A program made the position numbers and the translations under genes. Below, one piece after another: positions 1 through 64,000 of a stretch of DNA of 64,000 bases; positions within the stretch are counted from its first letter, which is position 1, and the number at the start of each line of letters is the position of its first letter. Source of the stretch: Cenococcum geophilum 1.58 (Eukaryota; Ascomycota; Dothideomycetes; Gloniales; Gloniaceae); the NCBI GenBank assembly GCA_001692895.1, contig KV748201.1:620001-684000 (forward strand), given 5' to 3'. A model generated the notes under the pieces. That model saw nothing but the letters and a program-made list of their open reading frames with translations, was not told the origin of the DNA and did no database searches.

Positions 1-2449
1 TTAGGTTTAGGTTTAGTATTAGGTATAGAGTTAGTATTAGATTTTAGGTTTAAGTTCTTTAAGAATCCTTTTTATAGTAAAATACTAGTCCTTCTAGTAT
101 TTTTATATATTAAGCTTAAGCTTCTACTTAGCTTAGGGCGGTATAGTACTTAGTAATAACTTATAGAATTTAGTAGAGTTTTCGGATCTTTAGTAGATGT
201 CGGTGGAATTCTTGTATTAGTGGAATTTAGTAGAATTTTTATACTAGTAGAATCTGGTGGATTCCTTAGGCATAAAGTAGACATTAGTGGAATTTCTAGG
301 TTAGTGGAATCTGGTGGATTCCTTAGGTATAAGGTAGATAGTTATAGAAATTTTAGACTAGTAGATCCTAGTAAGTTTTTTAGATTTTAGTTTTAGGTCT
401 AAGTAGTAAGTTATACAGCACTTCTACTTATAATAGGAGGCGGTAAATAAAAGCTTAAGGTTTTCCTAATTAATAGTTACTATATATAGCTTTATTTAGG
501 GTTATTTAAGAATTACTAAGTAACCTAGAGTGGTAACGAAAAGTTTAATTAGTTCTTCGTAGTTTAGGTATTAAAGTCTTAGGTATATTATATAGGTAAT
601 TTAGCCCAAAACCGTGCATTTACTATTAAATGTAAATACATTAATATGCCAGTTAAGGGGGGTTAGGGTAAAACTATTATCTTACGTAAAGATTTTATTA
701 ATAAATCCTATACTACTAGCTCCTATATTAATTAGGACTTAAGTATTAGCCTATTAATTATTCTACTAAAGACAATAGTTAATAGTTATGTTACGATCCT
801 AAGAGTTAAAGTTCGGAATATTTAAAGTATTTAATAAGATCCTAAGGTAGAGCTGTCCTAAAGAGCGACTTAACTCTAAGATATACTTTTTAGTAGTAAG
901 CGGAAAGGGGTTCCTATAGAACGTTAGTTATAGCTTACCCTTATAAGTAGTGCTTACTAAATATAGGGCTGGAACTAGGTAAAGATTAGAAATAGTAACT
1001 AGAAGATTAATATAGTAAACGGTTGCTAGTATTAGCCGTTTATAAATTGTGTTTAGGTATAGGGATAGAGTAATAGTTAAAGAAGTAGGAGTTACTTTTA
1101 TATTTAAAGTAGAGGCCTAGCTTAATACGCTGTTTCTATTTAAAGGACCCTAGTAGGGTATATCCTAGGGTCCTAGTGTTAATATCTATAGCGTTAAGGT
1201 GCTTAAGCTAAGATAACTTAGTAGACGTTTATAGGGCTATTATATTATATTAAGGAGCGTATTTTGGTATTAGGCGTAGTATATTATTATACCGTTTATT
1301 AATAACGTTTATATAGGCATTAAGGGCTCCTAGTAGGTCTACGCCTATTAGGAAGGTTTTTAGTTTAGGGCTTAGGGATTTAATAAGGCTATTAACTAGT
1401 ATAGAGTTATTCTAGCTAGTTTCCTTTATATAACGGTTAAACTTAGAGAAATATACTAGGAAACTCTTCGTTTTTTAAGCTATATAGTTTATTTTCCTCT
1501 AAGTAGTAGCTTAGCGGTTTAGGTTACCGTATATAGCTTTAAGAAGTATAACTAGGCTTTATACTAAGTTTGGCTAAAAATATTTAATAAGATTAGCTAC
1601 CTCTCCTCCTAGTTAACTTAAGGCGTAATAGAGTTAGTTAGCTTATTTTTTTTTAGCTAGCTTAGAAATAATTAGAGCTCTTATTATTTACTAATAAATA
1701 CTAAGGGATTTAGTAGTTATTTAGATTCTTGCGGTATAGTAGTTAGTTTAAGGTAAGAGACTACTATAGGTTTAGGGCTTACGTTTCGCGTGTTTATCTC
1801 TAGAGATAGCGTTTAGTCTTGGGGCCCTAGCGTAGGCATCTTAAGGGTACGGACTTCTTCTTAGAGGTTCTTAATTAATTATTAGTGTTATACTTCTTAT
1901 TTAGCCTATTGTTAATTTAAAGTAGCTTAATTCTATATAAGGGCGTCTATAAAAGACTTTTATATCTCTACTAATTGTTTTTAGAATGTAGATATAATAC
2001 TGGCAGCTATTATAGGAGCTTTAGGTTCGTTTTATATATTAATGTAGTATAGGTAGTTAATATAACGTAGTATTACAAAGTAAGTATAAGCAATAATAAT
2101 ATATAATAAGGTAGATATTATTAAGCTATATATATAAACCGTGTAAGGAAGTTAAGACGTTATATAGGGAAAGAAGGTAGGAAAATAGGAAGAAAGGGTA
2201 TATATTATAGACTTGGTTACTTAGTTAATATATATATAGAGTAAAATAGGATTTAGGTGGTAGTTCTAGTAGAACTTAGTAGGATTTAGTAGAACTTAGT
2301 GGAACTTAGTGGAATATGGCAGAATACGGCAGATTACCGTTAGATTGCTATAAATTGCGGCAAATTGCGGTCTCGTAGTCGGTCTTTAGTTGCTAAGTCG
2401 GTAGAAACAGGTGGATGTATATAAGGTATCACGGGGGTGTTCCGTAATA
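1..2449 (-). mobile_element. Gypsy element D, 5' part, truncated by the window edge
   Basis: The minus strand reads, from right to left, a probable 5' LTR ending in TAATA at 2449, a Gag-like protein, a CCHC-like knuckle and an aspartic-protease core. Reverse transcriptase would lie left of base 1. The right end is placed at 2449 because similarity to repeat R1 (other copies near 50.79 and 52.69 kb) begins at 2450. The left limit of the LTR was not resolved. The sequence nearly lacks CpA/TpG, as expected for heavy RIP. GGAATT/GGATTC-rich short repeats fill 160-380, and similar GGAACTTAGT-type repeats fill 2245-2340. Confidence 0.6.
590..2010 (-). pseudogene. Gag and protease remnant of Gypsy D
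   Basis: The minus-strand frame around 1860-1450 reads MPTLGPQD, SLEINTRNVSPKP and PLVFISK. This is followed near 1440-1290 by a retrotransposon Gag tail (LIKSLSPKLKTFLIGVDL). At about 1117-1070 a CCHC knuckle spacing is kept, but all four metal ligands read tyrosine. At about 765-700 the protease motif DSGA reads as NIGA in the context VLINIGASSIGFINKS. In-frame stops are numerous. The gene would have made capsid and protease; it cannot be functional here. Confidence 0.6.
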
Positions 2450-2899
2450 GTATCTTTCTATATAACCTACTACCTATATAATATCTTAAGTACACATCCC
2501 TAAAATAAGGCCTAAAGTCCTTTTTATAAACGCAATATTTATAGCTATACTTTTTATATAGAGTATATAGCGGATTACGCAGTTTACTAAAGCTACTCTT
2601 AATATTCTAGACGTATATTAATATCCGCTAGCGACTTTCCTTTATATTCTCCCAAATACTAGCTTTTAGAGTGTACTCTTCACTCGCTAACAGCACTTAG
2701 ATAGGAAGGCGTTTATTTATATTTATGGTACTATAGATATTATAAGGGCTGTGGAGATTATAAGAGTCTACGTTATTAAGATCTTTATCTTACCACTGTC
2801 TAAAATTCGCTATTTAAAGAAACCTTATAAATAATATTTAGGTTACTATAAAAGGTAAATTAACAGATAAAATATAGTATAACTAATATATACAATTTA

Positions 2900-3181
2900 A
2901 TGGCTATCTTAAGCTTTGGATTTATATTAGCAGCCTTTTTAGCCTACTTTTTAAGAAAAGAAGATAAATAAGCCTTATTAAGCCTCCTTTTAGAAGTATT
3001 AGGCGGTAGTAGTTGCAGAGAGGCGGACGGCGAAGTGGTTTATAGTAAAGATATAGGTAACGGAAAGGCAGGCAGCGAAAAGGTACGCAGGTTTTTAGTG
3101 GATTTCGCTTTATCTATATTTTTATTATCTACTAAAATCTATAAAGAGTGCTTTAGTATATATTTTCTAAAATTATATTAG
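2900..3181 (+). pseudogene. R1 small ORF, copy a (unknown protein, one in-frame stop)
   Basis: Starts ATGGCTATCTTA and aligns along its length with the 97-codon ORF at 51267-51560. It has a hydrophobic N-terminus (ILAAFLAYFLRKEDK), a small acidic/lysine-rich middle, and the C-terminal words FSIYFLK. One TAA replaces the arginine codon CGA after KEDK. Length differences between copies are multiples of three, which argues that the frame was once coding. I do not recognise the family. Confidence 0.5.
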
Positions 3182-3209
3182 CTACAGATATAATTTAGTA
3201 TTAGAAAGC

Positions 3210-3395
3210 TTACTCTTTAGGTAAAGATCCTAAAGGATTAATATAAGAAAGAGCGTCCTTAAAAGCGTCCTTAATTATTTTATCGTTAACGCCGCGTATA
3301 TTAAGTTCCTTAATTAAATGGCTGTTAAATATATTTAGAGGTGTAAATAAAGGCGTTATAGATAGTAGTATGCTAATAAACAGTAGATAAAACAA
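3210..3395 (-). CDS. R1 convergent small ORF, copy a (unknown protein, 61 aa)
   Basis: Open on the minus strand with a hydrophobic start (MFYLLFISILLSITPLFTPL) and the conserved words KELNIRGVNDKIIKDAFKDA and NPLGSLPKE. A close homologue is at 53488-53685 and a diverged one at about 51594-51780. It runs tail to tail with the plus-strand R1 ORF, 28 bp apart. The N-terminus could be a signal peptide or membrane segment. Function unknown; it may be one exon of a longer gene. Confidence 0.4.
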   Translation of the reverse strand: MFYLLFISILLSITPLFTPLNIFNSHLIKELNIRGVNDKIIKDAFKDALSYINPLGSLPKE

Positions 3396-3643
3396 TAATG
3401 GTAAAGTTTATAGTACGGTGCTATAAGGTAGAAGGTTGGTAGAAGAAAGTAAATATCCGCAATGCTAATTTTATTAAATTAGCTCGCTAATAAATAATCG
3501 CTGCTATAACTTACCTTAGTAAATATTAACCACCTTATATACGCTTATTTATAACGCGCAAATTCTTTATAGTTAAGTTACTACTAATTAAAGTAAGTAG
3601 GCGCCGTCTAGTTAACTTATAGAGTAATATTAATATAAAATCG

Positions 3644-3868
3644 TGTAAGGTGAGGATATAGATAGGGAGTCTAATAATAGAATAATAGATATATTGTATA
3701 GACAGAGACGAATCCTTAAGGGAAAAGGAGGAGTCTATATACGAGGTAGGAAGGGTTTTCCCTAGGTATATATAGAGCACGTACCTTATAGGCAAGTCAC
3801 CCCTAGGTTGCCCTAGGGTCGCCTATACCTTACACCTATATAACTATCCACTTAGGTTTTACCTAATA
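3644..3868 (-). repeat. Gypsy A left (3') LTR, 225 bp
   Basis: Begins TGTAAGG and ends CCTAATA, where the usual CA end has become TA as expected from RIP. It aligns with 31931-32156, sharing for example AGACAGAGACGAAT and GGGTTTTCCCTA. The 15 bp LINE TSD starts inside its last five bases. Confidence 0.85.
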
Positions 3869-3908
3869 ATGCCGCCCCAGGCAATAGCGACGCCTTAAAA
3901 AGGAGCTC

Positions 3909-5290
3909 TTGCTGCACCCGGCCCAAAAAGACAAAACCAACCAAAACAACCCTGAAAAACACCTAGAGAAACCCCCTGAGATGCATACATCGCAGGGGAG
4001 GCACACGTCGACCGACGGTGGTTCGCACTCGCGCGCGACCGCCAGATCCACGCCTAACAACGGCCCTCCACAACAAAGACGGGCGAATACTACACCATAA
4101 AGCGGAAATACCTCTATTAAGAAGGCATCTAATAAAATATAAAGCCTACTAGATATATCTAGTATCTAGAATTATAGGGGAGTAACTATTAGCTATAACA
4201 AACTAATATAGCTAGTAGAATGGCTTTACTAGTCTAGTAAGCCCTAGGTGCCCCTTTAATAAACCCTTAATTAAATCCTCTAATAGCTAAGTAAAATTAA
4301 AAATAAATAAAACCCCCCCTTATTAGCGAACCGCACCTAGGCCACCATAGCTACGCTTTTACAGTATAGGGAACCTACCCCCCTTAAGATAACAACTGGG
4401 TATATAATTATAATACGACCAAATATAGAAAAAGTAGAGGGGCTTAGGGGATAATTAGAAATAGAAGTCCTTATAAAGATTTATAAAGAGGTTTATAACA
4501 TAGTTATAGTCTAACACCTTAGGAGCGAAGATATTAGAGTTACCCTAAAGGACTAATAGGCAAAGGAACGAGCCGTAAGAGTAGGGGACAGGCTAGGAGA
4601 ACGTATTGGTATAAAAGTGCTTCGTAAAGACTACCTAGTTAAAGTCCTAGTGGTTCCTATAAGCCTTAGGGTAAAAAAGGGACGCTAGGTAGATAACATA
4701 GTAACTATATAAAAGATAGTAAAGCAAACGGAACGCCTTATACTAGGTCTTAAGATCACCCAAATCTAATAGCTTTAATAGGAAAATACAAACTAAGCAA
4801 ATAATAAGAATAATAAGAGGATATAAGGGTCGCTAAAGACTCGCTAGGGAGACGCCGGTCAAACGTATAGCTCCCTTATTATCAGTATATATATACCAGG
4901 AATGCAAAAACTCCTTATCTAAAAAGGAATAATTATAAATAGCCTTATATATAACGCAAGGCTCTATAACCACAGACTACGCCTAGAATAATACTACCGC
5001 TATATATAATAGGGACATACCTAATCCACATGCGCAGTATAGGTGTGCTGCGGCTACTATACAGGCCCCTATAATATAAGACACTATTTAAATTAAGACT
5101 AAATAAAATGCGTAAACTGCTACCGAAGCACATATAAGGCGTAGGAGAGAGAAGACTGCATTAGATACAGGAGATGGAAGGTAAGGGCTTAACAGCTGCG
5201 GGAATAACTGCACGCTAGGTTATATAAATGGAAACAATAGGCAATAAGCTAGGGAGACGTAGGCGCCTTCCCAGCGTTTCCTACCTTTAA
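3909..5290 (+). pseudogene. LINE ORF1 (nucleic-acid-binding protein) remnant
   Basis: The first 64 codons (3909-4100) are open and polar (KDKTNQNNPEKHLEKPPEMH), rich in proline and threonine. The frame opens at a TTG, so the true start is uncertain; the first ATG is at 3981. Around 5000-5140 are knuckle-like words (CCGYYTGPYNIRHYLN, CVNCYR) in which several cysteines and histidines read tyrosine. The tail reads MEGKGLTAAGITAR. This matches the layout of Tad-type ORF1. Many stops. Confidence 0.6.
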
Positions 5291-5439
5291 TATTAGGGGG
5301 CTAGGCTAGCCATCCCAAGCCTTAACAGGCTAGAAGCGGCGCCGCGTAATATTACTAAACTAAATAGGGACATAAGGGTCACAGGGGATATAAGGGAAAG
5401 GACGCCCTATAGGAAGACCCCTATAGACAGCTATAGTAA

Positions 5440-8400
5440 GCTTAAGACTAGGACAATTAAGAATTAGATTTAACGCGGCAAATATAACATTCGCAGCCGA
5501 CCTATAAAGGGCCTATAGTTAACTAGTAGGGGAAGAACCGGAGACAATAATAGATTTAGATATAAAAGCGCTAGTAGGAATATAAGATATAGGAATAGAA
5601 AGCTCTATATAAAATAAGTAGCGACTAGGGTATAGACATAAGAGATAAAAGTTCTAAATATCCTAGAGAAAGTGGAAATAGAAGAAGTGAGGTATAAAGG
5701 AAAGGCAAAGGACCCTCGCCGGGGGTCCGCTACCTATCCATTATATAGTATAACTACGGCAATACAAACCACCGTCTTATAAGGCCCTTACTAGATAGTC
5801 TAGACCTAGAGAAACACTATATCCTTACTATATAAGAGCCGTATTACAATACCTATATATAATTAACATACTGCCCCTAAGGATTCCGGCTCCTATACAA
5901 ACTAAAAGCAGCCACTTATATATACTTTATAATTAGCAAGGCTATTAGCCTATCCTTATAGTTATAGCAGGCAGTTAACCTAGATATTATAGTTATAATA
6001 ATCCAGACATATAGGGGACCGGTATAAATTATTAATATATATAACCCTAAGGTTAAAGGGGTCCCATAAATAAAGAATATTATATTAGTAATAAGCTTAC
6101 TAGAAACCAAAGGCATAAAGTCTATCCTACTAGGAGATATAAACCTCTACTACCCGCGGTAAAAGGGTATCTATATTACTACTAAATAATAGGTAAATTA
6201 CCTACTAAGAGCTATAGACACCTAGGGCCTTAAGCTAACCACCCCCTTAGGAGTAATTATATAGTAATAAGGAACCTCTAGAAGTATAATTAACCTTATA
6301 TTTATAGACAAAGGCCTATACTAAAGACTTAAAAGGTACAACCCTAAAGAAAAGTAGGCACTCGCTTTAGACTATATCCCCATCCAAATATAGCTAGATT
6401 TAGATATTAAGGCGCAACTAAGTAGCAAAAGATACGCAATAAGGAAGCTTAAGACAGACAGTTTCCTTAATATAGTTAAACAACAACTTTAAGACCTAGA
6501 AAAAATCTACCCAATACCAAACAAGCGAGGCTTATTAGCTACCCCTAAGGAAATTAACTAAAGACTAGAAAGGATTTAGGCAGCAATTAAAAATAGGCTA
6601 AAAAAGCACTACCCGGTTTTAAAACTAGGCCCCTATATATAATACGCATAGTCCATATAATACGCGGTTCTTATTACTAGCCAATAATGAGTAAGAAGGA
6701 AATATATAAGTAGCCATAACCCTAAAGATAAGAGACAATATAAAGACATAAGAAACTAGTTAAAGAATACCCTAAAGAAAGAAGCAAGGAATAACTGGAG
6801 ACAGTTTATAAATAAGCACACTTTTAACCCGAGCCTCCCCTATAATAGGGGCCTTTAGGCTATAGTAAAATAAGTAAAGAAAAAGGTAGGGCGCCTAGCA
6901 AGAGACCTATACCTACTACCCCTATAAAGAGTAGGGGAACTATAGGCTACTAATAATAATAATAAGAAGGTAAAGATCCTTATAGAAAGGTTCTTCCCCT
7001 AACCAGCTCTAGCAGACCTTAGCAACATCACGGGTAAAATACTAGTAACTCGCCTAAGGGTTAACAGCGATATAACAACAGAGAAAATGGCTAGAACTAT
7101 TAGCCACCTTTTAAATAATATAGCACTAAGACTAAATAGGATTCTAAATAAGGCCTTAAAAACCTATAGACTACTTATAGTATCTTAGCTTGCAGATATA
7201 GCTAGAGCATACTTTACTATAGGCTACTACCCATAACTCGGAAGATCTATAACAACGGTTATTCTATAAAAAGAAGGTAAAGTAGATTACTTAATCCTAA
7301 GAAGCTACCGCCCTATTGCCCTAGAAAACACCCTTAGCAAGATCTTAGAAAAGGTAATAGCGGACTATATAGCAGACACAGTTAAGGAACACGCCCTACT
7401 ACTATAAAGCTAAATAGGGGCAAGAAAGAACCGCTTAACGCTATTAGAACTTACGCTACTTACTACTACCATTAAATCCGCATAGGCGATGTGAAGGGAC
7501 TTTATAGTATTAATGCTTAGCCTAGATATTAGTAGTGCCTATAATAACGTACCCTATAAGCGCCTCTTATATATCCTTAGGGCAAAGGGCTTCCTAGAAT
7601 AGATTATACAATTTATTTAAGGGCTTATAGGCCAGAAAGAAATATCACTAGTCTTTAACAGATACTAAAGCCCCCCTATTACAGTTGTAATAGGAATACT
7701 ATAAGGATTACCCCTTTCGCCTATACTCTTCCTTTTCTTTATAAGCAACCTACTAGACTTCTTTAAGAAAGGGGCGACCTAGGAAATAGGCTTTGTTAAC
7801 GATATAAACCTAATTATATACGGGCTAATAGCCGTAAAGAACTGTAGAACATTAGAGAAAGCCTATAACACCTATATAAAATAGGTAAGACGATATAAAG
7901 TCTAATTCTTACTAGAGAAATACCAGCTAATCTATTTTATAAGAAAACGTAACTAATCTATAGATCTCTAGCATATAATTTACATCTAAGGCTTTAGGGG
8001 TTAACTAGTTTAGGGCCTAAGGGTATTAGGAGTATAGGTAGATAGTAAGCTCTAGTAGAGCGTATATACGGCGTAAGCAGCCCATAAGGGCTAAGTATAG
8101 TACATTACATTATCTAAGATCGTCAATTCTATATAGGGTCCATGCTTTTAGAGGTCACGCCTACTATACATAGCAGTTGTCCGGCCTACTATAACGTATA
8201 AATCTAGTATCTAAGCTATTAGTGAAACCGAGAAGGGCCCCCCTAAATCACTCCTTAAATTACTCTAAAAGGTCTAGATAGTATACCTCTAGAGTATAAC
8301 AGGCGGGTATAAGCAAACGGCCGTAGCACTCCTTAAGAAGGAAGCTAATATCCCCCCCCTATAACTATATATTAAAGCCACCGCAATATAAAGGGTATAA

Positions 8401-9260
8401 AATAAACGCAACTCTAATATTATAAAGTATATCAAAACACGCCTAAATAAACTATAGAGGGACCCTAGGGTGCCTTATAGGAGAATAATCTAATAACCCT
8501 AAAGTAGGGAAGATATACTTAAGAAACAGATAAAGAAAGTAGAAGAAGAATGGTATAGTATTAGGGCCTAGGCCTATATAGAGAAGGAAGGAAAACGCGT
8601 AAGAGGCTAATAAAGATAACAGTAAGAAAGAGAAAGGAGCTAAAGTAGAGTATAAAAGAACGCTGGGAAACTATTAACCGCAATACAATACTAGTTAGAC
8701 TAGCGCTAGAGAGGTATATAGAAGTTAAAGGTACAGAGGCTAACTTAGGTAAGAGTAACCTAAGCCATAGCATGGTTAATGCCATAGGGGGTAAATACTT
8801 AAGGGCTCTAAGAAGGCCTAATAAAGGCAGAAAATATAATAGTAATACTCCTAAGAACAGAAATAATAGGATTAAAAAATTGGCTCTACTAGGTAGGCGT
8901 CCTAGTAGGTAGCCTAAGATACGAATATAGCTAGCTAAGACAGACACTAAAATACGTAATACTACTATGCCCCTTACGCACTAACTAAGAAGTAATACTC
9001 TTAGTAGCTAGTACAGAGAACTATAATACACTGCTCTTAATATAAAAAGGTCTTAAGGCGGTTACCTAGTGGCTTATTAGCTAAAATATACTAAACTAGT
9101 TCCGGGTTATAAGGGAAATAGTAATAGAAGGCAGTAGGGCGGGTATTAGGCGCCCCCTAATAACTCTACAGTAGTAGAGTAAAGTTTGCGATACTAGCGC
9201 GTCCGTAGGCTTGTTACGGCAGCAGTGGTTCCTAAAAAGGTTAAAAAGTAAGGTAGTAGA
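5440..9260 (+). pseudogene. LINE ORF2 (endonuclease-reverse transcriptase) remnant
   Basis: Endonuclease words appear at about 5740-6260 (IQEPYYNTYI, IINIYNPK, LLGDINLYYP, close to the GDFN/H motif). RT motifs are at about 7290-7830: RPIALENTLSKILEKVIADY, SLDISSAYNNV, GLPLSPILF. The catalytic YADD box reads VNDINLIIYG, so one aspartate has become asparagine. A Tad-like C-terminal tail is near 8960-9250 (LLCPLRTN, KGLKAVTxWLIS). It would copy the LINE RNA at a nicked target. Stops occur every 10-30 codons, so it is dead. Confidence 0.75.
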
Positions 9261-9445
9261 GCACTATAGGTAACTCGCAGGCGCCTCATAGGCGCCCTAT
9301 AGGCGAGTCCCTAAAGGCGGGGAGATAGATTACGGGGTTTTCTTAAATAGAGTTTTCTCCCCACATATATATAAGGAGTAGTCCGCGTGGGCCCAATAGG
9401 GATCCAAATCGGACGTTAAGCAATGAATAATAATAATGCCGCCCC

Positions 9446-10051
9446 CTTTAAAAAGGGTCGTCCCTAATCCTTTATATGCTTAAGCCTTAATAAAACTCTA
9501 TAAAAAAAACCTTAGTAAGGAAAAAATTTAAAGGGGAAAGAGTGTTTTAATTTTGTATATAGAGAGACGGGTAGTATATATACGCGGCGCGAAGATATTA
9601 AGGAACTTTAACCGGCGGTTAAAGTTATCTAATTAGTTAGATTTGCCTTACTAAGACTCTCCCGCATTTAACTAAGCTAGTAATAATTTTATATACCTAG
9701 TATAGAAAATCCTAATTAGTCCATTTAATAGGTAGAGCTAGTAGAGCTTAATACTATCGCCTAAATTTAGTAGACCAGAAATATTCCAAAAGCTCGCTTA
9801 TATAGGTAGGTCGCTAGTACCTCGCGGGTCGGTTATAGGTTATTTGTATATAGCTAGATTTATAAACAATAAGGCTATATACCTATTAAATCCGCCGCTA
9901 ACTCTACTTTAGCCTTACGCTATACCGGCGTAGCGCCGTATATATTTCGTGGATAGGTTATAGGTTACTTATATACAGCTAGGTTTAGGATAATAAGGCT
10001 ATATACCTATTAAATCCGCCGCTAACCTATGCTTTAGCCTTATGCGTTATT
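9446..10051 (-). other. Gypsy A 3' non-coding region with a tandem duplication
   Basis: No gene seen. A block of about 100 bp beginning GGTTATAGGTTA (about 9832) is repeated about 124 bp later (about 9956), sharing AAGGCTATATACCTATTAAA and CCGCCGCTAAC. At 9600-9624 lies the near-palindrome AACTTTAACC-GGC-GGTTAAAGTT. The same 60 bp context occurs in Gypsy B at about 20773-20830. Confidence 0.6.
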
Positions 10052-10066
10052 TATATAGTATATATA

Positions 10067-11087
10067 GTAGTAGTTCTTTAATTAACGTCTGATACGGATC
10101 CTATCTTGGCCCACGCAGACTACTCCGTCATAGGGGGGAAAACTTGTAATTTACATGAAGAAAACCCTGCAGTTGGGGGAGGAAAAACCCTATAAGCAGC
10201 CTCAGTAGGATGAAAAACCCCGATTTGCCATGTTTGCACGTAGCAGCGGCCCTACGGGCCTACTGCACGTCCTCCTCCTTAGATGTTTTGAACTCCTTAG
10301 GAACCACTACTTCCTTCTCTAGCTTATTAAAGCTAGGGTTCACTACGTCCCAGCTAGGCCTTGCTAATCGATTGCTGTGTCTTATTGTCTCTTTATGTCC
10401 CATATCTTGCCCATCCCCTGTATGCTATCTCTTATGTAGACCACTGCCATATACGCCTTGCCTCCCCCCCCCTAGAGCCATCGAAGGCGTAAGGGGGATT
10501 CATCCATTCTAACTACCGTAATACTAATAAGCGAGCGGGATATTGTATTTGGGTATCTTTTGTGCCTAGGCCCCAGCTAGGCCCTCTCTAAGGGTCACTA
10601 CTCCGTCGAAAGGAGACAGGGAAAACCGTGGGTCGCAATCCAAGCTGCTAGGTAGTATTTGGTAGTTGAAAACGGCGAGTGACCGCATGCTCCGCGGGCG
10701 ACTGCCCTAGGGGTTAGGAGGGGCCGTATATTTGCTCGTTCGTTCGTTTAATAGCTCGTACACTCGTTTATCCGTCAATGTGAGGTCGTCGATGCTTTCC
10801 ATTGGGGGCTAGGGGATGCTTTTAAAAGCTGTTCATCCACGTTAGATTATATAGGTGCTTAGTAGGAGAACTAGTGGCTGTATTGTAAAGGGGTACCGTC
10901 AGTAGTGGTTTTCGAGATCTCACCATCCTATGTGAAAACTTTTCACTACGCCCCACGACGTATACAATCACCAGATCCTACTTGCACGCGCTGTGTAACG
11001 TCTCTGCGTTGGCTCTGGGTCTAAACTTCAAAGACCTAGGTTTGTAGCCGTCACCACGTACAGGTGCAGAATCCGTTTTCGACGGCC
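10067..11087 (-). mobile_element. SINE-like 1 kb element, copy A
   Basis: A 1021 bp element bounded by a 15 bp TSD, TATATAGTATATATA (10052-10066, 11088-11102), inside Gypsy A. Read on the minus strand it starts GGCCGTCGAAAACGG and ends in a CTACTAC tail. A second copy of nearly the same length lies at 55523-56541 with a different 15 bp TSD. Its last 55 bp match the LINE 3' end at about 9375-9425 (GGAGTAGTC, GCGTGGGCC, GGATCC, GACGTTAA). It keeps many CpA/TpG sites and is GC-balanced, unlike its surroundings. On the plus strand the frame at 10210-10512 is probably fortuitous. Confidence 0.8.
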
Positions 11088-11519
11088 TATATAGTATATA
11101 TATAGAATAGTATAAGTTATTAGTATAGGTTACTACTAGTAGGTTACTAGTAGGTTATAGACCTTAGTTAAATAGACCCTAGTTATAAACAGGCCTATTC
11201 TCTAATATATAAATAATCTGCTTAACTAGTATAGAGTAACGGATTAGGTTTAGGAAGGATACTTTTTAAATTAAGCTTCGTTGCTAGCGTACGCCATAGC
11301 CTCGCCTATAAGTTACCAGCATCGCTAAGTTACGTTAGAGTGTGGCTTATATAGGATATTAATAAATTAAAACTTTACCCTATATATACGCCGTAGTTCT
11401 TATAGCAATTATTACTTATTCTTTAATCTCTTAGGACGTCCTCTGCTTTGCTTTAATATAGATTATATTTTAATAGCGGCGCTTACTTTTTGCCTGCGCT
11501 TTAGCTATAAGGCTAGGGT

Positions 11520-14500
11520 GCTCCGCTTACAGTACTTATTTAATAGTTATTAATAATTCTTAAGTTCTGTCTTATATTTCTATTTATTATACTTATTTAG
11601 CTATTTTAGCTATTTAATAAGGCACTATAGTTATCTAGTATAATCCTAGTAGGCGATAATTACTTCTACTTTCTAGCTACCTTTCTTAAGCTCTTCTACT
11701 ACTAGGGGTTAAAACCTGGGCGTAACCTATAAGGCTCTAATAGGGAGATATAGAAGACTGGGTAGAGCTATACTATAGTAGGTGGGAGCTCTAGCTTATA
11801 TACTTACTACCCTACGCGCTTTAGGATCTAAAACGGTCCTATAAACTTATAGTTAAGCTTTTTATAGGGATGTTTTATGTGGATGTTCTTGGAAGAGAGT
11901 AGGACTTATTTACTAACGGCGAAATGCTTAGCTAGATAGTGATAATTATAGTATTTTACCTAAAGCTATTAGGCGTACATTATTGACGCCGCCGCTACCT
12001 TATATATAAGGCGCAGGCATTATAGATACGTCTTTACAAGTTTAACATTTATTAACTTAGATCCCTCCCTATCTTATTAGGCGTCTTAAACGCCATCCGG
12101 GACTCCGTTTAGGATATTTAGTAGCTAGCTATAGGCGAGCTTAATAGGGGAATGCTTTGTTATAGTATAAACCTTAGAGTTATAGGCAAAGGCTACTTTT
12201 TTAAGTAAGGAGGCCTAATTAGACTGTTCCTAGTTCGTAAATATATATAGGTATATCTTAAGCTCCTAGTTCTAACGCTCCGTCTAACTATCTATCTATA
12301 GGTAGAATATAGTGCTAAGTTTACGTTAAACGCGGAGATAGTAGTATATAGTGCTTTAGTACTCGCTTATAAATATACTACCCTTATTATTAATAATATT
12401 ATCTAGAGGCCCTATCCATATAAAGACTCTAAATAAGAGTTCTGCGAGTTGTGTAGTATTAATTATCTTATATACTAGATAGTAGTACACTAGCTTTATA
12501 AAACGGTCTATAAGGATAAGGATGGAGTTATACTCTACACTATTAGGAGTCTTAGACTCTAAGAGATCTATAATAAAGTTAAGTAAATAATGCCGCTAGG
12601 CTTAGGTGGGGACCTAAAGAGGCTATAGCTTACTATAGAGTTTATAGTGGCGCGATTTAGAGCGTTAGTGGGTATTATAATTATCTAGGTATTTATAAAG
12701 GTCCTAGGTAAGGCCGTTTTAAGTATACTTTCGCGCAATTACCTTAAAAGTATAGTTAAACCTATAGTGGCCGCCTATAGGATTTTTATAATTCCGCTTA
12801 AGGATATCCTATTATAGTAGTATATAATTTAGCACCTAGATTTTATTATTTTACTTTAGGAGTCCTTAATTATTAAGGGTATAATTCTTATTACGGGTAG
12901 GAACTTAATTCTAAGTTAACTAATTATATATAAAGCGTGTAAAGGCGTCCCTTTTTTATACTCTATAAATAAAATTAGCTAGTAACTTAGGGGGGTATTC
13001 CATAAACGCTGTTTTGGCTAAAGCAGCTATTACTACTTCTTGCTATAGCACAAGACTTTATATAAAGTCGGTGCTAGCGAAGTAATATATAATATATAGG
13101 TGACTTACTAAGTTGTTATAGGGGACTATAGCCTAGGCTAAGGGGTCTTCCCTAGGGTTAAGCGCTATTAGGCTAGTTAAAGTAGTCTTAGAGAGAATAG
13201 TAGGACACTCTAATCCGCCGGCGCTAAGTTTATAAGGGTTGCTTATATACTATATATATGCTACTTACTAGTGTAGTATAATAGCACTGGGGCCGCTTAT
13301 AAGGCCTATAACCCGCAACTTTTACTACAATATAGGTAGTATAGTATTAAGGAGTGTCCTCTTACTACTATCTTTAAAGCCTTTAATATAATCCAGGCGC
13401 CGGAATAGTGCGTTAGTAAAATTTACTTTACCTAGCTTATATTTAATTTTAAAATTAAACTTAGCTAGTTCCTTAGCGTACTAGGCCTAGTAAGTAGATA
13501 AGCTTTTAGTGGTTATAAAGTACCTAAGATTATTATAATTGTAGAGTATATATGTTATATACGCGGCGTATTTAAGGTAATAGCGCTACGTCTTAAAGTA
13601 TTATACTATAGCGAGCAGTTCTTTATTATATATATTATACTATACTTTTAGGCTAGTAAGCTTTTAACCATAATAAGTAATCAGGTGCTAGTGGAGTTGG
13701 TCTCCCTATCCTAAAGGCTATAGAAGTATACCACTATAGGCATAATTAGAAGCGTTAGTAATTACTATTAAGGGTAAATTTAGGTTAAAGTAATAAAGCA
13801 GCGGAGCCTATATAAACGCAACGCGTAGCTTATAAAACGCCTACTAAGCGTCATTAAGCCAGGACTAAGGTTGGTACTATTTAGTAGGCCCTTTTAGCTT
13901 ACGCTTTTACTTCTTCTCCCTATCTAACCTTAGGTCGCGATACGCCTATATAAGATATATATATAAGAGGTATACGGTATCTAAATAGTTCTAGATAAAT
14001 CGCCTATAAAAGTTAGTAAAGCTAAGAAAGACCTAGATATCCCTATAGGACTTAGGCTTAGGCTATTCCTTAATAGCTTTTACGCGGTTAGGGTCTATTA
14101 TAATACCCTTAAGAGTAATAATAAAGCCTAGGAACTTAACGATCTTAGTATAAAAGATATATTTTAATAGTTTAGTATATAAGCCCTAAGCACGGAGCTA
14201 TTATAGTACCTACTTAATATGCTTAACGTGCTTATCCTTATTATTTAAGTAGATAAAAATATTATCTAGGTAAACTATATAGATAGTATCTACTAGGGTT
14301 TCTAGAGCTTTATAAATATAGCTCTAGAATATTATAGGGGCGTTAGTAAGACTAAAGGGTATTACTAAGTATTTAAAGTAACTATAACGTGTCTTAAATG
14401 CGGTCTTCTATTTATCTCCCTTTTTAATGCAAATCTTATAGTACGCATTATAAAGATCTAGCTTTATAAATATCTTCGCATAGCTAAGCCTATTAAAGAG

Positions 14501-14800
14501 TTTACTAACTAGCGATAGGGGGTACCGGTTCTTAATCGTGATCTTATTTAGGCGTCTATAGTTAACATATAGCCGTATTATACTGTCTACTTTTAGTATA
14601 AAGAGGATAGGCGCTCTAGTAGGTGACTTTCTAGGCTTAATCTAGCCCTTTTTAAGAGTACTATCTAGGTACTCTTATAAGATCTATAACTCTTTCTATA
14701 AGAGGTTATAGAGGGGTATTTATAGTAGCGTCTTGCCTTTTTCTAAGTCGATTATATAGTTGTACTTAGAGTTCTATAGTAGTATACTTACTAGCTTATT
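11520..14800 (-). pseudogene. Gypsy A pol (RT, RNase H, integrase) remnant
   Basis: Reverse transcriptase is at about 14640-14070: SPTRAPILFI, LYVNYRRLNKITIKNRYPL, VIPFSLTNAP, and VYLDNIFIYLN in place of YxDDI. The integrase core is at about 12525-12155: ILILIDRFIKLVYYYLVYKI, NNKGSIFISEY, YNSKVY. The integrase tail is at 11870-11690 (LNYKFIGPF, LYPVFYISLLEPYRLRPGF, the usual HPVFHVSLLEP region). Sequence left of 11690 may hold a degraded chromodomain. Many stops; catalytic D to N changes. The start of pol is cut by Gypsy B at 14812. Confidence 0.75.
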
Positions 14801-14812
14801 AGAGAAGATATT

Positions 14813-15004
14813 TATTACAGAACCCCACCACAGGGGCCTCCATAGGAGAGCCCCGTGCTCTCGCGTACACCTTACGTATAGCTTATGTTAGCTACGCGTA
14901 GGTATATTACCTCCTTACGCCCTCGACCCTTACGATCAATCGCGCAACGTCTTATAGACTCCTCGAATACATACGTCTTATAGCCACTGCCCCGTCCCAT
15001 AATA
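14813..15004 (+). repeat. Gypsy B 5' LTR, 192 bp
   Basis: Begins TATTACAG where the 3' LTR has TGTTATGG (two G-to-A differences). Ends CCCATAATA where the 3' LTR has CCCGTGATA. Shares GGGGCCTC and GGTATATTACCTCC with the 3' LTR. Confidence 0.88.
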
Positions 15005-15225
15005 TTACGTTACGCCTTTTTACCACTAACACCCAGCCTACAACCAATTCTACGTCTCTGTAATACTATAGGCGCTACTAAAAGCAGCGTACCTACGAGT
15101 TACCTCACTTTATACTTCCAAGGAACCTATAATAGTAAGATAATATTCCTTACTAGCCACTATATTAAACCCAAAGAACAATCCAATACCTATACTTAAC
15201 CTATAACGCCAATTAATCCCAAAAG

Positions 15226-16720
15226 AATTTGATTTATTAGCCCTAGCCTTAACCCCTAAGGAGATAGACACTAATAATGTCTTATCTTTTATTAACTATA
15301 TAACTACGGACAAGCAAGCGGAAGGGCTACTACCCATTAAAATCGAAATATAAGACACTAAGACGTTTGTAAAAATAGTAGCACGAGAACCTAATAAATA
15401 CTACCGCCTTCTATAGAACTACTACCTAAAGCTTATATAAGCCGAGATGCGTGCTGCTTAAGATCGCAATATCATCTAAGACCTACAAGCTCGCGAGGCG
15501 CTTACTAACAACACGCGTTAAGAAACTAAAAACGACCTCCGTGTGTCTAAACGCGACGTCTAACAGTTAAAGAAGGCTAAGATTGTACTTATTGCTATAG
15601 TTACTAAAAGAGAAGGCACAATTAAATACCTATAATCTTAGCTTAATGAGCACATTCGTAACAACGCTAGACACCTCTCTACTGCATATAACGCCACTTA
15701 AGTTTCTACGCCCCTGGCAACTTTACCTACTTAATACTTAACGGAGGGTTAGCGCCAAGCAGCCTTACCTAATAGAAACCCCTACCAAAGCAATAATAAA
15801 AGCTATAACAACCGAACCTAAGCTACTACTATAGGGTCTAATGCACGTTACCTTAATCCCCTAGTTTTCTAGGGAGACCGCAAAGAATACAGCCACTAGA
15901 AGATATAAATCCGTAAGAAACTAACTTAGAGCGCCTGCCTTTTTCCTACAGAAGATACTAAGATTAGTTACATTATTAGGTAAATAAAGGGTACACTATT
16001 TAACAGACTCTTCGCCTAATAGGAGACCAATAGCCCCTAGAAGTGGCAGTCCTACTAAAAAGTCCTTAATAATCTTAACCTAATATACCGCGACTATAAC
16101 CTACTAGCCACCAACCGAGCTAAACTATATGCCCTAAAGATAAGCCCCACTAAATTATTTAACGAGTTCTATATTAAATTCCAGGAATATACTAGAGCCC
16201 TTACCTAAGACAATACTAAAGACCAGGAAGATCTCTTTAAAAAAGTCACTTATCGCCTTAATTACGCAGCCGCTAACCATAACTACAATAATATTTATAA
16301 TATAGTAGCAGCTATACAGAAGATTAAACAATAACTAAATTAGATCGCTACTATAAACCCCCGCCCGAAGACCTCCCTATAGAAGCCCTTCGGACCTACC
16401 AAACCACTAACGCCTACTACTCTAAGCAACACTACTGGTCCTAATATTGATCTTTCTATACTAACCTTCCCGCAGAAGCTACTAGACGGAGAACGCGAGC
16501 TACTCCGGAAGCTAAAGCGTTGCTATAAATATTATTAAGAAGGCTATTATAGCTATAGCCCAAACTGCCTAATAGCTAGGTTTAGTAGCTATTGCCTAAC
16601 ACCTAACCTAGTACCTTAAACACTAAATACGTTGCTATATACCACTACCGTATAAGATAAAGACGCAGTAATAGCGGTAAAATTAGATACGGAAATAGAA
16701 AACGCTAAGTTCTAGCCCTA
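15226..16720 (+). pseudogene. Gypsy B Gag remnant
   Basis: From about 15226 the frame reads a Gag-like protein with a helical, lysine/glutamate-rich part near 15350-15650 and a capsid-like part near 15980-16330 (for example KLFNEFYIKFQEYTRALT). Near 16520-16570 a knuckle-like segment reads CYKYYxEGYYSYSPNC, with C-to-Y and H-to-Y changes. Frame breaks and stops are frequent, so exact ends are not defined. Confidence 0.5.
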
Positions 16721-16839
16721 AGTCATAGGTTAGGACGCCCTAATAATAAGGGGATCTATATATCGGCCTGCTTAATAGATAACTTAGTAAAGATAAATAG
16801 ACGGAAATAGATAGTTTTACCTATAATAGGAACTACTAC

Positions 16840-19800
16840 CAAAAAACAATATAAAAGCCGTTCTATAATTAATTACGGAGCTACTAATAAATTTATAGAT
16901 ACCTAATTCGTATACACTTATAACCTATCTACCTTACCCCTTACTAAAGCCCGCGCCCTATAACTCGCTAACGGTAGTTATACTATACAGAAGATTACCT
17001 ATATAGTATAACTCCACCTAGATATAAATAGGCACCAGGAAGAACTTTAGGCCTATATTATACCACTTACTAACTACCCTATTATCCTTAGAATGAACTA
17101 GCTTAAATAACACAACCCCGCCATTAACTGGAAAAAGAGAGAAGTAACCTTTAACTCTAAATACTGTAGAGAGACCTGCCTAGGACATGGCCTAGCTACC
17201 TCTATCTACTCCCCAAGATACCAACCCAAGGAACCCCTTATTACCCTACCTATAACCAACTGCCACCATATAAGTGCCGCGGCCTTCTACCATATAGTAC
17301 GTAGGAAAGGCTAGACCGTTACTACAGCCTCCTAATTATAACTATATAAGCTTAATAAAGAATAGGACCACGTCCTCTATAGTAATAGGATAGACATAGT
17401 CAACCTTTTAAAAAACAATGCCCCCACAGAACTCTACGGACTTTTACCTTTAGACTTTAAGAAGTTTATAAAGCTTAAAAAAGGACTTACTAANAANGAA
17501 CTCCGNAAGCTCCTCCCNAAGAGGTACTATAACTTTANNAACNTNTNCTTANAAAAGAGCGNAGATATACTCCCCCCATATTAACCTAATAACTATACCA
17601 TTAATATTAAATAAGGAAAAACGCCACCCTATAAGAGACCCTATTTAATATTAAAAAACAAACTTCTAGTTGTTAAAAAGTATATCAACAAACACCTTAA
17701 TAAAGGGTTTATTTGCCCCAGTATGTCCCTAGCAGCCGCCCCTATCCTCCTTACTAAGAAGCCAGGAAGAGGTATTTAATTCTATGTTAACTATAGAGGA
17801 CTTAACGCTATTATAATTAAGAACCAATACCCCGTACCACTTATATATAAGACTTTTAAGCGGCTTAGCTAAGCCAAAATCTATACTAAGCTTAATATTA
17901 TTACCGCCTTTAACCGCCTCTAAATATAAGAAGGTAATAAATAGAAAACCGCATTTACATTACGCTTTGGCCAATTTAAATATACTATCATGCCCTTTAG
18001 TATATATAACGGCCTAGGCAGCTTCCAAAGCTATATTAATAACGCCTTATAGGACTACCTTAATAACTTCTACTCTACGTACCTAGACGATATACTTATT
18101 TATAGTAATAACCCTTTTAAGCATACTAAGCACGTTTAAAAGGTCCTACAGCGCCTTAGGGACGTAGGACTTTATATTAATTTAAAGAAGTGCAAATTCT
18201 TAGTCACAGAAGTAAAATACCTTAGACTAATTATCACTACTAAGGGTGTCCGTATAGACCCTAAGAAGGTATATATAATTACCAAATAGCAAACCCCTAA
18301 CTGTATTAAAGACGTATAAGCTTTCCTTAGTTTTGCTAACTTCTATTAAAAATTTATATATAACTTCTTAGGTATTATAGCACTACTTATAGCAATAATG
18401 TGAACGAAGGGCCTTTCCGTAAAAGGAAGAAAAATATATCTACGTTTTATCTGGACGCCTAAATACAAGAAGGCGTTCTAAGACCTTAAAGATACTTTTA
18501 CTAAAGCACCTATCCTAGCTCACTTTATACCAGGACGATAACTCTATCTTAAGACTAACTCCTCAGACTATATTAACGCAGGCGTCCTCTCCCAGATAGG
18601 CAACAACGGTCTTCTTTACCTAGTTATATTCTATTCGTCTAAGCTTATACTATAAGAATATAACTACGAGATCTATAATAAGGAACTTCTTACGATTATA
18701 TAAGCGTTTAAGGAATTCTAACCGGAACTCTCCTTAGCAGAACCTAACTAGCCAACTGAAGTCCTTACGGATTATCACAACCTTAAGTACTTTATAACTA
18801 TAAAACAGCTAAACTAACGCCAAGCACGCTAGAACGAGTTCCTCTCTAGTTTTAACTTTAAAATTGTATATAGGCCAGGAGTATAAGGTACTAAGCCTAA
18901 TAGCCTAACACGCCGCTTATAAGACCTTCCTTAGTCTAAAGATAACCCCTGCAACCAGTTCTAATAATAGACAATCCTAAAAGCACGGAATTTAGCCCTA
19001 GGTATGCTACCTATAATAGAGCTAACTGTACCTTAGCTCCACACTACAGAACTAGAATCACCTTCCGAAATCAACGAGCTTATTACCACGGTATATAACA
19101 CCTCTGTTGACCTATTACTATATTAACTTATTGCCGTAAAGACTGCTGGCGCCTATACGCTACCGACTAAATTCTAAAGCTTAGGCTAGATTAATATGGC
19201 AGCCTTAGAAGTAAAAGAGAATAGGCTTTATTATAGAGGCCGTCTATTTATCCCTAACTTAGAAAATCTACAACGGCAACTAATCTAAATGGCCCACGAC
19301 CTCTAATTAAGCGGCTACCTAGGCAGAGGAGGAACCTATGAGCTTCTTAGCCGATACTACTTCTGGCCTAAAATAATAGACTTAGTTAAACGCTTTATAG
19401 GCGCCTGCTATAGTTATAAGCGCGCTAAGGCCTTTAATATAAAGTACTAAGGACTACTATACCCTCTACTAGTACCTATATAACAATAGGCAGATATCGC
19501 TATAGATTTTGTTGTTAACCTACTACCCTATAAGCGACATAGCCGTACCTATAAGAACATCCTTATGATAATATGCCGACTTATAAAAGAGCGCTACTAC
19601 GTCCTAACCAAAGGCGTAGCCGTTAGCAATGTTACTAACGCCTTCCTTCGCGAAATCTACCGATTATATGGGTTACCTAACTTAATTACGTCTAACCAAG
19701 GTATATAGTTCGGCTCTAATATATAAAGACAAATCTGCTAACGCCTTGGCATCTCTATTAAGATATCTATATCCTTCCACTATAAAACTGCTGGGCAACT

Positions 19801-20690
19801 GGAAAACGCTAATGCTAGTATAAAAGCGTACCTACGATAGGTAGTCGCCTATAGTTAAGATAACTGGGTAAATTACCTCCTACTAGGTGAATTCGCAGCG
19901 AATAACCACGTCTTAACTACTATAGGACTTACCCCGTTCTTCGCGAATAAGGGATATTACCCCTAATCTAGTATAGAACCACTAGAACCTATTAATAAAA
20001 AACTGCCATATAGAAAACGCCTTAAGATGCTACTTACCGACTAGCATGCAGACCGTATAAAAAATCTACTTAACTACTACAAGGGAGAAATGGCCTAGGC
20101 TTAAGCAAAGCAGGCCTACTTCGCCGACTATCATAGAACGCCACTACCGGAGATGCGTATTAGCGACTGGGTATAGCTAAATGCACGTAATATCTCTATA
20201 TAGAGGCCTATAAAGTCACTTAATTATAAGAACCTTGGCCCCTACCCAATTAAATAAGTCATTAATAGGGGAGCCGTATATAAGCTAGAGCTCCTGCCTG
20301 CCCTAGCCACCCGCGGGATATAGCCTGTATTTTACCTATAGCTACTACACCTTCACTAGCCTAACCCCTTACCGGGGTAGACACAGCCCGAACCCCCACT
20401 AGTACTAATCTAAGATAAGAACGAAGACGAGAACCATGAGGAGTGGACTATTAAACGAATTATTAACTCTAAATACTTTGGCAAAGGTAGAGGATGACGG
20501 CTCTACTACAGAGCTATATACACAGGATTTAACATAGATTAGCCAAAATAGTAACTATAGGAAGACTTTAAAAATGCAAAGGATCTAATCAGCGACTTTT
20601 ACTACGCGAACCTATAGAAACCGGGCCTAAGCAGAGATTTTATACCTAATCCTCTATAGGAGCCCTTATAGAGTTAAACCGTTGTACATT
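16840..20690 (+). pseudogene. Gypsy B pol with chromodomain-like tail
   Basis: Protease is near 16866-17110 (INYGATNKFIDT, where D/SGAT would be active). RT is at about 17640-18330 (FYVNYRGLNAIIIKNQYPVP, MPFSIYNGLGSFQ, YLDDILIYSN with both aspartates kept). RNase H is at about 18470-18930 (YLKTNSSDYINAGVL). Integrase is at about 19290-20080 (GYLGRGGTYELLSRYYFWP, ADIAIDFV, SNQGIxFGS, ENANASIKAYLR). A chromodomain-like stretch is at 20430-20600 (EEWTIKRIINSKYFG, YRAIYTGF). Several stops disrupt the frame. The tail would have bound histone marks and steered integration. Confidence 0.8.
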
Positions 20691-20964
20691 GCTATATAGG
20701 GGCAAATTACCATTAGATTGCCGTTAGATTGCGGTAAAGTGCGATTACGTAACCGGAATATCGTTAAGATGTCCAGGAACTTTAACCGGCGGTCAAAGTT
20801 ATCTAATTGGTCGGATTCTTAAATGCCAAGCCTTATTACATAACGTTGTTTCAAGCCTTTAGCAATACCCCCCTTTCTTCTTTTCTATACCCTAAGTGTC
20901 CCTTCTATATATATATAGTAACTATAGCGTCGCCAGAGCTCCGCCTCTATAGGAGGGGGGGTAG

Positions 20965-21156
20965 TGTTATGGAACCCCACCGCAGGGGCCTCTATAGGAG
21001 AGCCCCGTGCTTTTGCGTACACCTCGTGTATAGCTTATGTCAGCTACGCGTAGGTATATTACCTCCTTACGCCCTCAACCCTTACAATCGATCGCGCAAC
21101 GTCTTATAGACTCCTTAAATACATACGTTTTGTAGCCACTGCCCCGTCCCGTGATA
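20965..21156 (+). repeat. Gypsy B 3' LTR, 192 bp
   Basis: Begins TGTTATGGAACCCCACC and ends CCGTGATA, followed by TSD ATATT. It retains more CpA and TpG than the 5' copy, so it is the less RIP-damaged LTR of the pair. The plus-strand frame at 20807-21109 that runs into it is fortuitous. Confidence 0.88.
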
Positions 21157-21161
21157 ATATT

Positions 21162-23214
21162 AATTTCCTCCTTATATATATCTGGTAGGCCAGGGGCTAT
21201 AGAGGTTAAAGCGACTATTATATAATAGTGTGCTTCTAAAAGCTAGTAAAGAAAAGGGTACAGCCAATATATATTTCGTAGGTATACTTATACTAAGAGT
21301 GTATATAGCTCTATTATAGTATACTTAATAGTTTTAGGGTTTTAATTACCTCCCCTTTACGTATAGGTAGTCTGCGCTAGCACTAGAGGGTCTTTATAGG
21401 TACTTGCTACTAGTAACGGCAGGTCCTCTACTATATTTATAACCGGTATCTCTACGTCTAGAGGGTCTATATAGGTACTCGCTGCTAGTAACAATAGGTC
21501 CTCTATTATGTTTATAACCGGCGTAAAAAAGAAATCTTTTAGCTATAGCGAATAGACTATTTCACTAGCCTTAATATCTGCTAGGAGAGCGTTAAGGGTA
21601 ACTATTTAGAGGCGTCTAGGGTCTAAAGTACTTTAGATAAACTATCTAGAACGGAAGCTAATTAATAGATCTGCTTCCGCAAGCCAATCCTATCTAAGAA
21701 CTATATTATAACTATTAAATAAGCCGCCCTAAAAGGTCTACGGGCTAATAGTGCGAGAGGTACCTTAGGAGTCGCTAGTAGTAACTATTAGATTATAAGC
21801 ATCTCGGATTATTATCTTATTGCTATTAAGGAAACATATAATAGGTTTACGTAAATATAGCGCGTAGTGTATAGGTAGGCTAAACCTATAGACGATATTT
21901 TAATTAATAAGGTTAATTTGGCACCTATTGTTATATAAAGTATATAGGCGGACTTTACCCTAGGGCGTATCTATTGCAATATATACTATAATACGTTTCT
22001 TCTCTCCCTCTATATTAGGCCCTAGTTATAGTTAAAAGAGATACGCTACTAGGGCTTTAGGTTTTCCAAAGGCTAAGCTAACTTCTCTTTAGCCTACTTC
22101 TAGTATTCCTTATAGTAGCCGCCTACGGTCCTTTAACTTATATGCGTAGTACTAGCGTTTAGGGGGTCCCCTAAGCTGTCCAGCTTTTTAGTAATCTCCC
22201 TAGGAGTTTACTTAAAGCGTCGCCCTTTTTAGGTTCTATTCCCTAAGCCTAAGTCTATAAAGCCTATACTATAACCACGCTTTAAGCGCAAGGATCTGCT
22301 ATTGCCCCCTATACGGTCTTCCGTAAGCTTTATAGTGTTAAGTAGTTACTCTATACGGTGGATTTTAGCAAAGAGGTCTTTAGCGGTTTTTACCCGTTTA
22401 ATAAAGTTTTAGCGGAAGAGCTCTACTTATAGGTAAGCTGGGAGGCATAAGAACCAAAAGTCTACCTATTACTTAGGATTGATAAAGGGGGTATATAAGA
22501 AGCGGTCCTCTAAGCTATATATATGGGCTAGGAAGACGTTAAACCTCTAGTTCTCCTTTATAATAGCTATATAGTATATAGTAGCATTATTAAAGCGCCT
22601 AACTATAGGGTTCCTAATTTAGTCTTAGACTATAGTCTTAAACTTTTCCTATAGTAAAGGACCCTTATCCTTAGTGCCTAACCGGTAATAAACTAGTTAG
22701 GTAATTATCTTCTCTTTTATAAGACCTTTAATAGCCTAGCGCGTGCGTTACTTACAGTTATAGTTAGCGTTATTGACCTTAAATTAGTTCTTAACTGCGG
22801 TAATCTACCGGTTAAAATGCTGTTAAGTAGTACCGCTAATATTAGGTAGTAATTTCTTAACTAGGGCGTTAAGATTTGTTCGGCGTATATGTTCGCTATA
22901 TAACTTATACTCTTTACTAAAGAGGCAACGGGAGGGCTTTATTAAATTAATAATGCTTTATAAGTTAGCTATTTTCTTAGCCAGCTTATCTAGCTTCTTT
23001 ATATTAGCAGTATTAGGTAGGATACTAGTAATCTTACTAAGCTCCTATTAAGCCTAAGTATATAAGTTAAACTAATTTCTAACGTTTATAGATATCTAAT
23101 CGTTTTAAGGGTTAGAAAGTGGCTTAAATACTACTAGTATACTTCTAGCGGTTTTGTCTATACTAGATCCTAAGGCGTTTTATAATCATATTACTAGCAT
23201 ATTACCATTAGGTG
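21162..23214 (-). pseudogene. Gypsy A gag region, cut by Gypsy C
   Basis: On the minus strand the frame near 22770-22330 reads a Gag-like protein (AIKGLIKEKIIT, VRRFNNATIYYIAIIKEN, FLAHIYSLEDRFLYTPFINP). This lies 5' of Gypsy A's RT once Gypsy B is removed. Gypsy C sits at the right end; its TSD reads CAGGC at 23215-23219 and TAGGC at 31851-31855. Stop-rich. Confidence 0.55.
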
Positions 23215-23219
23215 CAGGC

Positions 23220-23444
23220 TGTTAGCGACTTAGTTAATCGAGGCATGAGTACGGTAAGAGGGACACGCGAGCCTATATAATTGGATTGTCTATAAACGAG
23301 AATCTAAAGCTAGAGAAAGGAAAGGAAAAGAAGAGCAGCGCCGGTTAAGGTAGGGTTCTTTTATATAGTCCTCTAGTTATATAACCGCAAAGTTCTACCA
23401 AGTTCTGCCATTAAGTTCTGCTGTTTTCTGCCAGTGCCGTAATA
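23220..23444 (-). repeat. Gypsy C left (3') LTR
   Basis: Starts TGTTAGCGACTTAGTTAATC and ends GCCGTAATA. The CACGTG-containing site of the right LTR (TCACGTGA, 31783-31790) reads TTATATAA here (23377-23384), so this LTR is the more RIP-mutated of the two. Confidence 0.9.
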
Positions 23445-23599
23445 TTACCCCCCCCTCTACAAAAGCCTGCCCTTAGGCTTTATATATCCGTATTATACCT
23501 ATAGGGCATTTTTATCTTTATGTTCTTCCAGTAGCCTATTATCTTCGCTATACTAGCACTCTATCTACTTATCTAGGTACTTTAGGGGTCCTAGTTTAC

Positions 23600-26484
23600 T
23601 AGGGTAACAGCTATAAAATTCTTAAAGCTTATAGGGACTGCTAATAAAGTTCCATATAGGGTACCAAGTAGGATCTGGGTTATAGCCTTTCCAACTAACG
23701 CGGTACTTTAACGTTTTCCGTACTAGTTTATAGGCTAGTATTTCTTTAATTTCCCATTCATTATCGCCACTAACTTAAATTAGTAGGGGAGGTTCGTTCT
23801 TTTATCTAGGTAATAGGTTATTTATAGCCTTTTATAGCTTATCTAGTAAGAAAATAGGGTAAACCTTAATTAAATCTGGGAGCTTTACTTTATATAAGTT
23901 ACCTATTTTCTTAAGGACCGTATATAGCCCTGCTATCTAATAGTCTAGCTTACGGCTAGGCCGTTCCGTCTTTTAGTTCTTTATTATAACCTAAACCATA
24001 TTACCTACGGTAAAGTCAGGCTCTCGCCTATGCTTATTTACCTACTGTTATATAGATTTCTGGGCCTTTTTTAGGTTTATATAGGCTACCGTCTAAGCTT
24101 CTTCTAAGCGCTTAGCGTACTGCTAGGCTTCCTTATAAGATAGTTTCTTGCGTATAGTCTATAGTCCTTCTAGCCTATCCTAGTTAAAGCTTATTTAGGG
24201 TAGATACCCTATTTCTAGTTAAATAGGTACAAATCCCATAGAGTTATAGGGTAGGATCGCCTGGGCGTAGTCTATTAGAGGTAGCAGTTCGCCCTAGTTA
24301 TCTTAGAAGTAATTAACAAAGGGCCGGAGTCTTTAGTCTAAGTATTAATTTATAATCTTCGTCTAACTATCTGTTTAGGGGTAGTACGCTATAGAAAGCT
24401 TTAGCCTAATTCTTAGGATTCAGGTAAACTTGTTCCAGAAAGCCGATATAAACTACGGTCCGCAATCCGATATAATAGTATTTAGTAGTCCGTAAATTTA
24501 GTAGATGTAGTGGATACATAGTTAGGCCACCTTTTTAGCATTAATATTTTTGTAATAGGGGATTAAGAAAGGGCGTTTGCTAAAATGGTTTACTAAGATT
24601 ATAACCATATTATACCCGTTGCGGTCTACTGGTAGTTTATAAAAGTTTATAGAGATATACTACTAGGGGCGCTCTAGTATTAGAAGTGGCTTTAATAGTC
24701 CTAGGGTTTTATCTCGTGGAATTATAAACCTATAGCAGTTATTACAGTTCCTTATATAACGGTTAATATCCATAACTATTCCGGGCCAGTAGTAATGGTT
24801 ACTAATAATTTTACGGGTCTTATTTTTTCTAGGGTAGGCTGTAGAGACCTAGGTATGTGCTTTAGTAATAAGCTAGGTTTATAAGTTCTTTTCTTCTACT
24901 ACTATTAGCCGTTTCTAGTGCTTAAGTAGTCCGTTTTTAAGGGACTATAGGCTAGTAATATCCTTTACCTTTTCGCGGTACTCCTATAGAGAAGGGTCTA
25001 TACGGTTTACTTACAGTAGTTTATTAATAAGGTTGAATTCCATAGGGTTAATAGGATATATCTCAGCGCTTAAAGATTTAGTATTTAGTTCTTTCTATAT
25101 CCGAGGGTTAAGGTACTCTAGTTATAGTAGCGTCTAGGTCTATAATAAGACCTTTATAGCTATCTAGTTATCTAGGTCTTATTCACGCCTTATAAGAGTA
25201 TCCGTACAGTTTATAGCGCCTAGTTTATATATAATTAAGAAGTTAAACTAAGATAGGATATCCGCCTAGCGTGCCTACCGGGCCGTAAGGGCCTTAGTTA
25301 TTATAAAGTATTCTAAGGCCTTATAATTTAATACTACCTTAATAGGTTTAGGGGTCCCCTCTAGCTATATACGCTAGTGCTAAAAGCTAGAGATAATAGC
25401 CAGCATTTCTTTATTATGGATATAGTAGTTTAGTTCAGTATCTATTATAGTCTTTAAATAGTATATAATAGGGTGCTATTCTCCGTCTAGTTGCTTTTAG
25501 GAAAAAATACCGGCTATTACGCTATCTAAGGTATTAGTTTCTAGCATTAAGGGCCGTTTTAGGTTAAAGTAGGTAAGTAGGGGGGCTAATACTAGCCGTT
25601 TTTTAAGCTTATTAAAGGCCTATATATATATAGCGTTAAAGTAAAAGGGCTAGTCTTTCCTAGTAAGGCGGTTAAGAGGCCGGGTAATTCTACTATAGTT
25701 CTTAATAAAGCGTTAGTAGAAGTTATAGAAACCTAAAAATAATTACACCCCCTTTATGGTCCGTGGGGGCGTCTACTAGTTAATTACGGCCGTTTTCTCT
25801 AGTTTGGCCTTAATTCCATCTATGCTAATAATAAAACCTAGGTACTTTATACGCTTAATACTAAATTTTAACTTCTTAATATTAGCCTGGAGGCTAGCTT
25901 TGCGGAGCTATTATAAAACTTTATAAACATGCTCCTCGTGTTCCAGTATTCTCTAAGTAGATTATAATATTATCTAAATAGGCCGTATAGAAGTCGTTAA
26001 GGTAGTTAAAGAGTATATTGTTTATATACCGCTAGTACGTAGCTAGTCTATTAGTTAGTCTAAAAGGAAGTACCTTATATTTATACGTTCCGTAACGGGT
26101 CTAAAATGTAGTAAAATCTTTAAATCTAGGGTCTATCCTAATTCGGTAAAAGGCCTGGCGGATATTAAGCTTTATAAAAACCTTAGCTCTATTTATTCGG
26201 GTAAAAGTCTTATTAAGTAAGGGCAGCGGGTAGCGGTCCTTATGGGTTATATTATTTAGCTTATAGTAGTTAATACAGAAGCGCAATCATCTATTTGGCT
26301 TTTTGATAAAGAGAATAGGTAAGTTAAAAGGGGCTTAGCTAGGCTCGATAAAGCCCTTATTTAGGTTATTAATAAGGTACTACTTTATAGCCTATAATTC
26401 GGTAATAGACTATAGGTAGAGAGGGCTAGAGCTAAGGGTGCTTCCCTTATCTTACTTAATCTCGATCTTATAGTTATACGGTTA
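23600..26484 (-). pseudogene. Gypsy C pol 3' part (RT, RNase H, integrase, chromodomain)
   Basis: RT is best seen in the 61-codon open stretch 26286-26101: [40 protein letters not shown]. It continues to AYLDNIIIY near 25960, where the YLDD box has D to N. RNase H and the HHCC/DDE integrase lie leftward. The chromodomain near 23790-23640 reads DNEWEIKEILAYKLVR and YRVSWKGYNPDPTWYP. The frame is interrupted by many TAG/TAA codons. Element K splits it from the protease part at 29206. Confidence 0.8.
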
Positions 26485-26963
26485 CATTAGGAAATTTTTT
26501 TTAGGGCTCGTTGTTGCGGTTTGCGGCAAATTGCCACAAACCGTACGGTTGCGGCAGGTGGATATAGTTGATAGCAATTTGCGCAAAACGCACGTTTTAT
26601 AACAAGTTTGCAGCACCCTAATAGTAATTTACGCGTTTTATAATAAATTTACAGCACCTAATAGCAAATTACGGCAAAATACTACCCTATAAATAAATAG
26701 TGCGCAAACTGTACAAATTATATAAATTATAAAAACTATACAAATTGTACAAATTATACGAATTATACAAATTGTACAAATTGTAAAAACTATATAAATT
26801 ATAACTATATAAATTATAATTATATTATATAATAACCAAATTATTATATATTTCCATAGATTTCTATAGTATACTTTTAAATATATTTATATTATAACTA
26901 TATAAAATATAGAGCTATCTACTTTAGGCGTTAAGGGGAAGCCTCTCACGGAGGCTCTAAATT

Positions 26964-27085
26964 ATCTACCTACCTACCTACCTACCTGCCTGCCTACCTA
27001 CCTACCTACCTACTTATCTGTCTGTCTATACCTACCCGTTTATGCCTACCTATCTATACCTACCTATCTATGCCTACCTGTCTAT
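26964..27085. repeat. TACC tetranucleotide tract
   Basis: Runs of CTAC/CTGC decaying into TATCTGTC and CTACCTATCTATGC variants. A small hairpin (AGCCTC-TCACG-GAGGCT, about 26940-26956) lies just upstream. Confidence 0.85.
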
Positions 27086-27139
27086 GTTACCTTAATTCGA
27101 TTAATCGATCGAATCGTTTATTGTATTCGCTAGCTAGTT

Positions 27140-27650
27140 ATTTAAACGGTTGTCGTGTGGCTCTGGCGACGGTCGTATGGCGATAACAACGGTCGTCTGG
27201 CTCTGACGGTCGTCTAGCTCTGGCGACGGTTATCTGGCTCTAGCGATGGTCGTCTAGCTCTAACGGTCGTCTAGCTCTAGTAATAGTTATTTAGCTCTGG
27301 CAACGGTCGTCTAGCTCTAGCGACGGTTATCTGGCTCCGGCGACGGCCGTCTAGCTCTAATGACGGTCGTCTAGCTCTAATAACGGTTGTCTAGCTCTGG
27401 CGACAGTCATCTAGCTCTAGCGATGGTTGTCTAGCTCTAACGACAGTCGTCTAGCTTTAACGACAGTTGTCTAGCTCTAACGGTTGTCTAGCTTTAGCGA
27501 CGGTTATCTAGCTCTAGCAATAGTCGTCTAGCTCTAGCGATGGTTATCTAGCTCTGGCGATAGTCGTCTAGCTCTAATGACAGTTATCTAGCTCTAATAG
27601 TTATCTAGCTCTAGCGATAGTCGTCTAGCTCCGGCAACGGTCGTCTGCTA
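27140..27650. repeat. Minisatellite with GACGGTCGTCTAGCTCT-type units
   Basis: About two dozen units of roughly 21 bp, with some 15 bp short forms, consensus near GGTCGTCTAGCTCTAGCGAC. Variation is mostly C/T and G/A. TpG and CpA are still present, so RIP pressure here was weak. Confidence 0.85.
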
Positions 27651-27814
27651 GCTATTATTCTAGTGTCTTCCTAGGTAGGGAAAATATAAGGAAGGGTAAA
27701 AAATAAGGTGGCTACCTAGGTGTATATAGGGGGTATACTTGGCAAAGGTATGTATAGAGGCTATTGGGAATATAGCGGGGACCTAATAGTAGTGTATCGC
27801 GCGTATATACATAA

Positions 27815-28935
27815 AGGCTTTATGTAGAGCTTTATATAGAGCCTTTATATATAGAGCTTCGCGTAGAGCCTTATATAGAGCTTCGTGTAGAGCCTTGTAT
27901 AGAGCTTTACATAGAGCCTTGTGCAGAGCCTCTATATATAGAGCTTTATGTAGAGCTTTGTAGAGCTTTATGCAGAGCTTCGTATAGAGCTTTATATAGA
28001 GCTTTATACAGAGCTTTATATAGAGCTTTATACAGAGCCTCTATACGTAGAGCTTTATATAGAGCTTTGTGTAGAGCTTTATATAGAGCTTTATATAGAG
28101 CTTCGTATAGAGCTTCGTATAGAGCTTTATATAAAGCTTTATACAGAGCCTCTATACCTAAAGCTTTATATAGAGCCTCGTATAGAGCCTTGTATAAAGC
28201 TTTGTATAAAGCTTTATATAGAGCTTCGTGTAGAGCTTTATATAGAGCCTCTATACGTAGAGCTTTGTATAGAGCATCGTGTAAAGCTTTGTATAGAGCA
28301 TCGTGTAGAGCTTCGTATAGAGCTTTGTATAGAGCTTTGTATAGAGCCTTATATAGAGCCTCTATACCTAGAGCTTTATATAGAGCCTTGTATAGAGCCT
28401 CGTGTAAAGCTTTATATAAAGCTTCGTGCAGAGCTTCGTGTAGAGATTCGTGTAGAGCTTTGTATAGAGCTTTATGTAGAGCCTCTATACACAGAGCTTT
28501 ATATAGAGCATTGTATAAAGCTTTGTGTAGAGCATCGTGCAAAGCTTTATATAGAGCTTTATATAGAGCTTTGTATAGAGCCTCGTATAAAGCTTTATAT
28601 AGAGCTTCGTGTAGAGCTTCATATAGAGCTTCGTGTAGAGCTTTATATAAAGCTTTGTGTAGAGCTTCGTGCAGAGCTTTATGCACGAATTTGTGTAGAA
28701 CTTTGTATAGAGCCTTATACAGAGCCTCTATACGCAGAGCTTTGTATAGAGCCTTGTGTAAAGCCTCGTGCAAAGCTTTATATAGAGCTTTGTGTAGAGC
28801 TTTATATAGAGCTTCGTGTAGAGCTTTATGTAGAGCTTTATATAGAGCTTTATACAGAGCTTTATATAGAGCTTCGTATAGAGCTTTATGTAAAGCCTTA
28901 TGTAGAGCTTTATATAGAGCCTTATGCAGAGCCTC
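27815..28935. repeat. 12 bp satellite with higher-order structure, open on both strands
   Basis: The basic unit is near TATAGAGCTTTG. About every 8-20 units a 15 bp variant (CCTCTATACGTAGAG-like) occurs. Those from 28038 on start at 28038, 28149, 28248, 28359, 28482, 28725 and 28932, spaced 111, 99, 111, 123, 243 and 207 bp, each a multiple of 12 plus 3. As a result both strands stay open for over 1 kb: the minus strand as a KALY/KALH tetrapeptide repeat (27946-29010, 354 codons), the plus strand as RALYRAS (28067-29110). The minus-strand ORF takes its ATG from the foldback to the right. Coding status is unproven. Confidence 0.85.
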
Positions 28936-28937
28936 TG

Positions 28938-29203
28938 TATTAGGAAATTTTTTTTTAGGCATATTATTGCAAGCGAAAATTGGGGTCTGCAAAACCTGCG
29001 TAAGTCGCAATTTTGGTAATTTATGGCGATTTATAGCAATTTGCTATAAACACATAGATAAGGCAGGCGAGTGTATAGGTATCCTATATATTTGTAGCAA
29101 ATTGCTATAAATCGCCGCAAATTGCCAAATTTGTAACTTATGCAGGTTTTGTAGACCCCGATTTTCGTTTGCAACAATATGCCTAAAAAAAAATTTCCTA
29201 ATA
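28938..29203. repeat. Foldback (long inverted repeat) at the right end of K
   Basis: The arms are about 115 bp (28938-29052 and about 29086-29203) around a short spacer. Both start TATTAGGAAATTT, then share TTGCAAGCGAAAAT/TTGCAAACGAAAAT and GCAATTTGCTA. The 266 bp unit looks like a MITE in its own right, so K may be a composite of a MITE and captured satellite DNA. Confidence 0.8.
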
Positions 29204-29205
29204 TA

Positions 29206-31400
29206 GTAGAGTGGAAGCATATTAAACGCTACCTTAAAGAATACGTCCTTAAATTTCCGGTGTTAATTAGGCAGTTTTTGTTCCACTAGTTCTTTATCTA
29301 TAAGCCCGCTTTCCTATCTACTAAGCTCGCTTTCTTTTTCCTTAATTATTTAGTTAATTTTATATAGGCTAGTTATAAAGGTAACGGTATTAGGCTGAAC
29401 TAGGTTTTAGTAGAATCCTACAGCGCTAATACAGCAGATATTAACTAGTAGGAGGTCTATAGGTTTCTTTAGCATCCATTAGGCCGTGGTTTGCGGTATA
29501 GGGTTTATAGTCTTCCTTAGCTCACGTTCCATTTTCTATAAGTTGTCCTTTCTATCTATTAGTTTAGTGTAGCGTCTAATATCCCTAGCTTTCCTTTATA
29601 GCTTTATAGGGTTCTCTATAGGGGACTTAGCTAGGTTACTACTAACTTCTTAGGTCTTTAATACGGGTGGCGTAATATAGATAGTCTAAGGGCGGTATAG
29701 TATATAAATCCGTTACGGGTTAAGCTATATATCTTTCTTAAAGGCCTAGTCTCTACGCATAGCATCGGCCTAATAAATAGTATTAATCTAGGGCCGTATA
29801 AGGTTTTCTATTATAATGCTAATTTCTTTTATAAAGGAAGGGGTTAGAGGTAGAGTTTTGGGCCAAATAAGCCGTTTACTCCATACTTTAAGCTATAAGC
29901 CTAAATAGGCTAGCTATTTTCTTTTTAAGATTATATTATAGCTTCCTAAGTCCGTAATAAGAAAGGGGATATTATACTGCCTTTATCCGTTAATACAGAG
30001 GTAAATTTATAAGATAGTCTTAATAAGTAGCCCTATCCGTCCGTTATACCCGCAAATAGGAATTAGTTTAGGCAGTTCTTTAAGGGGTATATTTAAAAAG
30101 TTAGCCAGCTTTACGGCACACTAGGTGTCTATTAAGGTAAAGGTATTTACTCCTAAGTTAGCTAAAGTAGAGGTTAAAACTTAATATTTATTACGGAATA
30201 AAGTATAAGGGATAGTATAGCTTCTTCTACTAACTAGCTAACCTAGATTAATATATAATATATTAATCCCTTTTAACCCTAAAGAGGGGTCTTCCTCTAA
30301 GGTTCCTCTTTTTCTGGCTCCGCACCGTCCTCCTAAATTAACAGGACCTCGCTTATCTTTGCCTTTGTTAGGTAGTTCCTTATAGGGTAGCCTATTTAAC
30401 CATATAAGAAGTAAGCTCCTTAATTGCTAAGGGCCTATATACGGGGGTCACTATATATAGGCCGGGTGTATACTAGACCCATAATAGGGGTAGCTGCGCG
30501 GCTAGCTGCTAGGTTAACTATAGGAGTTGCCAATTATACCAGGGTACTACAGGCCGTACTTATAGTACTTGCGGCCTAGTTTATAAGGTTTCTAGTTTTT
30601 AGCCAATTAGCGCGTGCCTTAATTTAATAAAGGCCTTAGTTAATAGCTAGGCAATAGTCCGTAAGTTCCTTTAACGTCTGTGCTATAATATAGGCTAGTA
30701 ATATAGCCTGCTGTAGGTCTAGGGTAAGCTTATTAAAGAGGTCTAGTAGTAGGTCTTCTTAGGGGATCTAGGCCTATCCGGCTAGGTATAGAAAGCGGGT
30801 TTAAAAGGCCAAAAAGGTCTCCGTTATTTTTATATTTAGGCTTTTATAGCTAAGGCGGGCGTTCTATACTTTAAAGGGGTCTTTATAAATAAAAGATAAG
30901 TATTTAATTATTTCTTCTTTAGAGATAAAGGGGTCTACTAAGTCTTTAGTATATCGCGGGCGTAAATACGTTTAGGCGTCTCCGCCAGTACGGCTAAAGA
31001 CATAGGCCATCTTAGCTTAGGGGGTAGGAAAGTGGTTAGTATTAACTTTAAGCTTGTCCCGTAATTAAAGCTTCTAGTTATTAAATATTAGGTCTATTCC
31101 ATCCGTAAGTAATAGGGGATCCGCAACCTTTACTGACCACTTTAATACTATATAGGCCTCAGTAGATCCACTAAGGCGCTAAAATAGGGCCTATAGGACT
31201 ATAGCAAGTCTTTAGTTGTTTAATAATGACTTATTATTAGATATAGGGGTATCTCTAGCTTTAAGCAGCTCTCACAGTCGTTTAATTTTGGCATTAGCAG
31301 CCGTAAGCTCCGCCTAGGGGGTTAAAACGTTAATTATTTCTTTATCTAAAGTATTTAAGGGTCCTATAGCTGCTTTACCTACTGCTATATTTCGTGGCAT
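29206..31400 (-). pseudogene. Gypsy C gag and protease
   Basis: The start ATG at 31400-31398 opens MPRNIAVGKAAIGPLNTLDK, then AELTAANAKIKRL, a short coiled-coil-like stretch. Gag continues leftward to a CCHC knuckle at 30413-30372 whose four ligands all read tyrosine (YFLYGxIGYPIRNY). Protease-like sequence lies near 30200-29900 (LANLGVN). Element K ends the segment at 29206. Gypsy G (59038 on) carries the same protein in better condition. Confidence 0.7.
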
Positions 31401-31625
31401 AGTGGTAGGGGTATTGGGTAATTCTGGGTAATTTCTTTAGGGGTTCTGGTCTGTGTATATCTTATAGGTCCTTTCCTTAGGGTTCTATTCTTTTCTTTTA
31501 GGTTCTGTCCTTGTGGTCCTAGTAATGTCCTTAGGGTCCTATTCTGTGTTCTTATCCTATTCATAGTCTTATAGATATATTTAAGTTCCTTCTTAGGAAG
31601 AAAGAGTAGAGTAAGCTTTAGATAA

Positions 31626-31850
31626 TGTTAGCGACTTAGTTAATCGAGGTATAAGTATAGTAAGAGGGACGCGCGAGCCTATACAATTGGATTGTCTATA
31701 AATAAGAATCTAAAGCTAGAGAAAGGAAAGGAGAAGAAGAGCAGCGCTAGTCGAGGTAGGGTTCTTTTATGTGGTCCTCTAGTCACGTGACCGCAAAGTT
31801 CTACCAAGTTCTGCCATTAAGTTCTGCCGTTTTCTGCCAGTGCCGTAACA
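31626..31850 (-). repeat. Gypsy C right (5') LTR
   Basis: Starts TGTTAGCGACTTAGTTAATC and ends GCCGTAACA with an intact CA end. Carries the palindrome TCACGTGA at 31783-31790. Confidence 0.9.
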
Positions 31851-31930
31851 TAGGCGTCGGTTTTCTTTTTAGAGATATTATAGAAAAATTAAACCGGCTA
31901 TCCTCCTAATAGGATTGGTGAGGATTTAAA

Positions 31931-32156
31931 TATAAGGTAAGGATATGGATAAGGAGTCTAATAATAGAATAATAGGTATATTGTATAGACAGAGACGAAT
32001 TCTTAAGAGAAAAAGGAGGAGTCTATATGCGAGGTAGAAAGGGTTTTCCCTAAGTATATATAGAGCACGTGCCTTACGGGTAAGTTACCCCTAGGTCGCC
32101 CTAGGGTCGCCCATACCTTACACCTATATAACTATCTACTTAGGTTTTACTTAACA
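31931..32156 (-). repeat. Gypsy A right (5') LTR, 226 bp
   Basis: Starts TATAAGG (TGTAAGG in the left copy) and ends TTAACA, followed by TSD AATCG and then R1. It pairs with 3644-3868 across 28 kb of nested insertions. Confidence 0.85.
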
Positions 32157-32161
32157 AATCG

Positions 32162-32320
32162 CGTCTTAATTAAGGTGCTAGAGAAGGGTTATAAGTAGAT
32201 ATTAGGTTTACTTGGTAAGCGGATTTCTTACTTTTAAAGTATATAAATATGTCCTTTTATTTTCTCTTACTATAAGGCAGATCTAATATTAGCTAAGAGG
32301 CTTAAGGTATAGTAGCCTAA
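32162..32320. repeat. Repeat R1, copy a, right part
   Basis: Matches 53943-54100 (TTAATTAAGGTGCT, AAGGCAGATCT, TATAGTAGCCTAA). R1 similarity stops after TAGCCTAA. A 28 bp inverted repeat (about 32322-32349 against 32362-32389, TAAGAAATC ends) follows directly and may be the 3' terminal hairpin of the neighbouring Helitron. Confidence 0.7.
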
Positions 32321-32399
32321 AATAAGAAATCCGTTAAATTTTCTAAGGAAAACTTGGGTCCTTAGAGAAATTTAATAGATTTCTTATACCTATAGTAGG

Positions 32400-33490
32400 C
32401 TTTTATCCTTCTAAACTAAATCTGCCCTACTACTACCCTACTACTACCCTACTATTGCCCTGCTACTAGCCTACTAGCCTACTAGCCTACTGCTACTACT
32501 ACCACTATACTATCCCCCCGCGTCTTAGTATGTAATGGGTAGTAACACCTCTAGATATATAATATTAGTAGTTATACTATCCCTAATCTACGGTAGTAAT
32601 AGTAAAAGCCCACGTATATCTATTACTCTTAATAGTGTAATATATAACTACCCATATATAAAGACTGGTATACGTAAATTAACCCTAATAAAGTTAAAAG
32701 ACTGCCCCTATAACTTATTTACAGTTATAGTAAAGTATAGCCGGATTAGAAACTGCCTTTTCTTAATAATAAACGGTAGTTCTCTCTCTATAGAGGTAAG
32801 CTTAATATAAGGGATTAGCTGCAGCTGCCTGTAAAAGCTGCCGATAAGTATTTAAGCTTTAATATAGCACTAGCCTAGGCGCGTAACAACTATATAGGTG
32901 TTATTATATAGCCCTTCCTTAGGGTAAAGGTTCTATAAAAGGATTATATACGCGCCTACCTTTAGGGAAAGCTTTAATAGAGGTAGGCTATTAGGGTTAA
33001 ATGTCTATATAAGCTTTACTAGCGGTAGTTCTATATAACCCTCTTCTCCTCTATTTTGCTCTATAGAGTCTATAAAATAAAAGGTACTTAGGGAGCTATA
33101 AAGCTGCGTAAGAATAGCCTTATTAATCTTAGCAACGGTATTATTATAAATAGTTAGGATAGCGCGATCACGGAAGGTATTTAGATTATAGTATGCCCGC
33201 GTAAGTAGATATAGAGGGTATATATACCTATAGAAGGATTTCTAGGACCGGAACTAGGCTCTACTAGATAGAATACTAACCCTACTAGCTAGGGATATAT
33301 TATAGGATAAGCTTCGCACCTAAGCGGTAAACTAATACGTATATTTAACCATAGGGAGAGGATATAGAAGGTAGGCTAAAGAAATAACCGCTATAGGCAA
33401 GTACTTATAATAGCTATATAGTTCCTATATAGGACAATAGGTAGTATCTAAGTAAAGTTACTACCTAAAATAGTAGGGAGCCCGCTAAAG
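32400..33490 (-). pseudogene. Helitron PIF1-like helicase remnant H1
   Basis: The minus strand reads the C-terminal half of a Helitron-type PIF1 helicase. About 33475-33430 gives ILGSNFTxILPIV (GGDFxQxLPVV motif). About 33140-33180 gives FRDRAILTIYNNTVAKIN. About 32950-32850 gives LYPKEGLYNNTYIVVTRLG. About 32700-32600 gives FTITVNKLxGQSFNFIRV and LRIPVFIYGxLYITLLRV (the S-Q-G helicase motif VI region). It is collinear with the plus-strand copy H2 at 43.2-44.2 kb. A CTA-triplet tract (32440-32510) mirrors the GTA tract of H2. Stop-rich. The N-terminal helicase motifs are missing or shortened. Confidence 0.75.
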
Positions 33491-34879
33491 GTAAAGTGTA
33501 AAGGGACTTTATAGATAGGGGGCTATAAGGACACAATTATAGAATAGGATAGATTAGTAAGACAGATAAATCCTTAAGGAGGTAAGGCCTTTAGGATTAT
33601 AGGGACTATATACTATAGGTATATAACCGGCGACTATCTAAGGTATATCTAGGGTTTGTCCTAAGGGCAACCTAAGGTAGCCGCAATAACATCCCTTATA
33701 TTACCCCCCCCTTTTTTTACAGCCGGTTCCTAATCGCTATTACCTTACGGTAGGGAGATTATAAGGGCTTGTCCCAGAAGGGGTTTAAGGAGATATTAAA
33801 GAAATATTAGTATACTGCTATATATTATCTATCTATCTAACCCCTACTTTAAACTCCTAAAAACCCTTAATAAGGGAAAAACATAACTAGAGAAAAGATG
33901 TGAGGATTACTAAAAACCTATTAAAAGCCTATTAAAATCCTACTAGCAACCACCTAGGCTAACTTAAGAATTTTTATATAACTTTATATCTAAGCCTTTA
34001 TACCGGTTTATAATTAATTATAAATATTATAGGTAATTTAGTATTCCTAATATAGTTCTATAGAACTATTTAGTATATAGCTTAACGTATAGGGCCTTAG
34101 CTTACCGTTACCTTTAACTACTAAAACATAATTTATAATTATTTTATATAGTCCTCTACGTTACTAACGTATTATTCCCGTATTTGCCCTTAGGCTATTA
34201 AATGCGGTTAAGGTATTAATTAGTTAATTAAGGAGACTTATCTCTTAAGATTTAGTATATATGCTTTTAAATCTAATAGTCCTATACTGAATATTTAGTA
34301 TAGCTCTACTACCTAGTAAATAGAAGGGATACTTTGCGATAGCACCTATAGCTATTATACAATTATTAAAAACGTCTATAACGTTATTCTTTAATACTAT
34401 AGTATTGTTTTTAGATATAATTTAAGCTATATATGTCTTCAATTAACGTCTTAATTGCCTTCCCCCGGCTGCGTTATTAGTTTTTATAAGAAAGTAATAG
34501 CTAGATAGCTTATACACCTATTTCCTTTCTTTTAAATAACACTATTACAACGGAGTTATATCGGCAAGGTTACGGCTATTTACTAAAAGGCTATTAGGCA
34601 GCAAAGTATAAAGATACCTTATTTATTAAACTTAATCCTTTTCCTTAATCCCTTACTTTCTATTATTAACCTTTATCTAATTTGGACGTATCTTTAATAT
34701 ATTATTAAGATTTTCTTCTTTTTTTATTATTAATTTAATATACTTCTTTATCCTCCTACTAACTACTCTTTTAAGCAAATTTTATAGCGTATCTTGGCCC
34801 TACCTTTATATATAGAACCCTAACCCCCGCTAACCCGTAACTAGTGCTAGTCCTACCTAAATAATTTTGCCTATATATT
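33491..34879. other. Degraded AT-rich sequence, no gene identified
   Basis: No frame could be assigned. Near 33692 a CAATAACA end followed by TTACCCCCCCCTTTTTTT resembles an LTR end with a reverse-complemented polypurine tract (compare Gypsy C at 23436-23456), but no matching second LTR was found. The composition is that of RIP-mutated repeats. Confidence 0.4.
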
Positions 34880-35290
34880 TTTAAAAAACCAAAAAAACTA
34901 ATAAAAGGATTCTAAAGGCTTATAATAAAACAAGTTACGTTTAAGTTAAACCTACTAGCTAAAATAAAGATCTACCCTATATAGCATATTGTAATACTAG
35001 AGCTAGTATATAAGAATATTAAGCTACTAGTTTATAAAGCAGACACGTATAGAGGATAGGAAGAAGATAAATAGCAAGTTTTAAAGATTGTTAGTTATAA
35101 GAATATTAATAACGAAATATAGTATAAGGTAAAGTGGATAGGCTATAATAAGACTACTTAGGAGCTACTAGAAACCCTAAAAAACGCTATAGAGAAGGTA
35201 TAGGAGTATTAGAAGAAATTAGGTCAGGCAGTATTAATAAAGAAAAATCGCTAAAAAATAAGTTACCTAAGGGGGACCTAAGAAGAGCAG
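34880..35290 (+). pseudogene. Chromodomain C-terminus of another Gypsy integrase (F)
   Basis: The plus strand reads KIKIYPIxHIVILELVYKN, equivalent to the IHPVFHVSLLEP integrase tail. Then comes a chromodomain, VLKIVSYKNINNEI and YKVKWIGYNKTTxELLE, ending with a basic tail. Gypsy E is inserted at its end with TSD AGCAG, and the frame resumes at 41315. RT and integrase cores of this copy were not found upstream, so it is a fragment. The aromatic and charged chromodomain positions are mostly retained. Confidence 0.7.
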
Positions 35291-35515
35291 TGTTAGCGAC
35301 TTAGTCAATCGAGGCACGAGCACGGCAAGAGGGACGCGCAAGCCTATACGATTAGTAGTCTATAAACGAAGATCTAAAGCTAAAGAAAGGAAAGGAGAAA
35401 AAGAGCAGCGCTAGTTAAAGTAGGGTTTTTTTATACGGTCTTCTAGTTACGTAACCGCGAAGTTCTGCTAAGTTCTACCAACCAAGTTCTGCCAAGTTCT
35501 GCCAGTGCCGTAATA
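35291..35515 (-). repeat. Gypsy E left (3') LTR, 225 bp
   Basis: Ends GCCGTAATA. The CACGTG site has become TTACGTAA (35447-35454). Followed by the polypurine tract in complement (TTACCCCCCCC). Confidence 0.9.
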
Positions 35516-35559
35516 TTACCCCCCCCCTCCGCAAAAGCCTGCCCTTAGGCTTTGTAGTC

Positions 35560-38500
35560 CGTATTATACTTATAGGGCGTTCTTATCTTTATNTTCTTCC
35601 NGTAGCTTNTNGTNTTNNCTATACNAGNACTNTATCNACTNNTNTAGGTACTTTAGGGGTCCTAGTTTATTAGGGTAGCGGTTATAGAATTCTTAAAGCT
35701 TATAGGGACTGCTAATAAAGTTCTATGCTAGGTACTAGGTAGGATCTGGGTTATAGCCTTTCCAACTAACGCGGTACTTTAGCGTTTTCCTTACTAGTTT
35801 ATAGGCCAGTACTTCTTTAATTTCCTATTTGTTATCGCTATTGACTTAAATTAGTAGGGGAGGTTCGTTCTTTTGTCTAGGTAATAAGTTGTTTACAGCT
35901 TTCCATAGCTTATCCAGCAAGAAAATGGGGTAAACCTTAATTAAATCTGGGAGCTTTACTTTATATAAGTTACCTATCTTCTTAAGGACCTTATACGGTC
36001 CCGCTATTTAATAGTCTAGCTTATAGCTAGGCCGTTTCGTCTTTTAGTTTTTTGTTATAACCTAGACTATATCGCCTATAGTAAAGTTAGGTTCGCGCCT
36101 ATGCTTATTTACCTACTATTCTATTAATTTCTAAGCCTTTTTTAGATTTATATGGGCTACTATCTAGGCTTCCTCTAAGCGCTTAGCGTACTGCTAGGCT
36201 TCCTTATAAGATAGTTTCTTACGTACAATCCATGGTCCTTCTAGTTTATCCTAGTTAAAGCTTATTTAGGGTAAATACCCTATTTCTAGTTGGATAGGTG
36301 CAAATCCCGTAGAGTTATAGGGTAGGGTCGCCTGGGCGTAGTTTATTAGGGGTAACAGTTTGCCCTAGTTATTCTAGAAGTAGTTAATAAAAGGCCGGAG
36401 TCTCTAATCTAAATATTAATTTATAATCTCCGTCTAGCTATCTGTCTGGGGGTAGTATACTATAAAGAGCTTTAGCCTAATACCTAGGATCTGGGTAAAC
36501 TTGTTCTAAAAGGCTAATATAAATTACGGGCCGTAATTAGATATAATAGTATCTAGTAGTCCGTAAATGCAGTAGACGTAGTAGATATATAATTAGGCCG
36601 CCTCCTTAGTATTAATATTCTTATAATAGGGAATTAAAAACGGGCGCTTGCTAAAGCGGTTAACTAGAATTATAACTATATTATATCCGTTACGGTCTAT
36701 TAGTAGCTTATAAAAGTCTATAGAGATATACTACTAGGGGCGGTTAGGTATTAAGAGAGGTTTTAATAGTCCTAGGATCTTATCTTATGGAATTATAGAT
36801 TTACGGCAGCTGTTGTAATTCCATATATAACGGTTAATATCTATAACTATTCTGGGCTAGTAGTAGCGGTTACTAATAATCTTATAGGTCTTATTTTTTT
36901 AGGGTGGGCTATAGAGACCTAGGCATAAGCTTCGGCAATAAGCTAGGTCCGTAAGTTCTATTTTTTAGCTACTACTAGCCGTTTCTAGTACTTAAGTAGT
37001 CCGTTTTTAAGGNACTATAGNCTAGTAACNTTNTTTNCCTTTTNANNGTANTNCTATANAGAGGGGGTTGTTTANTTAGCCTATAGTAGTTTATTAATAA
37101 GGTTAAGTTTAAAGGAGTTAATAGGATATATCTTGGCGCCTAAGGAGTCTATACTTAGTTCTGCCTATATCTAAAGGTTAAGGTGTTCTAGTTATAGTAA
37201 CATTTAGGTCTATAGTAAGATCTTTACAGCTATCTAGTTATTTAGGTTTTACTTACGCCTTATAAGAGTGTCCGCGCGGTTTATAGCACCTAGTCTATAT
37301 ATAATTAAGAAGTTAAACTAAGATAGGGTATCTACCTAGCGTGCCTACTAGACCGTAAAAGCCTTAGTTATTATAAAATATTCTAGGGTCTTATAATTTA
37401 AAACTACCTTAATCAGCTTAGGGGTCCCCTCTAGCTATATACGCTAGTACTAAAAGCTAGAAATAATAGCTAGCATTTCTTTATTATAGATATAGTAATT
37501 TAGCTTAGCATTTATTATAGTCTTTAAATAGTATATAATAGGGTGCTACTCTCCGTCCAGTTGCTTCTGGGAAAAAACACTAGCCATTACGCTGTCTAAG
37601 GTATTAGTTTCTAGCATTAAGGGCCGTTTTAGGTTAAAATAGGTAAGTAGGGGAGCCGATACCAGCCGTTTCTTAAGCTTATTAAAGGCCTACCTATATA
37701 TGGCGTTAAAGTGGAAGGGCTGGTCTTTTTTAGTAAGATAGTTAAGAGGCTAGGTAATCCTACTGTAGTTCTTAATAAAGCGTTAGTAGAAGTTATAAAA
37801 CCCTAAAAAGGATTATACCCCCTTTACGGTCCATAGGGGTGCCTACTAGTTAATTACAGCTGTTTTTTCTGGGTCGGTTTTAATTCCATCTATACTAATA
37901 ATAAAACCTAGGTACTTTATACGCTTAATACTAAACTCTAACTTCTTAATGTTAACCTAGAGGCTAGCCTTGCGGAGCTATTATAGGACTTTATAAACGT
38001 GCTCCTTGTATTCTAGCTCGTTCTTAAAGTAAATTATAATATTATCTAAATAGGCCATATAGAAATTGTTAAGGTAGTTAAAGAGTATATTATTTATATA
38101 CCGCTAGTACGTAGCTAGTCTATTAGTTAGTCTAAAAGGGAGCACTTTATATTTATACGTTCCGTAATAGGTTTAAAATATAGTAAAATCTTTAGACCTA
38201 AGGTCTATCCTAATTTAGTAAAAGGCCTAGTAAATATTAAGCTTTATAAAGACCTTAGCTCTACTTATTTGGGCTAGAGTCTTATTAAGTAGGGGTAGCG
38301 GATAGCGATCCTTGTGGGTTATATTATTTAGCTTATAGTAGTTAATACAGAAGTAGAGTCCTCTATTTGGCTTTTTAATAAAGAGAATAGGTAAGGTAAA
38401 AGGGGCTTAGCTAGGCTTAATAAAGCCCTTATTTAGGTTATTAATAAGATACTACTTTATAGCCTATAATTTAGTAATAAACTACTTATAGAGGGGGCTA

Positions 38501-39650
38501 AAGCTAAGGGTATTTTCTTTGCCCTGCTTAATCTCAATTTTATAGTTATACGGTTAGTAAGGTAGAAGTATATTAAACGCTGCTTTAGAGAATATGTCCT
38601 TAAATTTCTAGTGTTAATAGGGCAGCTTTTATTCTACTAGTTCCTTATCTATAAGCTCGCTTTCTTATCCACTAAGCTTATTTCCCTTTTCCTTAATTAT
38701 TTAATTAATTTCGTATAAGCTTGTTATAAAGGTGACTGTATTAGGCTAAACTAAATTTTAGTAGAATCCTATAGTACTAATATAGCAGATATTAACTAGT
38801 GGGAGGTCTGCTGGTTTCCTTATAGCCGTTTTCTGGACCGTATTTTGCGGTTTAGGGTTTATAATCTTTTTTAGCTCCTATTCTATCTTCCATAGGTTAT
38901 CCCTCTAATCTATTAGTTTAGTATAACGTTTAACATCCCTTACTGTTCTTTGTAGCTATATAGGGCCTAAGCTCTCTATAGGGGGCTTTTCTAGGTTATT
39001 ACTAACTTTTTAGGTCTTTAATGTGGGTGGCGTAATATAGGTAGTTTGGGGGCGACGTAGTATACGGATCCGTTGTAAATTAAGCTGTATATTTTTCTTA
39101 AAGGCCTAGTCCCTACGTATAGCATCAGCCTGGTAAATAGTATTAATCTAAGGCCGTATAAGGTTTTCTATTATAATGCTAATTTCTTTTATAAAGGAAG
39201 GGGTTAGGGGTAAGGTTTTAGGCTAGGTAAGCCGTCTACTTTATATATTAAGCTATAAGCCTAAATAGGCTAGCTATTTTCGCCCTAAGATTATATTATG
39301 GCTACCTAGGTCCGTAATAAGGAAGGGGGCATTATATTACCTTTGTCTGTTAACACAGAGATAAATCCACAAGATAGTCATAATAGGTGGTCCTATCCGC
39401 CCATTATACCCACGGATAGGAATTGGTTTGGGCAGTTCTTTAATAGGTATATTTAGAAAGTTAGCTAGCTTTATAGCATACTAGGTGTCTATTAAGGTAA
39501 AGGCATTTACTTTAAAGTTAGCTAAAGTAGAGGTTAAAACTTAGTATCTATTACGGAATAAAGTATAAGGGATAGTATAGCTTTTTCTACTAATTAGCCA
39601 ACCTAGATTAATATCTAATATATTAATCCCTTTTAACCCTAGAGAGGAGT
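35560..39650 (-). pseudogene. Gypsy E pol
   Basis: Collinear with Gypsy C: protease about 39550-39300, RT about 38520-37900 (minus-strand CINYYKLNN-like words from 38360), RNase H about 37800-37250, integrase about 36960-36100 and a chromodomain about 35860-35700. Frames carry many TAA/TAG codons. It provides the unoccupied site for element K (about 38550). Confidence 0.75.
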
Positions 39651-40760
39651 CTTCCTCTAAGGTTCCTCTTTTTCTAACTCTATATTATCTTCTTAGATTA
39701 ACAGAACCTCGTCCGCTTTTACGTTTATTAGATAATTTTTTATATAGTAGCCTTTCTAACTATAAAAGAAGCAAGCTCCTTAAGCACTAAGGGCCTATAT
39801 ATAGGGGTTGCTATATATAGGCCGAGCATTTGCTAGACCTATAGTAGGGCTAACCGCACGGCTAGCTGCTAAATTAGCGGCGGGCTATATAGGTGGTGCT
39901 ATAGGGGTTGCTAATCGTGCTAGGGTATTACAGGCCGTTCTTATATTGCTTATAGTCTGATTTAAAGGGTTTCTAGCTTTATACCGTTTAGCGCATACCT
40001 TAATTTGGTAGAGGCCTTGGTTAATAGCTAAGCACTAGTCTATAAGTTCCTTTAGCGTCTATATAGTAGTAAAAACTAATAATATAGCTCGCTGCAGGTC
40101 TAGGGTAAGCTTATTAAATAGGTCTGGCATTAAATCTTTTTGGGGAATTTAAGCCTGGCCGGTTAGGTATAGAAAGCAGGTCTAAAAGGCCGAGAAGGTC
40201 TCCGTCGTTTTTATATTTAGGCTTTTATAATTAAGTTAGGCGTTTTATACTTTAAAGGGGTCCTTATAAATAGAAGACAGGTGCATAATTATCTCTTTTC
40301 TAGAGAGGAAGGGATCTGCTAAGTCCTATATATATTAAGGACATAAGTGCGTCTATACGTCCCCGCCGGTACGGCCGAAGACATAGGCTATTTTAGCCTA
40401 AGTAGTAGGGAAGTGGTCCGCATTAACTTTAAGCTTATCCTGTAATTAAAGCTTCTAATTATTAAATATAGGGTTGGTTCCGTCTGTAAGTAATAAGGGG
40501 TCCGCAACCTTTGCGGACTATAATAATACTAATGCTGTATATTAGGCTAGGGCCTTAAGGACTATAGCAAGTCTCTAGGTGTTTAATGACTCTTTACTAG
40601 GTATAAGGGGTTCTCTAGCTTTAAGCAGCTCTTAAAGTCGTTTAATTTTAGTATTAGCTGCTGCAAGCTCCACTTAGAAGTTTAAGTTAGTTGCTATTTT
40701 ACTATTAGAGGTATTTAAGGGTCCTATAGCTGCTTTGCCGGCCGCTATAATTCTTAGTAT
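39650..40760 (-). pseudogene. Gypsy E gag, start codon lost
   Basis: Aligned to Gypsy C and G Gag, the initiator reads ATA (40760-40758) instead of ATG. The knuckle at about 39775-39731 reads CFFYSxKGYYIKNY: one cysteine ligand survives and three ligands have become tyrosine. Confidence 0.7.
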
Positions 40761-40964
40761 AGTGATACGGTTATTAGGGTAACTTCTAGTAGGGTTCTTA
40801 TAGGGGTTCTAGTCTGTGCGTGTTCTATAGATCTTATTATTCTTTTCTGTTCTTTAAGTTCTAGTAATAGCCTTTAGGTCTGCTTCTGTGTTCTATTTTT
40901 ATTTATAGTTTATAAATATTTTTAAGTTCCTTCTTAGGAAGAAGAGTAGACGAGCTTTAGATAA

Positions 40965-41309
40965 TGTTAGCGACTTAGTTAATTAAGGCACGAGCACGGC
41001 AAGAGGGACGCGCAAGCCTATATGATTGGTAGTCTATAAACGAAGATCTAAAGCTAGAGAAAGGAAAGGAGAAGAAGAGCAGCGCTGGTCAAAGTAGGGT
41101 TCTTTTATACGGTCTTCTAGTCACGTGACCGCGAAGTTCTACCAAGTTCTGCTAACCAAGTTCTGCCAAGTTCTGCTAACCAAGTTCTGCCAAGTTCTGC
41201 TAACTAAGTTCTGCCAAGTTCTGCTAACCAAGTTCTGCCAAGTTCTGCTAACTAAGTTCTGCTAAGTTCTGCTAACTAAGTTCTGCCAAGTTCTGCCAGT
41301 GCCGTAACA
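40965..41309 (-). repeat. Gypsy E right (5') LTR, 345 bp, with 24 bp repeat expansion
   Basis: The unit AAGTTCTGCCAAGTTCTGCT (plus AACC or AACT) repeats through about 41135-41290. The intact TCACGTGA lies at 41121-41128. LTRs are identical when an element integrates, so the length difference arose afterwards. Confidence 0.9.
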
Positions 41310-41314
41310 AGCAG

Positions 41315-42235
41315 CTGCCGAGTTACTTGGATCCATTTCCTTCTTAGCGGGAAGAGGATCCGTTCTTTTATTACTAAGTTCCTATAGACCCTGTTTTATA
41401 AGCTTTTACTCCTTAAAATAAACCTTCTTATAGACCTTTTTAAGATGGAGTAACTAAGCAGACGCCGTGATACGGGCTTTAAGGGCCTTCTACTCTACGT
41501 TATAAAAACATTCTAATTTAGTAAGGACTTAAGACAGTTTACTATCTAGCCGCGTAGTAGTAGATTAAATATAAGACCCTAAGGCAAATTAATTAGGGAA
41601 CTAGACGACTATTAAGGATAATAGGTTGCGTATATTTAGCATTAGAGACAGAGCAAACATCGTAGGACGAATAAATATTCGCTTTAGTACACTCTAAGTA
41701 AGAGGACGGTTATCGCGAAGATAGGTTTACTAACGCAATATAAACTAACCCCTTTTTTAAATAGTGAGAACATAGAGATAATATAATCTCACTAAGGGAT
41801 AATATCATAGCAACAGTACGAGTATGACGTTGCGCCTACGAAGAAGAAAGAACTTTAGGTATAATAAGTAATAATTTTAACTAAATTAATTAGACGGATA
41901 TTACACCTCTAGTAAGCGACTTAGAGATATTAGAAATCTTTAAAGATAAAGATAAAGAGGAGGGAGATAGTGTTACGGACGCTTTAAGTACAATATTACG
42001 ACTACTTAGAGAAGAGTTAAAAGAAGCTAGTTAGTTAATTTAGGCACGGTCTAGAATAAAGCCGATAGAGCTATATAACGAGGAATAGTAACTAAGGTTA
42101 TATGACGTTATACGCAGTATACGCAGTATATAAAGGGGACGTACGTATAATACGTATAAGAAGGATTTTATAGGAGTACGGTAGTGTATTTAAGGACCCT
42201 TAGTTTTTACCTAGATAGTTCCTTCCTTATAGTAA
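41315..42235 (+). other. Coding-like RIP-degraded stretch, unknown
   Basis: Frame from the F chromodomain fragment runs across the Gypsy E insertion site (LPSYLDPFPS, EDPFFYY, IDPVLxAFTP) to about 41650. A second region (41860-42110) reads DITPLVSDLEILEIFKDKDK and LLREELKEAS. Nothing diagnostic was seen. The second part may belong to the N-terminal portion of the Helitron protein that follows. Confidence 0.35.
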
Positions 42236-44230
42236 TTCTTAGAATACAATTAGAGTTAATCTATTAGGCAACTACTCTACTAGTTATTATTACGTTATTA
42301 ACTTTAATTTGCATTACCTACACACTTAGCCTAATAACGAGCCTACCGTAGTACTTGTTATAAAGTTCCGTTACACCCGTAACGGACCCGCCTACCCTTT
42401 AGGTAAAATTTAAGCCGTCTCTCTATAACAATCTCCCTTATATTTTAGCGCATTAGCCTAATCTTCTAGGTAGTATTAAGGATGTATATTTAGATTACGG
42501 CCTATATCTTATCTAGTAGGTACTTATAGACTATAGTAAAACTCTTATAAATTACTTTCTGCCTCTATTATAGCACCGCCAAGACCTTATAGATAGTAAC
42601 CCGCTTATTACTATCCCTTAACCCGTTAGCGTCTAACGAGAAGTGGTCCATGCGCGAACACTGGTTTTAAAATAACGCGTGCACCTAATTAAAAGCTTCG
42701 TATTTCTCAGTACGGGCGTTGAATTCAGCTCGATTGATTGGCTAGCTCTTATCGATAACCGTTAGACGCGAATTAACGGGTTAAGGGATAGAGCTTAATT
42801 ATAGTACTATTAAGGAAGGCTGTCTTTTTATAGAGCTACGCTCCTAGCTAAATTCTAACTAGGCCGCCTGCTTTATTACGGTTACTACTGCTATAGATAC
42901 GGACCTATAGACCGCCTATTTTTTCCTATAGGGCCCTATAAGCAATAGTAAACCCTTTCTTTACTACTATATTTACTACTACTACCGCTCTTATAGCTGT
43001 ATTATTCTCTATATTACCTCTTCTAGTATAGCTGCCCTTTTACTGCCTAGCGGCCGAACTGCCTACTTCTGTTTTTATATTCCTATTAATCTATATAAGG
43101 AATCCATATATAACGTGCCTAAAGACTCTTAGCTAGTATAGTTACTGCGCTCTACTACCCTTATAATTTAGGACGAAGTGCTAATATAGCACCGTTACTG
43201 CTTTAAAGCCGTATACTATATGCTTATAGACGTCCGCTTTAACACCTAGGCTCTTTTTAGCAGTATTCCCGTTATTTTAGGCGGTAATTTTACTTAGATT
43301 TTACCTATTGTAAAACGGGGGACCTATGCTAATATTATTGCGGCCTACTTATAGCAGTCCTTTTTATAGCCTTCCCTCTATATTCTATCGTTACGCTAGA
43401 ATATACGCGTTTTAGAAGGCGAGCTAAATTAACACTTTGCTACCTAGGTTTATAGTCTTTCTTATAACCCTACTCTTACTAGCCGTATCTAGTTACCTGC
43501 TAGTATGGCCTAGTTTACTAGCCTATAACCTTTTTTTAACTCTATTTATCCTCCCGCTCTTTTATAGTAGGCGTATACTAATCTTTATATATTCTATAGC
43601 CGTGCTATTTTAACCATCTATAATAATACCGTTGCTGCTATTAATAATACTATTCTCCACTCCCTTAATAGCCCTAAGTCCGTTTTCTACTCTATAAATA
43701 CTATAGAATAGGACGATCTAAATACTAATAATACTCCCCCCCCCTAAAGCTTTTATAGAGCTTTAACCCCATAGGCCTTTCTCCCGTATAGCTTTATCTT
43801 AAGGTTAGCGCTCTAATAATCCTTTTACGGAACCTATATCCTAAAGAAGGTCTCTATAACGGTACCTATATAGTTTTTACTTAGATAGGCCGCCGCTATC
43901 TTAAAGCCTATATTCTTAGCGGTACCTTCGCTAACTAGCTACGGGTTATCCCGTAAATTAAGCTATTTTCTATAAAAGGCGAGCTACTGTTTATTATTAG
44001 TTAATAGCAGTTTCCTATCTATTTATTTTTTATAATAACCGTAAATAAGTTATAGGGTTAGTCTTTTAACTTTATAGGCGTTAATTTACGGATACTAGTT
44101 TTTATATATAGTCAGCTCTATATTGCACTGTCTTAAGTTACTACCATAAATAGTATTTTAGTACTACTTCCCTAAAATTAAATAGAAACGGACAATATTA
44201 TATATCTAGAAGTTTTGCTTTCGTAATATA
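42236..44230 (+). pseudogene. Helitron PIF1-like helicase remnant H2
   Basis: Upstream part near 42460-42610 reads LDYGLYLI and LIDSNPLITI. After a 179 bp MITE it continues STIKEG, AACFITVTTAIDTDL, and a Walker A region FFLxGPISNSKPFLY (from GPxGSGKT). Next come LIIxDEVLIxHRYCFKAVYY (Walker B), VILGGNFTxILPIVKRG, RAILTIYNNTVAAINNTILH, LYPKEGLYNGTYIV, and FFIITVNKLxGxSFNFIGVN. These are the ordered motifs of the helicase half of Helitron RepHel. The Rep (HUH) half was not recognised. Heavy RIP; not functional. Confidence 0.85.
42612..42790. mobile_element. 179 bp MITE inside the Helitron helicase
   Basis: The terminal inverted repeats are about 27-31 bp: TATCCCTTAACCCGTTA then GCGTCTAACG at the left (42612-42638), and their complement at the right (42760-42790, with four extra bases). 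TA is the likely target duplication. The interior is GC-balanced and keeps CpA/TpG, unlike the host sequence, so it inserted late or is too short to be RIP-mutated. Confidence 0.7.
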
Positions 44231-44350
44231 GTAGTAGTAGTAGTAGTAGTAGCGGTAGTAGTAGCAGTGGGAGTAAAAGTAGGAGCAGAAGTAGGAGCGG
44301 CAGCAGTAGCGGTAGTAGTGGTAATGGTAGTAATAGTAGTGCTAGTACTA
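44218..44350. repeat. GTA/GCA/GGA triplet tract
   Basis: Begins as (GTA)n then decays to GCA, GGA and GTG triplets. In the helicase frame it would read a valine/alanine run at the C-terminus. H1 carries the complementary CTA tract at the same place (32440-32510). Confidence 0.8.
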
Positions 44351-44489
44351 TTGCTTAAAGAAGAAGATAACGACTATAACAATATAAATAGCTATTATTA
44401 ATATACATTATGTAATTAATTATGTAAATTATATAAAGGCTACCTAAGTTAAAACAGCAAAAGGCCACCTGAGTCGAGACAGCGAGACG

Positions 44490-44510
44490 CCACCTCGCGT
44501 AGCGAGGTGG
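44490..44510 (+). other. Hairpin at the presumed Helitron 3' end
   Basis: Perfect 9 bp stem with 3 base loop: CCACCTCGC-GTA-GCGAGGTGG, followed by TAG. Composition changes abruptly to ordinary host DNA immediately after. Helitrons end in a short hairpin a few bases before CTRR. Here the bases after the stem read TAGATT, so the exact cut point is uncertain. Confidence 0.6.
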
Positions 44511-44775
44511 TAGATTGGATTTCCTCCTAGTTTCGGTGATGACTGTATCAGTTGGAACAGCCTCTCGGTTCTTTTGACACCGATGAGATGCTTAAAGTTC
44601 GCTCTTTCGGCACCCAAGCTCCGAATGTATTAGTTCCTACCCGTTCTTCGGAGGGTCATATAGTCTTCTCCAATATGTTTTGCAAATAAAAGCTGGCGGC
44701 ACTCCTTTAGGTCCCTTTTCGAGACTTTATTAAAATTAGACCATCCTTGGATTTCATCCATTCAGATCGAACACT

Positions 44776-46572
44776 ATGGCCATTCAATCAGGTCACTCAA
44801 AGGTTGAAGAGCTGACTCCTTTTAATGAGCCGAAAGTTCTTGAAATTACCGATTCTCGTACCGGAAAATGTTATTTCATTCCCATAGATCACAACGCTGT
44901 GTCAGCAATTCACTTTCAGCAAATAAAGGCTCCTGAGGACGTACAAAACCCAGCAAACCAAAACCAAAATGGGTTACGCGTCTTTGACCCTGGGTTTCAG
45001 AATACAGCAGTGAGCAAAAGCAACATCACTCATGTGTGCGTTCCCCTCTAGCTTCTCACAATGTTGTGAAGATTATATTACGGATATCTGACACCGGCGC
45101 ATAGAGATGGCCGGAAAGGCACTATTCAGTACCGAGGTATTCCGATTCAGGATCTGGTTGGTAAAGCGAAATTTATAGATACTGCGTTTCTACTCATCTG
45201 GGGACACCTTCCTTCACCAGAAGAGAGGGAAAAACTTCAGAGAGATTTGAACAGTACATCTTTGCCTTGCCAGCAAGTATTTGATGTGATCCGCACATTT
45301 CCGTAAGTTTCCGGTATATAAATTATATATTCTTTCCATTGAATTGACATGATACAGTCGCAGAGCCCCGCCGATGACCATGATAACTGCTGGACTGGCG
45401 GCGCTCTTGGGATCAAAGCGAGAGCTTATCCCAGCGCATATGGGGAAGAATTTGTATCTGCAAAATATGAAGCTTGTAGATCAGCAGATCGTAGAAGTGA
45501 TGGAGAATCTTGCAGTCATTTCTGCTGCTGCGTACTGCCACCATGAAGGCCGCACTTTCCGCAACCCCAGGTCTGATTTCTCGTACATTGAAAACCTCCT
45601 TTACATGATGGACCACGTGGACTCTGCTACAGGAGTACCACATCCCCATCATGTTGACTGCATGGAGCGGCTATGGGTTCTAGTTGCCGATCACGAGATG
45701 ACATGCTCGACAGCTGCTTTCCTGCAAACGGCATCTGCGCTGCCGGACCCCATTTCATGCCTCATATCTGCCATTAGTGCTGCATACGGTATTCTGCATG
45801 GTGGTGCAATCGAAATGGCGTACAGGAATATTGCCGAAGTCGGAGATATCGAGAATGTACAGCAGAAGATAGAGTCAGTGAAGTCTGGTAAAGAACGCCT
45901 TTTTGGCTACGGGCACCGCATCTATCGCGTTGTAGATCCTCGTTCAGACTTGCTATTAAGCAAGCAAGCCAAGCTGAGACCCCCAGCTTGGCTTGCTTGA
46001 ACCATATGCTTGCTTGTTGGCTTGCAAGCTAGCTTGGCTTGCTTGACTATTTCCATACGCTTGATTGATGACTAATCAAGCAAGCAAGCCAAGCCAACAA
46101 GCCAGCTTGCTTAATAGCAACTCTGTCCTCGTTCTATTTTTATCCGAGAGATCTTAGAGGAACTAGGAGAAGAAGTGAAGAAAGATCCCCTGCTAAGGAT
46201 CGCTTTCGAAATTGATCGTATTGCTTCAACGGACGAATACTTCACTTCTAGAAAGCTTAATCCAAATGCTGACCTATTCGCAAGTTTTGCATATAAAGCG
46301 ATGTAAGTCTTCAATGTAACTGGTACTATACCTTGACATAGCTAAGAATTGTTTATTGTAGGGGTTTCCCAGCTAACTTTATTCTGCCTCTATCTGTCAT
46401 ATCGCGGACACAGGGATTTATGGCTCATTGGCGCGAAGCAATGAGTACGTAGTCATATAATCTCTCTTTACGATCCCTATATTAATAAAATTTCATAGAT
46501 GGAGGGGCGCGTATTTGGCGTCCTCAGCAACTCTATACCGGTAAACTTGCCTCTAAATTAACAAAATTTTGA
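44776..46572 (+). pseudogene. Citrate/2-methylcitrate synthase-like gene, split by a MITE
   Basis: Would condense acetyl-CoA or another acyl-CoA with oxaloacetate. Exons: 44776-45035, 45105-45302, 45358-46302 (with the MITE), 46362-46444, 46499-46572. Introns have GTGCGT, GTAAGT, GTAAGT and GTACGT donors; CTGAC at 45088-45092 is a good branch site for intron 1. Without the 181 bp MITE and one 8 bp TSD the exons total 1371 nt, exactly 457 codons, with no stop. Family landmarks: VFDPGFQNTAVSKS, DGRKGTIQYRGIPI, LLIWGHLPSPEER, catalytic His in LHGGA (45797-45799), His in GYGHR (45914-45916), Asp in STDEYF (46232-46234), and end ARIWRPQQLYTG. There is no obvious mitochondrial presequence and no C-terminal SKL. 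As it stands, translation stops at 45998-46000, before the catalytic Asp. It could be a housekeeping paralogue or an alkylcitrate synthase of secondary metabolism; no cluster partners are visible. Confidence 0.9.
45945..46125. mobile_element. hAT-type MITE, 181 bp, in exon 3
   Basis: The ends are CAGACTTGCTATTAAGCAAG and, in complement, CAGAGTTGCTATTAAGCAAG (one mismatch). An 8 bp TSD, TCCTCGTT (45937-45944 and 46126-46133), is typical of hAT elements. The interior is built of AAGCAAGC/GCTTGCTT repeats and could fold into a long hairpin. No coding capacity. Not RIP-mutated. Confidence 0.92.
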
Positions 46573-46956
46573 GAATAAGGAGCTGGCTTTTCATGGATTA
46601 TAGCATTACATAGACTAAAGGCACTTCTTACTATAAAATACGATTCATTGAATCCAAATACCTGCATCCTAGAGGGTAGATTCTACTTTCTGCCGGGCAT
46701 ATTGTGACGCTTTCCAAGAAATCTTCACATAGGCTGATGCTAGAACAAACAAAATTCTAGATAATTCGAATATAATTTTACTTCTAAAGCAGGCGAAAAT
46801 ATAACCATATATCAAATGATGCCGAGGCTACCTTTTGCGAAAAGATTACTTTAGTGATGTGCACGACCAGCTTCTACAGCGAGCGCTATAAAATTTTAAT
46901 TCGGTACGCGCATCTAATCTCGCTTAATTGCCACCAACTATATATTATTTACCTCA
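46573..46956. other. Intergenic sequence downstream of the citrate synthase gene
   Basis: AT-rich but with normal CpA/TpG content, so not RIP-mutated. No ORF, RNA gene or repeat seen. Probably the 3' UTR and remaining single-copy flank of the gene. Confidence 0.6.
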
Positions 46957-47066
46957 GCAAGCTCAGACCATAGAATTAGTTAGCGGACATACGTATATCC
47001 GCGAGCGGATATCGCTAACCCTTTTTTGTTAAAAGGTTAATTCTATAGTCTAAGAGACTTTGCCAA
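46957..47066. repeat. Nested palindrome at the left end of the DUF6589 region
   Basis: Outer arms CTCAGACCATAGAATTA (46962-46978) and the near complement TTAATTCTATAGTCTAAGAG (47037-47056). Middle arms GTTAGCG (46979-46985) and CGCTAAC (47013-47019). Inner perfect ATATCCGC-GA-GCGGATAT (46995-47012). RIP-type composition starts about here, so this is the likely terminus of a mobile element. A further TAGCGGACG/CGTCCGCTA pair lies at 47315-47323 and 47346-47354. Confidence 0.7.
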
Positions 47067-47359
47067 CGTTTTCTTAAGCAATATAACTTATTTTATATAT
47101 AGAGCAGTTACCTTTTTTAACAAAATTAATCTATACCCCTACAACAGCTATTATCTTAGAAATACCATTAAATTAATCCGCAGAAGCAGCTCTATAATCA
47201 ATTAATATATCTACCCCATTAGCCCCCGGGATATTAAGTAATAAGCGCCGCCAAACGGGTAATATGTTAATAATTAAATTGCCCGCCCCCGCTATAAATA
47301 TAGTATTAGTTAACTAGCGGACGCCTACCTAAATGCTAACTAGACCGTCCGCTAAGCGG

Positions 47360-49930
47360 ATATTAAAGGAAGAGAAGATTAGAGTTATTTTAGAGCATTT
47401 ACGGGACTGGCATTAGACCTTTAATAACCTTTCTTTAGTATAGCTATAGCTTAGTGCTAATAAAAAATAAGGCGTAAAAAAAGATAAGGCGCAGAAAAGG
47501 AAGGCAAAAAAGAAGAAGGTAAAGGGGCTTATTGCTACCCTTCTAGGGGACAAAGAAATCTGTAATACAATTATAGAGACTACGGATATCTATTTAGAAC
47601 TAATTAGTACGGTTATAAATACTCTTTATAAAGAGCTTTGTAATCTTTAGCAAAAGACGGTTATTTTTAGTCCATAGAAGTTAGATCTAGAGTTTAAAGA
47701 CGTTTAACTCTTATAGGGCTATAAGGCAATTAGCTAATATGCCCCTCTACTCTACCAACTAATAGAAGAATTATTAGCATAATTAAAAACTAATAGATTA
47801 CGAAAACCGCACCTAGGGCGGATTATTCTTCTTATATCCATCCTTTTATTAGGCCGCGCTTAAAGCTCTACTAACTATTTTACTTAGCTTCTTAGTCTCT
47901 ATCTTTAAGGTATAGGTGTAAAGCATTAGGTTCTATTACTATTTTATGGACTAGGGCTTATTAATAAATATATAACGCTTAACTACTAAAAGATAGAATT
48001 AGCCAAACGCTTTAAGGAAGGTTATAATACTAGCGGCGGATATACTAGCGCTAACGTTATTAAAGACTTACCTCTAATTAATATCCGCTTTTAATAATAT
48101 CTATATTATATATAATAATTTTAACTACCTTAAGCGAACGCGATATTAGTTAATTAGAGACACTAGTATTTTCTATTTCTATACTACTAGAAAGCTTATC
48201 CGCGGATCCTATATTCCCCCTAGTAGCCTTCTTTAAAGTATACTATATAACCGGGTGTAACTTCGGATTAAGGATATTGCTAAGGCGCCAGGTAATATAT
48301 ATAATAGTGTTTAGAATCGGATATCTATATTTATAATTATAGATGCTTTACAAAGCGCATATCCGGCTACTGTAAATAGTATTTTTAAATCTAATACTAA
48401 GCTAGAATATCCGCGTATACTAGAGATTAATATTCTACTATCCGTAAAGACAACGTATATAAACCTAGGCCCTATTATAGAGAGCGAGGCTTCTATAAAT
48501 AGTAACTACCGTATACTTAAGACAATATTCCTAGAGCAACTATAACTTAATTATAATAACGATTTCTAAAACTAATTATATCTGGTATATAGTAACCAGA
48601 AAACCATAAAGCTTATCTATACCTATAAGCAAAAGTAGGTAGAGGCTGCGCTCTTATATAATAGCTACTATTAGGTACTACCTATTCTAGGTCTTTGGCA
48701 CCTTTAGTTAAACTTCCTATATATAATTATAAGGACTTTCTTTAGTGGTAAGCAATATGCGTAGTAGTACTCTACGCTCTATACTTATATAAATTACCTT
48801 AGGCGATAAAATATTTCTATAGAGCACTCTCCCTTCTACTATCTTAAAGAGCTAGTACTGCATAGTTTTAATACGCGTATTATTGCGCTCTTCTTAATAT
48901 ATATCTGCAATAGGCTTAACATCCATAAAGAAGGCGCGGTTAAAAGATATATTAGATCCTTAATACCCGAGCAGTTTCTATAGCATATTAAGGATATCCG
49001 CGCAGCGGGTTTTAGCTTTAAAGTTAGCCGTAAGGCTAATAAATTAGTTTCTCCGTAAACCTCCGCCTGTAGAGGTTCTTAAATTATAAATTAATTACTT
49101 ATAAAACCCAGCTCCACTACTATAAGCTAGCCCGCTTAGATTGTTAATATAGAGTTCTTTAATTATATTCGGTATTTATAGGTGGTTAAAATATATAAAG
49201 TGTTAAAATATGCTATTAAGTATGCGGATATCGGCCTTCTAAAGCGTATAATTGCCCGCCTTTACCTTTACTTTACCGGATTAAAGAGTAATAACTACGT
49301 ATCTAAAATAATGTACTTCTAGAGGTTAATTATAACAGAGGTGTATAATCTAGTACTTTAGCGGGCTATACTTGTGAACGGGTTAATTAATAATCGCGGA
49401 GAGCCGAATAGCTTTTTTAAAGCTAATTAACTTAATAAACTACTAAATCTTCAGCTAAAGGAGCTACTCTAATCACGCAGAAACTCAACCTTTAAAATAG
49501 ACTCTCTATTTAGGTAGAGTGTTCTTACTATAAGCTATACTAGACCTCTTTATGCTAAGTTTAAGGGCGCATTTAGTAAGTAGACGATATCTGATTATAT
49601 AATTAAGCCTCCTACGGTTAATATCTAGTCCCTTACGGATATAATTGCTAAGGACTTAATTATACGTTAGCGTGTACGGGATATTAGGTTTAAGGCACCT
49701 ACTATTCTTTAACTTAGATTAGAGCGGCTCTTATAGGGCGGCATTACTAATTTTAATATGCGGATATCTTATATTAGCGGTTTACTATACAACCCTTATA
49801 AGGACGGATTTAATAAGGCTATAGATAATATGCCGAAGGACTTTTAAATGCTTAGGCTTATAGTACGTTTCTATCTTAATATATTAAGCGAGTTCTTTTA
49901 TTAATATTAATTCTAACCAGCATATAATCT
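47360..49930 (+). pseudogene. DUF6589-family protein gene, RIP-degraded
   Basis: The first part is basic (KDKAQKRKAKKKKVKGLIAT). It is followed by GRIILLISILLLGRA and LLSLYLxGIGVKHxVLLLFYGLGLINKYITLN, the N-terminal pattern of DUF6589 proteins. Near 48540-48740 comes YLVYSNQKTIKLIYTYKQK and PILGLWHLxLNFLYIIIRT. Near 48900 comes LNIHKEGAVKRYIRSLIPEQ. Near 49370-49450 comes NGLINNRGEPNSFFKANxLN, matching the family's N-x-L-V-N-x-x-G-x-P-N-S pattern, then LLNLQLKELL. Assignment is from remembered family motifs, not a search. The role of DUF6589 is not established; in fungi it is frequent in repeats. Many TAG/TAA codons. Confidence 0.65.
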
Positions 49931-49986
49931 TCTTAGTACGTAGTATATAACGTAGCAGTTAGCTATTTTATAGTACGGATATATAA

Positions 49987-50058
49987 ATATCTTCATCTTA
50001 GCTTATACGGATATCTTTATCTTAGCTTATACGGATATCTTTACCTTAGCTTATACGG
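49987..50058. repeat. 24 bp repeat x3, first array
   Basis: Three units of ATATCTTTATCTTAGCTTAT plus ACGG, so each junction recreates CGGATAT. The array recurs at 51955-52026, 1968 bp downstream. Confidence 0.85.
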
Positions 50059-50214
50059 ATATTATAATATTAATTAAGTATATTTATTAAATTTAAGACG
50101 GAGACTTAATTCCTATATATATAGTAGCAAAAAGGTAAAAGCTACTATTTTATTATTATAAACCCGCAATAATAGCCAACCCATAGCAATAGCTAACTTA
50201 TATCTACTTATTTA

Positions 50215-50640
50215 ATATCTAGTAGCCCAGTATTATATATAAGTGTAGTAACACTACGCCTTAGGAACGCAAGCTTATCCTTTATCTTACTTAGAAAATC
50301 TCTAAACTTATTTAACCGGCGGTTTATAGCTTAAATATCTTTTACTATATTAGTCACCTATTTATAAACTATATTAATACACACAAAAACAGTGATTGCT
50401 AAATATACCCTAATAGATCCTATGCTAGCGAAAGCGGTAATAGTAATAGCAGCACCTAGCGTGCTAGTAATTAGTAAAAGAGTTAGAGGAGAAGCGGCAG
50501 AGTAGGTACCTCTACGGCCGCGCGTACTACTGTAAGTAGAAGTCTTAATAGGGGTAGAGGTCTTAGTAGGGGGGGGAGGCGTAGTAGCGTGGGCGGGGAT
50601 AGTATGAGAACGAAGCTATACGGATATTAGTAATATCCGT
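50215..50640 (-). pseudogene. Unknown coiled-coil-like protein, copy 1
   Basis: The minus strand reads a serine/proline/leucine-rich start, then ITAFASIGSIRVYLAITVFV. A helical segment follows: VTNIVKDIxAINRRLNKFRD and FLSKIKDKLAFLRRSVTTLI, then YNTGLLDI. The copy at 52190-52500 has most of the same residues (AIDRQLNKFGDSLSKIKDK, LTFLRRGVTALIRNARLLDI), a pattern that suggests past selection on a protein. Family not recognised. Confidence 0.45.
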
Positions 50641-51266
50641 ATTATTAACATAGGTACTATACCTTCTTAGTAGGCGTTTTAGCTAGATTATTAGTAGAAG
50701 TTAATTTTGCATATTTTCTACCCTAAGGTATAACTGGCTTAGGATTTAGTAAACCTTCCTATACGCGTGTTAGCTAATAGAATAATGGTATACTATTAGC
50801 ATATACCTTTCCATACAACCTGCCACCCACACAATATCTTAAGCATACACCCCTAAAATAAGGCCTAGAGTCCTTCTTATAAACGCGGCATTTATAGCTA
50901 TACTTCTTATATAGAGTATATAGCGGATTACACAGCTCACTAAAGCTACCCTTAATATTCTAGACGTATGTTAATATCCGCTAGCAACTTTCCTTTATAT
51001 TCTCCTAAACACTAGCTTTTAGAGTATACCATTTATTCACTAACGGCACTTAGATAGGAAGGCGCTTGTTTATACTTATAGTGCTACAAAGATTATAAGG
51101 GCTGTGGAGATTATAAGAGGATAAAGGAGGGCTTTTAGGAGAGTTAGCGTTATTAAAATTACTCTCTTTATCGTTATCTAGGGTCTCTAATATTTCTGTT
51201 AGGTTACTATAAGAGGTAAATTAGTAAACAAGACGTTAAGGCAGTATAACTAACATATACGATTTA

Positions 51267-51560
51267 ATGGCTATCTTAGCCTTTAGATTTGTATTAGCAG
51301 CCTTTTTAGCCTACTTTCTAAGAAAAGAAGATAAACGAGCCTTATTAAGCCTCCTTTTAGAAGTATTAGGTAGCAGCAATAGAGAGGTAGATAGCGAAGA
51401 AGCGGATAGCGAAGAGGCTAATAGCAAAGATATAGGCAACGGAAAGATAGGCAGCAAAAAGGTGCGCGGATTTTTAGCAGATTTTACTTTATCCGTATTT
51501 TTATTATCTACTAAATCCTATAAAGAGCGCTTTAGTATATATTTTCTAAAATCACATTAG
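51267..51560 (+). CDS. R1 small ORF, copy b (unknown protein, 97 aa, open)
   Basis: The best preserved of three copies (others 2900-3181 and about 53182-53468). Hydrophobic N-terminus (ILAFRFVLAAFLAYFLRKED), a leucine-rich segment, an SEEADSEEANSKD-type acidic repeat, then GFLADFTLSVFLLSTKSYKE and FSIYFLKSH. Copy c expands a VGSKEVGGKE-type repeat in the same place. Indels between copies are in multiples of three. Upstream there is no recognisable promoter. It might be a signal-anchored small protein or an exon; function unknown. Confidence 0.5.
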   Translation: MAILAFRFVLAAFLAYFLRKEDKRALLSLLLEVLGSSNREVDSEEADSEEANSKDIGNGKIGSKKVRGFLADFTLSVFLLSTKSYKERFSIYFLKSH

Positions 51561-51593
51561 CTATAGGCATAATTTAGTATTAGAAAGCTTACT

Positions 51594-51780
51594 CTTTAGG
51601 AATAGAGTCTAAAGGCTTAATAAGAGTAGCTATAGCGTGCTTAACAGCATCCTTATTCATTTCGCGCATATTAAGTTCCTTAACTGCCTCGCTGCTGTTG
51701 CTTATATTAATATCATTTATAGGCGTAAATAAAGGCATCGTAGATAGTAGAATGCTAGGAGACAGTAGATAAAATAATAA
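51594..51780 (-). pseudogene. R1 convergent small ORF, copy b
   Basis: Minus strand reads FYLLSPSILLSTMPLFTPIN, VKELNMREMNKDAVKHAIAT and KPLDSIPKE, diverged from the copies at 3210-3395 and 53488-53685 but with the same layout. Start codon unclear. Confidence 0.4.
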
Positions 51781-52189
51781 TAATAAAGTTTACGGTACGG
51801 TGCTGTAAGGTAAAAAGTTAGTAGAGGAAGAAGATATGCAGAGGTTAATTTAAGGTAAATATCCAATCTGCAAATTTTATTAAAACAGCGCACTAACAAA
51901 TAATCGCTGCTATAGTAACTTACCTTAGTAAACATCAGCGGTGTAGATATATAAATATCTTTATCTTAGCTTATGCAGATATCTTTATCCTAGCTTATAC
52001 GGATATCTTTATTCTAGCTTATACAGATATTATAATATTAATTAAGTATATCTATTAAATATAAGGCAGAGACTTAATTTATACATAATAGCAGAGAGGT
52101 AAAAACTACTATTTTATTGCTTTAAACCCGTAATAATAGCTAACCCGCAGTAATAGCTAACCTATATCTACTTAAATTCTATATCTAGT

Positions 52190-52500
52190 AACCTAGCGTT
52201 ACGTATAAGCGCAGTAACACCACGCCTTAGGAACGTAAGCTTATCCTTTATCTTACTTAGAGAATCTCCAAACTTATTTAACTGGCGGTCTATAGCTTAA
52301 ATATTTTTCGCTATATTAGTTACCTGTTTACCAACTATATTAACGCGCGTGGAAATAGTAATTACTAAATATATCCTAACAGATTTTGTGCGAGTAGAAG
52401 TACTAGAAGCAGCACTAGACGTGCTAGGAATTAATAAAAGAGTAGAAGTCTTTAAGGGAGGGGAGGTCTCTAGAGGGGGGATAGTGCGGGTATAAAGCTA
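52190..52500 (-). pseudogene. Unknown coiled-coil-like protein, copy 2
   Basis: Minus strand reads VNIVGKQVTNIAKNI, AIDRQLNKFGDSLSKIKDK, LTFLRRGVTALIRNARLLDI. Fewer stops than copy 1 in this part. Same position relative to the 24 bp array and R1 as copy 1. Confidence 0.45.
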
Positions 52501-53181
52501 TACGGATATCAGCAGTATCCGTATTATTAAAATGCGGATATTATACCTTACTAGGTGTTTCAGCCAGATTACTAGCAGAAGCTAATTACGTATGTTTTTA
52601 GCGCTAAGGTATAACCGGCTCTGGTTTTAGCAAACTATCCTATATACGTATTAGCTAATAGAATAATAGTATACTATTAACATATATAGTATATACCTTT
52701 TCGCATAACCTACTACCTAAGCGATATCTTAAGCATATACCTCTAAAATAAGGTCTAGAGTCCTACTTATAAACGCAATATTTATAGTCTTACTTAATAT
52801 ATAGAGCGTATAGCAGATCGCGCAGTATACTAGAGCTACCCTTAATATTCTAGACGTAGGTATATATCCGCTAGTAAGCTTCCTTTATATTCTCCTAAGC
52901 ACTAGCTTTTAGGGTATACCATTTATTTACTAACAGCACTTAAATAGGAAGGCGCTTATTTATATTAATATTAGACATTATAGCTTAGGCCGTCTACGTA
53001 CTATAGAGCTTATAAGGGCTATAGAGATTATAAGAGAATAGAGGAGGGCTTTTAGGAGAGTCGGCGTTATTAAGATTGCTCTCTTTATCATCATCTAAAA
53101 TCTCCAACATTTCTATTAGGTTACTATAAGAGGTAAATTAATAGACAAGATACTAAAATAGTATAATTAACATATACGATT

Positions 53182-53468
53182 TAAAGGCTATCTTATACTA
53201 AACATTTTGCGTAGCAATTCTATTAGCCTACCTCTTAAGAGAAGTAGAAGTATAACGATAATTAAACTTTTTAGAAGTAGTAGGCGGCGAAGAGGTAGGT
53301 GGTAAAGAGGTAGGCAGTAAAGAAGTAGGCGGTAAAGAAGTAGGTAGTAAAGAGCTAGGCAGTAAACAGGTAAGCGGATTTCCAGCGGATTTCGTAATAG
53401 CCTTATTATAGTACTCTACTAGATCTAACAAAGAGTGTTTTAGTATATATTTCCTAAAATTATATTAG
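53182..53468 (+). pseudogene. R1 small ORF, copy c (start codon lost)
   Basis: ATG of copy b reads AAG here. Retains AILLAYLLREVE, an expanded EEVGGKEVGSKEVGGKEVGS repeat, FPADFVIALL and FSIYFLKLY. The minus-strand frame at 53228-53431 is a proline/serine shadow of the repeat. Confidence 0.4.
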
Positions 53469-53487
53469 CTATAGGCATAATTTAGTA

Positions 53488-53685
53488 TTAGAAAGCTAAC
53501 TCTTTAGACAAAAACCCTAAAGGATTAGTGAAAGAAAGGGCGTCCTTAAAAGCGTCCTTAATTATTTTATTATTAACGTCGCGTATATTAAGTTCCTTAA
53601 CTAAATAACTATTAAACGTGTTTAGAGGTATAAAAAAAGGCATTATAGATAGTAGTATGCTAATAGACAGTAGACGAAATAACAA
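53488..53685 (-). CDS. R1 convergent small ORF, copy c (65 aa, open)
   Basis: MLFRLLSISILLSIMPFFIP, then LVKELNIRDVNNKIIKDAFK and NPLGFLSKE. About three quarters of the residues match the 3210-3395 copy by eye. Hydrophobic N-terminus. Function unknown. Confidence 0.4.
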   Translation of the reverse strand: MLFRLLSISILLSIMPFFIPLNTFNSYLVKELNIRDVNNKIIKDAFKDALSFTNPLGFLSKELAF

Positions 53686-54105
53686 TAATAAAGTTTGCGG
53701 TATAATGCTATAAAGTAAAAGGTGCGGAGGTTAATTAAAGGTAAATATCCGCGCTGCCAATTTTATTAAATTAGCTTACTAATAAGTAATTGCTATAGTA
53801 ACTTACCTTAGTAAATATTAACCACCTTATAAACGCTTATTTGTAACGCGCAAATCCTTTATAGTTAAGTTACTACTAATTAAGGTTAGTGGGCGCCGTC
53901 TAGTTAACTTACAAAGTAATATTAATATAGAATTACCGCCTAATTAAGGTGCTAAAGAAGGGTTATAAGCGGATATTAGGTTCACTTAGTAAGCGGATTT
54001 TTTACTTTTAAAGTGCGCAAATACATTCTTTTATTTTCTCTTACTATAAGGCAGATCTGCTATTAGCTAAGAATCTTAAGGTATAGTAGCCTAAGAAGAA
54101 CGGAT

Positions 54106-55507
54106 GTTATCTAGTTATAAGGATTGTAAGACACTTAAACTAAATGGCTAATATAATATAGGTTCTATAGGTTTTAGGAGCTTTAGGTATAAACCTTAGT
54201 ATCTCTCTAAATAAGACTCTAATGGACTATTTAAATACGTATACGGAGATTAACACTTAACACCCAGACATTAATTAGAGCTCTACCCTAGTCCTAGTTA
54301 AGTTAATAAATAAGTGAAATGCTAAGGAATATTAAATACTAACCTACTAAAGCTGCGTTATATTTAAAACCAAGGGTAGAGATTAAGCACTAGGCTGTAG
54401 GTTTTAAGCTACACTTAGTTTAGAGAGCGGAGATTAAATATTAGACTATAAATTCTAGGCTATACCTAATTTAGAAGGCGGGGATTAAGTATTAGTATAT
54501 AAACTCTAAACTGCGCCTAGTTTAGAGGGCGGAGATTAAGTATTAGCCTATAAACCCTAAGCCTTAGAGTTTCCTAAAAGCGGAGATCTGGTACTATATT
54601 ATAAATTATAAATTTCCAGATTTTATACCACCTAGGAACTAGTACTATACTACAGATTTTAAACTTTAGAATTTTTTATAATTAGAGATCCGGTGCTATA
54701 TTACGAATATTAAACCTTAGGTTTATTTAAAAGTTAAGACTTAGTATTGCACTATAAGCTCTAATACTCAGACTACCCTAAAGATTTAGATTTAATGCTC
54801 CACTATAAGTTTTAATATCTAGATTACTCTAAGGGCTAAGACCTAATATTACGCTATAAGCTCTAATATCCAGATTATTCTAAGGGTTAAGATATAGAGC
54901 TACCTTATAAGCTATAATACCTAGCCTACCCTAGAGACTAGTTTCTAATGCTATAGTATAGACTTAGATATCCTAGAGCTATAGGGAGTTAATATCTATT
55001 ATTATAATATAGACCCTAATATCCGAGAGGCCGATACTTAATACCGGATAATAGACGCTGATTATTACCCTAGGGCTGTTAATACCCAGCCTAATTTTAA
55101 GATCCTAGATATCCGTTATGGGGTTTTAGTATACTTAGCCTAAAGGTATTCTGCTAGCTAGAGTTTAGGCTAGCCAGCTACGCATTCCTACTAGACGTAG
55201 GCTAAAAAGGTAATAGTATCAGCAGCCCTACATGCGGATTTTCGGTAGATATTGATTAAGGTAGCTAGGCTACTTATATTTACGGACTTTAAGCTACCAA
55301 TACTATACGCCTCTCCGCTACCCTAGACTATGGTAATATCCACTCTACGCTATCTTTTAATTTGCTTACTAATACTAATAGCTAGCTCTCTACCTAATTT
55401 ACCTTTTCTACCTCCTTTTAAATAAAGGTAATAAACTTATTTAGATTATTACTAAGCTAACCATAATCCTAATTAGGTAGGTTTTTCTTAAGTGCCTTAT
55501 AACTAGT
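54106..55507. other. RIP-degraded spacer between R1c and SINE-like B
   Basis: Apart from the 51 bp array I see no recognisable gene. Short pyrimidine/purine-biased repeats dominate. It may be internal sequence of the same large element, as it lies between the DUF6589 and RecQ remnants. Confidence 0.4.
54376..54630. repeat. 51 bp tandem repeat, five units
   Basis: Units start with GCGGAGATTAAGTATTAG-like words at 54376, 54427, 54478, 54529 and 54580, exactly 51 bp apart. Consensus continues with TATAAACCCTAAGC and TTTAGAGG. 51 is a multiple of three, but both strands carry stops. Related, more degenerate repeats (CTATAAGCTCTAATATCC) extend to about 55000. Confidence 0.8.
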
Positions 55508-55522
55508 TATATACTAGGCGCA

Positions 55523-56541
55523 AGCCGTCGAAATCGGACTCTGCACCTGTACGTGGTGATGGCTACGAACCTAGTCTTCGAAGTTCAGATCTAGAGCCAA
55601 CGCAGAGACGTCGTATAGCGTGCGGATAGGACCTATGGTGGTTATAGGCGTTAAGGGCGGTAGTGAAAAATTTTCAGATGGTGAGATCTTAAAAACCACT
55701 ACTGTTGGCTCTCTACAGTACGACGACTACTACATTCTCCTATCCAGGGCACCTATACGATCCAACATGAATGCACAGTATTCGATATCACCCCCCGTCC
55801 CCCAGTGGAAAGCATCGATAACCTTATATTAACGAATAGGTAAACGCGAACAAACGAATAAACGAGCAAATATACGGCCCCTCCTAACCCCTAGGGCGAT
55901 CGCCCGCGGAGCATGCGGTTACTCGCCGTACTGCTATAATACTACTGAAAGCGGTAGCTGGATAACCCCGTACGGTTTTCCTTGTCTCCTCTTAACGGAG
56001 TAGTGCCCTTAGAGAGGGCCTAGTGACTAGGGCCTAGGCATAAAAGATACCCAGATATACACACACACACATCCCGCTTTTATCTTTTAGTTTTAGGATA
56101 GTAGATCGGATGAATCCCCCTTACGCCTTCAATAGGCCTTAGGGGGGGGGGAGGCATGGCGTATATGGTAATGGTTAACAAGAGATAGCATACAGGGGTA
56201 GTTAGGATATAGGGCACAACTATAAGCATATAGCAATCGATCGGTAAGGCCTAGCTAGGACGTAGTGAACCCTAGCTTTAGATAAGCTAGAGAAGGAAGC
56301 AGTGGTTCCTAAGGAGTTTGAAACATCCAAGGAGGAGGACAAGCTGTAGGCCCGCAGGGCCGCTGCTTGTACAGGCATGGCAATTCGGGGTTTTTCATCC
56401 TACTAAAGTGGCTCATAGGGTTTTTCCTCCCCCCAATAGCAAGGGGTTTTTCCTATTAATATTACTTTCCCCTTGTGTACGGAGTAGTCTGCGTGAGCCT
56501 AGATAGGATCCGTATTAGACGTTAATTAAAGAATCTACTAC
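55523..56541 (+). mobile_element. SINE-like 1 kb element, copy B
   Basis: 1019 bp, bounded by the 15 bp TSD TATATACTAGGCGCA (55508-55522, 56542-56556). Begins AGCCGTCGAAATCGG, ends in CTACTAC. Inverted relative to copy A (10067-11087) and nearly the same length. A (CA)n run near 56055-56070 is intact, so RIP has not acted. Only the last 55 bp or so match the LINE. Two short open frames (55620-55832, 56318-56506) are not conserved in copy A. No clear tRNA or 5S head was recognised, and 1 kb is long for a SINE. Confidence 0.8.
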
Positions 56542-56579
56542 TATATACTAGGCGCAGCTATAAAGAGCGGTAATTTACT

Positions 56580-58430
56580 TATTAGATATAACATAGCTTA
56601 AGGTTAAATTCTAAACAGTATGCTAATATTTCTTCTCCATCTAGTTACAGAATTAGTTTTTTATACTTACGGTAAAGGCCTTTTATTACATCTTCCTTAG
56701 AATCCCCTCTATATACGGCTTACGGATATTAAACTCTTTAAAAGCCTGTAAAGTAGGATTATAGTTAAAGCAATAACCCTAGCCACTAGTGGACGGAGAC
56801 TGCTCCTTATAGTTCTCTAATATAATTTTTTATAAGTAGCCCTTTTCCTTATTTATAAGAGCATATATATAATAGGAGAGAGCTGCTCTTTTCTTAGCTT
56901 TAGTCTTTTAGCGCCGCGCTAGCTTCTTTAGTAGAATATCCGTAGGTAGAACTACGGATATTCCACCTAGACTAAGCTCTCATCCTATATTAGATACGGA
57001 CGTATTAGAATTAGTATTACTATATATAGACACTCTTAAAGATATATTGCTAGCAAAATTAGTAGCCCCGTCCTCTTATAACACCTATCACTTAATATAA
57101 TATTCGCGGCTAAGTTAACTTAGCTAAGATTGGAAGGCTCTACTAGTATAACCACAATTTTTAGCTAGCCTAGTAATATCCTTACGCGGACCTTTATACT
57201 AATCCTTAATTAGAAATATCGCCTTACCTTTTTAACTACTACTATAAGTACCGCGTCTAAGTCATTGCTATATTATATTAATAGACTTATCTCTATATAT
57301 GCAATACTACGCAATATAGTTAAAATTAGGAATATTAGTACTATAAGTAAGCGCGTTAGAGGAGAGCAGAATATAGATTTTAGAGTTAGGCTTTCTTAAC
57401 TCCTTATATAGTCTATCTTTATCCGTAATAGCTAATAATGTATAATAAAGCTAAATAGTTTTTCTAGCCTATACTTCCTAGTACCTATAATATACCAACC
57501 ATAAATAAATTATATCCCTCCCTAGTAATATTAGGTCCTTTAAATTAAGGAAGATAATTATCTTTAGAATCTAGTAAGGAGTTAGCGTATATTAAATTTC
57601 CTACTTAGCGGATATAGCGGTATACGCGCGGTCTATAATAAAGTATAAGCTCTTAAAAAACTTCTTACTTCCTTACTTAACGTATTCTTTAATAATTAAT
57701 AGATCTAGCTAGTTAATTGATATCCGTATTATATTAATATTATTTTAAAAGCCTACTAACTCTTTAATAATCTTAAATATTATATTATTAAGCGTTGCAG
57801 TATAAGTAAACTAAAGCTTCCGCCCTAATAACGACTATACTTTCTATAGCTGTGTATACGAACTCTAAAATAAACCCCCCTAATTAGCTATAAGGTGTAC
57901 CTTATTAATTACTACTAAGCCAATATATATATAAAAGGCAGGGTTAGTAAGAGTTTTATAGAACCTTTTACTAACTAATAGCTCTAGCGATATTAAAATA
58001 TAGGTGTATACTCTAATACGGATTTCCTATAAAAGACGTGTGGATATTATCTCGGCGTATATATAAACCGGCCTTATTTTAGAAAGCTCCTTAATCTTTA
58101 CCTTCTACTCTATACTAATTACATTAAGTAATAAAATAATAATTACTACTAAGGCCTAAAGAAGATATAGTATTACTTATATTATTATACTTTTGCTAAA
58201 TAAGGTTCTTATAATAAGTATTATATCTTTTTTCTTAAATAGCAGCTACCTAAGGGCTTTAAGCTGCTCCGTATGTCCATAATACGGATATAAAAAAGTA
58301 ATAGCCTTATTAAGCTTACTTAGCTACTAGGCCTTACTCTCTCTATAAAGTATAAGAAGCTAATCTTAAAGGTCCTATAGCCGTTGTTTCTAATCTATTC
58401 TATAACTCCTATAAATTTAATTATCTAATA
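56580..58430 (-). pseudogene. RecQ-type DNA helicase gene, RIP-degraded
   Basis: Minus strand, right to left. Walker A region near 58220-58180 reads IIRTLFSKSIII (GKS with G to S), then ALVVIIILLLNVISIE (motif Ia). Near 57930-57860: VVINKVHLIANxGG, where D and E of the DEVH box have become N and K. Near 57370-57300: ILLSSNALTYSTNIPNFNYI. Near 57290-57240: INIIxQxLRRGTYSS (arginine-finger motif VI). Near 57220-57190: KGPRKDITRLAKNC, start of the post-helicase region, with several cysteine-containing words. The layout matches fungal RecQ-like helicases, including telomere-linked ones. It would unwind DNA 3' to 5'. Dead here. The DUF6589 gene nearby is in the opposite orientation. Confidence 0.75.
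56934..56963. repeat. Perfect palindrome GAATATCCGTAG/CTACGGATATTC
   Basis: 12 bp arms (56934-56945, 56952-56963), 6 bp loop GTAGAA. Contains the CGGATAT word that recurs across 46995-58290. Confidence 0.85.
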
Positions 58431-58597
58431 CTTAATACGGCCACGGCTGTTCTAGCACCTTATTTAACTTCCTCCCTCTCTACCTAGTGGGTTTTAGTGC
58501 TGGCATACGGTAGATTTACCTAGATATCTATAACTTAGTAGTAGGCGTAAGATAAGGTTTTAGTAGGTGTTTTACACTATAATATAGACGCTATATA

Positions 58598-58824
58598 TGT
58601 TACGGCACTGGCAGAACTTGGCAGAACTACGCACCGGCAAGTTGCTACAGATTGCCGCATATTGCGGTCACGTGACGCGAAGATCGTATATAGCTTCGAG
58701 CGGCGCTCCCCTTCTTCTCCTTTCCTTTCTTTAGCTTTAGATTCTCGTTTATAGACAATCCAATCGTACAGGCTTGCGCGACTATTTTGCCGTACTTATG
58801 TCTCGATTAACTAAGTCGCTAACA
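58598..58824 (+). repeat. Gypsy G 5' LTR, 227 bp
   Basis: Begins TGTTACGGCACTGGCAGAAC and ends GTCGCTAACA, both with intact TG/CA. TCACGTGA is intact at 58668-58675. The region between 58630 and 58665 differs from C and E (GCAAGTTGCTACAGATTGCC). Confidence 0.88.
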
Positions 58825-59037
58825 TTATCTAAAGCTTACTCTACTCTTTCTTCCTAAGAAGGAACTTAAATATATCTATGAGAACATAGAATAGGACCCT
58901 AAGGACATTACTAGGACCACAAGGATAGGACCTAAAAGAAAAGAACAGAACCCTAAGGAAAGGACCTATAAGACACATATAGACTAGAACCCCTGAAGAA
59001 ATTACCCGGAATTACCTAATACCCCTACCACTATACC

Positions 59038-60150
59038 ATGAACTACAGTAGTAGGTAAAGCAGCTGCAGGACCCTTAAATACTTTAGACGAAGAAACAAT
59101 TAACGTTTCAACCCCCTAGGCGGAGCTTGCGGCTGCTAATACCGAAATTAAACAATTGCGAGAGCTGCTTGAAGCCAGAGATACCCCTATATCTAATAAT
59201 GAGTCATTATTAGACAACTAAAGACTTACTATAGTCCTTTAGGCCCTATCCTAGCGCCTTAGTGGATCTACTAAGGCCTATGTAGTACCAAAGCGGTTAG
59301 CAAAGGTTGCGGACCCCCTACTACTTACAGACGGAACCGACCCTATATTTAATAATTGGAAGCTCTAATTATGGGATAAGCTTAAAGTTAATGTAGATTA
59401 CTTCCCTAACGCCCGAGCCAGAATGGCCTATGTCTTCGGCCGTACTAGCGGAGACGCCTAGACGCATTTACGCCCATAATATACTAAAGACTTAGTAGAC
59501 CCCTTTATTTCTAAAGAAGAAATAATTAAATACTTATTTTTTATTTATAAGGACCCTTTTAAAGTATAGAACGCCCGCCTTAGCTATAAAAGCCTAAATA
59601 TAAAAATAACGGAGACCTTTTTGGCCTTTTAAACCCGCTTTCTATACCTGGCCGGATAGGCCTAGATCCCCTAGGAAGACCTACTACCAAACCTCTTTAA
59701 TAAGCTTACCCTGGACCTACAGCGGGCCGTATTGCTAGCTTATACTACGGTATAGACGTTAAAGGAACTTACGGACTATTGCCTAGCTATTAACTAAGGC
59801 CTCTATTAAATTAAGGCACGCGCTAACTGGCTAAAAACTAGAAACATTGTAAACCAGGCCGTAAGTACTATAAGTACGGCCTATAGTGCCCTGGCACAAT
59901 TAGTAACTCCTATAGCTAACCTAGCAGCTAGCCGCGTAGCTACCCCTACTATGGGCCTAGTGTACACCCGGCCTATATATAGCGACCCCCGTATATAGGC
60001 CCTTAGCGATTAAGGAGCTTGCTTCTTGTGTGGTTAAATAGGCTACTCTATAAGGAACTGCCCGATAAAGGTAAGAATAAATAAGGTCTTATTAATTTAG
60101 GAGGATAGTATAGAGCCGGAAAAAGAGGAACCCTAAAGGAAGACTCCTCT
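59038..60150 (+). pseudogene. Gypsy G Gag
   Basis: ATG at 59038, with a small deletion shifting the frame within the first codons compared with Gypsy C. Then AAGPLNTLDEETINVSTP, a short helical region (ANTEIKQLRELLEARDTPIS), a capsid-like part (NARARMAYVFGRTSGDA, FPxxDLLPNLFNKLTL-like words) and a CCHC knuckle near 60020-60065 reading CFLCGxIGYSIRNC, where only the histidine has become tyrosine. Confidence 0.8.
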
Positions 60151-60159
60151 CTAGGGTTA

Positions 60160-63100
60160 AAAGGGATTAATATATTATATATCGATCTAGGTTAGCTAGT
60201 TGGTAGAAGAAGCTGCATTATCCCTTATACTTTATTTTGTAATAGATATTAAGTTTTAACTTCTACTTTAGCTAACTTAGGAGTAAATGCCTTTACCTTA
60301 ATTAATATAAAGTGCGCTGTAAAACTGGCTGACTTTTTAAATACACCCCTTAAAGAACTGCCCAAACTAATCCCTATTTGCGGTTATAACGGACGGATAG
60401 GGCCACCTATTATAACTATCTTGTGGATTTACCTCTACGTTAATAGACAAAGGTAGTATAATATCCCCTTTCTTATTACGGACTTAGGAAGCCATAATAT
60501 AATCTTAGGAAGAAAATGGCTAGCCTATTTAGGCTTGCAGCTTAAAGTACGGAGTAGACGGCTTATTTGGCCCAAAACTCTACCCCTAACCCCTTCCTTT
60601 ATAAAAGAAATTAGTATTATAATAGAAAACCTTATACGGCCCTAGATTAATACTATTTACTAGGCCGATGCTATACGCAGAGACTAGGCCTTTAAGAAGG
60701 ACGTATAGCTTAACCCGCAATGGATCCGTATACTACGCCGCCCCTAGACTACCTATATTACGCTACCCGCACTAAAGACCTAGGAAGTTAGTAGTGACCT
60801 AGCTAAGTTCCCTATAGAGAACCCTATAAAGCCATAAAGGAAAGCTAGGGATATTGGACGCTATACTAAACTAATAGATAGGAAGAATAACTTATGGAAA
60901 ATGGAATATAAGCTAAGGAAGACTATAAACCCTATACTGTAAACTACGGCCTAACGGACGCTAAAGAAACCTATAGACCTCCTACCAGTTAATGTCTGCT
61001 ACATTAGCGCTGTAGGATTCTACTAGAACCTAGTTTAGCCTAATACCGTTGCCTTTACGACTAGCCTATACGAAATTGACTAAATAATTAAGGAAAAGGA
61101 AAGCGAGCTTAGCGGATAGGAAAGCGGGCTTATAGATAAAGAACTAGTAGAGTAAAAACTGCCCGATTAATACCGGAAATTTAAAGACGTATTCTCTAAG
61201 GCAGCGTCTAATATGCTTTTACCCTACTAACTATATAATTATAAAATTGAGATCGAGCAAGATAAGGGAAGCACCCTTAGCTTTAGCCCTCTCTACCTAT
61301 AGTTTATTGCCGAATTATAGGCCATAAAGTAGTACCTTATTGATAACCTAAATAAGGGCTTTATTGAGCCTAGCTAAGCCCCTTTTAACTTACCTATTCT
61401 TTTTATTAAAAAGCTAAATAGAGGACTACGCTTCTGTATTAACTACCGTAAGCTAAATAATATGACCCATAAGGACCGCTACCCGCTACCCTTACTTAAT
61501 GAGACTCTTACCTAAATAAGTAGAGCTAAGGTTTTTATAAAGCTTAATATCCGCCAGGCTTTTTACTAAATTAGAATAGACCCTAGGTCTAAGGATCTTA
61601 TTATATTCTAGACCTGTTACGGGACGTATAAATATAAGGTACTTCCTTTTGGACTAATTAATGGACTAGCTATATACCAGCGGTATATAAACGATATACT
61701 CTTTAACTACTTTAACGACTTCTATACGGCCTATTTAGATAATATTATAATCTATTTAGAGAATAAACTAGAATATGAGGAGCATGTCTATAAAGTCCTA
61801 TAACGGCTCTATAAAGCTGGCCTCTAGGCTAATATTAAGAAGTTGGAATTTAGTATTAAGCGTATAAAGTACTTAGGTTTTATTATTAGTATAGACGGAA
61901 TTAAGGCCGACCTAGAGAAAACGACCGCAATTAACTAGTAGACGCCCCCTTGGACCGTAAAGGGGGTGTAATTGTTTTTAGGTTTCTGTAACTTCTACTA
62001 ACGCTTTATTAAGAACTACAGCAAGATTACCCGGCCTCTTAACCGCCTTACTAGGAAAGACTAGCCCTTTTACTTTAACGCTATATATATGTAGGCCTTT
62101 AATAAGCTTAAAAAACGGCTAGTGTTGGCCCCCCTACTTGCCTACTTTAACTTAAAATGGCCCTTAATGCTAGAAACTAATGCCTTAAACGGCGTAATAG
62201 CTAGTGTTTTTTCCTAGAAGTAACTAGATGGAGAATAGTACCCTATTATATACTATTTAAAGATTATAATAGATGCTAAACTAAACTACCATATCTATAA
62301 TAAAGAAATGCTGGCTATTATCTCTAGCTTTTAGCACTAGCGTGTATAGCTAGAGGGGACCCCTAAACCTATTAAAGTAGTGTTAGATTATAAGGCCCTA
62401 GAATACTTTATAACAACTAAGGCCCTTATGGCCCGGTAGGCACGCTAGGCGGATATCCTATCTTAGTTTAACTTCTTAATTATATATAGACCAGGCGCTG
62501 CGAATTGTGTAGATACTCTTACTAGGCGCGAATAAGACCTAGGTAACTATATAGCTGCGAAGATCTTATTATAGACCTAGACGCTACTACAACTAGAGCA
62601 CCTTAACCCCTGGATATAGGCAGAACTAAGTATAGACCCCTTAGGCGCTAAGATGTATCCTATTAACCCTTTAGGACTTAACTTAATTAATAAATTGCTG
62701 TAGATAAACCGTACGGCCCCTTCTCTACAGGAGTACCGTAAAAAGGCAAAGAACGTTACTAGCTCATAGTCCCTCGAAAATGGATTACTTAAGCATTAGG
62801 AACGGCTGGTAGTGGTAGAGGAATAGAACTTATAAACTTAGCTTATTGCTAAAGCATATACCTAGGTCTCTATAGCCCACCCTAAAAAGAATAAGATCCG
62901 TAGGATTATTGGCGACCGCTACTACTGGCCTGGAATAGTTATAGATATCGACCGCTATGTACGGAACTGCAACAACTGCTATAGGTCTATAATTCTATAA
63001 GATAAAACCCTAGGACTATTAAAACCCCTCTTAATACCTAACCGCCCCTGGTAATATATCTCTATAGACTTTTATAAGCTACCTCTAGACTGTAACGGAT

Positions 63101-64000
63101 ATGATATGGTTATAATTCTAGTTAACCGCTTCGGCAAGCGCCCGTTTTTAATTCCCTATTATAAAAATATTAATACTAAAGAGGTAGCCCGACTGTATAT
63201 CTACTACGTCTACTAAATTTATAGATTACTAGACACTATTATATCTAACCGCGGGCCGTAGTTTATATTAGCCTTTTGGAATAAGTTTACCCAGATCTTA
63301 AGTATTAAGCTAAAGCTTTTTACGGCGTATTACCCCTAGATAGACGGTTAAACGGAGATTGTAAATTAATACTTAAACTAGAGACTCTGGCCTTTTATTA
63401 ACTACTTCTAAGATAACTGGGCTAAACTATTGCCCTTAATAGACTACGCCTAAGCAACCCTACCCTATAACTCTACCGGATTTACCCTTATTTAACTAGA
63501 AATAGGTTACCTACCCCGTATAAGCTTTAACTAGGAAAGACTAAAAGGGCCCTAAACTATACGCGAAAAACTATCTTATAAGAAAGCCTAGTAGTACGCT
63601 AAGCGCTTAGAAGAAGCCTAGAAAGTAGCCTATATAAACCTAAAAAAGGCCTAGAAATTAATAAAATAGTAGGTAAATAAGCATAGGCGCGAGCCTAACT
63701 TTACTATAGGCGATATAGTTTAGGTTATAATAAAGAACTAGAAGATAGAATGGCCTAGCCGTAAGCTAGACTATAAGATAGTAGGACTATATAAGATTCT
63801 TAATAAAGTAGGCAACTTATATAAGGTTAAGCTCCTAGACTTAATTAAAGTCTACCCTATTTTCTTACTGGATAAGCTATAGAAAGCTATAAATAACCTA
63901 CTACCTAGATAAAAGAATAAACCTTCTCTGCTAATTTAAGTTAACGATAATAATAAATAGGAAATTAAAGAAATACTGGCCTGTAAACTTGTAAAGGGAA
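60160..64000 (+). pseudogene. Gypsy G pol with chromodomain start (partial)
   Basis: Protease is at about 60260-60560 (LANLGVNAFTLINIKCAVKL, HNIILGRKWLAYLG). RT is at about 61255-61900 ([45 protein letters not shown]; one catalytic D is N). RNase H is at about 62150-62540 (LETNALNGVIASVF, YRPGAANCVDTLTRR). Integrase is at about 62880-63500 (IRRIIGDRYYWPGIV, CNNCYRS, SIDFYKLPLD, SNRGPxFIL). GPF-like and chromodomain parts are at about 63740-64000. Scattered stops. The polyprotein is cut by the window end. Confidence 0.85.

Follow-up and report, generated by a model that had tools for sequence, protein, structure and literature searches.

A DUF6589 and RecQ gene pair within one DNA transposon of Cenococcum geophilum, with an element-wide repeated word

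DNA transposons of the AcademH kind were reportedly described by Kojima in 2020, and P element and hAT transposons leave target-site duplications (TSDs) of 8 bp. AcademH elements have been reported from fungi (PMC10799480); in the available excerpts they carry a transposase and a helicase, with target duplications of 9 or 10 bp (PMC10045372), and KolobokH elements are given as a fungi-only group with a DDD/E transposase plus a RecQ helicase (PMC9587614). Since such helicase-bearing elements are in print, the statement of an earlier note on the present locus that it knew of no described element with this gene set was too strong. AcademH, compared by description, was the nearest described kind: the element reported here also pairs a probable transposase with a helicase, and its 9-bp TSD falls within the AcademH range. 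An element-wide word, GCGGATAT, and a duplicated Zn-cluster-like gene distinguished it from AcademH as described in those excerpts, where neither is mentioned. KolobokH shares the RecQ helicase, but its C/DxxH signature was not shared by the probable transposase here, and membership failed on the target site, the Kolobok TSD being TTAA and the TSDs here being 9 bp and varied. P element and hAT transposases were the best structural rows of one predicted DUF6589 model, suggesting a possible likeness, but the TSD here was 9 bp, C/DxxH was lacking and a RecQ gene was present. Telomere-linked fungal RecQ helicases are likewise multi-copy genes, whereas most copies here lay inside contigs, and those at contig ends were near-identical and TSD-bearing, with no telomere repeats in the pieces examined. 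Inverted ends and 9-bp TSDs point to a mechanism different from that of Starship elements (DUF3435 tyrosine recombinase).

The window, i.e. the whole 64,000-nucleotide stretch that was analysed, came from Cenococcum geophilum 1.58, and better-preserved relatives of the element were found within the same genome. The features of the window copy were as follows (window coordinates).

46949..46968, + strand: left terminal inverted repeat (TIR), matching the 20-bp repeat at the ends of the C75 and C4 copies
46962..47054, no strand: subterminal hairpin, arms 46962-46978 and 47038-47054
46995..58291, both strands: CGGATAT sites (n = 34), 15 with the full word GCGGATAT
47196..49900 (approximate limits, transferred from the C75 copy by alignment to A_C75), + strand: DUF6589 gene, RIP-degenerate
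48315-49577, + strand: DUF6589 conserved domain (Pfam PF20231.3, E 3.7e-34)
49978..51945, - strand: accessory unit, copy 1; the less mutated copy encodes a small CxxCx6C...CxxCx6C protein
51946..53830, - strand: accessory unit, copy 2, 79% identical to copy 1
53900..58506 (limits of the 3' part approximate), - strand: RecQ helicase gene, RIP-degenerate, split by the insertion at 55527-56541
55527..56541, no strand: insertion of another repeat (~1 kb), missing from the C75 copy
58598..64000 in the window, + strand: Gypsy-type LTR retrotransposon whose insertion site is upstream of the RecQ start
64978-64997, outside the window: right terminal repeat

The window copy was wrecked by RIP-type mutation and interrupted by the LTR retrotransposon, and its right end lay 997 bases beyond the window. 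The limits first proposed, 46957 and 58590, were revised: the true left end was 46949, and 58590 marked the entry site of the retrotransposon, not an end of the element. This retrotransposon started with TG at ~58598, its second LTR ended at ~64577 (outside the window), its LTRs were 97% identical to each other, and an ATATA duplication and RVT_1, RNase H and integrase zinc-binding domains were found. The repeat at 55527-56541 had a 79% identical copy at window 10063-11086.

The 20-bp terminal repeat ended both C75:754919-765805 and C4:351495-362381, one end having one base different. All 11 insertions with both ends at hand fitted a 9-bp TSD, eight of them exactly, and the duplicated sequences were varied; in the window copy, the 9 bp left of the left TIR and the 9 bp past the right end were three transitions apart. 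An outer CTCAGACC word was repeated in inverted orientation ~75 bp inward, giving the subterminal hairpin. The palindromic end seen earlier was confirmed, with inverted arms of 17 nt (88% complementary); the left-end hairpin of lineage B had arms of 24 nt (96% complementary).

Lineage A had a whole length of ~10.9 kb. The better-preserved relatives shared a general plan: inverted ends of ~20 bp with subterminal hairpins, flanked by 9-bp target duplications, enclosed a DUF6589 gene and a RecQ gene in convergent orientation. RecQ was present with each of lineages A, B and C, and a convergent RecQ lay at most 20 kb away in 78 of the 102 scored DUF6589 loci. Because other copies carry both terminal repeats, target duplications and the convergent gene pair, the DUF6589 and RecQ stretch is a single DNA transposon, of which the window holds one broken copy. 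The earlier note was thus right in joining the two genes in one element, but not in taking RecQ as accessory; the small open reading frames are the accessory part instead. Their duplication, also noticed earlier, proved to be a tandem duplication of a 1.9-kb unit starting at ~49978. Among the elements of C. geophilum were open-frame and recently mobile ones.

The DUF6589 match in the window was obtained in the + frame with stops read as X, in agreement with the DUF6589-like gene first recognised from the sequence alone, and the C75 relative matched the same profile with an E value of 1.2e-70. DUF6589 is probably a DDE transposase, with a P-element-like fold predicted in one of two models. The second model, from a shorter homologue, gave no transposase among the rows listed, perhaps because it starts at the first catalytic strand, and Foldseek alone gave no significant match of the DUF6589 fold in the PDB. 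At every alignment column, C/DxxH occurred in at most one of the 10 sequences aligned. With the lineage B DUF6589 protein as query, a database search returned only two proteins, and no paper in the literature collection searched contained "DUF6589". DUF6589, a Pfam family without known function, gains a probable transposase role and a tie to a RecQ gene.

A RecQ-like helicase on the - strand, as previously suggested, was weak in the window copy (Pfam Helicase_C, E 0.09, under cut-off; WRN helicase in the PDB, E 4.6e-4), where Walker A and DEVH were destroyed, and clear in the less mutated copy (DEAD, 1.8e-12; Helicase_C, 5.9e-13; PDB matches to WRN, RecQ and BLM). DEAD and Helicase_C domains were both detected in the A and B proteins, which had GKS, DEVH and QRxGR motifs; RecQ_Zn_bind was weak and under cut-off (E 5.3e-4 in A, 0.11 in B).

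CGGATAT occurred 34 times in 46957-58590, against 2.9 (order-2 Markov, both strands) or 7.4 (order 3) expected; outside, there were 9 sites in 47 kb to the left and 3 in 5.4 kb to the right. The recurrence reported in the earlier note was thus upheld, but the sites were spread across the whole element and not subterminal as it had supposed; of its two perfect palindromes the arms were indeed perfect, around a centre of 1-2 bases. In lineage A the full word GCGGATAT was found 30 times within 10.9 kb, and in lineage B 26 times within 6.4 kb, against an expectation of ~1. Sites also fell in coding DNA, and the density was ~1 per 250-360 bp across both genes and spacers. In four coding sequences the observed count was reached by 0 of 1000 synonymous-codon shuffles, indicating enrichment beyond a coding explanation. 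Most positions differed between lineages. The word was present in 16 of 16 fragments of RecQ-bearing lineages and absent from 7 of 7 DUF6589 fragments without nearby RecQ; a search of RecQ-less lineages (8.2 kb of fragments) for an alternative dispersed word gave nothing clear, and their top words may reflect shared ancestry. The element-wide word is the new part. Among the matches listed for literature containing GCGGATAT or its reverse, no title concerned transposons, and a combined search on the gene and end features of such elements gave one match, on Tc1/mariner elements. Mutated lineage B copies kept the word at 12/23, 15/24, 20/24 and 20/24 sites (comparable words, 36, 55, 63 and 66%), only a slight excess.

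We read GCGGATAT as a putative element-wide self-recognition tag. With a probability of about 0.6, the window holds a RIP-inactivated lineage A copy of an AcademH-type element with a DUF6589 transposase, a RecQ helicase for unwinding and GCGGATAT as self-recognition site; here we infer the DDE chemistry, the role of RecQ, and the reader and purpose of the word. The DUF6589 transposase would attach to the ~20-bp ends and to the inverted CTCAGACC words of the subterminal hairpins and then cut, insertion following with a 9-bp stagger. RecQ would serve in excision or repair by unwinding DNA, either at the ends or along the element. GCGGATAT would be the site through which a protein encoded by the element identifies the entire element as self, for processing or for an open state against silencing; the helicase, or a helicase-transposase complex, is the likeliest candidate. 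More tentatively, the dense 8-bp word might be a selected DNA address code, coding DNA included, by which a RecQ-transposase machinery tells self from host. If so, this would be an unusual eukaryotic transposon, its coding DNA constrained over the full length by a protein-binding word, and self-recognition or silencing escape would become testable via recoding. Under the address-code reading, sister lineages retain the code through a turnover of its positions, and RecQ-less DUF6589 lineages are without it.

A less probable alternative is that GCGGATAT recruits an element-encoded factor blocking methylation and heterochromatin, in lineages A and C perhaps the small Zn-cluster-like protein. CGG is commonly bound by Zn2Cys6 proteins, and the cysteines of the accessory protein follow the pattern CxxCx6Cx14CxxCx6C, but its Zn_clus match was under cut-off (E 0.013) and the pieces of lineage B examined, which are near-identical copies, yielded no small gene of this kind. 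The analogy would be VANC on VANDAL elements of Arabidopsis, where a short word is likewise enriched in the element, rare elsewhere and linked to the element's action on itself, VANC21 binding such a motif (PMC5735166). According to that report, however, VANC21 motifs sit largely outside coding sequence and in many cases form tandem repeats, whereas GCGGATAT fills coding DNA and its positions are largely unshared between sister lineages. The heavy RIP mutation of the window counts in favour of this reading, but many copies were RIP-mutated regardless. It is rather unlikely that a host regulator binds the word, repetition merely raising expression: some sites pair inverted (start-to-start distances of 3, 11, 12, 21 and 30), but 26-45 sites per element, in both genes and on both strands, would be unusual for promoters, and the host DNA examined had 0.77 GCGGATAT per 10 kb.

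The word might survive RIP because CpA and TpG are both absent from it, and its enrichment would then be only apparent; mutated lineage B copies kept it just slightly more often than comparable words. This explanation is very improbable: the C41 lineage B piece, without RIP signature (GC 48%), had equal density (24 sites in 5.7 kb), and its top-ranked 7-mers mostly overlapped GCGGATAT, ruling out RIP composition as the origin of the word. Least credible of all is a chance meeting of a DUF6589 repeat with an unrelated subtelomeric RecQ repeat; fungal subtelomeres are reported to carry RecQ genes, but the shared ends, TSDs and convergent order contradict it, and the 15 stretches examined lacked any TTAGGG run of at least three units. 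A subtelomeric element, considered for the lineage B copies at contig ends, was rejected on the same lack of TTAGGG runs, on differing flanks and on halves sharing TSDs. The C41 half had no partner among the five right ends compared; the TSD-sharing halves were C43 with C88, and the C149 tail with C70.

In the searched genome (G000, 177.2 Mb) the window lay at C26:620001–684000; the published Cenococcum geophilum 1.58 genome was 177.57 Mb, with RIP rated 'Probably' (PMC5445492). A RIP signature was found across 47001–59000 (TpA/ApT 1.5–1.8, composite index 0.83–1.40; 12 one-kb bins), where the ORF listing of the window contained no ORF of at least 100 aa. When stop codons were rendered as X, a + frame matched DUF6589 (PF20231.3, E 3.7e-34), confirming the first gene of the earlier note, and a − frame gave a weak match to RecQ helicases, the second gene. 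The right end of this copy, at 64997 past the window edge, was parted from the remainder by an LTR retrotransposon, whose two LTRs were 97% identical and whose insertion had left an ATATA duplication. A ~1-kb GC-richer repeat at 55527–56541 interrupted its RecQ gene; a 79% identical copy was at 10063–11086, and on contig C70 the repeat also adjoined a copy of lineage B (lineages A, B and C are DUF6589–RecQ element types of this genome; the window copy is A). Adjoining the element, a stretch free of the RIP signature held an open frame (45374–45997) with a Pfam hit (E 7.4e-44) to the C-terminal domain of citrate synthase.

Lineage A copies C75:754919–765805 and C4:351495–362381 were 96.8% identical over 10,887 bp and stopped at common ends, TTACCT(C/T)AGCAAGCTCAGAC. 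Lineage B was shorter (about 6.4 kb), with ends TTG(A/T)CTCAGCATGCTCAGACC. As listed below, a 9-bp target site duplication (TSD) fitted all 11 insertions with both ends in hand.

9-bp TSDs (C-numbers are contigs; C4a and C4b are loci on C4)
Exact (8/11): C4a, A; C75, A; C4b, inner C-type; C4b, outer B; C5; C6; contig halves C43/C88; contig halves C149/C70
Inexact (3/11): C28, one transition; C75, B, two; window copy, three

The common ends in other lineage A copies, the TSDs and the convergent gene pair bore out the proposal of one mobile element. Lineage B pieces at eight contig ends were 99.95–99.98% identical to the C9 piece, with differing flanks, and lineage B had open frames for DUF6589 (939 aa) and RecQ (854 aa); judged by its sequences, it appears to have been recently mobile. 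Its left hairpin, possibly an insertion hot spot, was hit by one A element (C75:754919, L027) and one C element (C4b, near 3997.6 kb, L033), at target sites three bases apart. At L034 (C28:1644001–1654000) a lineage B copy preceded part of another copy in inverted orientation, their right ends turned towards each other; at L026 (C70:1–10000) a recent B copy had a short internal deletion in its right terminal repeat and an intact 9-bp TSD.

The DUF6589 genome search scored 102/274 candidates, and three RecQ query searches 66/443, 53/424 and 63/415. A convergent RecQ was found within 20 kb of 78 of the 102 DUF6589 loci, supporting the suggestion that both genes belong to one element; none had RecQ in the other orientation only and 24 had no RecQ (85, 1 and 16 at 30 kb). 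Of 152 scored RecQ loci, 78 were paired within 20 kb, 3 had DUF6589 in the other orientation only and 71 lacked it. For pairs known from the first two RecQ searches, 51 gaps between the genes were measured: 30 of 593–754 bp (lineage B type), one of 1.9 kb, 16 of 5.8–7.8 kb (A and C types, an accessory unit lying between the genes) and four of 12–19 kb.

CGGATAT occurred 34 times in 46957–58590, against 2.9 (order-2 Markov) or 7.4 (order 3) expected, ranking first of the 400 commonest 7-mers there; the enrichment noticed earlier therefore held. The 8-bp word around this core, GCGGATAT, was counted 30 and 28 times in the C75 and C4 A copies and 24 + 2 times in lineage B (contig pieces of 5,735 and 708 bp), with about 0.5–1.2 expected (order-2 Markov) for the A copies and the larger B piece. 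Mutated B copies held 23, 23 and 16; the background was 8 in 104 kb (window plus flanks). In the pooled set, single-base variants reached at most 13 versus 56 for the word, several exceeding their own expectation (GCGGAGAT 13, GCGGATTT 10, GCTGATAT 10).

Four coding sequences (for A DUF6589, the 614-aa open part) contained 11, 8, 5 and 7 word sites, against synonymous-shuffle means of 1.16, 1.25, 0.48 and 0.57, and 0/1000 shuffles matched the count of any, indicating that the word exceeds what protein coding would give. In a fifth, short ORF the count was one, attained by 25/1000 shuffles. The A and B proteins were 52% and 47% identical, and of their coding CGGATAT sites, numbering 18 in A and 22 in B (14 and 17 counting alignable sites only), 5 were common to both, indicating that many sites arose at unshared places.

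Twenty-three DUF6589 fragments were checked for the word: 19 picked by score among loci without RecQ in the first RecQ search, and 4 added for their lack of RecQ once the first three fragments of that kind had proved wordless. It was present in 16/16 lineage B and C fragments (RecQ within 20 kb for 15, at 27 kb for one) and absent from 7/7 without RecQ within 30 kb, one holding a single CGGATAT. These seven, drawn from 17 loci without convergent RecQ at 30 kb, were about 22–32% identical in protein sequence to representatives of lineages A, B and C; since the groups differ in ancestry, the word–RecQ association is a clade-level link.

The preferred mechanism is a cut-and-paste DDE element with a putative helicase–transposase complex that would read the word along the element; its ends, TSD, gene pair and coding-independent excess of the word are demonstrated, whereas catalysis, reader and purpose are inferred. 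AcademH resembles it in carrying a helicase, in occurring in fungi and in the length of the TSD (PMC10045372, PMC10799480). KolobokH did not fit, by TSD and transposase signature. For the word, VANC/VANDAL was the nearest functional parallel, but its motif is mainly non-coding (PMC5735166), whereas the word here fills coding DNA.

Lineage A carried a tandem 1.9-kb accessory unit, whose small protein had 13 database matches. The motif CxxCx6Cx14CxxCx6C was kept in most of 11 aligned sequences and lost in some; the Zn_clus match (E 0.013) was below cut-off. P0025, an annotated Cenococcum geophilum 1.58 model, showed by eye an additional basic linker and coiled-coil-like tail; its DivIVA match was weak (E 0.015, below cut-off). 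At C4b, a stretch 88% identical to the A unit adjoined a DUF6589 gene 67% identical to that of A. In the window, 2483–3642 was a lineage A-like accessory unit fragment (about 71% identical to the C75 A copy) and 32173–32288 a 116-bp lineage A-like fragment (81%).
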